Source: a virus
Length of the DNA stretch: 46,649 nt
Virus record (IMG/VR): IMGVR_UViG_3300045952_000323
Coordinates: 1-46,649 of that record
Direction: 5' to 3' (one strand)
Part shown: piece after piece, positions 1 to 46,649 of the stretch
How positions within the stretch are numbered: the stretch's first letter is position 1
How the letters are laid out: each line of letters starts with the position of its first letter
Notes under the pieces: model-generated
The model's input: only the letters and a program-made list of their open reading frames with translations
Told to the model about the DNA's origin: nothing
The model's database searches: none
Translations under genes and position numbers: made by a program

Positions 1-799
1 CCGCTGCATTCATCAGCTCCTTCCACTCAGCACTGTTCGGCTTAAAGCGGAGCTTTCCCTCCTTCAAGATATTAACCGTAAACTGGTCAATGTATTGTTG
101 AGCAGCTTCGAGTCCTGCCTCCGCTAGAATGTATTTCCCCGTAATGGCAGCTTTCGCCAGCAGCCCCGACTTGACCCCCGCATTGACAGCTGCTCGGTTG
201 ATGAGGGCAGGAGCTATACCGAGCCTCCTCGCAATTGACATCAGCGGCAGGACATCGAGGGCAGCTTTCGTGAAGGCACCAGGAAGGGTATTGGTCCAGG
301 TTGGCTCGAGTCCCTCCTGCTTAATCGCCTTCTCTGTCTCGCCCTTCTGCAACAGCAAGTCTGGAGCAAATGCTCCAACAATCGCCCCCACTGGTCCAGC
401 CAGCGCACCACCACCAACTGCTCCCGCAATGATCAACCCGATGTTCGGCGCATTCGTGGCAATCTCCTCCGCCGCCCACGTGGCGAAGTCTCCAACACTT
501 TCGACCTCGCTGAAGCTCCCAACCTGCCGCTTCCACTCCGCTGCCGCTCGATCCAGCTTCTCTGACGTATCCTCGAACCCTGTCGCCTCGGTCAGGAGGG
601 CCCCGGTCTGCAACGCCCCTCTCGCCACGCCCCGACCCAGGATGGAGAGGATCCCTGGCTCTTCCGCTGTTGACTTCGCAGCTGGACCCAGCTGGCGCCA
701 GTTCGGCTCCCTCAGCGCGGGGATCTTCAGCCCCGTCACTGGGTCAACTGTCGCCGGTAGTGATGGAACCTTAAGTCCCGTTTCGGGATCTATCAGCAT
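1..799 (-). CDS. Giant polyvalent virion protein, N-terminal part (open at window start)
   Basis: ATG at 799 lies 2 bases after the stop of the 411-aa gene upstream. The frame stays open for 266 codons to position 2 and continues in frame at the right window end (46,649 leftward), giving about 1,810 residues if the molecule is circular. The N-terminus has two similar short stretches (DPETGLKVP, DPVTGLKIP). Then come a charged segment, a glycine-zipper hydrophobic stretch (GAVGGGALAGPVGAIVGAFA, about residues 108-127), a helical region and a second hydrophobic stretch crossing the junction. These are features of large podovirus proteins ejected with the DNA. I infer an internal virion/ejection role. 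The enzymatic part lies in the section at 42,016-46,649. Confidence 0.75.
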   Translation of the reverse strand, partial: MLIDPETGLKVPSLPATVDPVTGLKIPALREPNWRQLGPAAKSTAEEPGILSILGRGVARGALQTGALLTEATGFEDTSEKLDRAAAEWKRQVGSFSEVESVGDFATWAAEEIATNAPNIGLIIAGAVGGGALAGPVGAIVGAFAPDLLLQKGETEKAIKQEGLEPTWTNTLPGAFTKAALDVLPLMSIARRLGIAPALINRAAVNAGVKSGLLAKAAITGKYILAEAGLEAAQQYIDQFTVNILKEGKLRFKPNSAEWKELMNAA

Positions 800-801
800 C
801 G

Positions 802-2037
802 CTACCTCGGACCCATCGGAACGTTCGCTGCTGCGCCCATTTGCCGCATATGCAGCCGAGCGAGGAGATACATCAGCTCGGGATCTACCGCTGCCGAAGC
901 ATCTCGCAATTGCTCAGCTTGCGCAATCGCCTCAGCAATCTCCTCTGGCGAAGCAGTCGGCTCTGCAGCTACCTCCTCGATGAACTTATACGGACCGGGC
1001 GGTGGAGGCGTGGTCCCGGCAACTGCCGTGGTCGGCTCCGGCGGAAGTGTTCCTGCCCTGGATTGTGCAGCTCGCCTCCTCACCTCTTCTGGCGCATCCG
1101 GGTTCATCGCAGTGATTTGCTGGAAGATCTCCTCCTCCGTCAGCTCTGGTTCTGGCGGAGTATAAGCAGGAACATTTACGCCAGCTCCTCTGAAGTACGT
1201 TGTCACCTTTTGCAAAGCATCCTGTAGAATAATCTCCGCATCTTCCGGCGTCTCAGCCAGCTCCATTGCTGTCTTCGTCTCCTTATTCACCGTAGCAAAG
1301 ACTGCTTTTGCCTCTTCCAGCCTCTGCTTTTGCGCCGCTGTCTGAGCCTCTGTGGAAGCAGCCGCAAGCTGTGCTTCGAGCAGCTGCATATCATGGCCAA
1401 GCTTCTGCTTCGCAAGGAGATGTGTCTGACCAGCCAGCTCGAGCCGTTTCTCCTCTAGATCCATCTCCGTCCCAAGGCGGCGCTCGGAGATATCAAGCTC
1501 CCGCCCCTGCAACGCAAGACGCTGCTCGGCCAGACTCATCTCCTTCCCCTGCAACCCAAGCCGCGCACTTCCCAGCGCCGCCTCAGTTCGAGCCTGCTGC
1601 GCAGCAATGTCTGCTCTTCTCCGCTCAACCTCTAGCGCCTCCTCCCCCGTCATCGTGCGGCGCTCTTCAGCTGTTGCACCACGCTCCGCTACGGCGACCC
1701 GGCGCGTAGCCAGCTGCTCCTCATTCGCCTGTCTGGCCCTTTCCCTCGCTGACTGCGACATCAGCCCCATCATGGCCATGCCATTTACAAGGGCCTGATT
1801 GACCTGCGCTACTGGCTCGAGGTTCGTCGGACGTGTCAAGGTAGAACCCATTGCGACGAGGAAGCCTAGAGCATTAGGGTCCTTTCCCACATCTGTGAAG
1901 AACTTCTGCCAGCCCGAGACTCGTTCCTGATGTTGCGCCTCCTGCATCGTCATCGGAGCAGTAGTCGGCGCCACCGTTGCAGGAGTAATCGGAACGTTCG
2001 GCTTCGGCGAAGGCAACGGAGGAGGCGCAATAGCCAT
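802..2037 (-). CDS. Coiled-coil internal virion protein (putative)
   Basis: 411 aa. The first 30 residues are proline/alanine/threonine-rich. A hydrophobic patch (GFLVAMGSTL, about residues 58-67) follows. A long uninterrupted stretch rich in E, R, Q, A and L (about residues 95-265) should form a coiled coil. The C-terminus is acidic and proline-rich. It lies between two other internal-type genes, directly before the giant polyvalent gene, with 2 bases between stop and the next start. By position and composition it fits an internal or ejection protein, but I recognise no specific family. Confidence 0.6.
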   Translation of the reverse strand: MAIAPPPLPSPKPNVPITPATVAPTTAPMTMQEAQHQERVSGWQKFFTDVGKDPNALGFLVAMGSTLTRPTNLEPVAQVNQALVNGMAMMGLMSQSARERARQANEEQLATRRVAVAERGATAEERRTMTGEEALEVERRRADIAAQQARTEAALGSARLGLQGKEMSLAEQRLALQGRELDISERRLGTEMDLEEKRLELAGQTHLLAKQKLGHDMQLLEAQLAAASTEAQTAAQKQRLEEAKAVFATVNKETKTAMELAETPEDAEIILQDALQKVTTYFRGAGVNVPAYTPPEPELTEEEIFQQITAMNPDAPEEVRRRAAQSRAGTLPPEPTTAVAGTTPPPPGPYKFIEEVAAEPTASPEEIAEAIAQAEQLRDASAAVDPELMYLLARLHMRQMGAAANVPMGPR

Positions 2038-2040
2038 CGG

Positions 2041-2319
2041 TTATCTCCCCACAGGAACGAGGAATTGACCCAGTCCTCCCGGCGCTACGACGCCCTGTGG
2101 GCCGGGGAGGGGACGACCTAGCAGGGCTTGCGCCAGATCGGCCTTGCCTGCGATCGCGGCGTCAGGTGGCCGCATCAGCTCGGGCTGTTGCTGGTTCAAC
2201 AGACCTCCGAGCTGTGTCATCGCGGCATATAGGTCCTGGATATCTGGAGCTGCAACTCCAGTCTGCGCTGCATTATTCGCCGCATCCATTTGCGGATTGA
2301 CAGGGGCAGCAGGTGGCAT
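2041..2319 (-). CDS. Small hypothetical virion-operon protein
   Basis: 92 aa, rich in A, P, Q and G. The region about residues 20-55 (IQDLYAAMTQLGGLLNQQQP) looks helical, and the last third is low-complexity PGPQGVVAPGG. It is encoded between two internal virion protein genes with only 3-12 bases on either side, so it is almost certainly co-translated with them. I recognise no domain. Confidence 0.5.
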   Translation of the reverse strand: MPPAAPVNPQMDAANNAAQTGVAAPDIQDLYAAMTQLGGLLNQQQPELMRPPDAAIAGKADLAQALLGRPLPGPQGVVAPGGLGQFLVPVGR

Positions 2320-2331
2320 CTTCTCTCTCCT

Positions 2332-3219
2332 CTAACCTAAGAGTACAGGTAGTGTTCCCGCGAGGGCACCAGCACCAGCACCTATTGCCATGCCGGGCGG
2401 CCCACCGAAGGAGCCTAGCATTGCGCCAGAGGCTGCCCCGGAAAGAGCTCCCCCAAGACCAGCGAGGAACGGATTTGCTCCCGGCATCGACGACTGCGAA
2501 GTGGTCTGCCCTCCATATCCTCCCTGAATGAAGTTCTGATACTGAGCGAGGTTCAGATACGGAAGTGCCTGATTGTAGTTATACTGTTGAATTGCCGAGT
2601 CAATAAGTGCCTGTTCATACGAGCGCCGTTGCGCACCCACCCCAGCGAGGGTCTGGGCCGGAGCCAGCTGCGCCGCCTGCACCGTTGGAGTCAGCGCCGT
2701 ACCCTTCGCCAACGCATCGAGGCCTTCGGCATACGCTCTCTCGTACATCTGTGCAGTGATGTCGCCAGCTGCTCGAGACGTTCTCCCCGCAGCCAGACCC
2801 TCCGCAATACCCTGACGATTGCTTCCATAGGCACCAGAAGTAACAGCCTCCCCTCTGATCGCGGGAAGCGCCGTCTCAGTCAGCTGCTCATAAAGGGGCC
2901 TAACAGCACCAGCCGCTGAGGCTCTCAGGTATTTGTTGCTCTCTGGGCTGAGAAGGTCCGGATTGGTCAGAAACTGCTGTGCTCTCGCAGCACTCCTGGC
3001 AACATCTGTCATTCCTCCTCTTGCCGTCCTCTTAGCCAGCCTCTGTCCTGCTTTCTCCGCTGGCGTGAACCCTGCAACATACTCTCCAGGATATGCCTCG
3101 GGCATTCCCTGCTTATACAGATCCTTCGCCTGGTTAAACAGGTACGTGAGGTAAGGCTTCTGTTGCTCCCACGGCTCTGTGGTCGTTGTCGCATCTCCAC
3201 CGCCACCGCCACCGGACAT
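2332..3219 (-). CDS. Internal virion/ejection protein with C-terminal glycine zipper
   Basis: 295 aa. It opens with a Gly-rich stretch followed by EPWEQQKPYLTYLFNQAKDL, a start seen in a widespread group of podovirus structural proteins. The middle is helical and alanine-rich (about residues 50-215). The last 45 residues are a glycine-zipper membrane-type segment (GGALSGAASGAMLGSF). Such segments are common in proteins injected into the cell envelope with the phage DNA. The start at 3219 follows the stop of the preceding gene at 3221. The role is inferred from position and membrane character. Confidence 0.6.
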   Translation of the reverse strand: MSGGGGGGDATTTTEPWEQQKPYLTYLFNQAKDLYKQGMPEAYPGEYVAGFTPAEKAGQRLAKRTARGGMTDVARSAARAQQFLTNPDLLSPESNKYLRASAAGAVRPLYEQLTETALPAIRGEAVTSGAYGSNRQGIAEGLAAGRTSRAAGDITAQMYERAYAEGLDALAKGTALTPTVQAAQLAPAQTLAGVGAQRRSYEQALIDSAIQQYNYNQALPYLNLAQYQNFIQGGYGGQTTSQSSMPGANPFLAGLGGALSGAASGAMLGSFGGPPGMAIGAGAGALAGTLPVLLG

Positions 3220-3220
3220 C

Positions 3221-3625
3221 TTAGCTCTCCATCACCGCCCAGCGAGGTGCATGGGCAAACCCCAGCTTCCTGGCAAGTCCAGGTCGAAGCACCGCCTCAA
3301 ACCCGCTCGCTCCCACATTCTTCGCATAGTCGAGCATTCGGTCTCGGAACTCATACAGCCACACCTCGAGGGGAGCAAACCCCGTCATAGCTAAGATCCG
3401 AACCCGAAGCATCTGTGGGTACTTCACATGCTCACATACGATTGCTGCTTGCCACACCGGTCCATCTGTCAAGATTACCAACACCAGCCGACCCTGCTCC
3501 AGCAGCTCCTTGATATCTCCGACCTCGAAGCCCCGATCGTTGAACGTCAGGCTCCGCTCGAGCCCCTCCCACACATTGCTGTTTAACCCTCTGATCCTAT
3601 CCGGAGGAATGGGAAAGATATTCAT
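3221..3625 (-). CDS. Degenerate GNAT-like protein, T7 gp13-like (putative)
   Basis: 134 aa from ATG 3625, whose ATG overlaps the TGA of the preceding gene (ATGA, 3622-3625). An in-frame ATG at 3637 is an alternative. The end, with EFRDRMLDYAKNVGASGFEAV followed by RPGLARKLGFAHAPRWAVME, matches the closing part of the acetyltransferase-like proteins found among podovirus internal virion genes (T7 gp13 type): a helix, an RxGLxRKLGF-type strand and a terminal aromatic strand. No clear acetyl-CoA P-loop is visible, so catalysis is doubtful. The call rests on the motif pattern and location. Confidence 0.5.
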   Translation of the reverse strand: MNIFPIPPDRIRGLNSNVWEGLERSLTFNDRGFEVGDIKELLEQGRLVLVILTDGPVWQAAIVCEHVKYPQMLRVRILAMTGFAPLEVWLYEFRDRMLDYAKNVGASGFEAVLRPGLARKLGFAHAPRWAVMES

Positions 3626-3873
3626 AGCTTTGCCCATGCTCCAGACACATACGCGTAATAGCCCTTCCCAGCTCCCGGGTTCCAGTTCGTCCCATCGGCG
3701 AACCTCACCATTCCTTCTCGGGGCTTAGCTGGCGCTACATGGGTAACTGACTTGAACGCAACCCTGTATTCATCCAGCTCTGTCATCACTTTCCGTATCT
3801 CGTCAGTCAGGAACGCAACTCTATCCTGAACCGAGCCACCTTCCGGAAACCCAACACCCACCTGCTCTGCCAT
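3622..3873 (-). CDS. Small tail-associated protein
   Basis: 83 aa. ATG 3873 overlaps the TGA of the nozzle-like gene (ATGA, 3872-3875), so translation is probably coupled; a longer frame back to 3954 is open but less likely. The N-terminal half is helical. The C-terminus has a GMVRFADGTNWNPGAGKGYY pattern followed by YVSGAW, a short beta module with the layout often seen at the ends of phage head or tail fibre proteins. The position among tail genes agrees with a structural role. The family is not identified. Confidence 0.55.
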   Translation of the reverse strand: MAEQVGVGFPEGGSVQDRVAFLTDEIRKVMTELDEYRVAFKSVTHVAPAKPREGMVRFADGTNWNPGAGKGYYAYVSGAWAKL

Positions 3874-5465
3874 CAGTTCCGTCCTCTCAGGTCCTGCTCT
3901 ATGAGATAGCCCGAGCAGGTCCAGGCTGTCGAAGTCATACAGCTGATCCGCCACGAGAGGAACCTAGTTCTTCGCAGGATCCACACCCGAACTCCCCTCC
4001 TCAACTTAAAGCGCTTCGGAGGAAACCAGTTGATTGGCTTGTCCTCTCCAACCTCGTCTCGATAGCCGAACTGGATCTCGAACTCCGTACCCATCGGCGC
4101 ATTAATCTGCGGAGCCATACTCCGGTAGAACTTGAAGTGATCGGGAGCAGGAATAGGATTACCGTCTTTGTCTGCGGTGAAGTGAAAGTCAGTTCGCTCG
4201 AGACTCTGCTCCGTCTCTGTCTCTCCCTCCGTATGCTCCGCATCGAACCTATATAGGGACTCGTCGCCAGCAGCCAATAGAATTCGAAGTCTCTTCGTAT
4301 TCGTAAAGGTGTTCCACGGAGCAATATCCGTTGCCCATACTCCCACTGCAGTATCCCAGGTATCCAGTGCATCTTGCGGAGTATAGGAGCCCTGAGCGAT
4401 ATAATGAAATCCGGACAGGTCATCCCGTGGAGCAAAGGTGTTGTCCGACCAGTTCCACGCCCACGCCCTGCTTACTTCGCTCTCTCCTTCAGGCGCAAAG
4501 CAAATGACGATCTCGTTATTGAAGTCGTCCTTATAGGTATAGGATTTTTGATAGTGCTCGGCTGACACCTCCCTAAAGAAGTCCCGAATGATCCTGCTAT
4601 ATCCGATGCTCTGCATCGAGCCCGATGTTCCCGAGTGGACAATAATGTCGTCCTGCGTCACCACAAAATGTCCACCTCCTCGAACCGACTGAATGCAATC
4701 CCTCGCCAGCAGCCCGCTTTCCCGAAAGATGTTGTTAACCTGGAATAGCTGCGACAGCGACTGGCCCCTGTAGGTTCTGAGTGTCCACGTACTATTCTCC
4801 TTATATACGATGAAGATCTCGCCAAGCTGCATACCATCAACGAGCTTGTCCGTCGTATCCGCTAGATCGAACAGCAGAACATCTCTGGTCGGATCAGCTT
4901 CGTCCCATGAGACAGGCAGCGCGCCGGGGTCGGCCGGGTGACTGACCTTCACAGTCCACGGCTTCACCACTCCAGCTACCACCATCCCAAGCACAATCAG
5001 CACTACTCCGAATGACCGCATCACGATAGCCCTGTGGGTGGGCGGCCAGTTCGGCAGATCGGTGAGGAGTTGAGATGCTGCAACCGGCGTCCACGCCTGT
5101 GGCACGTCAACTCCATTCGTGATGACAGGTATCCCGCTCAGCACTCCACCGGACCACCTGCCTGAAGCGCTATAGCCTCCCACCACCTTGCTGATGTGCT
5201 GGAGGGAACTTCCCGTCAAGGAGTAGACCTTCGTGTCGGTAGTAATCAGCCATAGCGGCCCTGCCGCTGTATCAACCGGCAGAAGCCAGTTCGGCGTAAT
5301 GCCTGTCGCGTTCAGCAGAAGAGCTGGATCTAGAACCCTATGATATGCCCCCCTTGCCAGCCGTACCCCGTTCGCATTCGAGAGGATGTTAGCGCCCAGC
5401 AGCTCGGGATTGATGTCACGAATGACACCTGGAGCACCCTGGAACCCTACAGCAAGCCTAGCCAT
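3873..5465 (-). CDS. Tail nozzle-like structural protein
   Basis: 530 aa. The start MARLAVGFQGAPGVIRDINP and repeated beta-rich blocks with W, G and polar turns are typical of the beta-propeller proteins that follow the head-tail adaptor in podoviruses (T7 gp12/tail tubular B role). The C-terminal pattern (RFLSWRI, then WTCSGYLIE, then GR) is the usual end of this type of protein and supports the stop at 3873 rather than an earlier frame change. It sits directly downstream of the adaptor gene, as expected. The function is inferred from fold-like features and synteny, not from a catalytic motif. Confidence 0.65.
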   Translation of the reverse strand: MARLAVGFQGAPGVIRDINPELLGANILSNANGVRLARGAYHRVLDPALLLNATGITPNWLLPVDTAAGPLWLITTDTKVYSLTGSSLQHISKVVGGYSASGRWSGGVLSGIPVITNGVDVPQAWTPVAASQLLTDLPNWPPTHRAIVMRSFGVVLIVLGMVVAGVVKPWTVKVSHPADPGALPVSWDEADPTRDVLLFDLADTTDKLVDGMQLGEIFIVYKENSTWTLRTYRGQSLSQLFQVNNIFRESGLLARDCIQSVRGGGHFVVTQDDIIVHSGTSGSMQSIGYSRIIRDFFREVSAEHYQKSYTYKDDFNNEIVICFAPEGESEVSRAWAWNWSDNTFAPRDDLSGFHYIAQGSYTPQDALDTWDTAVGVWATDIAPWNTFTNTKRLRILLAAGDESLYRFDAEHTEGETETEQSLERTDFHFTADKDGNPIPAPDHFKFYRSMAPQINAPMGTEFEIQFGYRDEVGEDKPINWFPPKRFKLRRGVRVWILRRTRFLSWRISCMTSTAWTCSGYLIEQDLRGRN

Positions 5466-5467
5466 CT

Positions 5468-6085
5468 CTACGTCTCATCAAGCGTCAAGTCGAGGTTCGC
5501 TTGGATCCTGGCCTCGTTCTCCGCGACCAGCCTGGCATGAGCCTCCTGCTCGTCCATTTGGAACACCTGGAGCATCGAGGGCTCGGCATACTTCGCGATG
5601 TTCAGGCCGGCCCTGGCAATAAGCAGATCCGGCGCATACTGAAGGAACTTGTTCTCGATATCTCCATGCAATCTCTCGTCCTTCCCGTAGTATCGGATGA
5701 TCAACTCATATGTCTGGTCTGGAACCGGGAACACATGAAGCTGATCACCGATCAGGTCGTAATGGGTAGGCATTCCAGTGCCGCGCCTGTTCATCCCGAT
5801 GTCGAAGCTCAGCTTCTGCAACAGTTTCACTGTCGTGGGCGACGGCTTCACCCACACAGATCCAGGCTCGTACTCCTGTAGGAACTGCGGATCTAGTCCT
5901 ACCAACGACGTGGAGCCTTGTTCGGTCACGTCCCGAAGCCCTGTCGTCACCAGGAACCAAGGCTTCTTCACAGACCGCTCGTAGAGCTCCTGTGCGAATT
6001 GCAGCTCGGCAATAATCCTGTCCTCCTCTCCTTCCATCCCGCCGAACCTCGACTGGATCAGAAAAACTGCTTCATCCCTTCTCAT
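5468..6085 (-). CDS. Head-tail adaptor protein (T7 gp11/P22 gp4-like)
   Basis: 205 aa from ATG 6085, which shares its A with the TGA of the previous gene; a GTG one codon upstream is also possible. The layout fits tail adaptors: an N-terminal helix with YERSVKKPWFLVT, a central LPxxFLQE-type segment, then PTHYDLIGDQLHVFPVPD and a YELIIRYY strand. C-terminal helices with PDLLIARAGLNIAKYA complete it. Such proteins bind below the portal and connect it to the tail nozzle, which is the next gene here. The family call rests on this pattern and gene order. Confidence 0.7.
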   Translation of the reverse strand: MRRDEAVFLIQSRFGGMEGEEDRIIAELQFAQELYERSVKKPWFLVTTGLRDVTEQGSTSLVGLDPQFLQEYEPGSVWVKPSPTTVKLLQKLSFDIGMNRRGTGMPTHYDLIGDQLHVFPVPDQTYELIIRYYGKDERLHGDIENKFLQYAPDLLIARAGLNIAKYAEPSMLQVFQMDEQEAHARLVAENEARIQANLDLTLDET

Positions 6086-6555
6086 CACATAGCTCCTGTC
6101 GAAGACGGTATAACTGTTAAGATCCCCGACCTGATCGTCTTCGGCAGCCCGCCGACCGTAGCCTTCACCTCCTGGTGATATACCCCGGACAGACCAAGAG
6201 TATCACCCGAAGCGAGCATCAATCGGACCATCCCTGGAAATAGCTGCTCCACCCCCGCTGGCGCATTCTTCTCGATGACGGACTCGGCTCCTCCCACCTC
6301 CGCCACCACCCACTTGATCTGCTGATCCGTCAGATCTATAGGCTCTCCTGCCGGATCTTTTACCTCCACCAGATACGTCCTCGCTTCTCCTTCGCGCACG
6401 GACACCACGAAGCTCATCAGGATATCCTCCTCCACCTCGGAAGGAATGATCTCAAGACCAAGCACCCAGTACGGCGCCTCTGGATCATTGAGAAACCCGG
6501 TCCCGTCGTCGAAGAAGTCCAGGTCATCACCGAAGGGCTCCTGCAATCCAGCCAT
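6085..6555 (-). CDS. Small beta-rich tail-associated protein
   Basis: 156 aa. The first 25 residues are acidic (FGDDLDFFDDG). The rest (about residues 40-150) reads as a compact beta sandwich with alternating hydrophobic strands and the phrase DPAGEPIDLTDQQIKWVVAE. This layout recalls the N-terminal domains of BppU-type baseplate/fibre proteins. It lies between the tailspike and the adaptor, overlaps the adaptor start (TGATG) and abuts the tailspike stop. A fibre-attachment role is a guess from context. Confidence 0.5.
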   Translation of the reverse strand: MAGLQEPFGDDLDFFDDGTGFLNDPEAPYWVLGLEIIPSEVEEDILMSFVVSVREGEARTYLVEVKDPAGEPIDLTDQQIKWVVAEVGGAESVIEKNAPAGVEQLFPGMVRLMLASGDTLGLSGVYHQEVKATVGGLPKTIRSGILTVIPSSTGAM

Positions 6556-8910
6556 TTAGGTCCCCGTCGGACAGTATTGATCAGGAACCATGAGGCCGAC
6601 CTGGCTAGGCAGCAGCTTCACCGGTGCCTCATACGGATGTGAGGTGGTTGTGCGGATTGTAGTCCTCTCTTGCGCCGGCGTGAAACCAAACTGCGTGGTA
6701 TGCAGAATGTAGTGCGGCTCACCTGCCAGCCTCGAATTCGCTTCGAGCACATTATCAATGGCGGACTGCCTGATACCGGCATCGGGATAGAAGCCAACCT
6801 CGATCCTTCCCGTATCCATCACGTTTCCCACCACGAGATTCCTTGCACACCGAGCGTACACGCCGATCCCATCAGGTTCTGACAACGCTATCGCTTCCTG
6901 CGTTGTAGCGTTTCCAGCCCTAATGTACATGATGTCCGGGCCGACCACCTTATTCCCGATCACCAGATTATCATCTCCCATTACCCGAATGTTGTCTCCG
7001 CCCTCGAACCAACAGCTTCGCAGCTCCGTATCTCGTGTAGTCCTGAATGTAACCTCGAGGTTCGTATTTAGGAAAGTGCAGAACTTCACCACCCATCCGG
7101 CACTCTTGATGGTGATAAGCTCGCCTTCGCCGCCCGCACTCGCTGGCTTCCTCAATATCCAGTCGGAGAACAAACAGTGAGTTATCGTAACAGTCTCTCC
7201 TCTCACCGGGTTCTGCAATCCAGGGACATTTGCATACGTACCGATAATCTCTGTTCCATTGATCCCCTCTACGTTCACGTCATGAAAGTAGCAACGATCG
7301 ATTAGAAGATTCCTTGCGTTGCCTTGACCGAAGAGGTTCCGAACATTGATCGGGTTATGTTGACTAAGCCCATTGGTGAACTCACTGAAATCGCAGTTAC
7401 TGATCCGACAATTCCGGAAATGCCTGCCGTTATTATCGCCCACCTGAAGTGCAGTGCCAGAGATTGTGCGGAACCGGCACCTCGCCACGCGATTGTTGTC
7501 TCCTGCCAGCACCACCCGGCTCTGGTTGAAATAGATCTTGGAGATTACCAGATGCTTACACACTCCTTCCGAGCCAACTCCATCTGCCAAAGTCCAGTTG
7601 GCGTTGTTGACAGTGACAATTCCGATATCTCCCACAAGCGGGTCAGGCTTCGGCCTCACGATCACCTTCGCCGCCGCTGTACCTGAGGCTCGGAATGTCT
7701 GAACTCCACCAGTATACGTCCCCGGAAGGATCAAAATGTTCCTGCCTGCCGGTGCATTAAGAATAGCTGCTGCCAGTGCTACTCCAATATCTCCACTCCC
7801 TGTCCCGATCTCCACCACATCTGCCGCGCTCTCATTGTAGCAGTTCTCGGCTCCGGTTGGCGGTGCAGCGACATCCTGTATCGTCATGTTCACCGTGGCT
7901 ATGTTACTCTCTCCGTTCGGATCGGTTATCTTATAGGCGAAGCTCCTCGCCGTCGTTGCTCCCACAGCTCCTGCAACGTACACAATATCCTTATTCGCAT
8001 CGGGTGTTGCGGTGTCTCCTCCACCTGGAGATGTAACCACTGTCACTGTCAGTCCTGACTTCGGTCCGGCGAAGGTATCATTCGCCACTACATTCAGGAC
8101 GGTTGTGGTACCCTCCTGCACCGTGAAGCTGTCACCTACGGCCTCCGGCAGCTCGACATGCTGAGCCAGCAAGAAGACCTCAGCTTCCGTGAGAATCCTT
8201 GGGAAGAGCGCAATCTCGTCTACAATTCCGTTGTAGTTGACAATGGCCCAGGGCGCTACTCCAATGGTAAGGGGATTGACATTGTTGATCCAAGCTGTCG
8301 TATATGCAGTATTCTTCCCGACATACTTCCCATTCACGTACATATCGAAGCCGGTGTTGTCAGCTCGGACGCAGACGTGGTAGATTTCCTCCGCCACTAC
8401 TGGCGAGCTCAACGCAAAGGACGCCGTATTCGATTGGAACTGAGCCTTAACTACGCCAGTCTCCTCCGTGAACACCGTAAAGTCGCCGTCATGTAGTCCG
8501 CTGGCGTCCTTCCCGATAATGATCTGGGACTCGTTCGGATCAATCAGCGCTGGCATTGTGTGCGCTCTGAACCAGAAGCTCAGGGAGAATGCAGCCAGCT
8601 GTAGCCCTGTATCACTGGCTCTCGATGCAATCGCAATGCCCCGCATGTCAACAGCTGTATCGCTGTCCGCTGGTAGACCTGGCGTGTCGTAGAGCGGCAG
8701 CCCTGCAAGAGAGAAATGCCGAGCACCTGGTCTGGTATCGGTCAGCACCGATCCGCCCAGCTCACCACACCGCCAGTACGCTAGCGGCGCTCCACCAGGC
8801 AACGTGTTCACAATCTCTGAATATCCGGTATTCGGTATGACCCGCGGTGTAGTGCCGATCGCGGAGGCTCCACCACCATTGGTCGCTGCGGACATTGCAT
8901 AAAAGCTCAT
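6556..8910 (-). CDS. Tailspike with LamG-like, cadherin-like and PL6-type beta-helix domains
   Basis: 784 aa. Residues about 85-250 look like a concanavalin/LamG fold (AFSLSFWFRAH, then FDMYVNGKYVG, then IVDEIALFPRILTEAEV). Residues about 255-345 resemble a cadherin/VCBS-type domain (VGDSFTVQEGTTTVLNVVAN, VTDPN-like turn). Residues about 355-720 form a right-handed beta helix with chondroitinase B/alginate lyase (PL6) flavour: ITIKSAGWVVKFCTFLNT and LRSCWFEGGDNIRVMGDDN. I infer receptor recognition and possible cleavage of an acidic surface polysaccharide. I cannot confirm PL6 catalytic Lys/Arg residues by eye. It abuts the small beta-rich protein downstream and overlaps the LamG gene upstream. 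Confidence 0.7.
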   Translation of the reverse strand: MSFYAMSAATNGGGASAIGTTPRVIPNTGYSEIVNTLPGGAPLAYWRCGELGGSVLTDTRPGARHFSLAGLPLYDTPGLPADSDTAVDMRGIAIASRASDTGLQLAAFSLSFWFRAHTMPALIDPNESQIIIGKDASGLHDGDFTVFTEETGVVKAQFQSNTASFALSSPVVAEEIYHVCVRADNTGFDMYVNGKYVGKNTAYTTAWINNVNPLTIGVAPWAIVNYNGIVDEIALFPRILTEAEVFLLAQHVELPEAVGDSFTVQEGTTTVLNVVANDTFAGPKSGLTVTVVTSPGGGDTATPDANKDIVYVAGAVGATTARSFAYKITDPNGESNIATVNMTIQDVAAPPTGAENCYNESAADVVEIGTGSGDIGVALAAAILNAPAGRNILILPGTYTGGVQTFRASGTAAAKVIVRPKPDPLVGDIGIVTVNNANWTLADGVGSEGVCKHLVISKIYFNQSRVVLAGDNNRVARCRFRTISGTALQVGDNNGRHFRNCRISNCDFSEFTNGLSQHNPINVRNLFGQGNARNLLIDRCYFHDVNVEGINGTEIIGTYANVPGLQNPVRGETVTITHCLFSDWILRKPASAGGEGELITIKSAGWVVKFCTFLNTNLEVTFRTTRDTELRSCWFEGGDNIRVMGDDNLVIGNKVVGPDIMYIRAGNATTQEAIALSEPDGIGVYARCARNLVVGNVMDTGRIEVGFYPDAGIRQSAIDNVLEANSRLAGEPHYILHTTQFGFTPAQERTTIRTTTSHPYEAPVKLLPSQVGLMVPDQYCPTGT

Positions 8911-9644
8911 AGCGATATAGCTCCCCCATCAGCTAGAGCACCATTTAGGGTCCAGGTGCCTGAGGTTCCTCTCTCCGTTGCGAAGTCGTTCGGTGAGCCA
9001 CCGGTACGGAAGCTGTGGTACGAGAGCGGCGAGGATCCCGTCGGGATCTCACCATTCTCGCCGAGGTCCACTGGCAATCCACCTGCGGTGATGAACTTTC
9101 TTCGATTGCTCGTCGTGTCGAAGTCGAGAGCAAACGCCGAGCCAACCCCGAACCATAGCTCACCGATCCCGCCGACCCATTTCACAGCACCTGTCGGCTG
9201 CGCGCCGATACTCCAGTTGGGGGTCGTGAAGTCAAGCGTATTACTTCCGTACAGATTTACCGTCGCTGCGACATCATCAATGTAAGCATTCCTGAGCGTG
9301 CCATCACCGAAGGCACAGAAATGATGCGGAACACCAGTCGCCATGCTGTCCAGGCAATACATGCGTACTCTCTGCGTACCAGCAGTATCTTCAATAATCA
9401 GCTCCATTCGGAGATCGGTATTATCCCATGTGAACGCAAAGCTTGTTAGACTGTTTGTAAATATGGTACGGTTCGCTCCAAGCGTAGCAGCCTTGAACCA
9501 TACTGAGAACGCCCAATCGTTACCGTCAGCAGAGCCGCTCAGATCCGCACCACGAGCAGTCCAATCATTCGTGCCGTCATGGTCGGCAAACCGCGCCTCG
9601 AATGCGGACGCTGGTGCGATGGTATTTGCGCCGTAGTAGAACAT
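8907..9644 (-). CDS. LamG/concanavalin-like virion protein
   Basis: 245 aa, and the whole chain reads as one LamG-like beta sandwich. Key stretches are NDWAFSVWFKAATLGANRT, a middle FAFTWDNTDLRMELII, NAYIDDVAATVNLYG and WVGGIGELWFG. The same fold occurs inside the adjacent tailspike, which suggests shared ancestry or carbohydrate binding at the tail tip. The start at 9644 overlaps the TGA of the preceding gene (ATGA), and the end overlaps the tailspike start. It could be a separate fibre subunit or a head decoration protein. Confidence 0.6.
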   Translation of the reverse strand: MFYYGANTIAPASAFEARFADHDGTNDWTARGADLSGSADGNDWAFSVWFKAATLGANRTIFTNSLTSFAFTWDNTDLRMELIIEDTAGTQRVRMYCLDSMATGVPHHFCAFGDGTLRNAYIDDVAATVNLYGSNTLDFTTPNWSIGAQPTGAVKWVGGIGELWFGVGSAFALDFDTTSNRRKFITAGGLPVDLGENGEIPTGSSPLSYHSFRTGGSPNDFATERGTSGTWTLNGALADGGAISL

Positions 9645-10087
9645 CAGCGACGCTTATTGGCTACCGCAGCAGCAAGCGCAGGCACAACGAACTCGACCAA
9701 TGCGGCGCGGATCTCAACATCAGTCCTGGCATACATGGCAGCAGCATCTGCCACCGTCTCTCCAAAGTGGTCGATGATCTTCTTCATCGCCAGCTCTGAG
9801 TCACCTGCCTGATAATCTCTGGCCCAAAGGAACTGGTCCACTTCCTTCCCTGGTACCAACTCCTGTCCAGCCGTAATCTTCGCTGCTCCCGCCTCGGCGA
9901 TCTCGGTCGCAATATCGCTGAGCAAGGCTCCCACCCGCCGTCCGAAGACGAAGGCGTTCTGGACATCTGCGAGGGAGCTATCCAGCAGAGCATTCCCCGT
10001 CGTGAACGGGTTAGTGTAGGGCATCCGATCGACAGGCTCCCTGCTGTTCCGCAGGATCTTCGACCGATCATTTGCAGAGATAGGCAT
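9644..10087 (-). CDS. Hypothetical helical protein of the fibre cluster
   Basis: 147 aa from ATG 10087, chosen because a GGGGAGA ribosome site lies just upstream and the longer frame would overlap the fibre gene. The content is mostly helical, with a run of A/E-rich helices (VGALLSDIATEIAEAGAAKI) and an alanine-rich C-terminus ending ANKRR. No recognised family. It is embedded between fibre-type genes, so a tail-fibre chaperone or small structural subunit is possible. Confidence 0.5.
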   Translation of the reverse strand: MPISANDRSKILRNSREPVDRMPYTNPFTTGNALLDSSLADVQNAFVFGRRVGALLSDIATEIAEAGAAKITAGQELVPGKEVDQFLWARDYQAGDSELAMKKIIDHFGETVADAAAMYARTDVEIRAALVEFVVPALAAAVANKRR

Positions 10088-10101
10088 AGTCAGTGTCTCC
10101 C

Positions 10102-12312
10102 CTAGAAGGACACGACGTTCGCAGCAGGAGTACGCGTCATTTGGGCAGTCGTAGCGCTGGTTACCTCGAACAGGAAATGATCTCCCACACCCCAACCGAG
10201 AGTGCTCGAGTCTTTAGTTATGGAATTGAAGGTGAAGTCATGGGTGACGGCTCCGAGGATAAACTTCGCCCACCAGCCAGTTACGTTGGTAGGAATGGTG
10301 ACTGTACCTGTAGTCGTGAGCCGCTTTCCAACGTGGGATTGATTCAAGGTGCCGCTGACCGACTCCGAACCATAGGTGAAGCCCGACATGGCAAAGCCGC
10401 CGCCGAGCAACGCACCCGTCATCGTCCCACCAGCGAGCGGCACACCACCCAACGCTGCCAGCGTCGCCGAGGGAGTCTGGAACGTGGAACCCGCACCGAT
10501 GTTCAGCAGGTTCCTATTCGTCATATCTACGGACGTGAAGTCGCCTCGGGCAATGCAGACAGCAGACGTTCCTGCATTGCTGAGGCAGTTCACAATGATC
10601 GTACCACCCGCCGCAATCGTTACAGAGGTGGCTCCGTTGATCGTCCCTGTACCACCTCGAGTGAGGGTCTTCGATGCGGCGCTGTCATTCCAGACCTCCA
10701 CGAAGGCCTGATCAGGCGAGGTTAAACCTGCCCCGAACGCTGCATCGAGAGTGGTGTCCTGGTCAATTCTAATCGACTTGCCAGAATGAGCATTGGTGAG
10801 GTTGGTGATATTTCCATTCGCGGCTCGGCCATCAACTGGCTCGTAGAACCTCCGGCTGACCCCCGCAGCGAGATGGGTCTCGGCAATCACCCCCGTTGCG
10901 ATCTTCGCCGCCGTTACTGCTAGATCTGCAATCTTCCCCGTCGAGACAGAGAGGGCAAGGATCAAATCCTCCAGCGGCGCGATCCCGAGGAACGCACCTG
11001 TCGTGCTCAGCACTACCCCTTTGTTGGTCGCTGCCGGTGTCGTTGCACCTGCACCGGAGAAGAATTTCGTCCTGAGGTCGGCCGGCGGAATATGCGTCTC
11101 GACAACGAACTTGTAGGTGGCATCGGAGGTGATCCGAGCCCAATGCAGATTATCGCCTGGCGAGCTCAGCGTCCTCGTCACTGTACCTGCTGTGCCCAAT
11201 CCACCCAGGGTCACACTGAAGGCGCTGTCATCTCCCTTCTCAACATACCCTCTCGCCGCATCGCCGAGCCTGGTCCCCCACAGCGATACTCTCGGATCTG
11301 GTCGAATGATCATCGAGGCCGTTAGCTGATCGCTGTTCGCCACCGATCCCAGCACCTCGAGCCACCGATCTCTGGCATCCGCCGGGTCGATGGGATAGTA
11401 CCAGGTCAGCGCCACCGTCGCAGCTACCGCTGAAACCGGCGCACTTCCCGTGATCTTGGTCAGACTGAGCGTACCGACAGTCGACGTTACAACAAGATAA
11501 ACTCCATCATTGGCTGCCGTGGGATGATCCACCTCGACATGCTGTCCTGCGATCAGGACCGGAAGCTGATTACCTGCGCTCGTAACCGTGACGTCGTTGC
11601 CAGAGGGAGTTCCCCAGACCAGATCCGTCGGGCTCGAGCTCGAACCCATGCCGAAATCAGTTCCCTCTCGGATGGTCCTCCCATCACCTGACTGATTAAT
11701 GCTCAGCTCGAATAGCTGTGCCTCAATCGTTGTCCCTGCCAGTCCGCTCCCTGGCACCGCCACCAGATCTCCTGCATCTCCCGTATGCAGCGACAGTGCG
11801 AAGGCACTCCCGTTGATGTTTCCAGGATCATAGACAGACTTGAGCATATCTCCCGAGCCGCCACCACCGGCGCCTGTGGTCCAGGTCAAATCGTCTCGGA
11901 GGAACCTTCCTGTCGAGCCTCCTGTCTCCGGCACCAACCCTCTCGCCGATGCAGAGGCCAGGCCAATGATGGTGCGAAGCTCAACCTCGTTGATCTCTGT
12001 CCAGATACCTGCTCCTACTCCGACCGATCGCCCGATCAGCTTCCTCTCAGTGGTCGCCGGGCTGATCTGCGATAGTGGAACTGTCTTTGTCAGGAACCAG
12101 TCGTCGGCCCTCGGACTGGTAAAGTACTGCGTATGATCATCGTCCCCGAGCCCTGCCAGCAGCCCGTGGTCTGTAACTCCTCCACCACCCGTACCTCCTG
12201 CCTCGAGATCCTGAATAGCCTGCTTGATGATCTCGATCTGCTCACGGAGCAGCGACTTCCGTATCGGCACGCCGAGCGTGACAACTGTCGGGTCGATATC
12301 AGAGCCAGACAT
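10102..12312 (-). CDS. Tail fibre protein
   Basis: 736 aa. An N-terminal helix (SLLREQIEIIKQAIQDLEAG) is followed by a Gly-rich linker and DHGLLAGLGDDDHTQYF, a motif widespread in phage fibres. A Gly/Ser/Thr-rich, beta-repeating shaft runs from about residue 90 to 640, then a compact C-terminal tip (GTVTIPTNVTGWWAKF). No catalytic signature is visible. It follows another fibre-type gene with start and stop overlapping at 12,312, so the two probably form one fibre assembly. Confidence 0.7.
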   Translation of the reverse strand: MSGSDIDPTVVTLGVPIRKSLLREQIEIIKQAIQDLEAGGTGGGGVTDHGLLAGLGDDDHTQYFTSPRADDWFLTKTVPLSQISPATTERKLIGRSVGVGAGIWTEINEVELRTIIGLASASARGLVPETGGSTGRFLRDDLTWTTGAGGGGSGDMLKSVYDPGNINGSAFALSLHTGDAGDLVAVPGSGLAGTTIEAQLFELSINQSGDGRTIREGTDFGMGSSSSPTDLVWGTPSGNDVTVTSAGNQLPVLIAGQHVEVDHPTAANDGVYLVVTSTVGTLSLTKITGSAPVSAVAATVALTWYYPIDPADARDRWLEVLGSVANSDQLTASMIIRPDPRVSLWGTRLGDAARGYVEKGDDSAFSVTLGGLGTAGTVTRTLSSPGDNLHWARITSDATYKFVVETHIPPADLRTKFFSGAGATTPAATNKGVVLSTTGAFLGIAPLEDLILALSVSTGKIADLAVTAAKIATGVIAETHLAAGVSRRFYEPVDGRAANGNITNLTNAHSGKSIRIDQDTTLDAAFGAGLTSPDQAFVEVWNDSAASKTLTRGGTGTINGATSVTIAAGGTIIVNCLSNAGTSAVCIARGDFTSVDMTNRNLLNIGAGSTFQTPSATLAALGGVPLAGGTMTGALLGGGFAMSGFTYGSESVSGTLNQSHVGKRLTTTGTVTIPTNVTGWWAKFILGAVTHDFTFNSITKDSSTLGWGVGDHFLFEVTSATTAQMTRTPAANVVSF

Positions 12313-13163
12313 TACGCAGTCCTCTGCCAGACGCGGAAGTCTCGGAACTTCGGGGTAATTGGAATTTGCGGAACAGTTCCTACGATGTTCCCGGTTTCTC
12401 CCTCAACGTTGTAGGTCTTTACCTCAGCCCTTGTGAAACCACCACCAGCAGCACCTGTACTCTCGGCATTCAGCGTAATTTCCAGGCTTCCATTCGTGTG
12501 ATGATGCTGCGGTACGGGAACCGAGGCATTTCCACCAGTATCGAACACATCACCTGCATTGGAGTTGATCCGCAGATACCTGTCGTTATCTCCCAAGAGA
12601 GACCACGTTACCTGAGAAATAAGATGATCTGGAACATCATCGTTCGGATCATGGCTCGTGGAGAAGAACAAACAGGAGCGTATAGGATGCATCAGATCGT
12701 ATTCTTCAATCGTAAGCAACCGCGGAAACCTACCCACTTCGAACCAAGTCGCACCGAGCCTCTGGAATGTAATCCACTTGAACGCTGTATCCAATAGCAC
12801 AACACCGCTACCCTGCAGTTCCAGGTTCCCCACCGTTGATACTGTAATTGGTTCCGCTGCCGGTGAGTTCGCCCTCAGCGTCACCACCGCGCCATCGTTC
12901 ACCCCTGTTAGCGACAGGTTATCCAGAACATCTGCCGTCGATGGCGTCTCCGAGGAGAGCATCAACGCAGCCGATGTCACCGTCGCTGTCCCGCTCGAGA
13001 TCTGCGAGACCTTCGGACCACTCGCGCCTGGGACCGCTGGCAGGAGTGTATGCAACACCGACTTGATCAGCCGGAGATGATCGTCTCCCTCGCTCCGCGG
13101 ATCGTTCACCAGCGGGTTCAGGACGTTCAGGTCCTCGATCTTACTGGCGCTTTCGATCGGCAT
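12312..13163 (-). CDS. Tail fibre N-terminal/adaptor-type protein
   Basis: 283 aa. The N-terminus has NPLVNDPRSEGDDHLRLIKS, the common (N)P..(S/E)GDDHIR(L)IK motif of phage fibre proteins close to the virion-attachment end. The rest is beta-rich with Gly/Ser/Thr, ending in a FRDFRVWQR strand. A ribosome site (AAGGA) sits 9 bases before the ATG. It is likely the virion-proximal fibre partner of the 736-aa protein. Confidence 0.65.
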   Translation of the reverse strand: MPIESASKIEDLNVLNPLVNDPRSEGDDHLRLIKSVLHTLLPAVPGASGPKVSQISSGTATVTSAALMLSSETPSTADVLDNLSLTGVNDGAVVTLRANSPAAEPITVSTVGNLELQGSGVVLLDTAFKWITFQRLGATWFEVGRFPRLLTIEEYDLMHPIRSCLFFSTSHDPNDDVPDHLISQVTWSLLGDNDRYLRINSNAGDVFDTGGNASVPVPQHHHTNGSLEITLNAESTGAAGGGFTRAEVKTYNVEGETGNIVGTVPQIPITPKFRDFRVWQRTA

Positions 13164-13164
13164 T

Positions 13165-13329
13165 CTAGTAGTCCTTGCGCGACCTTCGCTGTTTCTCCGA
13201 CTTCTTCCGCTTATCGGCCGACACGAACTCCTTAGCCACCGACTGCGGAATGTGCAGCTTCTTCGCGAAGCTCGGATCGTGTGCGGCCGCCCTCATCGTT
13301 CGAGCCTGTTTCGCGCTCTTGCTCGGCAC
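13165..13329 (-). CDS. Short basic phage protein (54 aa)
   Basis: 54 aa from a GTG start with GGAG 7 bases upstream. It is rich in K, R, A and S: AKQARTMRAAAHDPSFAKKL, then IPQSVAKEFVSADKRKKSEK. The pattern MRAAAHxPxFAKKxxIPxSVxxEFxxAD recurs in many podovirus genomes beside structural genes, but its function is unknown. The first 98 bases overlap the 3' end of the glycosyltransferase gene in another frame, which may couple the two. Confidence 0.6.
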   Translation of the reverse strand: MPSKSAKQARTMRAAAHDPSFAKKLHIPQSVAKEFVSADKRKKSEKQRRSRKDY

Positions 13330-14026
13330 TTCTCATCTCCTCCTGTACTGCAAGCATATGGAGGTTGTAGTGGAACCTTCCTGTATGCTCTACCTGCCAC
13401 GAGGCCTTCGTATCCACATAGATCGGAATGCCCGCCTGATCCATCCGGTCACAGAGGCCCCAATCCTCGCCCTGATACTCCTCTGTCTCTCCCCGCCACC
13501 GCATGAGGAACCTGGGCTTAATGATATTGCGGAAGTCGGCGAGGCGCAGCAATGCCACTCCGCATCCGACCCTCCACACCTTTCTGAGCGGTTCAGTCTC
13601 CGTGGTCGGGTTCCAGGACACGGCAGGAGCCAGCTTGGCTGTACACGCAGCTGGTACTGACTTCGTTGCAACTCCGCAGGCGACGAACGGCTTGTTCCAT
13701 TGTCGGAGCTGCTCGTAGATGTCTGCTGGGAATACCTGGTCCGTGTCCAGGAATAACACATGGGTAGCATCCCAGTTCTCCGCCTTCTTCAACAAACTCT
13801 CTCGCAGATTAGGAAGGATACTCCCCTGCATGTGGTCGAGACTCCAGTTGCTGAGCCTCTTCCCCGCTACCAGCACCGTCAACCTGGCAAGCAGGAAGGC
13901 TAGGCTTAGCCCGAAGGAGCTCTCCCACATGCCATTGGAGCAGATGCCGACGAAGAGGCGGTCGGGTCGGAATACGTGGTTATTGGGTTGCGTCGAACCA
14001 CGCATTGCACCCGACCGCTCCTCCAT
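13232..14026 (-). CDS. GT-A type glycosyltransferase
   Basis: 264 aa. A nucleotide-sugar transferase fold is suggested by VGICSNGMWESSFGLSLAFL near the N-terminus and HVLFLDTDQVFP (D94, D96: the DxD metal site) after about 90 residues. Further on are an ACGVATK-type strand and a GEDWGLCDRMDQAGIPIYVD segment, the usual acceptor-side ED motif of family GT2-like enzymes. A good ribosome site (GGGGAAAG) precedes ATG 14,026. The last 30 residues come from sequence shared with the 54-aa gene and are unlike the rest. It lies directly downstream of the capsid gene, so virion glycosylation or host surface modification is possible. Confidence 0.75.
   Translation of the reverse strand: MEERSGAMRGSTQPNNHVFRPDRLFVGICSNGMWESSFGLSLAFLLARLTVLVAGKRLSNWSLDHMQGSILPNLRESLLKKAENWDATHVLFLDTDQVFPADIYEQLRQWNKPFVACGVATKSVPAACTAKLAPAVSWNPTTETEPLRKVWRVGCGVALLRLADFRNIIKPRFLMRWRGETEEYQGEDWGLCDRMDQAGIPIYVDTKASWQVEHTGRFHYNLHMLAVQEEMRSAEQERETGSNDEGGRTRSELREEAAHSAVGG
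13961..14013. repeat. Family B hairpin copy 1
   Basis: Stem AATACGTGGTT (13,970-13,980) pairs with AACCACGCATT (13,995-14,005) with one wobble. An outer stem TCGGGT/ACCCGA (13,961-13,966 and 14,008-14,013) extends it. The right arm contains the family core GTCGAACCACGCATTG. It lies inside the first codons of the glycosyltransferase gene. Confidence 0.75.
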
Positions 14027-14049
14027 CTTCTTTCCCCTCTCAGCTCACA

Positions 14050-15252
14050 TCAAGGAACGCTAAAGTTCCCGATGTACCCGTTCAGGTATTCGTGCTCCAC
14101 CTCCAGCCCTGCCTCGGATTGCCACATGCCCTTCCGAGTGTCGGCGTCGTTCTCCTGGATGTTGTCCTTGAACGTCGTATCGCGTCCGGCGAGCGGCCGG
14201 TAGACGATCGTGGACATGTCGAGGAAGAACATCGACTTGCTGAACCGGGCATGGGTGTTGAAGAGTGGATGCGTCTTCACTGCCAGCGTGCAGGTCGGCG
14301 TGATCCACTTCGTCAGCCTCATCCCGTAGATGTCGATGACGCCGTCGTAGTTGATCCTGGTCGAGGCAGAGTTCCTCGCCAGCTTATTTAACGCCGTCCA
14401 CGCGCTGTTGCCGCAGAAGACCAGCCGCTCATCTCCCGTCGAGTTCCCCGGCGTCCCTGACCCGTTATGGGTCACCAGGCCGTTGACGAAGTCGATGAAG
14501 TTGTCCTCGGTCGGCGTTGTGGTGAAGATCGAGACGTTGGTGGTGATGAAGCTTCTGAGCCCGCCGGTGAACCGTTTCGGCTGCGTGCCGGTGAGGTCCT
14601 CGTACGGAACTCCCCAGAACCAGGCCCACTCCATCCCGACCGAGTGGTCAAACGCCTTGCGCCTCTTGTCGTTCATATAGGCGTCGCCGGTCCTGGTCCT
14701 CGTGTGGTCGGCGGTGCCGGTGATACCGCAGGTGGTCTTGAAGATCTGCGTGTAGTTCCGGACCTTGGTCGGGTTTCTCTGCGAGATGTTCGGCGACTGC
14801 GTACCTTCCTGGAACGCATTGCCGATCTTCGTCATGAAGCCGCCCGACGCCAGGCCTGCCGCAGTGGTGTTCGCAACACCTCGGGTGATGGTGAACGCGG
14901 TATCGCTGGTGACCGATGCGACCTGAGCCAGTTCATTGTTGTAGGCCGAGACTTCCGTCTTCTCCATCAGGAGCACATCACCCACCACCAGGTCGAGTGC
15001 GCCTGCCGCAGTGGTCACCGCGGTCGAGCTCGCGGATAGATCCGCTGAGGTCGTGATCCGGACCTGGTTCAACCGCTCTTGGAACCAGGCGAACTCCGGA
15101 TCATCCGTCGTCTGTTTCTTCGCCTTGGCCATGAGCGCCGTCAGTGGCGCCTGTCCGTTCGGGCTGGCCCATAGGATCAGCTCTCTGAAGTTCTTCGGCC
15201 TCTCGTCGGTAGCAAAGCTACCGGTGCCACGGAGGCCTGCGAAGGCTGTCAT
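14050..15252 (-). CDS. Major capsid protein (SU10/DUF5309-like)
   Basis: 400 aa. The N-terminal arm (RGTGSFATDERPKNFRELIL) is followed by a section with DVLLMEKTEVSAYNNELAQV, SQRNPTKVRNYTQIFKTTCG and a helix with DKRRKAFDHSVGMEWAWFWG. Further on are RFTGGLRSFI, a LVFCGNSAW strand and the C-terminal LTKWITP/HPLF region. This order of blocks is that of the SU10-type (DUF5309) HK97-fold capsid proteins. A GGAGACT ribosome site precedes ATG 15,252, and the scaffold gene is immediately upstream, as usual. Confidence 0.85.
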   Translation of the reverse strand: MTAFAGLRGTGSFATDERPKNFRELILWASPNGQAPLTALMAKAKKQTTDDPEFAWFQERLNQVRITTSADLSASSTAVTTAAGALDLVVGDVLLMEKTEVSAYNNELAQVASVTSDTAFTITRGVANTTAAGLASGGFMTKIGNAFQEGTQSPNISQRNPTKVRNYTQIFKTTCGITGTADHTRTRTGDAYMNDKRRKAFDHSVGMEWAWFWGVPYEDLTGTQPKRFTGGLRSFITTNVSIFTTTPTEDNFIDFVNGLVTHNGSGTPGNSTGDERLVFCGNSAWTALNKLARNSASTRINYDGVIDIYGMRLTKWITPTCTLAVKTHPLFNTHARFSKSMFFLDMSTIVYRPLAGRDTTFKDNIQENDADTRKGMWQSEAGLEVEHEYLNGYIGNFSVP

Positions 15253-16050
15253 TTACGAGTCTCCTTCTTCCCACAGTAAAAGTTCCTCGAACACGTTCTT
15301 CTCCTTCGGAGCAGACGGCGCTGTCTTCCCTACACCCGCGGGCGCAGGTGGAGCCGCCTTCTTCTGGACCTTCGCGTGTCCGTTCGGTTTCGCAGTACCT
15401 GTCGTGCTGAGGCCTAACGTCTGCATCGAGATCGCCCCGATGTCGGCGATAGCTTGCTCCGTGGTCGCGCTCGGATTGGTCTGCCTGTAGACCTTCGCGA
15501 TGCGTCCCACTGCCTCCTTGCGGTCTTTGAGCTCGGGCCAGCGCTCGTCAAATTGACTTTCAGCTGAAGTGTGTTGACTGCGCTGTGCCTCGAACGCGAG
15601 CACCGCAACTGGGAGCTGAGTAAACAATGCCCTGATGCTCGACTCGTATACCTCGGCATGAAGCTTTGCCGCCATACGAGCCATCACCTTGGCTGTGTCC
15701 TCCCCGATAGTCTCCTTCTCCTCCGGCGTCACCGCCTGCTCGTAGTTCATCGAGAGCTCGGCAATGAACGCTTCCTTCTGGAGGCGCAGCTGTTCCGCCC
15801 TCTGATCTGGCGTCAGCTCTTCCTTCGGCTTCTCCTCCTCCTTCTTCTCCGGCTCCTTCTTTGGAGCTTCCTCCTCTTTCACCTCTTCTTCTGGAGGCAC
15901 TTCCGCCGGCACTTCCGCCGGGGTCTCCGTAGGAGTTTGGGCAACGTCCTCGTCTCCTTCTTCCAGGAAGGAAAGGTCGAACGCTTCAGTCTCGGCCGGC
16001 TCCGGAGCTGCTGCCGTCGGCGCCGCTACGTCCGGCATATCAGTCGCCAT
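15253..16050 (-). CDS. Capsid scaffolding protein
   Basis: 265 aa. The first 100 residues are acidic and P/E/K-rich (PEEEVKEEEAPKKEPEKKEE). A helical middle (about residues 100-200) is followed by an A/P/K-rich linker and a short C-terminal helix KNVFEELLLWEEGDS. This composition and the place directly before the capsid gene are typical of scaffold proteins, whose C-terminus usually contacts the capsid protein. Perfect GGAGGAATAG spacing to ATG 16,050 indicates strong translation. Confidence 0.75.
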   Translation of the reverse strand: MATDMPDVAAPTAAAPEPAETEAFDLSFLEEGDEDVAQTPTETPAEVPAEVPPEEEVKEEEAPKKEPEKKEEEKPKEELTPDQRAEQLRLQKEAFIAELSMNYEQAVTPEEKETIGEDTAKVMARMAAKLHAEVYESSIRALFTQLPVAVLAFEAQRSQHTSAESQFDERWPELKDRKEAVGRIAKVYRQTNPSATTEQAIADIGAISMQTLGLSTTGTAKPNGHAKVQKKAAPPAPAGVGKTAPSAPKEKNVFEELLLWEEGDS

Positions 16051-16341
16051 CTATTCCTCCATCTTCCTCTGCTCAACCATCATCTCGAGATCCTGACTCA
16101 GTCCAGCGAGGAGCGACTCGACCGTGCTCATCGCCCACTGGAAGCCAGCGAGGTTCCCCTGCAGCGAACACACATCAAAGGCTTGATCCTGTGAGCGAAT
16201 CACTTGCTCTACGATCTGCCTCTTCAACGCATGCTCCCTGACCTTCCAGGTTGCCAAGAGCATCCGATAGCCAGGATGCTGCTGCAGCTCCTCATAGGTA
16301 GCGATGTCCGTACGGACCTGGTCTTCTATGTCTTCGGCCAT
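16051..16341 (-). CDS. Hypothetical helical protein upstream of scaffold
   Basis: 96 aa, all helical, with WKVREHALKRQIVEQVIRSQ in the centre and an amphipathic end (LAGLSQDLEMMVEQRKMEE). It overlaps the end of the FkbM gene by 16 bases and abuts the scaffold start. I recognise no family; a head-assembly helper is conceivable. Confidence 0.5.
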   Translation of the reverse strand: MAEDIEDQVRTDIATYEELQQHPGYRMLLATWKVREHALKRQIVEQVIRSQDQAFDVCSLQGNLAGFQWAMSTVESLLAGLSQDLEMMVEQRKMEE

Positions 16342-16967
16342 GCCATCACCACATCCCAGTTCTCAGGAAGATACTCATACCGAAACACCACCTCCATTCC
16401 TTCACTCTCCAACAGCTTCCGCGCCTGCGCCGGATTTAGTCCGTACCGCCTAGCACAGTCGTTCTCCTCCAAGATCACGACCGGCTTGAAGGTCCGAATA
16501 GTGTCGATCGCGCCACGCACGGCAAACAACTCGTACCCTTCGCAGTCGAACTTCAGCAGTCCAGCGCTCTCCAGATATAGTGCATCGAGCGGGATAATAA
16601 GGGCGATCCCGTTCGCTCCCCCGATGTGCGACCGACCTCCTGATAGATGGGTAAAGCCGGCTCGTCGAGTCTCCTCCCCCAGAGCCGCCGGAAACACGGC
16701 CACGTTTGTGTGCATCTCCAGGTTACGATACAGGCAATGGACCAGGATCGGATCCGGCTCGAACGCGTACACCTGGTCGAACAGGAAGCACAGCGGTCGG
16801 GTCCAATCGCCGATGTAGGCTCCCACATCCACCGCTGTTTCCCTGTGAGTGACGTAGTTCATCGCCTCCTTAATGGTGACATCGTCCCGATTACCGAGCT
16901 TCTCAACCATCTGCCGATCAGGCTCGGGACACCAGAACTGCCCTGCCATTACCAACTGCTCACGCAT
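16326..16967 (-). CDS. FkbM-family methyltransferase
   Basis: 213 aa. AVDVGAYIGDWT (residues 45-56) is the SAM-binding motif I. YAFEPDPILVHCLYRN is the acidic motif II region. The LLKFDCEGYELFAVRGA segment near residue 140 is the hallmark of FkbM methyltransferases, which O-methylate sugars and related substrates. AAGGAGGAG lies 7 bases before ATG 16,967. It sits between endolysin and capsid genes in the late operon, where a second glycan-related enzyme (a glycosyltransferase) also occurs. The acceptor is unknown. Confidence 0.8.
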   Translation of the reverse strand: MREQLVMAGQFWCPEPDRQMVEKLGNRDDVTIKEAMNYVTHRETAVDVGAYIGDWTRPLCFLFDQVYAFEPDPILVHCLYRNLEMHTNVAVFPAALGEETRRAGFTHLSGGRSHIGGANGIALIIPLDALYLESAGLLKFDCEGYELFAVRGAIDTIRTFKPVVILEENDCARRYGLNPAQARKLLESEGMEVVFRYEYLPENWDVVMAWPKT

Positions 16968-17388
16968 TCCGCGGCTCCTCCTTCACTGGCGGGTAGGCGA
17001 TCCACGGGAGCTGGAAATGCCCGCCGTCTGGGAAGCTTTCCCAGTTCCCTCCCCACTCGACCAGCACCCCGATTTCCTGCGCCGCTGGATACACCCCCGA
17101 GGCCCACAAGATTCGATAGAGGGGCCAGTCCCATCTGACCTCTCCTCCCAGGAGCACTGCCAGGTCCACCGCATGACCTGTCAAGTGCCGGGAATTGAGG
17201 GTGGTCGATGCCCCAGCGGACAGCAACAGCTCCTGTCGTTTCATCGAGCGAGTGCCCTCGAGTACCTTGAAGTCCAGCGGACTGATCTCGATGGCCCGCT
17301 CGATTACCTGGACGAGATGCTCATGCACCCCCTTCAGGTTCTCCTTCGACTCCCTCGAGAGCTTCCAAGGCGGTCCGTTGCTAGGCAT
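16960..17388 (-). CDS. Endolysin, peptidase M15 type
   Basis: 142 aa from ATG 17,388, chosen because GGAGG lies 9 bases upstream and the ATG sits just before the stop of the 59-aa gene. SRHLTGHAVDLA supplies the zinc ligands (about H68 or H72 with D75), and VEWGGNW plus DGGHFQLPW (H124) complete the M15 D-Ala-D-Ala carboxypeptidase/L-Ala-D-Glu endopeptidase site. The length matches single-domain phage endolysins of T5 type. It cleaves peptide cross-bridges of peptidoglycan. No signal peptide is present, so release depends on the neighbouring holin. Confidence 0.85.
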   Translation of the reverse strand: MPSNGPPWKLSRESKENLKGVHEHLVQVIERAIEISPLDFKVLEGTRSMKRQELLLSAGASTTLNSRHLTGHAVDLAVLLGGEVRWDWPLYRILWASGVYPAAQEIGVLVEWGGNWESFPDGGHFQLPWIAYPPVKEEPRNA

Positions 17389-17560
17389 TATTCCATTCCT
17401 CCCTCGCTGCCTTGTAGTCAGCAATGAGCTCTCGGTACTTCTCAGCCACCTCCTCGTCCGACATGTCCTCCGCCTCCTTCACCAATGCAGTCAGCTTCAG
17501 AGAATACTCAAGCGCCTGACCGATCGAGCCGACGATCAAGGCAATCAAGGCGGGGTTCAT
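17381..17560 (-). CDS. Small lysis-cassette protein (59 aa)
   Basis: 59 aa. It starts with a hydrophobic helix (NPALIALIVGSIGQAL) followed by a charged helix (KEAEDMSDEEVAEKYRELIA). ATG 17,560 overlaps the TGA of the lipoprotein gene, with GGAGAAGAA upstream. The stop falls inside the endolysin start region (AATGCCTAG). A protein this size with one weak hydrophobic helix could be a holin accessory or antiholin. The function is not established. Confidence 0.65.
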   Translation of the reverse strand: MNPALIALIVGSIGQALEYSLKLTALVKEAEDMSDEEVAEKYRELIADYKAAREEWNNA

Positions 17561-17859
17561 TTCTTCTCCTCCAGCGTCAGCAGCAGAACTGCGTTGGTCG
17601 CCGCACTCACTCGGGAGATGGCATCGTAGATGTCCTCGGGCGGCTCTCCCAGACAGAGCTCATCAACGGCTGAGTTGCTCTTATCCACCAGCTGGATCTG
17701 CTCCTTGGTGAGCTGCCCCTCTGCCTTCATCGGGGTCAGGACTCGGAGAGCATTCGCATACGCCTTGCAGCTTGCCCCGAGCGCCAAGGTCGCTTTCGGC
17801 ACGAGCGAATGCTCGCACGCCGGCAGCAGCAAGAGCAGCAAAAGACTGAGCTTCTTCAT
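17557..17859 (-). CDS. Lipoprotein of the lysis cassette
   Basis: 100 aa. A type II signal peptide is clear: MKKLSLLLLLLLPAC with the lipidated cysteine at position 15. The mature part is short and helical with two further cysteines (C31, C69). The ATG overlaps the holin TGA (ATGA), so translation is coupled. Outer-membrane anchoring in a lysis cassette suggests an outer spanin-like or release role. Unlike most Rz1 proteins it is not proline-rich, so the spanin call stays open. Confidence 0.65.
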   Translation of the reverse strand: MKKLSLLLLLLLPACEHSLVPKATLALGASCKAYANALRVLTPMKAEGQLTKEQIQLVDKSNSAVDELCLGEPPEDIYDAISRVSAATNAVLLLTLEEKK

Positions 17860-18071
17860 TTATTTTGCTCCGGCTTATACGTGTTGGCCGGTGCATAGTA
17901 GGTCGTAAGCATGGCGAGAATCGCCGATATAATAACCTCCATCGGCGCCTCAATCGTGGAGGTGTCCAACCCTGCCTGCCAACAGGCCCACGAGATGATC
18001 TTCGCCAGGGCACTCCCCACCCCTGCTCCGATCCCAGCTGCTTGCGCTTTGGTAGCCGTCATCTCCGCCAT
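17856..18071 (-). CDS. Holin-like small membrane protein
   Basis: 71 aa. Residues about 10-33 (AAGIGAGVGSALAKIISWAC) and 43-60 (EVIISAILAMLTTYYAP) are hydrophobic helices, with a short polar tail YKPEQNK. This size and topology with two helices beside an endolysin gene fit a class II holin that permeabilises the inner membrane. AAGGTGA precedes ATG 18,071. Confidence 0.7.
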   Translation of the reverse strand: MAEMTATKAQAAGIGAGVGSALAKIISWACWQAGLDTSTIEAPMEVIISAILAMLTTYYAPANTYKPEQNK

Positions 18072-18317
18072 CTAGGTCACCTTTCCCATGTAAACTCCTG
18101 CCCCTGTCATTATCGAGCAACTTAACCCCGATGGAAACCTCTGCACCAGGATCACCGTCTGATCCTTCTCCCGATACCACAGCTCTCCCACCGAGGTATC
18201 CTTCAACTGGTGCTGTTGCACCACCTCCATTCCCCTTCCCTTCAGCAGTCTTTCCATCTCCCTAGAGGGAGAACAGTTGGTAACGGACCAGAGGACCGCT
18301 ACTGTCAGCTCAAGCAT
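18072..18317 (-). CDS. Small hypothetical protein, possibly exported
   Basis: 81 aa. The first 14 residues are hydrophobic (MLELTVAVLWSVTNC), which could be a weak signal or anchor. The rest is a mixed alpha/beta chain with MERLLKGRGMEVVQQHQLKD and a strand pair ELWYREKDQTVILVQRF. GGAGGG lies before ATG 18,317, and the gene stops directly before the holin. No family recognised. Confidence 0.55.
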   Translation of the reverse strand: MLELTVAVLWSVTNCSPSREMERLLKGRGMEVVQQHQLKDTSVGELWYREKDQTVILVQRFPSGLSCSIMTGAGVYMGKVT

Positions 18318-18328
18318 TTTTGGTACCC

Positions 18329-18365
18329 TCCGCCTAGCACTCGCCGAGCGCCGGAGGTGCTCAGG
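18329..18365 (-). repeat. Family A hairpin copy (after portal)
   Basis: Directly after the portal TAA, the transcribed strand reads CCTGAGCACCTCCGGCGCTC followed by GGCGAGTGCTAGG. It has the AGCAC/GTGCT outer arms and the GGCGCTCGG core shared with the other copies. It fills the 48-base gap before the next gene. Confidence 0.6.
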
Positions 18366-20273
18366 TTACGCTGCTGGCCCAACATTCCTACCTACCACTC
18401 CCAACGGTACCTCCCGTCTGTTCCCCACTGTCGGTAGCTCGGGCCCCGCACCTGCCATTGACATACCCGGAGCCATCGGAGGAGCCACCTGCACCTTAAA
18501 CCTGTTAATGTTCCTCAACCCTGCAAGCTGTGCAACCCACGAGAAAATCCCTGCGATATCATATTGCTGCCCAATTTGCGGGACAGATCCCGCGACCTGG
18601 AACATCTCTCGCCAGAGGGTCGCCTGTGCCAGTCTATCTATCGGCATCGTCCCATCGACTGGCACATAGTCGAACTCCCCAGCCAGCATCATCGGATTGA
18701 CCTGGATAAACTCCATATTCCGCCACTGGTCCCCAGCAATGAGGAGTTTCTGCTCTGCTCTGTAGAACTGCTGCGAGTTCGACAGCAAAGCTCCGCCCAG
18801 CGGGGCAAAACCCATTGCGGAGAAGTACTCCGTATTCGTCTTCATCCTGCCCGCTGCACCAGCTGTTGACGACCTGATCTCCGTAGCTGTCTTCCTTCCC
18901 CCTGGGTTCACCACCCCCATCGTATTGGCCGAAGCGCCAATGAGGCGTCCGCACAGATCCTCCAACAGTCTAAGGTCCTGGATATTCTGCTGCGTCACAT
19001 CCGCCACGGGCAGCTGCGCCAGTACCGTCCGCACGTCAGTCCCGGAATAGCTCGGGTTGAGCCGGAAGATCCTCCCTGGACCTTTCTTCTTAAAGTCCGG
19101 GGTCATCAACCTTGCCGTATCCGCAACGAACGTCCCGTTGAGGATAGCTCTCACGTTATAGAAATGCACATTGACGAGCCAGGTCATCAGATAGTTCAGC
19201 GGATCAAGCATCTCCAGCACGCCTCTCGAGGAGATGGAATACGGATCCACCTCGTACTCGAGAACCTCATAAGGGTAACGGTCGTGAATATGGCCAAAGG
19301 GCCGAGCCTCGATCAGCAGCTCGTCATTCCACCACGTAAATACCCATTTCTCCGGAGTCGTTGCTCCTGCCGAAAGTCCCCATTGCGCTGGGATAAGGTT
19401 CACGTAATATTCGTGGCACTCAATAAAACCTGGGCCCTCGGGCAGCACCCCAGATCCGAGGTTTAAATCCGGATATTCCTTCCCCGGCACCGAGCTCACG
19501 ATGCTCTCGCCGCCGAATGCTCTCGAGGTTCGCTTCTTTAACTCTTCGACGTTGAAGTACCTTCCTTCAGCTTCTCCAATAACGATATCGTTCCACGAGG
19601 GTCGTACGATCCGACCGCAGAATTCGCCCCGCTGGAGCTCGGACAGTGAGACCCTTGGATCTGGTCGAAAGTCTCGTGGATGAACGTTGAAGAGCCGATT
19701 TCCAGCGTACCCTGGTAGCGTCTCTCGAACGATGGCTCGCTCGGGTCGGGCTTTCTCGATGGGAACACCTTCCACCTCCACTGGCCGCTCTTCGTAGCGT
19801 GCAATAGTCTTGACCTCCTCGGCCCAATAATGACCCAATATTCCCCTTCCATAATAACCTACATCCATCAGCCAGCCCCAAAGCGGGAGGCTCCTCCCTC
19901 GGGCCATCTGATAATTAATCAGGGCCTCAACTGCCAGAACATTATCCTCCGGTCCCTCCGACAGCGACATATACTGGAAGATGGGAGAGCGGGAGAGGAA
20001 GACCGAGGTCCAATAGGTATGCGCTGTCAACAGCGTAGCCGTGGAGAACGGAATGTTAATCTGCACATATTCTATCTCCCCTGCCCGGCGTTCCGCTTTC
20101 GCTGCCGCGACTTTTTCCGTATCCGGACTGTATGCTCTATATAGCTTATCCGCCTCGAGCAGCCTATCTTCTATCTTCCCATGTCCCTCATCTGCCAGCT
20201 TCCTTCTCGAGGCGAGCGCCTCCACCACCTTCTGATGTTTCTCTCCTCCAAAGGGGATCTTGAGGGAGAACAT
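18366..20273 (-). CDS. Portal protein
   Basis: 635 aa from ATG 20,273; a TTG start 48 bases upstream is possible but lacks a ribosome site. The N-terminal half is helical with KLYRAYSPDTEK, then INIPFSTATLLTAHTYWTSV and SPIFQY, then LPLWGWLMDVGYYGRGILG. A conserved central WWNDELLIEARPFGHIHDRY precedes the region YSISSRGVLEMLDPLNYLMT. The C-terminal part contains TATEIRSS and an adaptor-facing helical tail. This order fits podovirus portal proteins that form the dodecameric DNA gate at the head vertex. The large terminase gene is directly upstream. Confidence 0.8.
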   Translation of the reverse strand: MFSLKIPFGGEKHQKVVEALASRRKLADEGHGKIEDRLLEADKLYRAYSPDTEKVAAAKAERRAGEIEYVQINIPFSTATLLTAHTYWTSVFLSRSPIFQYMSLSEGPEDNVLAVEALINYQMARGRSLPLWGWLMDVGYYGRGILGHYWAEEVKTIARYEERPVEVEGVPIEKARPERAIVRETLPGYAGNRLFNVHPRDFRPDPRVSLSELQRGEFCGRIVRPSWNDIVIGEAEGRYFNVEELKKRTSRAFGGESIVSSVPGKEYPDLNLGSGVLPEGPGFIECHEYYVNLIPAQWGLSAGATTPEKWVFTWWNDELLIEARPFGHIHDRYPYEVLEYEVDPYSISSRGVLEMLDPLNYLMTWLVNVHFYNVRAILNGTFVADTARLMTPDFKKKGPGRIFRLNPSYSGTDVRTVLAQLPVADVTQQNIQDLRLLEDLCGRLIGASANTMGVVNPGGRKTATEIRSSTAGAAGRMKTNTEYFSAMGFAPLGGALLSNSQQFYRAEQKLLIAGDQWRNMEFIQVNPMMLAGEFDYVPVDGTMPIDRLAQATLWREMFQVAGSVPQIGQQYDIAGIFSWVAQLAGLRNINRFKVQVAPPMAPGMSMAGAGPELPTVGNRREVPLGVVGRNVGPAA

Positions 20274-20278
20274 CTCTA

Positions 20279-20383
20279 TTATCCCAGCACGAGATGGAGA
20301 GCAACGCCGAGCGTCAAACAAGCAAAGATACTACCAAGGATTATCATACTCACCAAACTGAACGACTCGCCTCCAGGAGTCAC
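20279..20383 (-). CDS. Possible 34-aa single-membrane-helix peptide
   Basis: A GTG-started frame of 34 codons ends 5 bases before the portal ATG. Residues 12-33 (VSMIILGSIFACLTLGVALHLV) would form one membrane helix. A shorter start at GTG or ATG inside it is possible. No convincing ribosome site at the expected distance is visible. It could equally be a chance frame in the gap between terminase and portal. Confidence 0.3.
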   Translation of the reverse strand: MTPGGESFSLVSMIILGSIFACLTLGVALHLVLG

Positions 20384-20398
20384 AGGGTTCCACCGAGC

Positions 20399-20447
20399 AC
20401 CGCTCAACCGAGCGCCGCAACTCAACCTAGCGCCTGCGGCGCTCAGC
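20399..20447 (-). repeat. Family A hairpin copy, double (after TerL)
   Basis: Directly after the TerL TAA, AGCGCC (20,429-20,434) pairs with GGCGCT (20,438-20,443) around a 3-base loop. A second half unit, GCGGCGCTCGGTTGAG on the transcribed strand, follows, and a third weaker GGTGCTCGG comes after it. Confidence 0.75.
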
Positions 20448-22076
20448 TTACGGTGCAGTCTGAATGCCACTGGACCAGTCCATCTGATCGTGTTGGTAAA
20501 GCTGCAGCTTCCCATCCTCGTCCCACTCGACCCCTTTCCTGTAGTACTCCAGCCCTTCCTCCACGGCCATCGCCACCGCGTCCAGATCATCATCATGATC
20601 GACCAGAGGATATCGGGAGAATTGCGAAATCAGCTCCACCTGCGTCGCATGCATGTAGAAGGCGCCTTGTGATGCTACCTGCGCTAATGTCTGCACGATC
20701 CTGTGTCGCTTCTTCCTCATCTCCGTTACAGGGTTAATCGGCACGAAGACCCTAGTCTCCCGCATCTTCCGCTCGAGCAAATACTGTAGGGTCCTCTGAT
20801 AGTTGTTCGCCTCAACTCTACAGGAGGTGGGCTTCCACTTCTGTACCAGGTTAATGAAGGTGTTCTCCGTCCAATCTGGTTGGTGCCCGCGGTTCCTCTG
20901 GATCTCGAGCACGAAGAACATCCCGCGGTAGAGGCCCACCACGGCCAGTACCTCGAAGTCCTTCTTGGAGAACATCTCGGCGATCTGCCTACCCGATGGA
21001 GGCGGAACCGGATCAATCCCGATGAAGGTTACGAGCTGAGCCTGTGGATCTAGGTTATCCCAAAACCTCGCCCACGAAGGTTTGAAATCCATTAGCTCGT
21101 CTGCAATGATGGTAACTTCTTTCTCCCGCATCCAGAGCATCACCTGGCCTCTGGCAACGTGGGCTTGCTTCTCTGCCAGGAGTGTCTCTGTGGGGAACCT
21201 CGAGGGCCAGCTACTTTCCCCGTTGGGGAGAAAGCAACCGTAGGACCTATTTGCCCAGGTCGGATCCTTCTCGCACTGCGATACGAGGTCCCCATCAATG
21301 AACGGCGTTTGCGACAGCACCATCATAGCCTCGGGACATTCTGTCCTGGGCGCAAGGCTCTGGGCCAGCGCAGAGAAAAATCTTTCCTCCGTCCTCTCTC
21401 TCTGCTCATCTGATGCAGTGTTCTCCTCATCGCACGGATCATCTACTACAATCAGGTCAGGCCGGTAATCATCTATATTCAACCCTCGAGTTTGTCCAGT
21501 AATTCCCAGGGCAACTATAGCACAAGACTGCTGAAGTGCCCTCGAGTATATCTCAATCCACTCATCTGTCCACTTGCTCCCCGGTTCTACCCCATAGACC
21601 GAGCGCAGCAGTTCATTCTCCTCCACCTGCTTCTTAATCCACCTCACCGACTGAATACTATGCCGCTGCGAAACCGAGACAAAAATACAAGTTCTCGAGA
21701 TCCCGTACACGGCCCTCTTGAGGGTGAAGGTGCGTAAGCGGGTTGTCTTCGCTGACCCTCTGAACATTTTGAGGGCGACGAATTGGTACTTGTGCGACTC
21801 GAGGAGCCTCCAAACATCCTGGTCGAAGACCGGAAAGTCCTGTCTGAAGGTTTTGGGGAAGAAGGTGGTGCAGAATAGCTGCGGATTCAGGGCACACAGC
21901 TCGACCAGCTCCTCAACATCAACCTGGTTCGTCCGAGCCTCCCGAGCGTCAGGACCTGTGCTCAACCGAGCGCCCTCGGCGCTTGGCTTAGGTGCTGCCG
22001 AGAGGGCCTGTAGGACCGCCAGTCCTGGGTTTGTCCTCTGCCAGTACGATGAGGCTGAGCCCGGTGAATCCTGCAT
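20448..22076 (-). CDS. terL: Terminase large subunit
   Basis: 542 aa. ATPase part: Walker A-like FRGSAKTT (residues 105-112) and Walker B DLIVVDDPCDEE (about residues 205-216). The nuclease part has IGIDPVPPPS, VEANNYQRTL and the C-terminal acidic cluster DHDDDLDAVAMA, the RNase H-type metal site. It packages DNA into the prohead through the portal. The first 48 residues are unlike the rest because they span the end of the upstream gene and a family A hairpin. The true start may be a downstream TTG at about 21,968 or ATG 22,076; no good ribosome site decides this. Confidence 0.85.
   Translation of the reverse strand: MQDSPGSASSYWQRTNPGLAVLQALSAAPKPSAEGARLSTGPDAREARTNQVDVEELVELCALNPQLFCTTFFPKTFRQDFPVFDQDVWRLLESHKYQFVALKMFRGSAKTTRLRTFTLKRAVYGISRTCIFVSVSQRHSIQSVRWIKKQVEENELLRSVYGVEPGSKWTDEWIEIYSRALQQSCAIVALGITGQTRGLNIDDYRPDLIVVDDPCDEENTASDEQRERTEERFFSALAQSLAPRTECPEAMMVLSQTPFIDGDLVSQCEKDPTWANRSYGCFLPNGESSWPSRFPTETLLAEKQAHVARGQVMLWMREKEVTIIADELMDFKPSWARFWDNLDPQAQLVTFIGIDPVPPPSGRQIAEMFSKKDFEVLAVVGLYRGMFFVLEIQRNRGHQPDWTENTFINLVQKWKPTSCRVEANNYQRTLQYLLERKMRETRVFVPINPVTEMRKKRHRIVQTLAQVASQGAFYMHATQVELISQFSRYPLVDHDDDLDAVAMAVEEGLEYYRKGVEWDEDGKLQLYQHDQMDWSSGIQTAP
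21961..21990 (-). repeat. Family A hairpin copy inside the TerL 5' end
   Basis: AGCGCC (21,969-21,974) pairs with GGCGCT (21,978-21,983) around a 3-base loop, followed on the transcribed strand by CGGTTGAG. It begins at the TAA (21,988-21,990) of the PD-(D/E)XK-like gene but lies in frame within the TerL N-terminus, encoding SAEGARLST. Confidence 0.75.
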
Positions 22077-22443
22077 CTAGCGGGTTCCGCACAGCGATGG
22101 GGTCTTCCGGTAGCTGATCGAGCAGCTCTGCTGCTGGGTAGTAGGCAGAAATGATGAGGTCTCGAACTCGCGCAGCTGGCATTGCCTTGCGAAGCAGAGG
22201 TCCGTATACATGCCGCAGCTGCCACCACGACCTGAGACTGACATTGAGTTTGATCTCAACCAGGATAAGTGAATGCTGACAGAGGATGATTGCATCAGGA
22301 TGCAGAGCACCTGATTCTCCGTCAGCCATTTCGTATCTGAGTCTTGCATCATCTATCACCCTTTCCCCGAGACCTCGCTTGAGCCACCCTAGAATCTGCT
22401 CTTCATACAACCTCCCACGAATTCTCTTCGGCGCAGTTGGCAT
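21988..22443 (-). CDS. PD-(D/E)XK-like nuclease-type protein between TerS and TerL
   Basis: 151 aa from ATG 22,443; the frame is open further upstream inside terS, and no clear ribosome site fixes the start. A helix (RLYEEQILGWLKRGLGE) is followed by HPDAIILCQHSLILVEIKLN, a D...(V)E(I)K signature of the PD-(D/E)XK fold. Next comes SWWQLRHVYGPLLRKAM, then IISAYYP. That fits a small restriction-like core. Proteins with this WWQLR..YGP.LR pattern occur near phage terminases, but I know of no assigned function. A role in packaging-site cleavage or genome-end maturation is a guess. Confidence 0.6.
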   Translation of the reverse strand: MPTAPKRIRGRLYEEQILGWLKRGLGERVIDDARLRYEMADGESGALHPDAIILCQHSLILVEIKLNVSLRSWWQLRHVYGPLLRKAMPAARVRDLIISAYYPAAELLDQLPEDPIAVRNPLDAGFTGLSLIVLAEDKPRTGGPTGPLGST

Positions 22444-23023
22444 CTGCGGCCGGTGCTTCGAGCGCTGGAACTGGACCCGTTTGAGCTTCGTCAGCAGCAG
22501 GCTTTGATGGGACGTCACTGGCCTCGTAGCTGGTTCGCTGGAGTTCCCTTGCCCTGGCCAGCTGGTCTCCGTTGACGTGGACATGTAGATGCCGTTGCGG
22601 CTCCTCTCCTCGATGCTGACTGCCATAACCGATTGCTCCGAGCAACGTGGGTGCTGCTCCCAGTACAAATTTCTCCGATGCCTGCCCGCCTTTGAACCTC
22701 CTATCCATATCCTCCAGCATCCGATGGGTAACGCTGTATAGCCTCTCTTCCATCGCCCCTACGACTCTGGCCCTGTGGGCCTCTTGGTGCTGTCGGAGCT
22801 CCAGCTGAAACATGTCCGACCTGACCACCCTCTGAACCCAAACCGTGGTGTACCCGAGCGCTTGCGCTATCTCCGTGATGGGCTTGTGCGGATTGGCCAG
22901 GACATACGTCAGTATCTCGTGATGGCGCCGGCCGACCGAGGTGACCGATGTCACCGCCTTCTGCGAGGAAAGCGGTCTGCCCTCCGTCGCCGTTATGGGA
23001 ACTGCCTTCACTCCGGGTAGCAT
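22403..23023 (-). CDS. terS: Terminase small subunit
   Basis: 206 aa. The N-terminal region has RRHHEILTYVLANPHKPITE followed by IAQALGYTTVWVQRVVRSDMF, a helix-turn-helix for recognising the packaging site. A helical middle (about residues 75-140) fits oligomerisation, and the C-terminal 60 residues are P/A/E-rich and probably unstructured. An ideal GGAGGAAAGAG precedes ATG 23,023. Its 3' end overlaps the PD-(D/E)XK-like gene. The order TerS, nuclease-like, TerL supports the assignment. Confidence 0.75.
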   Translation of the reverse strand: MLPGVKAVPITATEGRPLSSQKAVTSVTSVGRRHHEILTYVLANPHKPITEIAQALGYTTVWVQRVVRSDMFQLELRQHQEAHRARVVGAMEERLYSVTHRMLEDMDRRFKGGQASEKFVLGAAPTLLGAIGYGSQHRGEEPQRHLHVHVNGDQLARARELQRTSYEASDVPSKPAADEAQTGPVPALEAPAADANCAEENSWEVV

Positions 23024-23043
23024 CTCTTTCCTCCGGCTTCCGC

Positions 23044-23475
23044 TTACCTCGTCTGCCGCCAGATGGACTTGTTCGCCTCTTCCAGGTTCCCGATATGCAC
23101 CGACATGTTCTTCGTCTGCTCCTGCAATCTTGCCGTATAATCCTCTAGCGAATTAACCGATCCTCCTAAAGCATTCGTCACCGCCGTTAATCCTGCAATA
23201 TCACGCCCCAGCCCTGCTACTTCAATCTGGTTCGCTTTCGATTGCGCCAGATATTCCACCACTCCTGCCAGCTTCACCAGCGTCGCTGCATCCGCCTTGT
23301 TATCTATATCCGCCCTCATGTTGAAAACGTACCAGGCGACAGTTCCGAGCTGAAAAATAAAGGCCAGCCAAACCGGGGCATTCCCGTTCAGCTTTCCCAG
23401 CAACCCCCTTCTCTCCTCCCCCATATATTCCTCCGACCTTCGTTGCCTTCTCTCTGGTCCGCGATAGGGAGGCAT
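23044..23475 (-). CDS. Membrane-anchored coiled-coil protein, first late gene
   Basis: 143 aa. A basic N-terminus (PYRGPERRQRRSEEYMGEERR) precedes one membrane helix at about residues 33-52 (APVWLAFIFQLGTVAWYVF). A long helical tail with heptad-like spacing follows (about residues 55-140). An N-in/C-out topology with a periplasmic coiled coil resembles an inner spanin (Rz-like), although the gene lies far from the endolysin. It is the first gene after the late promoter. The spanin idea is an inference from topology only. Confidence 0.6.
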   Translation of the reverse strand: MPPYRGPERRQRRSEEYMGEERRGLLGKLNGNAPVWLAFIFQLGTVAWYVFNMRADIDNKADAATLVKLAGVVEYLAQSKANQIEVAGLGRDIAGLTAVTNALGGSVNSLEDYTARLQEQTKNMSVHIGNLEEANKSIWRQTR

Positions 23476-23552
23476 CTAAGTTTCCGCAGAAAGGGTTGCG
23501 AAGCTTAGCTTTGCGTAGCAAGACGTAATCCCGAAAGAACCCCGTCCCGATT

Positions 23553-23581
23553 ATTATAAGAGAGGTCACGAGGCGGTGCAA
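23553..23581 (-). promoter_or_regulatory. Strong leftward sigma-70 promoter for the late operon
   Basis: On the minus strand TTGCAC (23,581-23,576) and TATAAT (23,558-23,553) are separated by exactly 17 bases. The predicted start, near 23,546, leaves about a 70-base leader before the first late gene at 23,475. The leader contains a short palindrome (AAGCTAAGCTT, on the minus strand) that could be an operator. Confidence 0.8.
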
Positions 23582-23694
23582 TAGGAAAATGAATTCGGGA
23601 ATACGCTAAGACCCAAAAACCTCCAAACTCCCCCGTGTGGCCACAGATGACGGACCGACCGCCCGCCTGGGGAGGATGCCCTGCCCGAGCGGAC

Positions 23695-23728
23695 AAAGGA
23701 AAGGCCGAGAACCTTTCGGCGCTCGGCC
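23695..23728 (-). terminator. Rho-independent terminator of the 169-aa leftward gene
   Basis: On the minus strand GGCCGAG (23,728-23,722) pairs with CTCGGCC (23,709-23,703) around a 12-base loop and is followed by TTTCCTTT. It ends the leftward transcript of the control-region gene before the late promoter. Confidence 0.65.
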
Positions 23729-23743
23729 CCGCCTTGCGGCAGA

Positions 23744-23760
23744 TGCGACAACTTGTCGCA
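23744..23760. promoter_or_regulatory. Operator-like palindrome TGCGACA-N3-TGTCGCA, copy 1
   Basis: Perfect 7+7 inverted repeat with spacer ACT, 2 bases past the stop of the 169-aa gene. The same palindrome recurs at 24,936-24,952. A 17-base dyad with a 3-base spacer is a plausible binding site for a dimeric regulator; here it could also assist termination. Confidence 0.55.
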
Positions 23761-23762
23761 GG

Positions 23763-24272
23763 TTACTCCGGGATCAGGGCTCCCAAGTCATCGCCGGTCT
23801 GGCCGCGAGCCTCGCGGATTGCGGCGACGGCCACGGTGATGTCAGGGCGCCGGCGGTACTTCGCGACCTCCTTGGCGTCGAGCCCGTTGATGTACGCCTC
23901 GACCTTCGCCCGCTCGCGAACCACGCCGGCCTTGGCGAATACTGCCATGGTGGCCTCGACCAGGATGGAGCGATCGATCTCGCGGCCGGCCGACCAGTCG
24001 CCGTTCACGAGCGGCGCGTTGCGGGCCTTGACCATCTCAACGGGATCGCCACCATCGGCGCCGATGCCAGAGATTTCGTCACCGAGCACCTGCCCAAGCC
24101 CGTGAAGCGCAAGATGGGTCACAATGGCCTTGGGGTAGTCGGAGAGGCTGAACACCAGGGTATCGTTGACGGTCGGATTGCCTTCGCTGTCCTTCTCGCC
24201 GAGGAACACCAGGGTAAGAGACCTGGCGTTGGCGTCGATCACCTTCGAGAGGCGACGGGTACGGGTTGCCAT
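23763..24272 (-). CDS. Control-region phage protein ending in LGALIPE
   Basis: 169 aa from ATG 24,272. A long frame extends upstream, but this start sits just after a sigma-70 promoter and an inverted repeat. The N-terminus is basic (MATRTRRLSKV). The middle has a FSLSDYPKAIVTHLALHGLG segment and a VLVEAT-type helix, and the C-terminal third (KVEAYINGLDAKEVAKYRRR, then PDITVAVAAIREAR) is helical. This order of blocks resembles a widespread phage protein of unknown function. It has its own promoter and terminator, separate from both main operons, and strongly G/C-ending codons. Its last residues, DDLGALIPE, resemble the tails of two early proteins. Confidence 0.65.
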   Translation of the reverse strand: MATRTRRLSKVIDANARSLTLVFLGEKDSEGNPTVNDTLVFSLSDYPKAIVTHLALHGLGQVLGDEISGIGADGGDPVEMVKARNAPLVNGDWSAGREIDRSILVEATMAVFAKAGVVRERAKVEAYINGLDAKEVAKYRRRPDITVAVAAIREARGQTGDDLGALIPE

Positions 24273-24290
24273 TTGGGTATTCCGATTTCG

Positions 24291-24311
24291 GATCGGACCC
24301 AATGTCCGATC
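24291..24311. promoter_or_regulatory. Inverted repeat operator candidate GATCGGAC-N5-GTCCGATC
   Basis: Perfect 8+8 inverted repeat with a 5-base spacer in the leader of the 169-aa gene, 19 bases upstream of its ATG and 10 bases after the -10 box. A repressor bound here would block transcription. The half-site ATCGGAC also follows the moron promoter at 29,658. Confidence 0.6.
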
Positions 24312-24320
24312 ACCATCGGG

Positions 24321-24349
24321 ACCATACGATAAGCGAGATGTCGTGTCAA
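24321..24349 (-). promoter_or_regulatory. Leftward sigma-70 promoter of the 169-aa gene
   Basis: On the minus strand TTGACA (24,349-24,344) and TATGGT (24,326-24,321) are spaced by 17 bases. The -35 box is perfect. The inverted repeat at 24,291-24,311 lies just downstream. Confidence 0.75.
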
Positions 24350-24352
24350 GAA

Positions 24353-24502
24353 TTATTTTCGGGATGGAGCTAGGTTCTGTCTCACGCGCGCGTTCTTCTT
24401 CTTGGGGCCGGGATCGGGTCGAATGGCGATTGCCGGGCCACCGGGCACCGTGGACGCGATCGGCCGGGTTCCGGCCACCACCATGCCCATCGGCGCCGAC
24501 AT
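24353..24502 (-). CDS. Possible small basic protein (uncertain strand)
   Basis: Minus-strand frame of 49 codons, ending 4 bases before the -35 box of the 169-aa gene. The product is P/G/A-rich with a basic end (PGPKKKNARVRQNLAPSRK). No good ribosome site is visible. The plus-strand frame over the same stretch (from about 24,402) is equally G/C-rich at third positions but runs on into low-complexity sequence. I favour neither strongly. Confidence 0.25.
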   Translation of the reverse strand: MSAPMGMVVAGTRPIASTVPGGPAIAIRPDPGPKKKNARVRQNLAPSRK

Positions 24503-24628
24503 CGCCCACGGCCACGTATGGCCCGGCAAACGATACGTGGTCTTTTCCGCACCTCCCTCCCCATCCCCAAAACAACAACAAAGCTACTTCCCCACCTCTA
24601 AAACAACAATAAACCTACCGAAATGTAG

Positions 24629-24664
24629 AATACGTGATGTTGCAGCTATGTCGAACCACGCATT
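24629..24664. repeat. Family B hairpin copy 2
   Basis: AATACGTG (24,629-24,636) pairs with CACGCATT (24,657-24,664), with one A/C mismatch on this strand and a wobble on the other. The right part reads GTCGAACCACGCATTG, as in copy 1. It borders the left array of phased repeats. Confidence 0.7.
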
Positions 24665-24676
24665 GCCGCATATCGT

Positions 24677-24715
24677 GTTACCCTAATATCCCCTATGGTT
24701 ACCCTAATATCCCCT
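24677..24715 (+). repeat. Left phased array (two 18-bp direct repeats)
   Basis: GTTACCCTAATATCCCCT occurs at 24,677-24,694 and 24,698-24,715, a 21-bp period equal to two helical turns. CCCT occurs at 24,681, 24,691, 24,702 and 24,712, i.e. every 10-11 bases, so all motifs face the same side of the helix. It is inverted relative to the AGGG array at 24,858-24,930. Confidence 0.8.
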
Positions 24716-24741
24716 CTGTTCCTATGATTTTCCATTTTACG

Positions 24742-24830
24742 CCCCCCTCACCCCCCGGACCTTACCCCCCCTTACCTTAAAAAAAAAATTATACATATAG
24801 GTATTGTAAGATAGGGTGAGATAAGGTCCG
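24742..24830. other. Candidate origin core: C-runs, A-tract and 9-bp inverted repeat
   Basis: Between the two phased arrays lie runs of 6-7 cytosines (24,742-24,771), an uninterrupted A tract followed by ATTATACATATAG (24,779-24,800), and the 9-base inverted repeat CGGACCTTA (24,756-24,764)/TAAGGTCCG (24,822-24,830). An A/T-rich tract bordered by repeats would suit DNA unwinding. No gene is visible here. An early rightward promoter may also lie here, but I could not define one. Confidence 0.5.
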
Positions 24831-24857
24831 AGATGGGGACCCAAAATCGATCGACAT

Positions 24858-24930
24858 AGGGACACAGGGGACTTTAGGGTGATATTAGGGGACATTAGGG
24901 AAACATAGGGAACATGTAGGGGAAATTGGG
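24858..24930 (+). repeat. Right phased array of AGGG motifs
   Basis: AGGG begins at 24,858, 24,866, 24,876, 24,887, 24,897, 24,907 and 24,918, with a weaker TTGGG at 24,926. The steps are mostly 10-11 bases. The sharpest units are AGGGGACTTTAGGGTGAT and ATATTAGGGGACATTAGGG, near-inverse matches of the left-array repeat. Helical phasing suggests side-by-side binding of one protein along one face of the DNA. Confidence 0.8.
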
Positions 24931-24935
24931 CATGG

Positions 24936-24952
24936 TGCGACAAAATGTCGCA
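24936..24952. promoter_or_regulatory. Operator-like palindrome TGCGACA-N3-TGTCGCA, copy 2
   Basis: Perfect 7+7 inverted repeat with spacer AAA. The flanking CATGG (24,931-24,935) and CCATG (24,958-24,962) widen the dyad. It lies between the AGGG array and the first early frames, where an early promoter would be expected. Confidence 0.6.
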
Positions 24953-25018
24953 TATTCCCATGCGGCAACACGTGATAACATCGCTTTGCCTTCGGCAATA
25001 AGCAAACGGAGATGCTTC

Positions 25019-25063
25019 ATGCTTTCCCAACGCCACACGCCTGAGCACGAAGTGCTCGGTTGA
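25019..25063 (+). CDS. Possible 14-aa leader peptide
   Basis: ATG 25,019 has GGAG 7 bases upstream. The frame runs for 14 codons and its TGA lies inside the family A hairpin, so translation would disrupt the hairpin. It would be the first translated frame of the early operon. A leader-type role is speculation from this arrangement. Confidence 0.3.
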   Translation: MLSQRHTPEHEVLG

Positions 25064-25065
25064 GG
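25041..25065 (+). repeat. Family A hairpin copy (early leader)
   Basis: GAGCAC (25,043-25,048) pairs with GTGCTC (25,052-25,057) around GAA and is followed by GGTTGAGG, the family signature. It stands ahead of the first early genes. Confidence 0.75.
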
Positions 25066-25078
25066 ATGGAGAATGACA

Positions 25079-25204
25079 ATGCACGAAAGGGATCACTCAA
25101 AGGATCGCGGTTTCCTGGCCAGTGAAATGGGTCATGGCTTCTGGCCGACTCCATCAACATGTCGGCACCGACGCCTGTGCCGAGGCGGGAGGGTGACTTC
25201 ATGA
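25079..25204 (+). CDS. Small hypothetical early protein (41 aa)
   Basis: 41 aa. GGAG lies 8 bases before ATG 25,079. The product is rich in H, R, G and C. Its TGA overlaps the ATG of the next gene (ATGA, 25,201-25,204), the coupling style used throughout this genome, which supports it as a real gene. No homology is apparent to me. Confidence 0.45.
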   Translation: MHERDHSKDRGFLASEMGHGFWPTPSTCRHRRLCRGGRVTS

Positions 25205-25644
25205 TAACTCCTTTTCAAGACGCAGCTCGCGGGTGGGCATTCGCTGACGCAGCAGGCCTAAAGCAGCGCATCGCTCGGGCAGGGCCTCTAGCCTCCAACG
25301 AGATCGAACAGAATGTGCTCCGAGTCATGAAGGAATGCCTTGCCGAGATGGAGCCCTCAGCCTCGCAACCAGCGCTCGAACCGATGCAGGTCATACCAGG
25401 CAGAAACTCCATGACGGTGATCCTGCAATCGGGCGAACGGGTCCTCGTCTGCTCGCCGCAGCAGCTCTGGCACGTCCTTCAGACCGGGAAAGCGCCCCAA
25501 AGAGTCGAGCGGTTGGTAGGCGCTAGGCCGAGCCCACAGTTCGACGACGGGAAGATCACCAAACTGCGGCCCGGGATGAGAGGAGTTAGCCGCGTCACAG
25601 GCCGAGCCTTGCACAAGGACCTAGCCGACCTCATACCGGAATAG
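25201..25644 (+). CDS. Early protein with C-terminal LADLIPE
   Basis: 147 aa from ATG 25,201, preceded by GGGAGGG at good distance; an upstream in-frame ATG at 25,159 lacks a ribosome site. The N-terminal half is helical (about residues 1-45). A short beta core has MTVILQSGERVLVCSPQQLW, followed by a basic region (KITKLRPGMRGVSRVTGRAL). The tail DLADLIPE matches another early protein at 33,214 and resembles the control-region protein at 23,763. I infer that this tail is a docking signal. No known domain. Confidence 0.6.
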   Translation: MITPFQDAARGWAFADAAGLKQRIARAGPLASNEIEQNVLRVMKECLAEMEPSASQPALEPMQVIPGRNSMTVILQSGERVLVCSPQQLWHVLQTGKAPQRVERLVGARPSPQFDDGKITKLRPGMRGVSRVTGRALHKDLADLIPE

Positions 25645-25649
25645 CAGCT

Positions 25650-25877
25650 ATGAGCAGCATGAGCTCCGGCAAGATGCCTCCCAACGTCGAGGTCGTCTAT
25701 TCTCCCAGCGGCTATCGCTGGATCTATGATCCTTATGCGCATCCCGCTCGACGTTGGACCTGTACAGGCTTTCGGACCTATTCCCCAACGGAGCTTCAAC
25801 CCTACGCGGAGCTCTCTGAGGACGAACACGAATTGGAGCCCGAGGGCGAGGGCTTCGGCGGTGGGCTTGAGCCATGA
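25650..25877 (+). CDS. Small hypothetical early protein (75 aa)
   Basis: 75 aa. An aromatic N-terminal half (VVYSPSGYRWIYDPYAHPAR) and an acidic end (ELSEDEHELEPEGEGFGGGL) are the only features. Its TGA overlaps the ATG of the next gene. The start is the first of two close ATGs and the ribosome site is weak. Unknown function. Confidence 0.5.
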   Translation: MSSMSSGKMPPNVEVVYSPSGYRWIYDPYAHPARRWTCTGFRTYSPTELQPYAELSEDEHELEPEGEGFGGGLEP

Positions 25878-26335
25878 TCCTCACCGATCGCGAGATCCGT
25901 GCGCTGCGCTGTATCGACCAAGCCTTGACGGTGGCCAATCAATCTGCCTTGGGGAGACAAGTAATGCCGACCTCTTTCCATCCCAACTGCGTCCGAACCC
26001 GAGAGATCCTCTCCCGTCTGCGCCAGCTCACCAACAAGAGTACCAATCCGTGGTTCCTCACCCCAAATGGCTTCATTCGCCGAGTCCTCCACATTGATGG
26101 GTCTCCTCCTCTCTGCCAATGCCCGATCACTGCAGTTTGTGATCCGCTTGGCCTCTTGAACCTCGAGACCTGCCAGTGGGGCTACGCAGCAAGACACCTA
26201 GGTCGACGGCCCAAAGGGCTCAGGCCCTTCATCAACGCCGCCGACAACTACCCGCCCTATTCACTCAAGCTGCGATGGGAGATCCTCTTAGCTTGCCGTC
26301 TGCCTCTTCCCTCCAACGACGAAGCGCTCGGTTGA
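25874..26335 (+). CDS. Hypothetical early protein with cysteine-rich middle
   Basis: 153 aa. The N-terminal REIRALRCIDQALTVANQSA is helical. The central part contains C-Q-C-P and C-D-P, and the second half has WGYAARHLGRRPKGLRPFIN, then NYPPYSLKLRWEILLACRL. The layout faintly resembles DUF6197-like phage proteins, but I would not assign it. The TGA falls inside a family A repeat (26,316-26,345). ATG overlaps the previous TGA. Confidence 0.5.
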   Translation: MILTDREIRALRCIDQALTVANQSALGRQVMPTSFHPNCVRTREILSRLRQLTNKSTNPWFLTPNGFIRRVLHIDGSPPLCQCPITAVCDPLGLLNLETCQWGYAARHLGRRPKGLRPFINAADNYPPYSLKLRWEILLACRLPLPSNDEALG

Positions 26336-26345
26336 GTTGCCTAAG
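26316..26345 (+). repeat. Family A repeat copy (degenerate stem)
   Basis: ACGAAGCGCTCGGTTGAG keeps the 3' family signature, but the 5' arm is lost. The gene's own TGA is inside it, as in the leader copy at 25,041-25,065. Confidence 0.55.
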
Positions 26346-26359
26346 AAGGACCAACGCAG

Positions 26360-26593
26360 ATGTCTCACATCTTCATCCCAACCAAACACTCCAACACCCT
26401 CAAACGGAAGCAGACAGATATCGTCCTAGGAACGGCTATCAGGACAGGTCAGAGGTTCGGCTGGACCTACCGCAACTTGGCCAGCAGTGTGAACTACGGA
26501 TTTGTTCTGCCTGACGCCTTCCTCACAGAAGAGGAGGACCTCGAGCACGACAGCAACCTGTTGCGCACGCAAGACGAAGAGGAGGACATCTGA
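26360..26593 (+). CDS. Small hypothetical early protein (77 aa)
   Basis: 77 aa. It starts HIFIPTKHSNTLKRKQTDIV and ends in an acidic tail (EEEDLEHDSNLLRTQDEEED). AAGGA precedes the ATG. Its TGA overlaps the next start (TGATG). No family recognised. Confidence 0.5.
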   Translation: MSHIFIPTKHSNTLKRKQTDIVLGTAIRTGQRFGWTYRNLASSVNYGFVLPDAFLTEEEDLEHDSNLLRTQDEEEDI

Positions 26594-27054
26594 TGACCTT
26601 CAGCGAGCGGCTCACGCCAGAGGTCATCGTGCAGGTGAGAGAGATCCTACCCAAAGTGTGGGAACCAGCAGAGCAGGGTTTATTGCGGCAGGTAGTCGCT
26701 GACCTGCTGGCTGAGCGGGACGCCAACAAGGCCGAGATCGACCAACCCAGAAAGGGAAAGCAAGTGACCAGAAGCTGGACAATCCAAGATCCGAACCCCG
26801 AGCTGCAGGCCGAAGGCATCGACTCCTCCGGCTGGGTTCACATCATCGAGCCCCTCTCGGAGGAAGAGCTCGTCCCCTGGAAGACCATAGGAGCTGCTTA
26901 CGGAGGTACCTACGAGCAGAACCTCTCCAACGCCAAGCTCATGGCAGCAGCACCCTCCATGTACAACTTCCTGCGCCGTCTTCGAGCTAATGTCCCCTTT
27001 GGGGAGCTAAGGAAGGATCTCGACAGGCTTATCTCTAACCTAAGCGACCTCTAG
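26593..27054 (+). CDS. Ead/Ea22-like early protein
   Basis: 153 aa. Near the C-terminus SNAKLMAAAPSMYNFLRRL is the NAxLMAAAPxxxxxLxxL motif seen in Ead/Ea22-like phage early proteins, whose function is unknown. The N-terminus is helical (EVIVQVREILPKVWEPAEQG), and the middle has a WTIQDPNPELQAEG segment. It is followed directly by a family A hairpin. Confidence 0.6.
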   Translation: MTFSERLTPEVIVQVREILPKVWEPAEQGLLRQVVADLLAERDANKAEIDQPRKGKQVTRSWTIQDPNPELQAEGIDSSGWVHIIEPLSEEELVPWKTIGAAYGGTYEQNLSNAKLMAAAPSMYNFLRRLRANVPFGELRKDLDRLISNLSDL

Positions 27055-27079
27055 CTCAAGCGCCATAGGCGCTCGGTCT
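27055..27079 (+). repeat. Family A hairpin copy
   Basis: AGCGCC (27,059-27,064) and GGCGCT (27,068-27,073) pair around ATA, with CGGT downstream. It starts at the stop of the preceding gene. Confidence 0.75.
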
Positions 27080-27112
27080 TATATCACACCCGAGAGCAAA
27101 GGAGTAGCTCTG

Positions 27113-27319
27113 ATGTACGTTCGTCCCGACTTCAAGTCGAAGAAAGACCTGAAGGACGCGGTCAAGGCCCGAGCCCTGGTCACAGTCTATGCTCCTGGCC
27201 TCGGCACTCCCGTCCTGAACGGGAAGGAGTATGTTTGTGGCCCTCACTCCCCCCGACCGCACACCTGGTACGCTACAGTCCTCGTGCTCGATGGTCGAGT
27301 TACGAAGGTCATCTCGTGA
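27113..27319 (+). CDS. Small phage protein with GPHxPxPHTWYA motif
   Basis: 68 aa. It has KKDLKDAVKARALVTVYAPG, then GTPVLNGKEYVCGPHSPRPH and TWYATVLVLDGRVTKV. The block order ALVTVYAPGLGTP/GPHxPxPHTWYA is common in small early proteins of many tailed phages, with unknown role. A ribosome site (AAAGGAG) lies upstream. A family A hairpin starts right after its TGA. Confidence 0.65.
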   Translation: MYVRPDFKSKKDLKDAVKARALVTVYAPGLGTPVLNGKEYVCGPHSPRPHTWYATVLVLDGRVTKVIS

Positions 27320-27341
27320 TCTGAGCACGTAAGTGCTCGGT
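27320..27341 (+). repeat. Family A hairpin copy
   Basis: GAGCAC (27,323-27,328) and GTGCTC (27,333-27,338) pair around GTAA, with CGGT after it. It lies at the stop codon of the preceding gene. Confidence 0.7.
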
Positions 27342-27370
27342 AATGGGCAATCTCTACAGGAGTACCCACC

Positions 27371-27568
27371 ATGTCTACCTTCGCCATGTTCGTCCTAGTG
27401 CTAGTGTTCTCCAACGGCGATGAGGTGATCGGCCCGAAGCCGGTTACCTACGAGGTGTGCCGCGCGACGGTCGAGCAGCTCTACTCCGGCCGCATCGCCT
27501 TTTTCGACCGCACGGGTCATCCACAGACCGTCGTCGAGGCCGCTTGTGTTCTGGAGATCAATCTCTAA
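27371..27568 (+). CDS. Small, probably exported early protein
   Basis: 65 aa. The hydrophobic start (STFAMFVLVLVFSNG) looks like a weak signal or anchor. The rest has two cysteines (C29 and one near the end) and a helical stretch YEVCRATVEQLYSGRIAFFD. AGGAG sits upstream of ATG 27,371. A family A hairpin starts just past its stop. Confidence 0.5.
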   Translation: MSTFAMFVLVLVFSNGDEVIGPKPVTYEVCRATVEQLYSGRIAFFDRTGHPQTVVEAACVLEINL

Positions 27569-27596
27569 CCTAAGCGCCAACGGCGCTCGGTTGAGC
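27569..27596 (+). repeat. Family A hairpin copy (best match)
   Basis: CCTAAGCGCC-AAC-GGCGCTCGGTTGAG, stem at 27,573-27,578 and 27,582-27,587. It starts directly after a TAA and gives the clearest family consensus. Confidence 0.85.
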
Positions 27597-27626
27597 TGCG
27601 CACCCTTTGAACCAGGAGAAAAGAAA

Positions 27627-27926
27627 GTGCGTACCCTGCGGAAAGGTGAGCTGATCGTCGCCACAAGCTGCCTCTACTACGGCGAGGATCACTCGGTCGA
27701 TGGAACCTACAGGGTAATGGAGGACTTCAATCCTGCCACCCTTCTCAAGGAGAACTATGAGCAGCAACTGCAAGGACGTGAGTGGTTCGATGTAGAGAGC
27801 TTCTTCAAATACCTCTGCCTGCGCGGCCTGCTAGAGCCGCTCCCCTGCGCAGTGATGCTGTTCAACACTTACGACAACGTCGAGATGAGCTTGTTCGACC
27901 ACACCCTTGAGGGAGACAACACATGA
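27627..27926 (+). CDS. Hypothetical early protein (99 aa)
   Basis: 99 aa from GTG 27,627 with AGGAGAAAAGAAA upstream. The longer upstream frame reads through the family A hairpin and is rejected. Beta-rich N-terminus (KGELIVATSCLYYGEDHSVD), then YRVMEDFNPATLLKENYEQQ, then a helical, hydrophobic second half with GLLEPLPCAVMLFN. TGA overlaps the next ATG. Confidence 0.55.
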   Translation: MRTLRKGELIVATSCLYYGEDHSVDGTYRVMEDFNPATLLKENYEQQLQGREWFDVESFFKYLCLRGLLEPLPCAVMLFNTYDNVEMSLFDHTLEGDNT

Positions 27927-28348
27927 GATACTCATGCTACAACTCAAGCTCCCCCGGTTCCCGCAACATCTCTATCTTCCTCGGGGACACGGAGCTCAAG
28001 GAGCTCGGCAATCCGGCTCGGCTCGACGTGGTTAAGGTGGAGGATCGCCTTCTCCTCTCTCCCTCCTCCACGGGAAAGCTCGTCAACAAAGGTGAGGGTC
28101 ACTACAGGGGATCGGACCGACTTGACCTGCCAGCGTGCGGGATCACAGAGATCCGAGACGTCCACTACGACACCAAGACGCACACCATTTCCATCCCGAT
28201 CCTCTCCGAAGCTCGGATCCAGAGGAAGGTGAAGGAGCATTACACCTTCGATGATCTCCGAGCCACTGCCCGACGGCTCGAGACCATCGCAGCGGACATG
28301 GGGGTCGAGATCGATATCCTCGACGGCAAGATCATCATCAAGCTCTAA
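27923..28348 (+). CDS. Hypothetical early protein (141 aa)
   Basis: 141 aa. ATG overlaps the preceding TGA. The first two thirds are beta-rich (SRNISIFLGDTELKELGNPA, then LDVVKVEDRLLLSPS). The C-terminal part (FDDLRATARRLETIAADMGV, then EIDILDGKIIIKL) is a helix plus strand pair that recurs at the end of several small phage proteins. Function unknown. Confidence 0.55.
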   Translation: MRYSCYNSSSPGSRNISIFLGDTELKELGNPARLDVVKVEDRLLLSPSSTGKLVNKGEGHYRGSDRLDLPACGITEIRDVHYDTKTHTISIPILSEARIQRKVKEHYTFDDLRATARRLETIAADMGVEIDILDGKIIIKL

Positions 28349-28367
28349 CCAGAGCGCCAGGAGCGAA
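28349..28367 (+). repeat. Family A repeat copy (degenerate)
   Basis: CCAGAGCGCCAGGAGCGAAC directly follows a TAA. It keeps the left arm, but the right arm has diverged and carries AGGAG, which now serves the next gene as ribosome site. Confidence 0.5.
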
Positions 28368-28369
28368 CC

Positions 28370-28711
28370 ATGACTGACCGCAACATTCCTGCCCTTACCA
28401 AGATGAGGGATACGCTGCTTCGAGGGGAGTACCCCCAGTTCGACATGAAACACTACACTAAGTGCTTCCTCGGACTTGCGTTGTACTGCAACCTCACACT
28501 TGACTGGCTCGGAGAGCTCCCGCAAGGCGAGCTCATTACTCTGATCTGTCCCAAAGATTGGGAGACGGATCCTCGGTACGATCGTGTGCTTGCAGCCATC
28601 GCTCTCGACCGCGTCATCTCTGGCGAGCCCATCGACGAGAGGATCTGGAGAGAACCGGCTCCCGATCTCGATGACATGGAGAAGGACAAGCTCAGCGACA
28701 TGCAGACCTGA
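28370..28711 (+). CDS. Hypothetical early protein (113 aa)
   Basis: 113 aa. N-terminal MTDRNIPALTKMRDTLLRGE is helical. The central CFLGLALYCNLTLDWLGELP has cysteines and hydrophobic residues. The second half has LAAIALDRVISGEPIDERIW and ends acidic. A family B hairpin follows. Unknown function. Confidence 0.5.
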   Translation: MTDRNIPALTKMRDTLLRGEYPQFDMKHYTKCFLGLALYCNLTLDWLGELPQGELITLICPKDWETDPRYDRVLAAIALDRVISGEPIDERIWREPAPDLDDMEKDKLSDMQT

Positions 28712-28714
28712 ACA

Positions 28715-28764
28715 AGTTGGGAATGCGTGGTTCGACCCATGAAAAAGACCACGCATTCCCCACT
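28715..28764. repeat. Family B hairpin copy 3 (perfect 13-bp stem)
   Basis: GGGAATGCGTGGT (28,719-28,731) pairs perfectly with ACCACGCATTCCC (28,748-28,760), and the outer AAGT/ACTT arms extend it. The left arm plus loop contains GCGTGGTTCGAC, the reverse complement of the family core. It lies between two early genes and could act as an attenuator, but no T-run follows. Confidence 0.85.
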
Positions 28765-28789
28765 TCACCTCCAACGGAGCCCTCATCTC

Positions 28790-29008
28790 ATGCCTGTAAT
28801 GTTCTGTGAATGGTACGCCCTGATCGAGTGGAACCTTGGCGAGCCAACCGAGCACAAAGCCACCACCAATGCTGAAGACGCTCTCGTCGAGGCCGACGAG
28901 TGGCGCAGGGAATTGACCTTCACCGTGGCCAGAGATACCACCGGCGACGTCTATCCTACGCGGATCGCCATCGTGCTCCGCGACTTCCACACCGAGGAGA
29001 TCATCTGA
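28790..29008 (+). CDS. Small hypothetical early protein (72 aa)
   Basis: 72 aa from ATG 28,790 with GGAG 10 bases upstream; a longer frame would run through the hairpin. Aromatic start (FCEWYALIEWNLGEP), helix NAEDALVEADEWRRELTF, beta end (RIAIVLRDFHTEEI). TGA shares its A with the next ATG. Confidence 0.5.
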   Translation: MPVMFCEWYALIEWNLGEPTEHKATTNAEDALVEADEWRRELTFTVARDTTGDVYPTRIAIVLRDFHTEEII

Positions 29009-29196
29009 TGTCCAACCTCGCCATCTTCGATCCCATACACCCGAAGCTCATCGACAAGGTCAAGAACACTCTCCGAACCTCCTACGCCGACTGGATCTCT
29101 TCTGGTCCTGGTATGAAGGACGACTTCGTCACCTATCAAGCCAAGGCAGTCATCACTACTGTCATGCACCACCTTCTAATCGGAGTCGAAAAGTGA
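29008..29196 (+). CDS. Small hypothetical early protein (62 aa)
   Basis: 62 aa. Helical throughout (HPKLIDKVKNTLRTSYADWI and AKAVITTVMHHLLIGVEK). Start and stop both overlap neighbours (TGATG; GTGA), so it is translated as part of a coupled group. No domain recognised. Confidence 0.5.
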   Translation: MSNLAIFDPIHPKLIDKVKNTLRTSYADWISSGPGMKDDFVTYQAKAVITTVMHHLLIGVEK

Positions 29197-29624
29197 AGAA
29201 ACGTCCAGGGCTATCGGCGCAGGAGTTCCAGATGCTTGTCGCTGTTGGGCTGGAGAAGCGAACCGTCCTCGTGCCCTTCCCCAGCGAGGCAGCAGCCATT
29301 GCTGCGCGAGCTAAGTTCTACATCTCACGGAAGTACCATATGGCCCAGCATCCCGAGGACGCTGTCTGGATGGACCCCGTGACTCTTTGCCTACGCCAAG
29401 GGAAGGATGGAGGTTGGTTCCTCCGGTTCGAGCATCAAGATGAGACCCTTCTGGAGGAGCTCTACGCTACTGCTCTCAACAACACAGCTCCGCCTATTCA
29501 GAAGTCTCCACTGAAGATGAAGACGGCAGAGGAAATCGACAGCACCTTCCAACCTCCAGGGTACAAGGCGTTCGAGCAGCTCTACGGCACAGCGGATGAG
29601 AAGGAGGAGAAGGAAGATACCTGA
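29193..29624 (+). CDS. Hypothetical early protein (143 aa)
   Basis: 143 aa from GTG 29,193 overlapping the previous TGA, with GGAG 7 bases upstream. N-terminal part has MLVAVGLEKRTVLVPFPSEA followed by a helix (AAAIAARAKFYISRKYHMA). The block WMDPVTLCLRQ/GGWFLRFEHQDETLLEELY suggests a small alpha/beta domain. The C-terminus is acidic. It is the last gene before the moron-type insert. Confidence 0.5.
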   Translation: MKKRPGLSAQEFQMLVAVGLEKRTVLVPFPSEAAAIAARAKFYISRKYHMAQHPEDAVWMDPVTLCLRQGKDGGWFLRFEHQDETLLEELYATALNNTAPPIQKSPLKMKTAEEIDSTFQPPGYKAFEQLYGTADEKEEKEDT

Positions 29625-29634
29625 AATATTTCAC

Positions 29635-29663
29635 TTGACATCCGTGCGGAAATGCGTTATGTT
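29635..29663 (+). promoter_or_regulatory. Rightward sigma-70 promoter of the moron-type gene
   Basis: TTGACA (29,635-29,640) and TATGTT (29,658-29,663) are spaced by 17 bases. ATCGGAC follows 11 bases after the -10 box, as in the leader of the 169-aa gene. It gives the inserted gene its own transcription within the early operon. Confidence 0.75.
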
Positions 29664-29744
29664 TATCGTCCCCAATCGGACCGCGCGTCGCTCGGAGCCA
29701 AGCGGCACGCGGGCTGTACCCATAGGCTCCCGGAAGAGATAAAG

Positions 29745-31274
29745 ATGCTCCGGCAATGGCTAAGCCGTCAGCAGTGGCGGCATACCCAACGCAAGCCTGA
29801 GATATTCGCTCCGGCAGCGCCAGTAATGGACCGCCGTGCCTTCCTGAACAGCGCGTCCACGCTTGCTGTTGGTGCGGTGGTCTACGCTTATCTCCCAGGC
29901 GAGGCCCAGGCGCTCACCGTCAGTGACGTGATCAGTGTAGTCACTGCAGTCATCACAGCGGCGATCGGCGCGACCGGTTTTGGCATGATCGCACTCGGGC
30001 TGGCCGGAGCAGCGATCGGTCTCGCCTTTACTGAGTGGTCCGACTACCAGGGCCAGGGCGAGTTGCCGATCTATGCGGACACCAGGATCGGCTACCTCTC
30101 GGGCAGCGGCGGCCAGTCGATGTTCCCGATTACCGTCAGCCAATTCGCCGCTCGTCACGGGATCACGTCCGCCACAGCGATCGGGATCTTCAAGAAGTAT
30201 CAAGTCCTGTTCGACGCTACTGGCCCGTGGGGCAACATCCTCGGCAACAACTACCGACTGTTCGGCGGCGCGAACGACAGTCTCGCTGGCTACCTATGGG
30301 CCAAGACCAGCCGCAACAAGCGCAAGTTCCAGAAGAGCCTGAAGGCCTACATTGCGGCGTTCCTTGGCGAGATGCGTAGCAGTGACAGCGAAGGCATCCG
30401 GTTGACTGCGGATGCCTTCGTCGACGCAAACGGCAACCCAACTGCAAACGGCGGCACCGCGACCAGCGACGGTGTCGAGGTCACGGCCGGTCAGACGGCG
30501 TTCTGGCCCACGCTACGGGCCTCGGCCTTCGGCATCGCCAGCAGCCGCGAGCCCGCGCTCAAGGCGGTGTGCAAGTGGTGCGGCGCCAACAGCTACCCCG
30601 CCTTCGGGAGATCCAAGCGAGTACGCCACGCCTCGAAGTCCGGGCTAACGCTCGGCGCACGCCCATCGCAGACTACCTCTGCCGGGCTCGGCAACGGCTC
30701 GGGCAAGTGGAACTTCGACGGGCTCTACACCGCGAGCGAGGCGACCTACCAGCTTGCCCGGCTGATCCCAGGCGCAAGCGCAGATAACGTCGCTCGTTGG
30801 GGCGCTGAGTTCACGAAAAGGGACGGGCTGATCCAGATCGGCTCGCCGCATTCTCTTCTCCGCCTGTGGCGCCTTTATGAGCTGTTCCGCAAACACGGGT
30901 TCAATGAGCGGTTGATCCGTGAGGGGATGCGGAAATGGCTGATCGAAGAGCACGGCTGGGGACCATCGCATCCCGAACTCAGTGCCGAGGCGCTGGATGA
31001 TAGCCTGCGGCGCCTCATGGATGGTGAGGCCACGAACTCGGGGCTGCGCCAAGTTATCGGGCTCGACCTGTTGGAACGCATGCGCGATGATCCTAATCGT
31101 CCGTGCAAAATTCCTCAGGCCGCCTTCTCAATCATGAAGGATGAGGATAACCTCGCCGCGTTCAAGGATGTCATGTCGATCTGGGGCCTCTGGCGGGTCA
31201 GCACGACGCACGGGTACGAGCTGGACGTGGAGCCACCTCATATCAACATCATCCGAACCATCAAGTACACCTGA
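29745..31274 (+). CDS. Tat-exported membrane/secreted protein of unknown function (moron-type)
   Basis: 509 aa from ATG 29,745, preceded by GGAAGAG; an upstream frame to 29,652 overlaps the promoter and is rejected. DRRAFLNSASTLAVGAVVYA fits a twin-arginine signal (RRxFL), with GEAQA as likely cleavage site. A hydrophobic, glycine-zipper stretch (about residues 65-105: VVTAVITAAIGATGFGMIAL, then GLAGAAIGLAF) follows. The rest is soluble, with FPITVSQFAARHGITSATAI, WGNILGNNYRLFG and FWPTLRASAFGIASSREPAL, then a C-terminal helical region (LLRLWRLYELFRKHGFNERL). No family recognised. Own promoter, G/C-rich codon use and single-gene layout indicate a late-acquired cargo gene that may act on the host envelope. 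Confidence 0.7.
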   Translation: MLRQWLSRQQWRHTQRKPEIFAPAAPVMDRRAFLNSASTLAVGAVVYAYLPGEAQALTVSDVISVVTAVITAAIGATGFGMIALGLAGAAIGLAFTEWSDYQGQGELPIYADTRIGYLSGSGGQSMFPITVSQFAARHGITSATAIGIFKKYQVLFDATGPWGNILGNNYRLFGGANDSLAGYLWAKTSRNKRKFQKSLKAYIAAFLGEMRSSDSEGIRLTADAFVDANGNPTANGGTATSDGVEVTAGQTAFWPTLRASAFGIASSREPALKAVCKWCGANSYPAFGRSKRVRHASKSGLTLGARPSQTTSAGLGNGSGKWNFDGLYTASEATYQLARLIPGASADNVARWGAEFTKRDGLIQIGSPHSLLRLWRLYELFRKHGFNERLIREGMRKWLIEEHGWGPSHPELSAEALDDSLRRLMDGEATNSGLRQVIGLDLLERMRDDPNRPCKIPQAAFSIMKDEDNLAAFKDVMSIWGLWRVSTTHGYELDVEPPHINIIRTIKYT

Positions 31275-31304
31275 GATGTCGCACCCCTCTAAGGGAGGAA
31301 GGCT

Positions 31305-31475
31305 ATGTACTTCAACCTCAACGGACGGAGGATAACCATCGTGACCAACCCTGACCAGCCGATCGAGGAGACCATCGAAGACATCTGCGAAGACTGTGGA
31401 GAAGTGATCGCCGCCGACGGAACCTGCGGCTGTGACCCCGATGAGGAGGACGACGAGGAGGAGGAGGAGGAATGA
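31305..31475 (+). CDS. Small zinc-ribbon-like acidic protein (56 aa)
   Basis: 56 aa. GGGAGGAAGG precedes ATG 31,305. CEDC and CGC in the middle could bind one zinc, and the last 12 residues are nearly all D/E. Its TGA overlaps the next ATG. It is too short for the usual ORF cutoffs, yet start, spacing and overlap are all good. Confidence 0.6.
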   Translation: MYFNLNGRRITIVTNPDQPIEETIEDICEDCGEVIAADGTCGCDPDEEDDEEEEEE

Positions 31476-31558
31476 TCCTTCTATTCTTCCTGGGCGTCTG
31501 CACCTTCTACTTCATCGTCGCAGTCGCCCTAGTTCAACTCGCGCAACGAGCTGACTGA
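31472..31558 (+). CDS. 28-aa single-helix membrane peptide
   Basis: Starts inside the stop of the zinc-ribbon-like gene (ATGA). Almost the whole product is one hydrophobic helix (ILLFFLGVCTFYFIVAVALV) ending QLAQRAD. The E-rich codons of the preceding gene (GAGGAGG) serve as ribosome site. A small membrane effector is likely, function unknown. Confidence 0.55.
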   Translation: MILLFFLGVCTFYFIVAVALVQLAQRAD

Positions 31559-31563
31559 CAACC

Positions 31564-31779
31564 ATGCTAGACCTCGATGATACCGAGCGACGCCGGGTCT
31601 TGTGTATCATGGCAGCAACGACGCTGATCATGAAGTATTGCGTAGATAACCTACCCGGCATCGGTCAAGGCGGCATTCCCCACCATGTATGGGAGCGTGT
31701 CGCTGATGAGGCTCGGACCATCATCGAGCTCTGCGAAAAGCGTACGCCGCAGACGGAGGGAAAAACAAATGAGACTTGA
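31564..31779 (+). CDS. Small hypothetical early protein (71 aa)
   Basis: 71 aa. Helical: LDDTERRRVLCIMAATTLIM, then VWERVADEARTIIELCEKRT. It overlaps the following membrane peptide gene by 11 bases. No domain recognised. Confidence 0.5.
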   Translation: MLDLDDTERRRVLCIMAATTLIMKYCVDNLPGIGQGGIPHHVWERVADEARTIIELCEKRTPQTEGKTNET

Positions 31780-31933
31780 CCTGCTGTTCTCTGTAGCAGT
31801 TGCCTTCATCTGCGGCGTACTTGTAACTGCCTACACATGTGGAGCACCGCAACGATGTCCCTCAATACTGTTCGGATTGCAGCTGCCTTTGCTGCAGTCC
31901 TCCTCTCCTGCACCTTCAGCCCATCCGCACTAG
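31769..31933 (+). CDS. Small membrane protein nested with the next gene (54 aa)
   Basis: 54 aa. ATG 31,769 has GGAGGG upstream. An N-terminal membrane helix (LDLLFSVAVAFICGVLVTAY) is followed by a short C- and P-rich tail. Its 3' half overlaps the start of the 199-aa exported protein in another frame, an arrangement reminiscent of nested spanin genes although it lies in the early region. Confidence 0.5.
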   Translation: MRLDLLFSVAVAFICGVLVTAYTCGAPQRCPSILFGLQLPLLQSSSPAPSAHPH

Positions 31934-32454
31934 GAGCGAAGTGGGTGACAGGACCCGGTGTTCAGTACTACTCCAATGACGTCTTTCGGAACCAGCTCTC
32001 TTCATCAGAGGTCGTATCCTTCCCGCGCGGTTGCGACGAGGATGAGTGCGACTTCACCATCCACCTGGACAAGTTCACCGACGGCTCCTGCCACGTCCTC
32101 GATAAGCCTCTGCTGTCCTTCAACTGCGAGTATCGAGCCTGCATCTTGTGGGCCGAGTTCCATTCGCTACCGCGAACTGCTGCCGGTCGGGACGGAGAGG
32201 GAGTACACCGCTTGAACCTCGCTCCGATCGGCAATGTGGACCTGACTCTCGACTACGCCCTCCCCTTCATCCAAACGGACGAGGGTAGAGAGGCGACATG
32301 GATCTTGCGGAACTACTCGAAGCTCCGCATTCTCTCATGGGAGATCGAAGTCACCACGAACACCTGCCGAGCCGGCTTCCAAGCCCTCTACGTGAGGGAC
32401 AGCAAGACAGCCAACCGCCGCGGCCTCACCCTTCCATTCCTTCCGGAGGACTAG
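31855..32454 (+). CDS. Exported cysteine-containing early protein (199 aa)
   Basis: 199 aa from ATG 31,855 (GGAG 10 bases upstream; an ATG at 31,837 has none). Signal peptide SLNTVRIAAAFAAVLLSCTF, with a possible lipobox (LLSC) or cleavage after SALGA. The mature part has six or more cysteines, including CDEDECDF, GSCHVL, FNCEYRACILW and NTCRAG, and beta-like strands, so disulphide bonds in the periplasm are likely. No family recognised. Confidence 0.6.
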   Translation: MSLNTVRIAAAFAAVLLSCTFSPSALGAKWVTGPGVQYYSNDVFRNQLSSSEVVSFPRGCDEDECDFTIHLDKFTDGSCHVLDKPLLSFNCEYRACILWAEFHSLPRTAAGRDGEGVHRLNLAPIGNVDLTLDYALPFIQTDEGREATWILRNYSKLRILSWEIEVTTNTCRAGFQALYVRDSKTANRRGLTLPFLPED

Positions 32455-32456
32455 TC

Positions 32457-32636
32457 ATGATCGGTCTCCTGCTAGCCGGGTTCGTGATCTTCGTAGCTGT
32501 TCACTGGTTCATCGCCGATGAGCAGATGAAGCGTCTGTGTCTCCTTGGCGCCGCTGTCTGTGTGCTCATCTTCATCATCCTGCTCGTCCTGAATGTTGCC
32601 GGAGTTGCTACTCCGGTCACGCTCTGGCCAAGGTAG
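32457..32636 (+). CDS. Small two-helix membrane protein (59 aa)
   Basis: 59 aa. Two membrane helices (IGLLLAGFVIFVAVHWFI and LCLLGAAVCVLIFIILLVLN) with a short loop. GGAGG lies just before ATG 32,457, 2 bases after the stop of the exported protein. The topology would allow a holin- or toxin-like activity, but the early position argues against lysis. Confidence 0.6.
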   Translation: MIGLLLAGFVIFVAVHWFIADEQMKRLCLLGAAVCVLIFIILLVLNVAGVATPVTLWPR

Positions 32637-32649
32637 AAGGAGAACCAAG

Positions 32650-33009
32650 GTGCCTACCGAGCGCTGGACCATCACGGTCCCATCTGACCTCGCTGCAAAG
32701 GTCGAACTTCTCACCTTCGACCCGCTCGTGGGCCGACCTGAGTACGGCGCTCGGGCCGAGATCATTACAAGAGCTCTGCAAAAGTACGTAGAGCAGCTCT
32801 GCCAGCCAGAGGACGGCGATGTAATCGAGACCCGCATCGCTGTCCTCTCTCGTGGCATCACTCGTCTACTTGTCTACCCGGGCAAGCTGCACATACCCGA
32901 GCTCAATGTGCAGCTGTCCCCCGATGATCTCCGCATGCTCCGTCAGGAGTTTGAGATCATCCTCAGGAACATGAACCGAGCTCGTCAAAAGGAGAAAGCA
33001 CTTGCCTGA
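32650..33009 (+). CDS. Ribbon-helix-helix-like early regulator (putative)
   Basis: 119 aa from GTG 32,650 with AAGGAG upstream; the frame extends further but overlaps the membrane protein. RWTITVPSDLAAKVELLTFD followed by ARAEIITRALQKYVEQL has the strand-helix-helix layout of small ribbon-helix-helix DNA-binding proteins. The C-terminal half (RGITRLLVYPGKLHIPELNV, then DDLRMLRQEFEIILRNM) is of unknown fold. It overlaps the next gene. Confidence 0.5.
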   Translation: MPTERWTITVPSDLAAKVELLTFDPLVGRPEYGARAEIITRALQKYVEQLCQPEDGDVIETRIAVLSRGITRLLVYPGKLHIPELNVQLSPDDLRMLRQEFEIILRNMNRARQKEKALA

Positions 33010-33214
33010 GCAACTCAGTCCGTTCGAGGAGGTGATGTCGCTGCGTGCGCGCATCCTCGCTGGGGAAGAGATCTCACTCGAAGAGCTTCGCGCTGGCCTG
33101 GACGCAGCTCGTCTGGCCCGGTCTGCAGCGAGCGCTCTCACGCAGAAGGGCTCGGAGAAGCGCAAGTACAGCTCTTCTCGTGCGATCAATCTTGCCGACC
33201 TCATTCCGGAATAG
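33002..33214 (+). CDS. Small helical protein with C-terminal LADLIPE
   Basis: 70 aa from TTG 33,002, supported by AGGAG 8 bases upstream. The N-terminal two thirds form helices with EEVMSLRARILAGEEISLEE and LRAGLDAARLARSAASAL. A basic linker leads to INLADLIPE. Proteins of this type (RAxIxAGExISLEELRxxL plus a short hydrophobic tail) recur in tailed phages with unknown role. The tail matches that of the early protein at 25,644 also at DNA level (GCCGACCTCATNCCGGAATA). Confidence 0.6.
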   Translation: MPEQLSPFEEVMSLRARILAGEEISLEELRAGLDAARLARSAASALTQKGSEKRKYSSSRAINLADLIPE

Positions 33215-33218
33215 CTCG

Positions 33219-34100
33219 ATGTTTCCGGAAACCATCTCCAACTCCAAGCTCGAGGATGCTCTCTGCTTGATCAAGTTCAGGCAGAAGTACATCGACAGGA
33301 TCAGACCCGTCGGCAAGTCAGTCCACCTCACCACAGGTGCTGCCTTCGCCGCGGGTCTAGCTGGCACTCGAACCGCCTTCTTCATGAACGGGAAAGCGGA
33401 GGAGGCTGCCATTAACGAGGGCTTGAGGGACCTGCTGAAAGCTTGGGACATCGAGGAGGACATTACCAGAGGGAAGAAGAACCTCTTCTCCACCATCGAC
33501 GCGCTCCATGTATACTTCCAGCGGTTCCCTCTCGGCTCCGACCCCATCCCTCTCATCCTCGGCCAGACAACGGTGGAGTTCGACTTCGCTCTTCCTCTCC
33601 CCGTTACGCACCCCGATACTGGCCAGCCCATTCTCTATTCCGGTCGGTGTGACATGATCGGCGGGAACAAGGGCGCCCCTCAACATCTCTTCATCGTAGA
33701 CGAGAAGACCACGTCTTACCTAGGAGACAGCTGGGCACAGAAGATGCTGTTGAAGGGACAGCTCATGGGCTACGTGTGGGCAGGAAGGGAGCACGGGTTT
33801 CCGATCCTCGCTGCCTTCGTCCGCGGCATAGCTTTCCGCACCAACGATGGCTTCGACATGCCGGAGGTACCTCTTTGGTACAAGGATTTCCATATTGAGA
33901 GGTGGTACAATTCCACCGTCTCCAAGGTTAAGCATTTGGTCCGAGCCTACCAGGAGAATGATTGGCCCTACGATTTCAGCACCGCTTGCACGCAATTCAA
34001 CTCTATCTGCCCCTACTACAGCAGGTGCCTTGCCAAGAACCCCGAAGAGATCGACGGCTTTGCTGTCTCTGACAAGGTCAGACCAATGGAGAACTGGTGA
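33219..34100 (+). CDS. PD-(D/E)XK exonuclease with Cas4/AddB-like cysteines
   Basis: 293 aa from ATG 33,219, just after the preceding stop. The N-terminal helix has HLTTGAAFAAGLAGTRTAFF. The catalytic core shows GRCDMIGG (about residue 143) and IVDEKTTS (about residues 159-165), followed by QKMLLKGQLMGYVWAG with the conserved Q and Y. CTQFNSICPYYSRC (C257, C264, C270) with an upstream cysteine (C16) resembles the iron-sulphur site of Cas4/AddB-type RecB nucleases. It probably resects DNA ends for the recombination genes nearby. Confidence 0.75.
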   Translation: MFPETISNSKLEDALCLIKFRQKYIDRIRPVGKSVHLTTGAAFAAGLAGTRTAFFMNGKAEEAAINEGLRDLLKAWDIEEDITRGKKNLFSTIDALHVYFQRFPLGSDPIPLILGQTTVEFDFALPLPVTHPDTGQPILYSGRCDMIGGNKGAPQHLFIVDEKTTSYLGDSWAQKMLLKGQLMGYVWAGREHGFPILAAFVRGIAFRTNDGFDMPEVPLWYKDFHIERWYNSTVSKVKHLVRAYQENDWPYDFSTACTQFNSICPYYSRCLAKNPEEIDGFAVSDKVRPMENW

Positions 34101-34621
34101 TGCAAACCGTGATGATCGAGTCACCCTACACCGGCAGTCCGATCAACCGCCCCTACCTACACCTCTGTGTCTATGACAGCCTGCTCCGAGGCGAGGCCCC
34201 ATTTGCTTCGCATGGCTTCTACACCTGGTACTTGGATGACCTGCTGGAAGAGGAGCGCAAGCTCGGGATGGAGTGCGGCTGGGCCTGGCAAGCCTCCGAT
34301 CTGGTGAAGCAGGTCTTCTACGTCGACCTCGGCATGAGCAAGGGTATGCAAGAAGCCTTTAACAAGCTCGATGCTCTGTTCCGCAACCTTGAAAAGGAGT
34401 TCGACAAACCCATCAAATATTTCTTGGAGCGTATCCCGCATGCTATCTTGATGGACGACGTTCTCACTAAAATGCTCATGCGATGCGTGGCTCATGAGCT
34501 GCACGGGCGACAGCTGGAGCTTCGCATCAACCACGTCCGCTTTGTCATCAACAACTGTCAAGACCTCATCGTTCCTGGCCCAATAGGCTACGACATCATG
34601 TGGACGCCGCCCAAGCAATGA
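34100..34621 (+). CDS. DUF7768-like nucleoside deoxyribosyltransferase-type protein
   Basis: 173 aa from ATG 34,100, sharing the A of the preceding TGA. MIESPYTGSPINRPYLHLCV and LLRGEAPFASHGFYTWYLDD follow the (S)PY..(D/N)....A..Y....L..G..PFASH pattern of phage DUF7768/DUF4406-type proteins, related to nucleoside 2-deoxyribosyltransferases. GWAWQASDLVKQVFYVDLG then GMQEAF continues it. A C-terminal extension of about 75 residues is unlike the family. It may act on nucleotides, but the catalytic Glu is not confirmed by eye. Confidence 0.6.
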   Translation: MQTVMIESPYTGSPINRPYLHLCVYDSLLRGEAPFASHGFYTWYLDDLLEEERKLGMECGWAWQASDLVKQVFYVDLGMSKGMQEAFNKLDALFRNLEKEFDKPIKYFLERIPHAILMDDVLTKMLMRCVAHELHGRQLELRINHVRFVINNCQDLIVPGPIGYDIMWTPPKQ

Positions 34622-35085
34622 CCCCTTCCCTCCCATTCACCCAAGTCTGGGAGCTGCACGGTAACGTGAACTCCTGGCAGGAGCATCCACAGACATGGCT
34701 CCTGGGGAAGAGACCAGCCGCTCACTCTCTCGCATTCTTCTGTCCTACGTGTGGCGATATCTGGGCCAAGGTCAAGTTCTGTCCTGCCTCTCCCGAGGCC
34801 ATTGTCTGCTCCTGGCAAACAATCTACCGTCGATGCGAGCGGCATGGAGATGGCAGCCTCTGGGTGGAGGATAGGAAGATCCTCTTGACTCGCCTACTCT
34901 TAATCCGTGAGCTTAACCTTCTCGCAAGGGAACTCTCTCCATGTCACCACTCCCTGGACCCAAGGTTGTCATCTCCGGCGACGCCGGAACCGGCAAGACC
35001 CATTGTCTCAGAACCTTGGTCGACGCAGGAGTCAAACCCTGTGTGCTATTCCTCGACCAATCTCAAACAATTCTTGCCGACCTGA
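34618..35085 (+). CDS. Zinc-ribbon protein with unusual 3' overlap
   Basis: 155 aa. ATG 34,618 overlaps the previous TGA. FFCPTCGDIWAKVKFC (CxxC plus a third Cys) followed by RRCERHGDGSLW suggests a zinc ribbon. LLTRLLLIRELNLLAREL would be a natural end. The frame continues 145 bases into the next gene in another frame, adding about 48 low-quality residues. Either a stop was lost or the overlap is used. It is upstream of the Sak4-like gene. Confidence 0.55.
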   Translation: MTPSLPFTQVWELHGNVNSWQEHPQTWLLGKRPAAHSLAFFCPTCGDIWAKVKFCPASPEAIVCSWQTIYRRCERHGDGSLWVEDRKILLTRLLLIRELNLLARELSPCHHSLDPRLSSPATPEPARPIVSEPWSTQESNPVCYSSTNLKQFLPT

Positions 35086-35789
35086 AAGAGGTCGCCTGGC
35101 ATTCTCTCGTAGCCAGAGGCCCAAGCTGGACAGCCATGGCCGATTACGCTGACAAAGTCAACACCATGTCGATGGAAGGCCTGGCTAAGATCCAAGATCC
35201 AGCTCGGAATGAATATTCTCAAGCCATCGAGATGTTCAAAACCCTCTCCAACTTTATCGACGACAGAACCGGGGAATGCTTGGGCGAGGTGGACAAATGG
35301 GGTCCTGGTCGAGCCCTCTGCATTGACCACCTCACCATTACCAATTATCTGTTCCTCGGCCTGGTAACCGGAGGTCGAAGCATCCGCTCCATTCCCGAGT
35401 GGGGCGTAGCGATGGAGCAGCAGATGATGTTCCTGCGGAACCTCTGCCAGCTTCAATGCTCCGTGGTTGTCCTTACCCATATCGCGCCGGAAAGGGAGGA
35501 GTCCACTGGAAACATTCTCCGCTATCCCTTAGCTCTCGGCACGAAGAACGCCCCCCAGATCCCGGCCCTGTTCGACGAGGCCCTCCACTCCGTTCGTCGT
35601 GGTGACGAGTTCTTCTGGTCCAACGTCACCACCGGTATGGCAGTGAAGAAACGAATTCTCCCCTTTAGTGACAAGCTCCTGCCGACCTTCGTCACCGTCT
35701 TTGACGAGTGGAAGGCTCGAGGTGGCGTACTGAGTGAAACCCTGATGGAGGATGACAATGTCGTGACCCTTTCCAAAACCAAGACGTGA
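34941..35789 (+). CDS. Sak4-like RecA-type ATPase
   Basis: 282 aa. Walker A GDAGTGKT (residues 13-20) and Walker B RALCIDHLT, plus VVVLTHIA as the sensor strand. The block VLFLDQSQT follows Walker A, as in the phage nucleotide-binding AAA_24/Sak4 group. These ATPases promote single-strand annealing or pairing with the phage SSB, and the next gene is SSB-like, as in other Sak4-carrying phages. GGGAACTCTCTCC before the ATG is a weak ribosome site. Confidence 0.7.
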   Translation: MSPLPGPKVVISGDAGTGKTHCLRTLVDAGVKPCVLFLDQSQTILADLKEVAWHSLVARGPSWTAMADYADKVNTMSMEGLAKIQDPARNEYSQAIEMFKTLSNFIDDRTGECLGEVDKWGPGRALCIDHLTITNYLFLGLVTGGRSIRSIPEWGVAMEQQMMFLRNLCQLQCSVVVLTHIAPEREESTGNILRYPLALGTKNAPQIPALFDEALHSVRRGDEFFWSNVTTGMAVKKRILPFSDKLLPTFVTVFDEWKARGGVLSETLMEDDNVVTLSKTKT

Positions 35790-35828
35790 ACCTTCCCTTT
35801 CCCTTTCCTTCCTGAAGGACGTGACCAA

Positions 35829-36293
35829 ATGAGTGTGTTCAACCCGAGCCAGTTCCTCTCAACTACCTTCCCCGGCGGCGAGAAGCTCGACACGGTTCGC
35901 ATCCCTCCGCCGGAGGGGGAGTACCACGCCTCTGTCATCAAGGTCGCCGGCAGGGCGTGGAAGAACGAGGAGACCAACCAGGAGCAGCCCTACATGGACG
36001 TCTCCTGGGAGCTCGAGGACCTCGAGGGCAAGATCAAGGCGATCACCGGCCGCGACAAGAACGTCGTCGTGCAGGGAATTGCGCTGGACCTCACGCCCGA
36101 GGGCAACATCGACAGGTCGAAGGGGCAGAACGTCGGCCTCGGCCGTCTGCTCGAGGCAGTTGGACTGAACGGGAAGAAGTGGAGCCCCACGGGTCTCCAG
36201 GGTATGAGGGCCAGGGTCCTCGTCACTCACCGCTCGACTGACCAGGGGCCGATGGCTCAGATCCGAAAGGTTCTGTCGAACTCGGCCGCGTAG
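35829..36293 (+). CDS. SSB-like protein (DUF669/phage single-strand binding type)
   Basis: 154 aa. FNPSQFLSTTFPGGEKLDTV, PPPEGEYHASVIKVAGRAWK and MDVSWELEDLEGKIKAITGR give a beta-rich N-terminal part. VVVQGIALDLTPEGNID and NVGLGRLLEAVGLNGKKWSP, then LQGMRARVLVTHRST, complete a pattern typical of OB-fold-like phage proteins beside Sak4 ATPases. AAGGACGTGACCAA provides the ribosome site. A hairpin with T-run follows. Single-strand DNA binding is inferred from context and pattern. Confidence 0.65.
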   Translation: MSVFNPSQFLSTTFPGGEKLDTVRIPPPEGEYHASVIKVAGRAWKNEETNQEQPYMDVSWELEDLEGKIKAITGRDKNVVVQGIALDLTPEGNIDRSKGQNVGLGRLLEAVGLNGKKWSPTGLQGMRARVLVTHRSTDQGPMAQIRKVLSNSAA

Positions 36294-36308
36294 ATCAGCT
36301 TCAACTGC

Positions 36309-36346
36309 GGGCAGGGGGTTCCAAGGAAAGGGGCTCCCTGCCCTTT
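36309..36346 (+). terminator. Terminator or attenuator after the SSB-like gene
   Basis: GGGCAGGG (36,309-36,316) pairs with CCCTGCCC (36,336-36,343) and TTT follows. The T-run is short, so it may act as a partial terminator that lowers transcription of the downstream replication genes. Confidence 0.55.
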
Positions 36347-36367
36347 CAATCTGGGGAGACAGCTACA

Positions 36368-36616
36368 ATGTTGCGCGGCTTCATGAAGTTCGACGAAGGT
36401 AACCTGATCTACGAGCGGCAGCCAGACGAGTGCCTCTGCGTGCTGAACCACAGGGAGATCGGAGATCTCGGCCGCAACGGCGGTTATGCACTCGTTGAGG
36501 AATTGAAACAGTTCGTTCGAGAAACTCAGGACTATATTGAGGTCGACGGGTTCACCTACCATGGAACGCTCCAGGGTATCGAGCACCTTCGGCAACTCCT
36601 CCGAGGTAAGGTTTAG
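36368..36616 (+). CDS. Small hypothetical protein (82 aa)
   Basis: 82 aa. Mixed alpha/beta: RGFMKFDEGNLIYERQPDEC, then GGYALVEELKQFVRETQDYI and FTYHGTLQGIEHLRQLLRG. GGGGAG precedes the ATG. It is followed after 5 bases by the ParB-methyltransferase gene. Unknown function. Confidence 0.5.
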   Translation: MLRGFMKFDEGNLIYERQPDECLCVLNHREIGDLGRNGGYALVEELKQFVRETQDYIEVDGFTYHGTLQGIEHLRQLLRGKV

Positions 36617-36621
36617 GTCAG

Positions 36622-37911
36622 ATGCAGTTCATTCACGTTGACAGGATCCAGGTCGGCGAACGCATCCGCAAGGTACACATGGAGGAGAATGTCTCCGACC
36701 TCGCCGAGTCCATCCTTCTCCTCGGTCTCCTCCATCCCATTGTGATCAGGTGGAAGGACGACCTTCCTCATCTGGTCGCCGGTGAGACTCGGCTCAAGGC
36801 CATCACGAAGATCTACATGGAGCAGCCAGGAAAGAGGATCCTCTGTAACGGGCTCGAGGTTCCCCTGGGCTTCCTCCCTATCACAGACCTGGCCGAGATG
36901 TCCGAGGACCTCGTCCTCGAGGCGGAGCTGGATGAGAACATCAGAAGGGCTGATTTACCTTGGCAAGATCAGGTGGCAGCCAGGGCCAGGCTCGCTCGGC
37001 TCCGCCTCAGCCAGGGCAAGACCCTCACCGCTATTGCGGAAGAGATCGGGATTGATAACACTAGAACTGCTACCATCAGGGAAGCTTTGGAAATCGACCA
37101 GATCATCAAGCAGAACGAGAACATTGCTAAAGCTCCCTCCCTTCGGCAAGCTAAGCGTATGATTGCCGACCAGCTCGGCAGAGAGTTTGCTCAAGCCATC
37201 ACCTCTCAGCTGGTTCCCAACATCAAGCACGAGCTACATCAACAGGATGCGATTGAGTACTTGCTCACACAGACTGGTCGCTTCGACATCATCCTCACCG
37301 ATCCGCCCTACGGCATCTCGGCCCACAAGATCGACGGCGATACCAGACATCGGCATGAATACAATGATAACTGGACACAAGTGAAGGGGCTTATCCGGAG
37401 GTTTGCTGAAGCAGCAACCTACGCAACGGCTCCTGAAGCCCACCTCTATATGTTCTGTGACATTCGCAGGTTCATGGACCACGTCCCTGTCTTCGACAGC
37501 CTCGGATGGAGGGTGTGGAATGTTCCTCTCATCTGGGTGAAGAACGGAGGACATTCTGCCGAAATCGACCACGGGCCATCTCGCCGGTACGAATGTATCC
37601 TCTACGCCATCAAGGGCGAGATGCGTTTAGTGCGAACTGGTCTATCCGACGTGCTCGTCCACCCGATTGAGACCAAAGTGACCTACGCTGCAGCCAAGCC
37701 AGTCTCGCTCTTCACAGACCTTCTCGAGCGATCAGCCACTCCCGGTATCTCCGTGGTGTGCGACCCTTTTTGCGGCTCGGGTCCGATCTTCCCCTCGGCT
37801 AAGATGTTCGATCTCACTGCCATCGGGGTGGACAATTCCGAGCTGGCAATCCAGTACGCTAAGAAGCGACTCGTTGAAATGGAGATGGAGCTAGTAGATG
37901 ACAAGGCCTGA
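36622..37911 (+). CDS. ParB-like/DNA methyltransferase fusion
   Basis: 429 aa. Residues about 1-190 are ParB/Spo0J-like: IQVGERIRKVHMEENVSDLA, LLGLLHPIVIR, VAGETRLKA, then ELDENIRRADLPWQDQVAAR and a helix-turn-helix (TLTAIAEEIGIDNTRTATIR). The C-terminal half is a DNA methyltransferase: LTDPPYG (motif IV, about residues 225-231) followed later by VCDPFCGSG (motif I, about residues 378-386), the beta-class order typical of N6-adenine or N4-cytosine enzymes. It may protect phage DNA from host restriction or mark the origin. The target sequence is unknown. Confidence 0.8.
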   Translation: MQFIHVDRIQVGERIRKVHMEENVSDLAESILLLGLLHPIVIRWKDDLPHLVAGETRLKAITKIYMEQPGKRILCNGLEVPLGFLPITDLAEMSEDLVLEAELDENIRRADLPWQDQVAARARLARLRLSQGKTLTAIAEEIGIDNTRTATIREALEIDQIIKQNENIAKAPSLRQAKRMIADQLGREFAQAITSQLVPNIKHELHQQDAIEYLLTQTGRFDIILTDPPYGISAHKIDGDTRHRHEYNDNWTQVKGLIRRFAEAATYATAPEAHLYMFCDIRRFMDHVPVFDSLGWRVWNVPLIWVKNGGHSAEIDHGPSRRYECILYAIKGEMRLVRTGLSDVLVHPIETKVTYAAAKPVSLFTDLLERSATPGISVVCDPFCGSGPIFPSAKMFDLTAIGVDNSELAIQYAKKRLVEMEMELVDDKA

Positions 37912-38122
37912 CCAGTTCGAACTCATGCAGGCAGCGTTCGACATCCTCTCCCAGGATCTAGCCTTGGCCCTCAGACAGGCTGCCCTGGCCAAGGCGCTCG
38001 CAGCACAAAGGGATCTTGAGATCAGGGTACTAAATGCTCGGCTCGAGGAGCAGAAACAAGTCGAGGAGAGTATTCAGGACATCACGCCGGAGGAGAGCGC
38101 ACAAGAGAAGGCGAAGAAATGA
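37898..38122 (+). CDS. Small coiled-coil protein (74 aa)
   Basis: 74 aa. Nearly all helical: ELMQAAFDILSQDLALALRQ, AALAKALAAQRDLEIRVLNA, then an acidic K/E end. It overlaps the end of the methyltransferase gene and the start of the polymerase gene (ATGA), so expression of all three is coupled. A helper to polymerase or methyltransferase is possible. Confidence 0.5.
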   Translation: MTRPDQFELMQAAFDILSQDLALALRQAALAKALAAQRDLEIRVLNARLEEQKQVEESIQDITPEESAQEKAKK

Positions 38123-40548
38123 GTACCCGATATGTTCCTGGTGACGGTCCGGTTCCCGCCAACTTGATGCTCATTGGGGAAGCCCCAGGTGCAGAAGAGA
38201 ACGATCGAGGAAAGCCCTTTGTCGGGCCAGCAGGATATCACTTGGACTTGATGTTCGGCGAGTGTGGAATTAATCGGGCAGACATCAGGATCTCCAACGC
38301 CTTCCGCTACCAACCCTACAATAATAACATCTCCCAATTCGTCACCTTCATCAAGACTCATGGGCAGCGAGAGGGTTGGCCTACCTTCATGAACGGCTAT
38401 GTTAAGCCGAACATGATACAACACCTGCATGATCTGCATGATGAGGTCGAGCGGGTGCAACCGAACTGCATCGTGGCGATGGGTAGGACTGCTTACTGGG
38501 CTCTCACCGGCGAGCCGCCCAAGAAGAACCATATGCTCTCGGACCTCCGCGGTAACATCTTCTATCCGAAGATCCGAGATCGACACTACAAAGTTATTCC
38601 CACCTTCCATTCCTCCTACATCATGCAGTATGCATGGCAAGATCGCTCAATCGTGAAGCACGATCTGTCCCGTGCCCTGCATGAGTCCCTCTCCCCTGAG
38701 CTGATCCACAGACCGGCCAAGTTCTATCTCCAGCCCACATACGAGCAGACGATGTCGTTCCTCGACGAGATGTTTCTGCGGTCGGAACGGGGCGAGTTCG
38801 TCACCTTGGACCTCGAAACCCGTGGCGGCCAGATTGCTTGCTGTGGAATTGGAACTCAAGAGCGCGTCCTCACCATCCCCTTCATGGTCATAGAAGGCGA
38901 TCATTCGTATTGGCCGCCGGAGGTCGAGCTTTCAATCGTCCTGCGCCTACGCGAGATCTCTACCCATCCTAATGCCCGCATCCGCGGACAGAACCTTCTC
39001 TACGATTGCCAGTATACAGCGAAGATTTGGGGCTTCGTTCCTCGTGTCCGCCACGACACCATTATCAATCATCACTGCCTCTGGCCCAATCCCAATATGA
39101 GGAACCGACTCGAGTTCCAGGGAACTCTCTACTGCCAGCAGCCTCGGTTCTGGAAAGTGGAGGGGAAGGAATGGGACTCCTCCATGTCAGAGACTCAGCT
39201 GTGGAACTACAATGCTGAGGACGTCTCGCGGACAGATGAGATTGGGAAGACCCTCGAAGACATTACGAAGCAGGTCGGACTGACGGAGCAGAACCAATTC
39301 CTTCAGGACCTCTTCGAGCCCGTCCTCTTCATGATGCTGAGGGGAGTTCGGATTGACCTCGAGCGGAAGGATCGACTGCTGAAAGAGTTCCGAGTCCACA
39401 CTGCCACGTTGAAGGAGGAGATTGATTTCATCTGTAGCCATCCCCTTAATCCGAACTCTCCACAACAGCTTCAGACATTCTTCTACAATGACCTCGGCAT
39501 TCGTCCCGTCACCACGAAGGTGAAGGAAGCAGACGGTTCTCGGCGAACTCGACTTACCGTGAATGACGAGGCGCTGGAGAAGATCAAGGAGAGGGAGCCG
39601 CTGGTCAGATCCCTCATTGAACGCATCCAGATCTATCGCTCGGCCAAAACCATCACAGCTAACGTCTTGGTGAAGGACATTGCGGAGGACGGAAGAGCCC
39701 GTTGCTCCTATCGCATTGACGGTACAAAGACTTTCCGGTTCTCGGCTAAGGAGGATGCATTCGGCTTCGGCTTCCAGCTGATGAACATCTCAGAGGGCGA
39801 GGACAAGGAGGCCAAGCCGATGGCCCGAGGCCTTCCGAACCTCCGTGACATGTTCATCCCTGACGAAGATTGCGAGTTCATCGAAGGAGACCTCGAGGGA
39901 GCTGACGCTAGGGTCGTCGCCTGGGAAGCCAACGATCCCTGGCTGAAGGCTCTCTTCCGAGAAGGCATTGACATTCATGAGGAAACAGGAAGGGAACTAA
40001 AACTTTCCCGCCCTCTCTCAAAGCGCGCGCGACATGCCGGTCACTATGGAGTAACAGCCGAGGGCCTCGCTAACCGGATCGGCCGTACAGTCCATGAGGC
40101 TGACCTCTTACTTCGTAAGATTTTCGAGATGTCTCCCGCCATCGGACCAGTCACCCGAAAGGGAAGTTGGCACTGGAAGATCGCTCAAGTTTGTGCCGAG
40201 GGGAACCGGACCCAGATCGGCATCCTCGAGAACATCTTCGGCTTTCGCTACCCAGTCCTCGAGAGGGGCTTCTATACCCACGGGCTCGCCTGGGTTCCCC
40301 AATCCACCATTGCCATCCTCACCAACAAGATCCTCCTGAACGTGTGGCGCCAGCTACGGCAGGAAGTTCAGTTGATGTTGCAGGTGCATGACAGCCTATT
40401 GATGCAGGCTCGTATCGAGCAGGTTGACGAAGTTCTGCCCAAGATTACGGCTGCCTCGCAGATTGTTCTTCCCTACCCCGATGATCCCCTCATTATTCCA
40501 TTCAGCTTGAAGAGAAGCAAGCTATCATGGGGGGAGTGCAAAGAATGA
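38119..40548 (+). CDS. Uracil-DNA glycosylase-DNA polymerase A fusion
   Basis: 809 aa. Residues 1-200 carry family 4-type UDG motifs: GEAPGAEE...GKPFVGPAG and TFHSS (H about 164). Residues about 225-400 are a DnaQ-like proofreading exonuclease (TLDLET, D about 231, E about 233). The polymerase part has motif A EGDLEGADARV (about 588-598), motif B with K about 635 in SKRARHAGHYG, and motif C LQVHDSLL (about 753-760). It replicates phage DNA and the N-terminus could remove or sense uracil. One uninterrupted frame with ATGA coupling to the upstream gene. Confidence 0.85.
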   Translation: MSTRYVPGDGPVPANLMLIGEAPGAEENDRGKPFVGPAGYHLDLMFGECGINRADIRISNAFRYQPYNNNISQFVTFIKTHGQREGWPTFMNGYVKPNMIQHLHDLHDEVERVQPNCIVAMGRTAYWALTGEPPKKNHMLSDLRGNIFYPKIRDRHYKVIPTFHSSYIMQYAWQDRSIVKHDLSRALHESLSPELIHRPAKFYLQPTYEQTMSFLDEMFLRSERGEFVTLDLETRGGQIACCGIGTQERVLTIPFMVIEGDHSYWPPEVELSIVLRLREISTHPNARIRGQNLLYDCQYTAKIWGFVPRVRHDTIINHHCLWPNPNMRNRLEFQGTLYCQQPRFWKVEGKEWDSSMSETQLWNYNAEDVSRTDEIGKTLEDITKQVGLTEQNQFLQDLFEPVLFMMLRGVRIDLERKDRLLKEFRVHTATLKEEIDFICSHPLNPNSPQQLQTFFYNDLGIRPVTTKVKEADGSRRTRLTVNDEALEKIKEREPLVRSLIERIQIYRSAKTITANVLVKDIAEDGRARCSYRIDGTKTFRFSAKEDAFGFGFQLMNISEGEDKEAKPMARGLPNLRDMFIPDEDCEFIEGDLEGADARVVAWEANDPWLKALFREGIDIHEETGRELKLSRPLSKRARHAGHYGVTAEGLANRIGRTVHEADLLLRKIFEMSPAIGPVTRKGSWHWKIAQVCAEGNRTQIGILENIFGFRYPVLERGFYTHGLAWVPQSTIAILTNKILLNVWRQLRQEVQLMLQVHDSLLMQARIEQVDEVLPKITAASQIVLPYPDDPLIIPFSLKRSKLSWGECKE

Positions 40549-40550
40549 AG

Positions 40551-40586
40551 AATACGTCATTGGCTCGGTGGGTCGAACCACGTATT
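40551..40586. repeat. Family B hairpin copy 4
   Basis: AATACGT (40,551-40,557) pairs with ACGTATT (40,580-40,586). The right part reads GGGTCGAACCACGTATTG. It fills the short gap between the polymerase and helicase genes. Confidence 0.7.
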
Positions 40587-40603
40587 GTCTCGGCCTGAAC
40601 CTA

Positions 40604-41797
40604 ATGTCTCGACGTCACCATGTCGACTGGATCAAAGCGTACATGGAGTATACCTCCTATCTGGAGGCGCCCGACCAGTTCCATTTCTGGACCGCTGTCT
40701 CTACCATCGCTGGCGCCCTGCGCAGAAAGGTCCGTTTCGACCAGATCCATTATCGCTGGTCACCTAACTTCTACATCATTCTCGTAGCGCCACCAGGAAT
40801 AATAGCTAAGTCAACGACAGCCAACGTCGGAATTTCGCTTCTGGTCGAGCTCGAGATCCCGCTCGGCCCGAACGCCCTCACTTGGCAGAAACTCCCATCG
40901 GCTCTGGAGAATGCCCGAGTGGATGTGGTCCAGCCCGATGGTTCCTTCGATCCAATGTGCTGCCTAACTTTCTCCGCATCTGAGCTCGGCACCTTCATGG
41001 ACCCTTCTGACAGAGCAATGGTAGATCTGCTGGTAGACTTATGGGACTCGAAGGACGGCGCATGGACAAAGGCCACCAAAACCCAGGGCGAGGACATGGT
41101 TATCAATCCCTGGCTCAACATTATCGCCTGTACCACACCTTCCTGGTTAGCTCAGAATTTCCCTCGCTCCCTGGTGGGCGGAGGCTTCACCTCTCGCTGT
41201 CTCTTCGTTTTCGGTGACGCCAAGCGTAAGATCGTCGCGTATCCCAGGAAGATGATGGAGAGCAATGCGAAAGACTATCATGCCCTGCGGACCAGTCTAA
41301 TCGAGGACCTTGCTCAAATCTCCTCCATCAAAGGTGAATATGTCTTAACTCCAGCAGCGGAGGAATGGGGCTCCGCCTGGTACAACAAGCATTCGGTCGA
41401 GCAGCAAATCTCTTCCGACGAGTCAGGCTTCGCCGCGCGTACCCAATGTCACTCACACAAGCTGGCTATGGTCATCGCCGCCTCGCAACGAGATGAGCTG
41501 CTGATAACCCAAGAGGACCTGGAGCACGCTACAATCCTCGTGGAGGAGATTGGGGCGAATTTGCCTCGGGTCTTCCGAGCCGTCCACACAAAGGAGGATC
41601 AGATCGAGGTCGAGCAAATCTTCCGTTATGTACAAGCTGCTTCCGACAAGTCTATGACGAAGATCGACCTCTATCGCAACTTCCGGCATATGATGTCCTG
41701 GCAGAAGTTCGAAGAAGCAATCACCGCCGGGATTAACTCAGGATATCTTGAACTTCTGGCAGACGGTAACGCCCTCAACGTCAGGTACAAAGGATAA
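40604..41797 (+). CDS. DUF3987-type replication helicase/ATPase
   Basis: 397 aa from ATG 40,604; a GTG at 40,568 lies inside the family B hairpin and is rejected. YLEAPDQFHFWTAVSTIAGA and LVAPPGIIAKSTT resemble the phage DUF3987/primase-helicase group; the P-loop has alanine where glycine is usual (AKST). Next come FSASELGTFMDPSDRAMVD, the Walker B-like WLNIIACTTPSWLA and SRCLFVFGD. C-terminal helical domain. It probably unwinds DNA for the adjacent polymerase. Confidence 0.7.
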   Translation: MSRRHHVDWIKAYMEYTSYLEAPDQFHFWTAVSTIAGALRRKVRFDQIHYRWSPNFYIILVAPPGIIAKSTTANVGISLLVELEIPLGPNALTWQKLPSALENARVDVVQPDGSFDPMCCLTFSASELGTFMDPSDRAMVDLLVDLWDSKDGAWTKATKTQGEDMVINPWLNIIACTTPSWLAQNFPRSLVGGGFTSRCLFVFGDAKRKIVAYPRKMMESNAKDYHALRTSLIEDLAQISSIKGEYVLTPAAEEWGSAWYNKHSVEQQISSDESGFAARTQCHSHKLAMVIAASQRDELLITQEDLEHATILVEEIGANLPRVFRAVHTKEDQIEVEQIFRYVQAASDKSMTKIDLYRNFRHMMSWQKFEEAITAGINSGYLELLADGNALNVRYKG

Positions 41798-41802
41798 CCA
41801 CT

Positions 41803-42015
41803 GTGCACAAGAGCCACCTGTACTACCTCGCAAAGGACTGCAACGCTTGTTGCGAGTTCGGTCTGCTGTCCGAGTACCAAGGAATGACAGAGGAAGCTAT
41901 AGCCACAGCGCTCAAAGTCTCCTCTCGAACCGTCTCCAACTGGAAGCGGAAGGTTCGAGACGGCAGGCTTTGCTGTGAGCACCCCGGAAACAGCAGCTGT
42001 ATCAGGACCCGTTAG
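41803..42015 (+). CDS. Small helix-turn-helix protein at operon end
   Basis: 70 aa from GTG 41,803. CNACCEFGLLSEYQG precedes MTEEAIATALKVSSRTVSNW, a helix-turn-helix with recognition helix SSRTVSNWKRKV. A cysteine pair near each end (CNACC, CC...C) may bind zinc. The TAG ends at 42,015, exactly next to the stop of the opposing giant gene. A late-early switch regulator is conceivable. Confidence 0.55.
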   Translation: MHKSHLYYLAKDCNACCEFGLLSEYQGMTEEAIATALKVSSRTVSNWKRKVRDGRLCCEHPGNSSCIRTR

Positions 42016-45000
42016 CTATTCGTAAGCTTTGCCAACATCTCGATAGAGACGAAGGTATTGCTTGCCCTCAGGAGCTCCTCGCTCCCGTTTCCTCTGTGCG
42101 TCCCGTCTTCTCGAATACGAAGCATACTTGTCTGCAGCGGATATCCGCAGCTTTGGATACGGGACATCCTTATTGTAGGCTCGGATGGCTTCCTCCGTGT
42201 CAGCTAGCGCTTCGCGATCTCCCGAGCTCCTTGCATGGAAGTAGTGGGTCAGCAGGATCTGTTGTCTCGTCACATAAAACTTGACCGCGTCCCGTTGCGC
42301 AAAGCTCTTCTCTTGCATCCTCGTAAGTCTGGTCGGCTTAAAGCCCATCCCCTGTGCAAATATCTCCGCCAGATGGTTCGGATCATCCACATCAAATTCG
42401 AGCAGCCGGTCGCCAAGCGTGTTCGTTGCCTCGCCTGTCGTATAGTAGCGATAGGCCCGCGTAACATCCCTACCCGCAGCAGGTAGCACCAGCTCCAAAA
42501 ACTTCAACGGATCGGGATTGTCGGTAGCCATAGCTCGAAACATATTGGAAGCAAGAGCTCCTACTGCACCACCCGCTGAGGTAGTCACTTCTCCAATTAG
42601 CTCCCTTGGATCTGCCGTGCCTAATCTCAGCATCCTCGAGAACGGCTCCACCGTTGGCACTATCTTCCCCAAGGAGAGCGATCCGCTAATATCCATCTCC
42701 GGGAACCCAGACCACAACCGCTGAAGCCAGAACGAGTTCCGAGACAGTCCATGCATCATCAGCTCGGGATTCAGTCCGACCTCCTGCATGAATTCACGCA
42801 GCTCGGTCTGAGCATCATGATACGGATCTCCCCAACCAAATAGCCTCGAGAACAAGCCCCTTACTCCATCGAACATATCGAGGAGGTCTTCAGCTCCGGG
42901 AAGCCCCATCAATCCAGCTGACGCCAACAACATCACGAGCGCTCTTGATCCACCTTTATCTTTGATAAGGAAGTGAGTCATATGCTGCATATACTGCTGG
43001 AATACAAAGAATACCGACTTCTTCCCTCGTGCTATTTGTGGACGGTTCCACTTCTGATATTCGAACATCGAGGTCTGGACAGCTGCTCGCCCTGCTGCCT
43101 CTACATCCAGGACCCCAGTTGCGGCAGCTAGACGGACAGCCGCCAGGAACGTGATCCTCCTATTAATCATCTCGGCATGTTTGAAGAGGAAGGCTGAGCC
43201 GCGCTGGAAAGCTCGGACATATCTAGCTTTATCCGTTCCCCCCAACATCCGATCGAGGTTCGAGCCCTCAGCCACTGCCGCTAGCTCGGAGGCTAGGCTC
43301 TCATTCAGGTACGATTGTCCTTGCTGGATAAGGGCCTCCTCAACCGGCGACAGTGGTCTAAAGGTAAAAACATCCTTTATAGCCTTAGTCAGTTCAGCAA
43401 CAGCCTGGACATCACCATACCTCGACGCCAAATAAGGATATCCTACCATCGGGATCTGGGTGAGATTAACCAGCGCAGACTTGATAGAGAAGCCGAGATA
43501 GTAGGTGAATAACGCTGACCTAACTGCTGCCCACTCGTTCCCCGGATTGACCATATAGGAGTAATGATTACGTAAGTACTCAACCAAGCGTTGCCGCGCC
43601 ACGGTATTCGAACCGCGACCTGCTGCCAAGATACCGATCTGTTCTTGCAACGGCTGATAGAATTTCATTCTAGAGATGTGTGACGCAGCATGCATCATGT
43701 AGCTAGCGTATGCCCGCTTCGCATCTGCGGAGAACCCAGCTACACCTCTCCTTCGGAGAAGGTGCTTCTTGAAGCTCTGACCCGGAGACAACCTATAAAC
43801 GATATCTCTGAACTGTTTTAGCTGCTGAGCATCTAGCCCAAGCTCCATCTTCATAGACTCAAGCATTGCAGGCGGAAAGCCCGAGAAGGTGAAGGGAGTA
43901 TCAGGAATATAACTCTCTTCCACATCAACGTTCGGCAGCTTCCTTAATGAGTTCGCTCTACTCTGAGCCTCCCTCTTCATCTCATACGTCTCGAAGGACA
44001 TCACATCGCCAGCTTTGAACTTTTTCCCCTCCCACATAAGATCCCGTGGCGCCTTCAACGTTACCGAATATTGGCCGAACCTCGTCAAGGGGAAGTAGTT
44101 CCTATCCCGAAGCAGCTGAAACTCCTTATCCAGCTTCTCCATCGCGATATCCAGCTGGAACTTATCCGCTGCGAAGACCTTTGCTGCTTGGGCCCTCAGA
44201 TGTTGCTCGATCTCCTGTAAGATGTCCTGAAAGTTCAGGTCCATTTGCGTATACACGCGCATGGCGGAGTCGCTCAAGCCATGCTTGCTGCGCCATGTAT
44301 CGAGCTCGGCTGTGGTTAACCTCCGGTGCTTGTCAAGACTATCGAGGGTAACATCATAGAGGAATTTTGCTAGTCGCTCGCCCTGGTTCTTCCCCAGCTT
44401 ATTCCACGCCCCGCGGGTCTCGTCAGCAAGAGACGTCACTCGGATCTTATCTGTCCACTGCTCTTGAATGAGGGAGATATACTTTTGCACCGGAGCCAGA
44501 TGCGGGAACTTCTGACCAATCTGAAGGAGTGTCAGAACATACTCGGAGAACTTCCCGAACTTGTCCACCGAGGGCCGCATCGGTAAACCAATTGCCCCAT
44601 CAATCACTTTCTCGATCTGTCCAAAAGCTGACTGCGCCGAGGTGCCACTGTAGTACCCCCTGTATGATTCTTGCATCCCACCGCCAGGAATATATCCGAG
44701 CTCTCGCTCAATCTGCGATGTCGCTGTTACAACCCCCATCCAGTTCTCAAACGCAACAGCTGGGCGCAGATGCGGCTTGATATGATTGTAGAAATTCTTC
44801 AGCAGCTCCACCAGTCCCTCGAAAAATTCCTTCAACTTGCTATCATGGAACTCCGCTGTACGCTGTAGATAGATGGAGGTCTGCTGTGCGAACCACTCCG
44901 GAAAGCTTAGAGCATACTCGAAGAACTCCTTCTCAAGACGATTATTACTATTTAACGAATCTATCACAGTACGTGTGTTTAAGGTAGCTAGCCGAGGATC

Positions 45001-46649
45001 TCCAAATCCTCCATACTCTTGAGCAAATTCTTGCTGCGACATTGGAAGGTAATGTTGTAGCCATTCGACATAAGCTGAGTCAATAGACTCCTTAACTTCC
45101 ATAGGTGCTCTATGATAATAATGATACTCCAGCACGTGACCAAACTCGTGAGCCAAGGTTTGATATAGCTGCGATAGATCACCAACTGCGAGATCTGAGC
45201 GAATCTCTATTTCATAGACACCAGCACCAACAACGTCTGCGCCTCCTCTCCAATCTGCATGGCCCAGCGGTGCCTCGTTGATATTGAGGTGTAACTTCCC
45301 GTCACCAAGGTATTTCTCAATCCATTGGTTCAAAAGCTTCGTGATATTCTTCACTCGTTGCGGTGTGGCAATCGCAGTCGGACTAACGTAGAGCTGTGAC
45401 TTGCCAGGGAAAATCTTGTCGATTGCCTCCAGATCTGCTTGATTGAGCTCTCGAGTAGCAGGCGCAACGTACACTCGTGCGATATTTGATATTCGTTGCG
45501 TACCCGGAGGCATATCTCGCTTCGTCGAGAACCGCGATAAACCTTTCGCAATCTTGGTCCTGCGGATGATCTCCCTCTTTGCCGTTTCTGCAATGCCAGT
45601 GTCACCGGCTCGGAACTTAACATCACCTTCCCTGAAGTAGTACACCGATGGAGTAGAGCCTTTCGCTGTCATCCTATACGGAATGCCATAAACTGATTTG
45701 GCTCCGGGTTTAATGTCCAGGACTAGAGGCTCTGCTGGATCGAGCTTCTTTACCACGTTATAGTCTGTCGTAACCTTCACGAGACCTTTCGGCCCACCAG
45801 GGAGTAAGAAGGCCTTACCTCGAGGAATAAAGCGAGGTGTACTACTAGCCTTGTATCCCGCCCTGCCAACCTTGTCGAAGTCGGCAAGCTCTTCTGGTAT
45901 AGCATCTCCTCGAGCCGCTTTCGTTGCGAGCCAATCTGCAATTGAAGTGGTTCGTCCTCCAGTCTCCATTGCTTCCAGATGTGACTCCTCGAAGACACTG
46001 CTTTCAGCCTCTGGAGACAAAGCCTTTATTCGAGGAGGTGGTGGCAGTTCTGTAATTTCTGGCGGCGGCTCTGGAGCCGGGGTCGGTGCAGGCTTCGGCT
46101 TAGGTCCCTTCGGCTTAGGAACAGGTCCAGCAGGAGGCTCTGTCGGAGGCGGAGTTGGCGTTGTCTCAGTCTTCTTATAATAAGCCTCATAGAATTTCTG
46201 CGTCTGCGTGATGGCCTCGGCCAGCGTCATCTCTTCTGGAGCTTCAAAGCTTTGGTTCCTATATTCGACGTTCCACCTGCCGTTCCACAGCTTGAAGGTG
46301 CCTACAAGTTCATCTCCCTCAAACAAGGAGTTGGTATTCACTTCGCCTGGTTGTCGTACGGAGGTAAAACCAGGCAGCCCAGGTACTCTCGTGCGCTTCT
46401 CCGGTGGAGGCACTGGCTCAGCAGGAGGTGTCGGAGCTGGAGGAGCTGGTGTTGGCTCTGTCGGCGGTGCTGGCGCTGGGCCTGGTCTACCTTCTGGAGG
46501 CTCGGGAGGCAGCGCCTCAACAGGAGGTGGACCAGGTTCCGTTGGCGGCTCTCCCTCGGGGGGAAGGGGAACTGGCCGCTCGAACTCTTCCTCGGGCGGA
46601 GCCATCGTCTCCGGCTCAACATCCTTTACAGCGGCAGCAAGGCCGAAGG
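42016..46649 (-). CDS. Giant polyvalent virion protein, C-terminal part with zincin domain
   Basis: 1,543 codons here; the frame is open to the right window end and joins the 266 codons at 799-2, about 1,810 aa in all. After a P/E-rich linker (about 46,600-46,100), a metallopeptidase-type segment has LAHEFGHVLEYH (HEFGH at 45,150-45,136, about residue 767 of the whole), then FPEWFAQQTSIYLQ. Further on are RNYFPLTRFGQYSV, RRRGVAGFSADAKRAYASYM and YYLGFSIKSALVNLTQIPMV, the blocks of large polyvalent (LPD38-like) phage proteins. I infer an ejected protein with protease activity. The inner ATG 46,605 is a start only if the molecule is linear. Confidence 0.8.
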   Translation of the reverse strand, partial: FGLAAAVKDVEPETMAPPEEEFERPVPLPPEGEPPTEPGPPPVEALPPEPPEGRPGPAPAPPTEPTPAPPAPTPPAEPVPPPEKRTRVPGLPGFTSVRQPGEVNTNSLFEGDELVGTFKLWNGRWNVEYRNQSFEAPEEMTLAEAITQTQKFYEAYYKKTETTPTPPPTEPPAGPVPKPKGPKPKPAPTPAPEPPPEITELPPPPRIKALSPEAESSVFEESHLEAMETGGRTTSIADWLATKAARGDAIPEELADFDKVGRAGYKASSTPRFIPRGKAFLLPGGPKGLVKVTTDYNVVKKLDPAEPLVLDIKPGAKSVYGIPYRMTAKGSTPSVYYFREGDVKFRAGDTGIAETAKREIIRRTKIAKGLSRFSTKRDMPPGTQRISNIARVYVAPATRELNQADLEAIDKIFPGKSQLYVSPTAIATPQRVKNITKLLNQWIEKYLGDGKLHLNINEAPLGHADWRGGADVVGAGVYEIEIRSDLAVGDLSQLYQTLAHEFGHVLEYHYYHRAPMEVKESIDSAYVEWLQHYLPMSQQEFAQEYGGFGDPRLATLNTRTVIDSLNSNNRLEKEFFEYALSFPEWFAQQTSIYLQRTAEFHDSKLKEFFEGLVELLKNFYNHIKPHLRPAVAFENWMGVVTATSQIERELGYIPGGGMQESYRGYYSGTSAQSAFGQIEKVIDGAIGLPMRPSVDKFGKFSEYVLTLLQIGQKFPHLAPVQKYISLIQEQWTDKIRVTSLADETRGAWNKLGKNQGERLAKFLYDVTLDSLDKHRRLTTAELDTWRSKHGLSDSAMRVYTQMDLNFQDILQEIEQHLRAQAAKVFAADKFQLDIAMEKLDKEFQLLRDRNYFPLTRFGQYSVTLKAPRDLMWEGKKFKAGDVMSFETYEMKREAQSRANSLRKLPNVDVEESYIPDTPFTFSGFPPAMLESMKMELGLDAQQLKQFRDIVYRLSPGQSFKKHLLRRRGVAGFSADAKRAYASYMMHAASHISRMKFYQPLQEQIGILAAGRGSNTVARQRLVEYLRNHYSYMVNPGNEWAAVRSALFTYYLGFSIKSALVNLTQIPMVGYPYLASRYGDVQAVAELTKAIKDVFTFRPLSPVEEALIQQGQSYLNESLASELAAVAEGSNLDRMLGGTDKARYVRAFQRGSAFLFKHAEMINRRITFLAAVRLAAATGVLDVEAAGRAAVQTSMFEYQKWNRPQIARGKKSVFFVFQQYMQHMTHFLIKDKGGSRALVMLLASAGLMGLPGAEDLLDMFDGVRGLFSRLFGWGDPYHDAQTELREFMQEVGLNPELMMHGLSRNSFWLQRLWSGFPEMDISGSLSLGKIVPTVEPFSRMLRLGTADPRELIGEVTTSAGGAVGALASNMFRAMATDNPDPLKFLELVLPAAGRDVTRAYRYYTTGEATNTLGDRLLEFDVDDPNHLAEIFAQGMGFKPTRLTRMQEKSFAQRDAVKFYVTRQQILLTHYFHARSSGDREALADTEEAIRAYNKDVPYPKLRISAADKYASYSRRRDAQRKRERGAPEGKQYLRLYRDVGKAYE

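Follow-up and report, generated by a model that had tools for sequence, protein, structure and literature searches.

The question raised by this locus is what a pair of opposed, regularly spaced repeat arrays does in a gap between two gene blocks of a phage genome. The window, by which we mean the whole stretch of DNA analyzed, is a 46,649-bp virus record of a podovirus-like phage, classed as "linear" in IMG/VR with no end repeats reported. Its late genes, including that for TerL (20448–22076), lie on the minus strand, and its early and replication genes lie on the plus strand. The replication set comprises a DUF3987 primase-helicase, a PolA with a UDG-like domain, a Sak4-like ATPase, and a ParB_N/methyltransferase. 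Late and early blocks are separated by a 928-bp gap (24273–25200) that contains the arrays. A first-pass annotation, made by a model from the sequence, had interpreted them as a nucleoprotein assembly site for replication or global regulation.

Results

An extended dyad of helically phased repeats

The positions given in that annotation for four CCCT (Table 1) and seven AGGG tetramers (24858, 24866, 24876, 24887, 24897, 24907, and 24918) are exact, and the left arm is indeed a 21-bp tandem, with two copies that are 95% alike. When all 4-mers were considered at spacings of 8 to 12 bp, the seven-copy AGGG chain was the longest in the window; the CCCT chain has four copies. Of 100 dinucleotide shuffles of the complete window, 48 had a longest chain of four copies and 52 had one of fewer than four. 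The AGGG chain is far beyond chance; the CCCT chain alone would not be.

Although the two opposed arrays exist as described, the real unit is one long dyad that recurs across a phage family. Local alignment of 294 bp with their own reverse complement, allowing gaps, scored 86, whereas 300 shuffles of 24600–25019 gave a mean of 16.2 (sd 3.5) and a maximum of 31. The 9-bp inverted repeat noted earlier is present but is only part of a 27-bp, 78% complementary pair (I3), itself nested within a 100-bp, 70% complementary pair (I1). If a degenerate fifth unit of the left arm is counted (TCCT at 24720), unit spacings from the center outward are 8, 10, 11, and 10 bp, mirrored in both arms; the right arm runs two units further, at spacings of 10 and 11 bp. 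Further AGGG/CCCT copies at 24745, 24769, and 24813 fall within the C-run and G-run segments. The earlier statement that no gene is present holds for confident gene calls but not for weak ones. Three near-identical IMG/VR contigs are identical over 24677–24930, which is a matter of reproducibility, not of conservation.

Table 1. Coordinates of the element, its parts, and nearby or possibly associated features in the window.
Feature	Position	Strand	Remarks
Whole quasi-palindrome (element)	24649..24942	.	Self-reverse-complement score 86 versus at most 31 in shuffles
Left array, CCCT at 24681/24691/24702/24712 plus degenerate TCCT at 24720	24677..24726	- (G-rich strand = minus)	21-bp tandem D3, mirrored spacing
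Inner left C-run segment with GGACCTTA	24740..24777	- (G-runs on minus strand)	Half of inner inverted repeat I3
A/T-rich center	24779..24808	.	A10 at 24779-24788
Inner right segment, G-runs and TAAGGTCC	24809..24842	+	I3 pair
Right array, seven AGGG units	24858..24930	+	Tandem repeat of period 10
169-aa A2 protein	23763..24272	-	Syntenic neighbor; nearest called gene left of element
Sigma-70-like promoter TTGACA-17-TATGGT before late block	24321..24349	-	10/12 matches; ~300 bp outside element
Weaker sigma-70-like site	24654-24627	leftward	9/12 matches; at left edge of element
DNA polymerase A with uracil-DNA-glycosylase-like domain	38119..40548	+	Family matches
DUF3987/phrog_14296 primase-helicase	40568..41797	+	Candidate replication partner; binding to element is conjecture

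Several other features of the window were observed. A 31-bp tandem of two copies, 77% alike (CTCCCTCCCCATCCCCAAAACAACAACAAAG), adjoins the element on the left (24553–24614), and the second-best self-complementary stretch (30451–30900; score 43) lies within a long ORF. The polymerase gene encodes a single 809-aa protein with an N-terminal uracil-DNA-glycosylase-superfamily domain ahead of DNA polymerase A. An N6/N4 DNA methyltransferase is fused to a ParB N-terminal domain at 36622–37911. The C-terminal half of a 1529-aa protein (42016–46605) matches large unnamed PHROGs and the DarB-like antirestriction family. A 540-aa early-block protein (29652–31274) carries RRAFLNSAS near its start, which by eye resembles a twin-arginine signal.

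The element recurs upstream of TerL in related phages

Relatives were collected through TerL: a first search gave 40 loci, and a search with a 23-sequence TerL alignment yielded 80 loci, the best of 160 matches, together with three contigs of bacterial MAGs. Self-complementarity was scanned in stretches of 400 to 450 bp over the 6 kb upstream of TerL, in the 34 loci with at least 3.6 kb of upstream sequence; this sample includes the window and leaves out five duplicates of one phage (L064, L068, L076, L122, and L123). The best upstream score was at least 38 in 22 of the 34 loci and at least 50 in 20. In the control, which took up to 6 kb on the downstream side of these TerL genes, three of 34 loci reached 38, none reached 50, and the maximum was 45. 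Five further records were read on the far side of the contig, where the position predicted from TerL gave the element in four (scores 93, 68, 67, and 76) and a miss in one (32); one of these four, G005, has contig ends whose joining is not established, so that its element–TerL distance is not fixed. In total, a quasi-palindrome is present in 26 of 39 records at a score of at least 38 and in 24 of 39 at a score of at least 50, the window included. The element usually lies 1.8 to 3.4 kb upstream of TerL, with one case (L036) at −4.5 kb. In seven whole genomes, selected for carrying the element, it is in every case the best palindrome, with scores of 68 to 92 versus 31 to 44 for the second best. 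The best scores in two outgroup genomes, those of phages Kuura (39) and PaMx41 (41), do not fall at their array regions. The element is real and family-wide.

Thirteen of the 39 records have no palindrome at the cutoff. One of them, L067, is counted as a miss, whereas its duplicate L068 scores 60 at −6.2 kb. Vibrio phage VS-ABTNL-3 (L050) is a miss in the upstream scan; a weak version (15648–15806; score 36), with AATTTTT repeats of period 7, C-runs, and a T8 center, sits at the other end of that record. Six more misses (L041, L042, L062, L070, L101, and L128) show an A-tract, C/G-runs, and inverse arrays by eye and were left uncounted. Two loci in which no element was found have direct repeats upstream of the late block, of ~24 bp in L030 (~885–955) and ~21 bp in L032 (~2110–2180).

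A constant architecture with changing motifs

Phasing was tested one arm at a time, and left and right arms are not independent of each other. The test is not circular, because arms were picked for symmetry and not for repeats. Duplicates L064, L076, L106, and L115 were left out of these counts and of the gene-call, anatomy, and arm-match counts below. In the pooled left arms of 29 relatives, with the window excluded, 4-mers recurred 118 times at lag 10 and 88 times at lag 11, where ~26 are expected (z 14.1 and 9.1). The right arms of the same relatives gave 109 and 105 recurrences, where ~27 are expected (z 11.8 and 11.0). Lag 8 in the left arms and lag 12 in the right arms were also elevated. 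By comparison, 28 control segments located 1.5 kb away gave 25 and 9 recurrences at lags 10 and 11 versus 19 expected (z 1.2 and −1.8), with a single unrelated excess at lag 33. Phages taken singly had z of at least 2 for lags 10 and 11 combined in 19 of 26 cases and z below 2 in seven.

The anatomy of the element is likewise shared. An A- or T-run of at least 6 lies within 60 bp of the center in all 30 elements. On the TerL strand this run is of A in 26 elements and of T only in four; the window is among these four, its central A-run being on the strand opposite TerL. G-runs are on the strand leading outward from the center in 24 of 30 elements, on the opposite strand in four, and tied in two.

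The motif, by contrast, differs by phage: AGGG in the window, GTACG in L044, GCAAT in L108, TCTAG in L118, and CTGGT in L152. No AGGG chain of five or more was found in the relatives. In all 30 elements the best match of the left arm is its own right arm (scores 24–71), whereas the 870 cross-phage pairs score at most 22; the high own-arm scores follow from the way elements were selected, and the low cross-phage scores do not. The first-pass annotation had staked its interpretation on a spacing that is conserved in relatives, and it is the phasing that recurs and the motif that does not. Its proposal of a nucleoprotein assembly site gains support from the helically phased units and from their return in relatives with other motifs. 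We tentatively propose, as a possibility that falls short of even chances, that every phage has its own, private origin code, in which a constant architecture (mirror arrays on one helical face, G-run shoulders, and an A-tract core) is kept and the motif of the arms is rewritten. Such a code would perhaps serve to exclude competing phages or to track a fast-changing initiator. If this proposal holds, the element would be a new class of viral cis-element.

A neighboring protein family

The nearest called gene left of the element encodes a member of a family that we call A2 (150–220 aa, often in two copies near the element). Each of the 26 phages examined has an A2 member no more than 891 bp from the element, and together they have 40 members. 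Among 18 related records, A2 was not found in two, G004 and G005, the latter of which has the element. Searches against Pfam gave scattered single-member matches and no family-wide match, those against PHROG gave phrog_28928 (unknown function) for five of 34 members, and those against PDB sequences gave nothing convincing. The A2 structure model (pLDDT 87.6) has no match among PDB structures at E < 0.001 and matches four uncharacterized viral proteins at that threshold. Residues 2–72 of the model reach only middling Z scores with ssDNA-binding folds (4.1 with Pur-alpha and 2.5–2.7 with PC4-like proteins), and its helical part does so with HAD caps (Z 6.2). The N-terminal part of the model thus weakly resembles ssDNA-binding folds of the Pur-alpha/PC4 type.

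We considered A2 as the element binder for its proximity and, on the present evidence, rejected it as unsupported. A Mantel test of A2 against array motifs in 24 phages gave rho 0.07 (p 0.26; rho 0.08 for TerL), net charge is negative in most of 34 members, and no A2 member was found in G005, which has the element. The close pair L108/L114 has unrelated array motifs. Among the proteins examined, no candidate for binding the element was established.

A candidate replication origin

We regard it as evenly poised whether the element is a replication origin of a new layout, serving a putative phage initiator. This is the reading we prefer, because inverted arrays surround an A/T-rich core, occur singly per genome, lie beside the replication module, and are independent of transcription direction. 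All 18 related records, and none of 14 control genomes, contain the primase-helicase family; the protein is a plausible partner, and its presence does not tie it to the element. Nine sites within one mismatch of the DnaA box TTATCCACA occur in the window, none of them in the element.

Replication had also been favored by the first-pass annotation, which offered a GC-skew switch as a check; our preference agrees with it, but no consistent sign change occurs at the element in the seven whole genomes. The TerL-coding strand is G-rich overall in all seven, with single 4-kb blocks deviating. Near the element, the detrended cumulative skew reaches its minimum in three genomes, its maximum in two, and neither in two. 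Early genes left of the element have a third-position skew, read in the gene sense, of −0.19, and late genes have one of +0.11; for genes between the element and the late block, it is +0.11 when they are on the same strand and +0.02 when on the opposite strand. Expressed on the TerL strand, its sign is kept in early and late genes and reversed only in the few same-strand middle genes. We do not take this reversal as a replication signal, because one protein family dominates the middle stretch and the late block shows the former sign again. These data would be compatible with replication in a unidirectional or rolling-circle mode and lend no support to a symmetric theta mode.

If the element is an origin, initiation might proceed as follows. 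A phage-encoded, sequence-specific protein would bind the ~5-bp units in both arms, one unit per helical turn, so that the bound proteins would lie on one face of the DNA. Wrapping or bending of the DNA by the two mirror-image filaments would then put the A/T-rich center under strain until it opens. The DUF3987 primase-helicase and PolA of the phage could be loaded onto the opened center, which the G-rich outward strands beside it may hold open, as an R-loop or single strand.

Alternative roles for the element

The element of the window sits at a strand switch, the early/late junction, with two sigma-70-like sites on its left, both directed leftward (Table 1), where shuffles of 24200–25300 have a mean of 0.8. 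This setting would suit a divergent early/late regulatory region in which a phage repressor or activator coats both arms and governs leftward and rightward transcription. We consider such a role improbable: a promoter or operator function fits poorly, because the orientation of flanking genes varies and the elements show no enrichment of sigma-70-like sites. Of 23 phages with genes called on both sides of the element, 14 have the two flanking genes on the same strand and nine have the element at a strand switch; over 30 elements, 20 sigma-70-like sites were found versus 15.7 expected; and the first late-block gene lies 149 to 2151 bp from the element in 26 phages. On these grounds of orientation and promoter count, a divergent early/late operator was rejected as the general role. 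The broader suggestion of global regulation fares no better, since exact or one-mismatch copies of the unit AGGGGAYATTAGGG in the window are confined to the element, in addition to the same-strand flanks; with up to three mismatches there are 11 copies versus 6.0 expected, a number reached by 4 of 100 shuffles, and the excess is due to the copies in the element. In the 26 phages, gene calls with a score of at least 9 overlap the element by 40 bp at most, and weaker calls (4–8) overlap it further in several. A search for RNA families gave only two matches, both far below gathering scores. It is also quite improbable, in our estimate, that the element is a strand-folding device, in which selection or template switching keeps the arms complementary so that the displaced strand forms a hairpin and the phased motifs are a by-product. 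As ssDNA the element of the window folds at −53.7 kcal/mol versus −34.7 (sd 4.1) for 200 shuffles, none of them as stable, and the two arms of any one phage resemble each other even as the motif changes from phage to phage. However, conserved short cores with variable spacers at 10 to 11 bp are typical of binding sites and unnecessary for a hairpin, and the arms of the window agree at only 77% of aligned positions, with gaps needed to align them. Very improbable is a centromere-like site for partition or DNA anchoring, at which a ParR-like ribbon-helix-helix protein on the phased repeats would move or anchor phage DNA. ParR-like proteins of plasmid R1 do bind phased repeats of ~10 to 11 bp, and a 138-aa protein of the window (32593–33009) has, by eye only, an RHH-like N terminus. 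This protein, however, has no Pfam or PHROG match, the ParB_N domain of the window is fused to a methyltransferase, and no partition ATPase or filament gene was recognized among the 13 window proteins scanned against Pfam, most of which are unannotated.

The rival that we take most seriously, while judging it unlikely, is a genome terminus where concatemers are processed and packaging starts, with a terminase or helper protein assembling on the arrays and the genome ends being cut within the element or next to it. The element is found upstream of TerS/TerL, the Mel-JY34 record ends 50 bp outside its palindrome, and the PaMx41 and 119X records open inside the array region at the matching place. 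In Caulobacter phage Kuura, a distant relative whose TerL is 27% identical to that of L105, the direct terminal repeat starts at 43208, within a region that holds a GGGCAGTT array (lag 10, z 5.6), inverse copies (AACTGCCC), and an A12 tract at 43141. The 606-bp direct terminal repeats of Kuura were identified with PhageTerm, according to PMC9959647, and we confirmed the exact repeat in the genome sequence. The Kuura region, however, is not a quasi-palindrome (score 17), and the ends of PaMx41 and 119X join seamlessly in PaMx32, where the palindrome score is 16 to 26. The contig ends that lie close to the element reflect breaks in assembly: six of seven contigs tested proved to have overlapping ends of ~127 to 141 bp, for which reason contig ends were rejected as physical genome ends, and several breaks fall at A-tracts. 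The element is mirror-symmetric, moreover, whereas packaging sites are directional. An origin near a genome end could satisfy both readings.

Two observations were made on these records. In PaMx41 (L131, at the record ends), PaMx32, FBPa48, and 119X (L132, L133, and L134), an AAGGT-type array and ACCTT-type inverse copies flank a G-run-rich stretch at a matching genome position, with no strong dyad; phages of this type were rejected as carriers of the full element, since they have array-like stretches only, with palindrome scores of 16 to 26. In contigs G002 and G007, the overlapping ends occur as two copies that differ in A-tract length, which suggests a length polymorphism or an assembly error.

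Discussion

A search of the literature, with most subscription journals outside its coverage, found no description of such an element, which is apparently undescribed. If the origin reading is true, the element pinpoints where replication starts, or another master site of DNA processing, in a large and mostly uncultured podovirus-like group, and an origin would have been found from sequence alone, in searchable form. The ~30 natural elements, with the same geometry and different letters, would then separate shape and spacing from sequence in origin recognition. They would also suggest that the site evolves like a lock that has its code exchanged in the two arms at once, which could be tested as an instance of concerted evolution at an origin.

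Several known systems share parts of this design. The parC site of plasmid R1 has two arrays of ~11-bp direct repeats flanking a promoter and so resembles the element in having two phased arrays around a central stretch; the arrays of the element, however, are inverted, and promoters are not enriched there. Phage T7 SRL and SRR are short-motif arrays by the concatemer junction, with CCTAAAG-like units flanking the terminal repeat. These arrays, near the genome ends of a podovirus, share with the element a repeated short motif and, in SRL, regular spacing, but that spacing is 13 bp (z 18.8) and SRR shows only lag 11 (z 3.8), whereas the element is spaced at 10 to 11 bp; in addition, we saw no central A-tract dyad in the T7 repeats, and their motif differs. 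Origins of SV40 and papillomaviruses, which are bound by a viral SF3 initiator-helicase, likewise place short pentanucleotide-like motifs in dyad beside an A/T tract. These origins are much shorter, and DUF3987 as an SF3 helicase or specific DNA binder is conjecture.

Iteron-type origins, such as those of plasmid Rep proteins and the O sites of lambda ori, consist of repeated short binding sites next to an A/T-rich stretch. In its sequence the element has both traits, a phased array of repeated candidate sites and an adjacent A/T-rich region. Iterons, however, are usually direct repeats of ~17 to 22 bp on one side, whereas the ~10-bp repeats of the element are mirrored on both sides. Iteron origins also have a Rep or O initiator, whereas no Rep/O-like gene was recognized among the window proteins scanned, most early proteins being without a family match.

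Closest in working layout is the herpesvirus OriS. In herpes simplex OriS/OriL (UL9), as in the element, inverted sites stand on both sides of an A/T-rich spacer, and the inverted OBP boxes of herpesvirus OriS, which can also form a hairpin, surround a spacer rich in A/T that becomes bent and destabilized (PMC12543377). The resemblance is one of layout only, and the viruses are unrelated: the herpes origins have a few ~10-bp boxes whose sequence is fixed for its protein, whereas the element has long arrays, phased at 10 to 11 bp, whose motif varies by phage.
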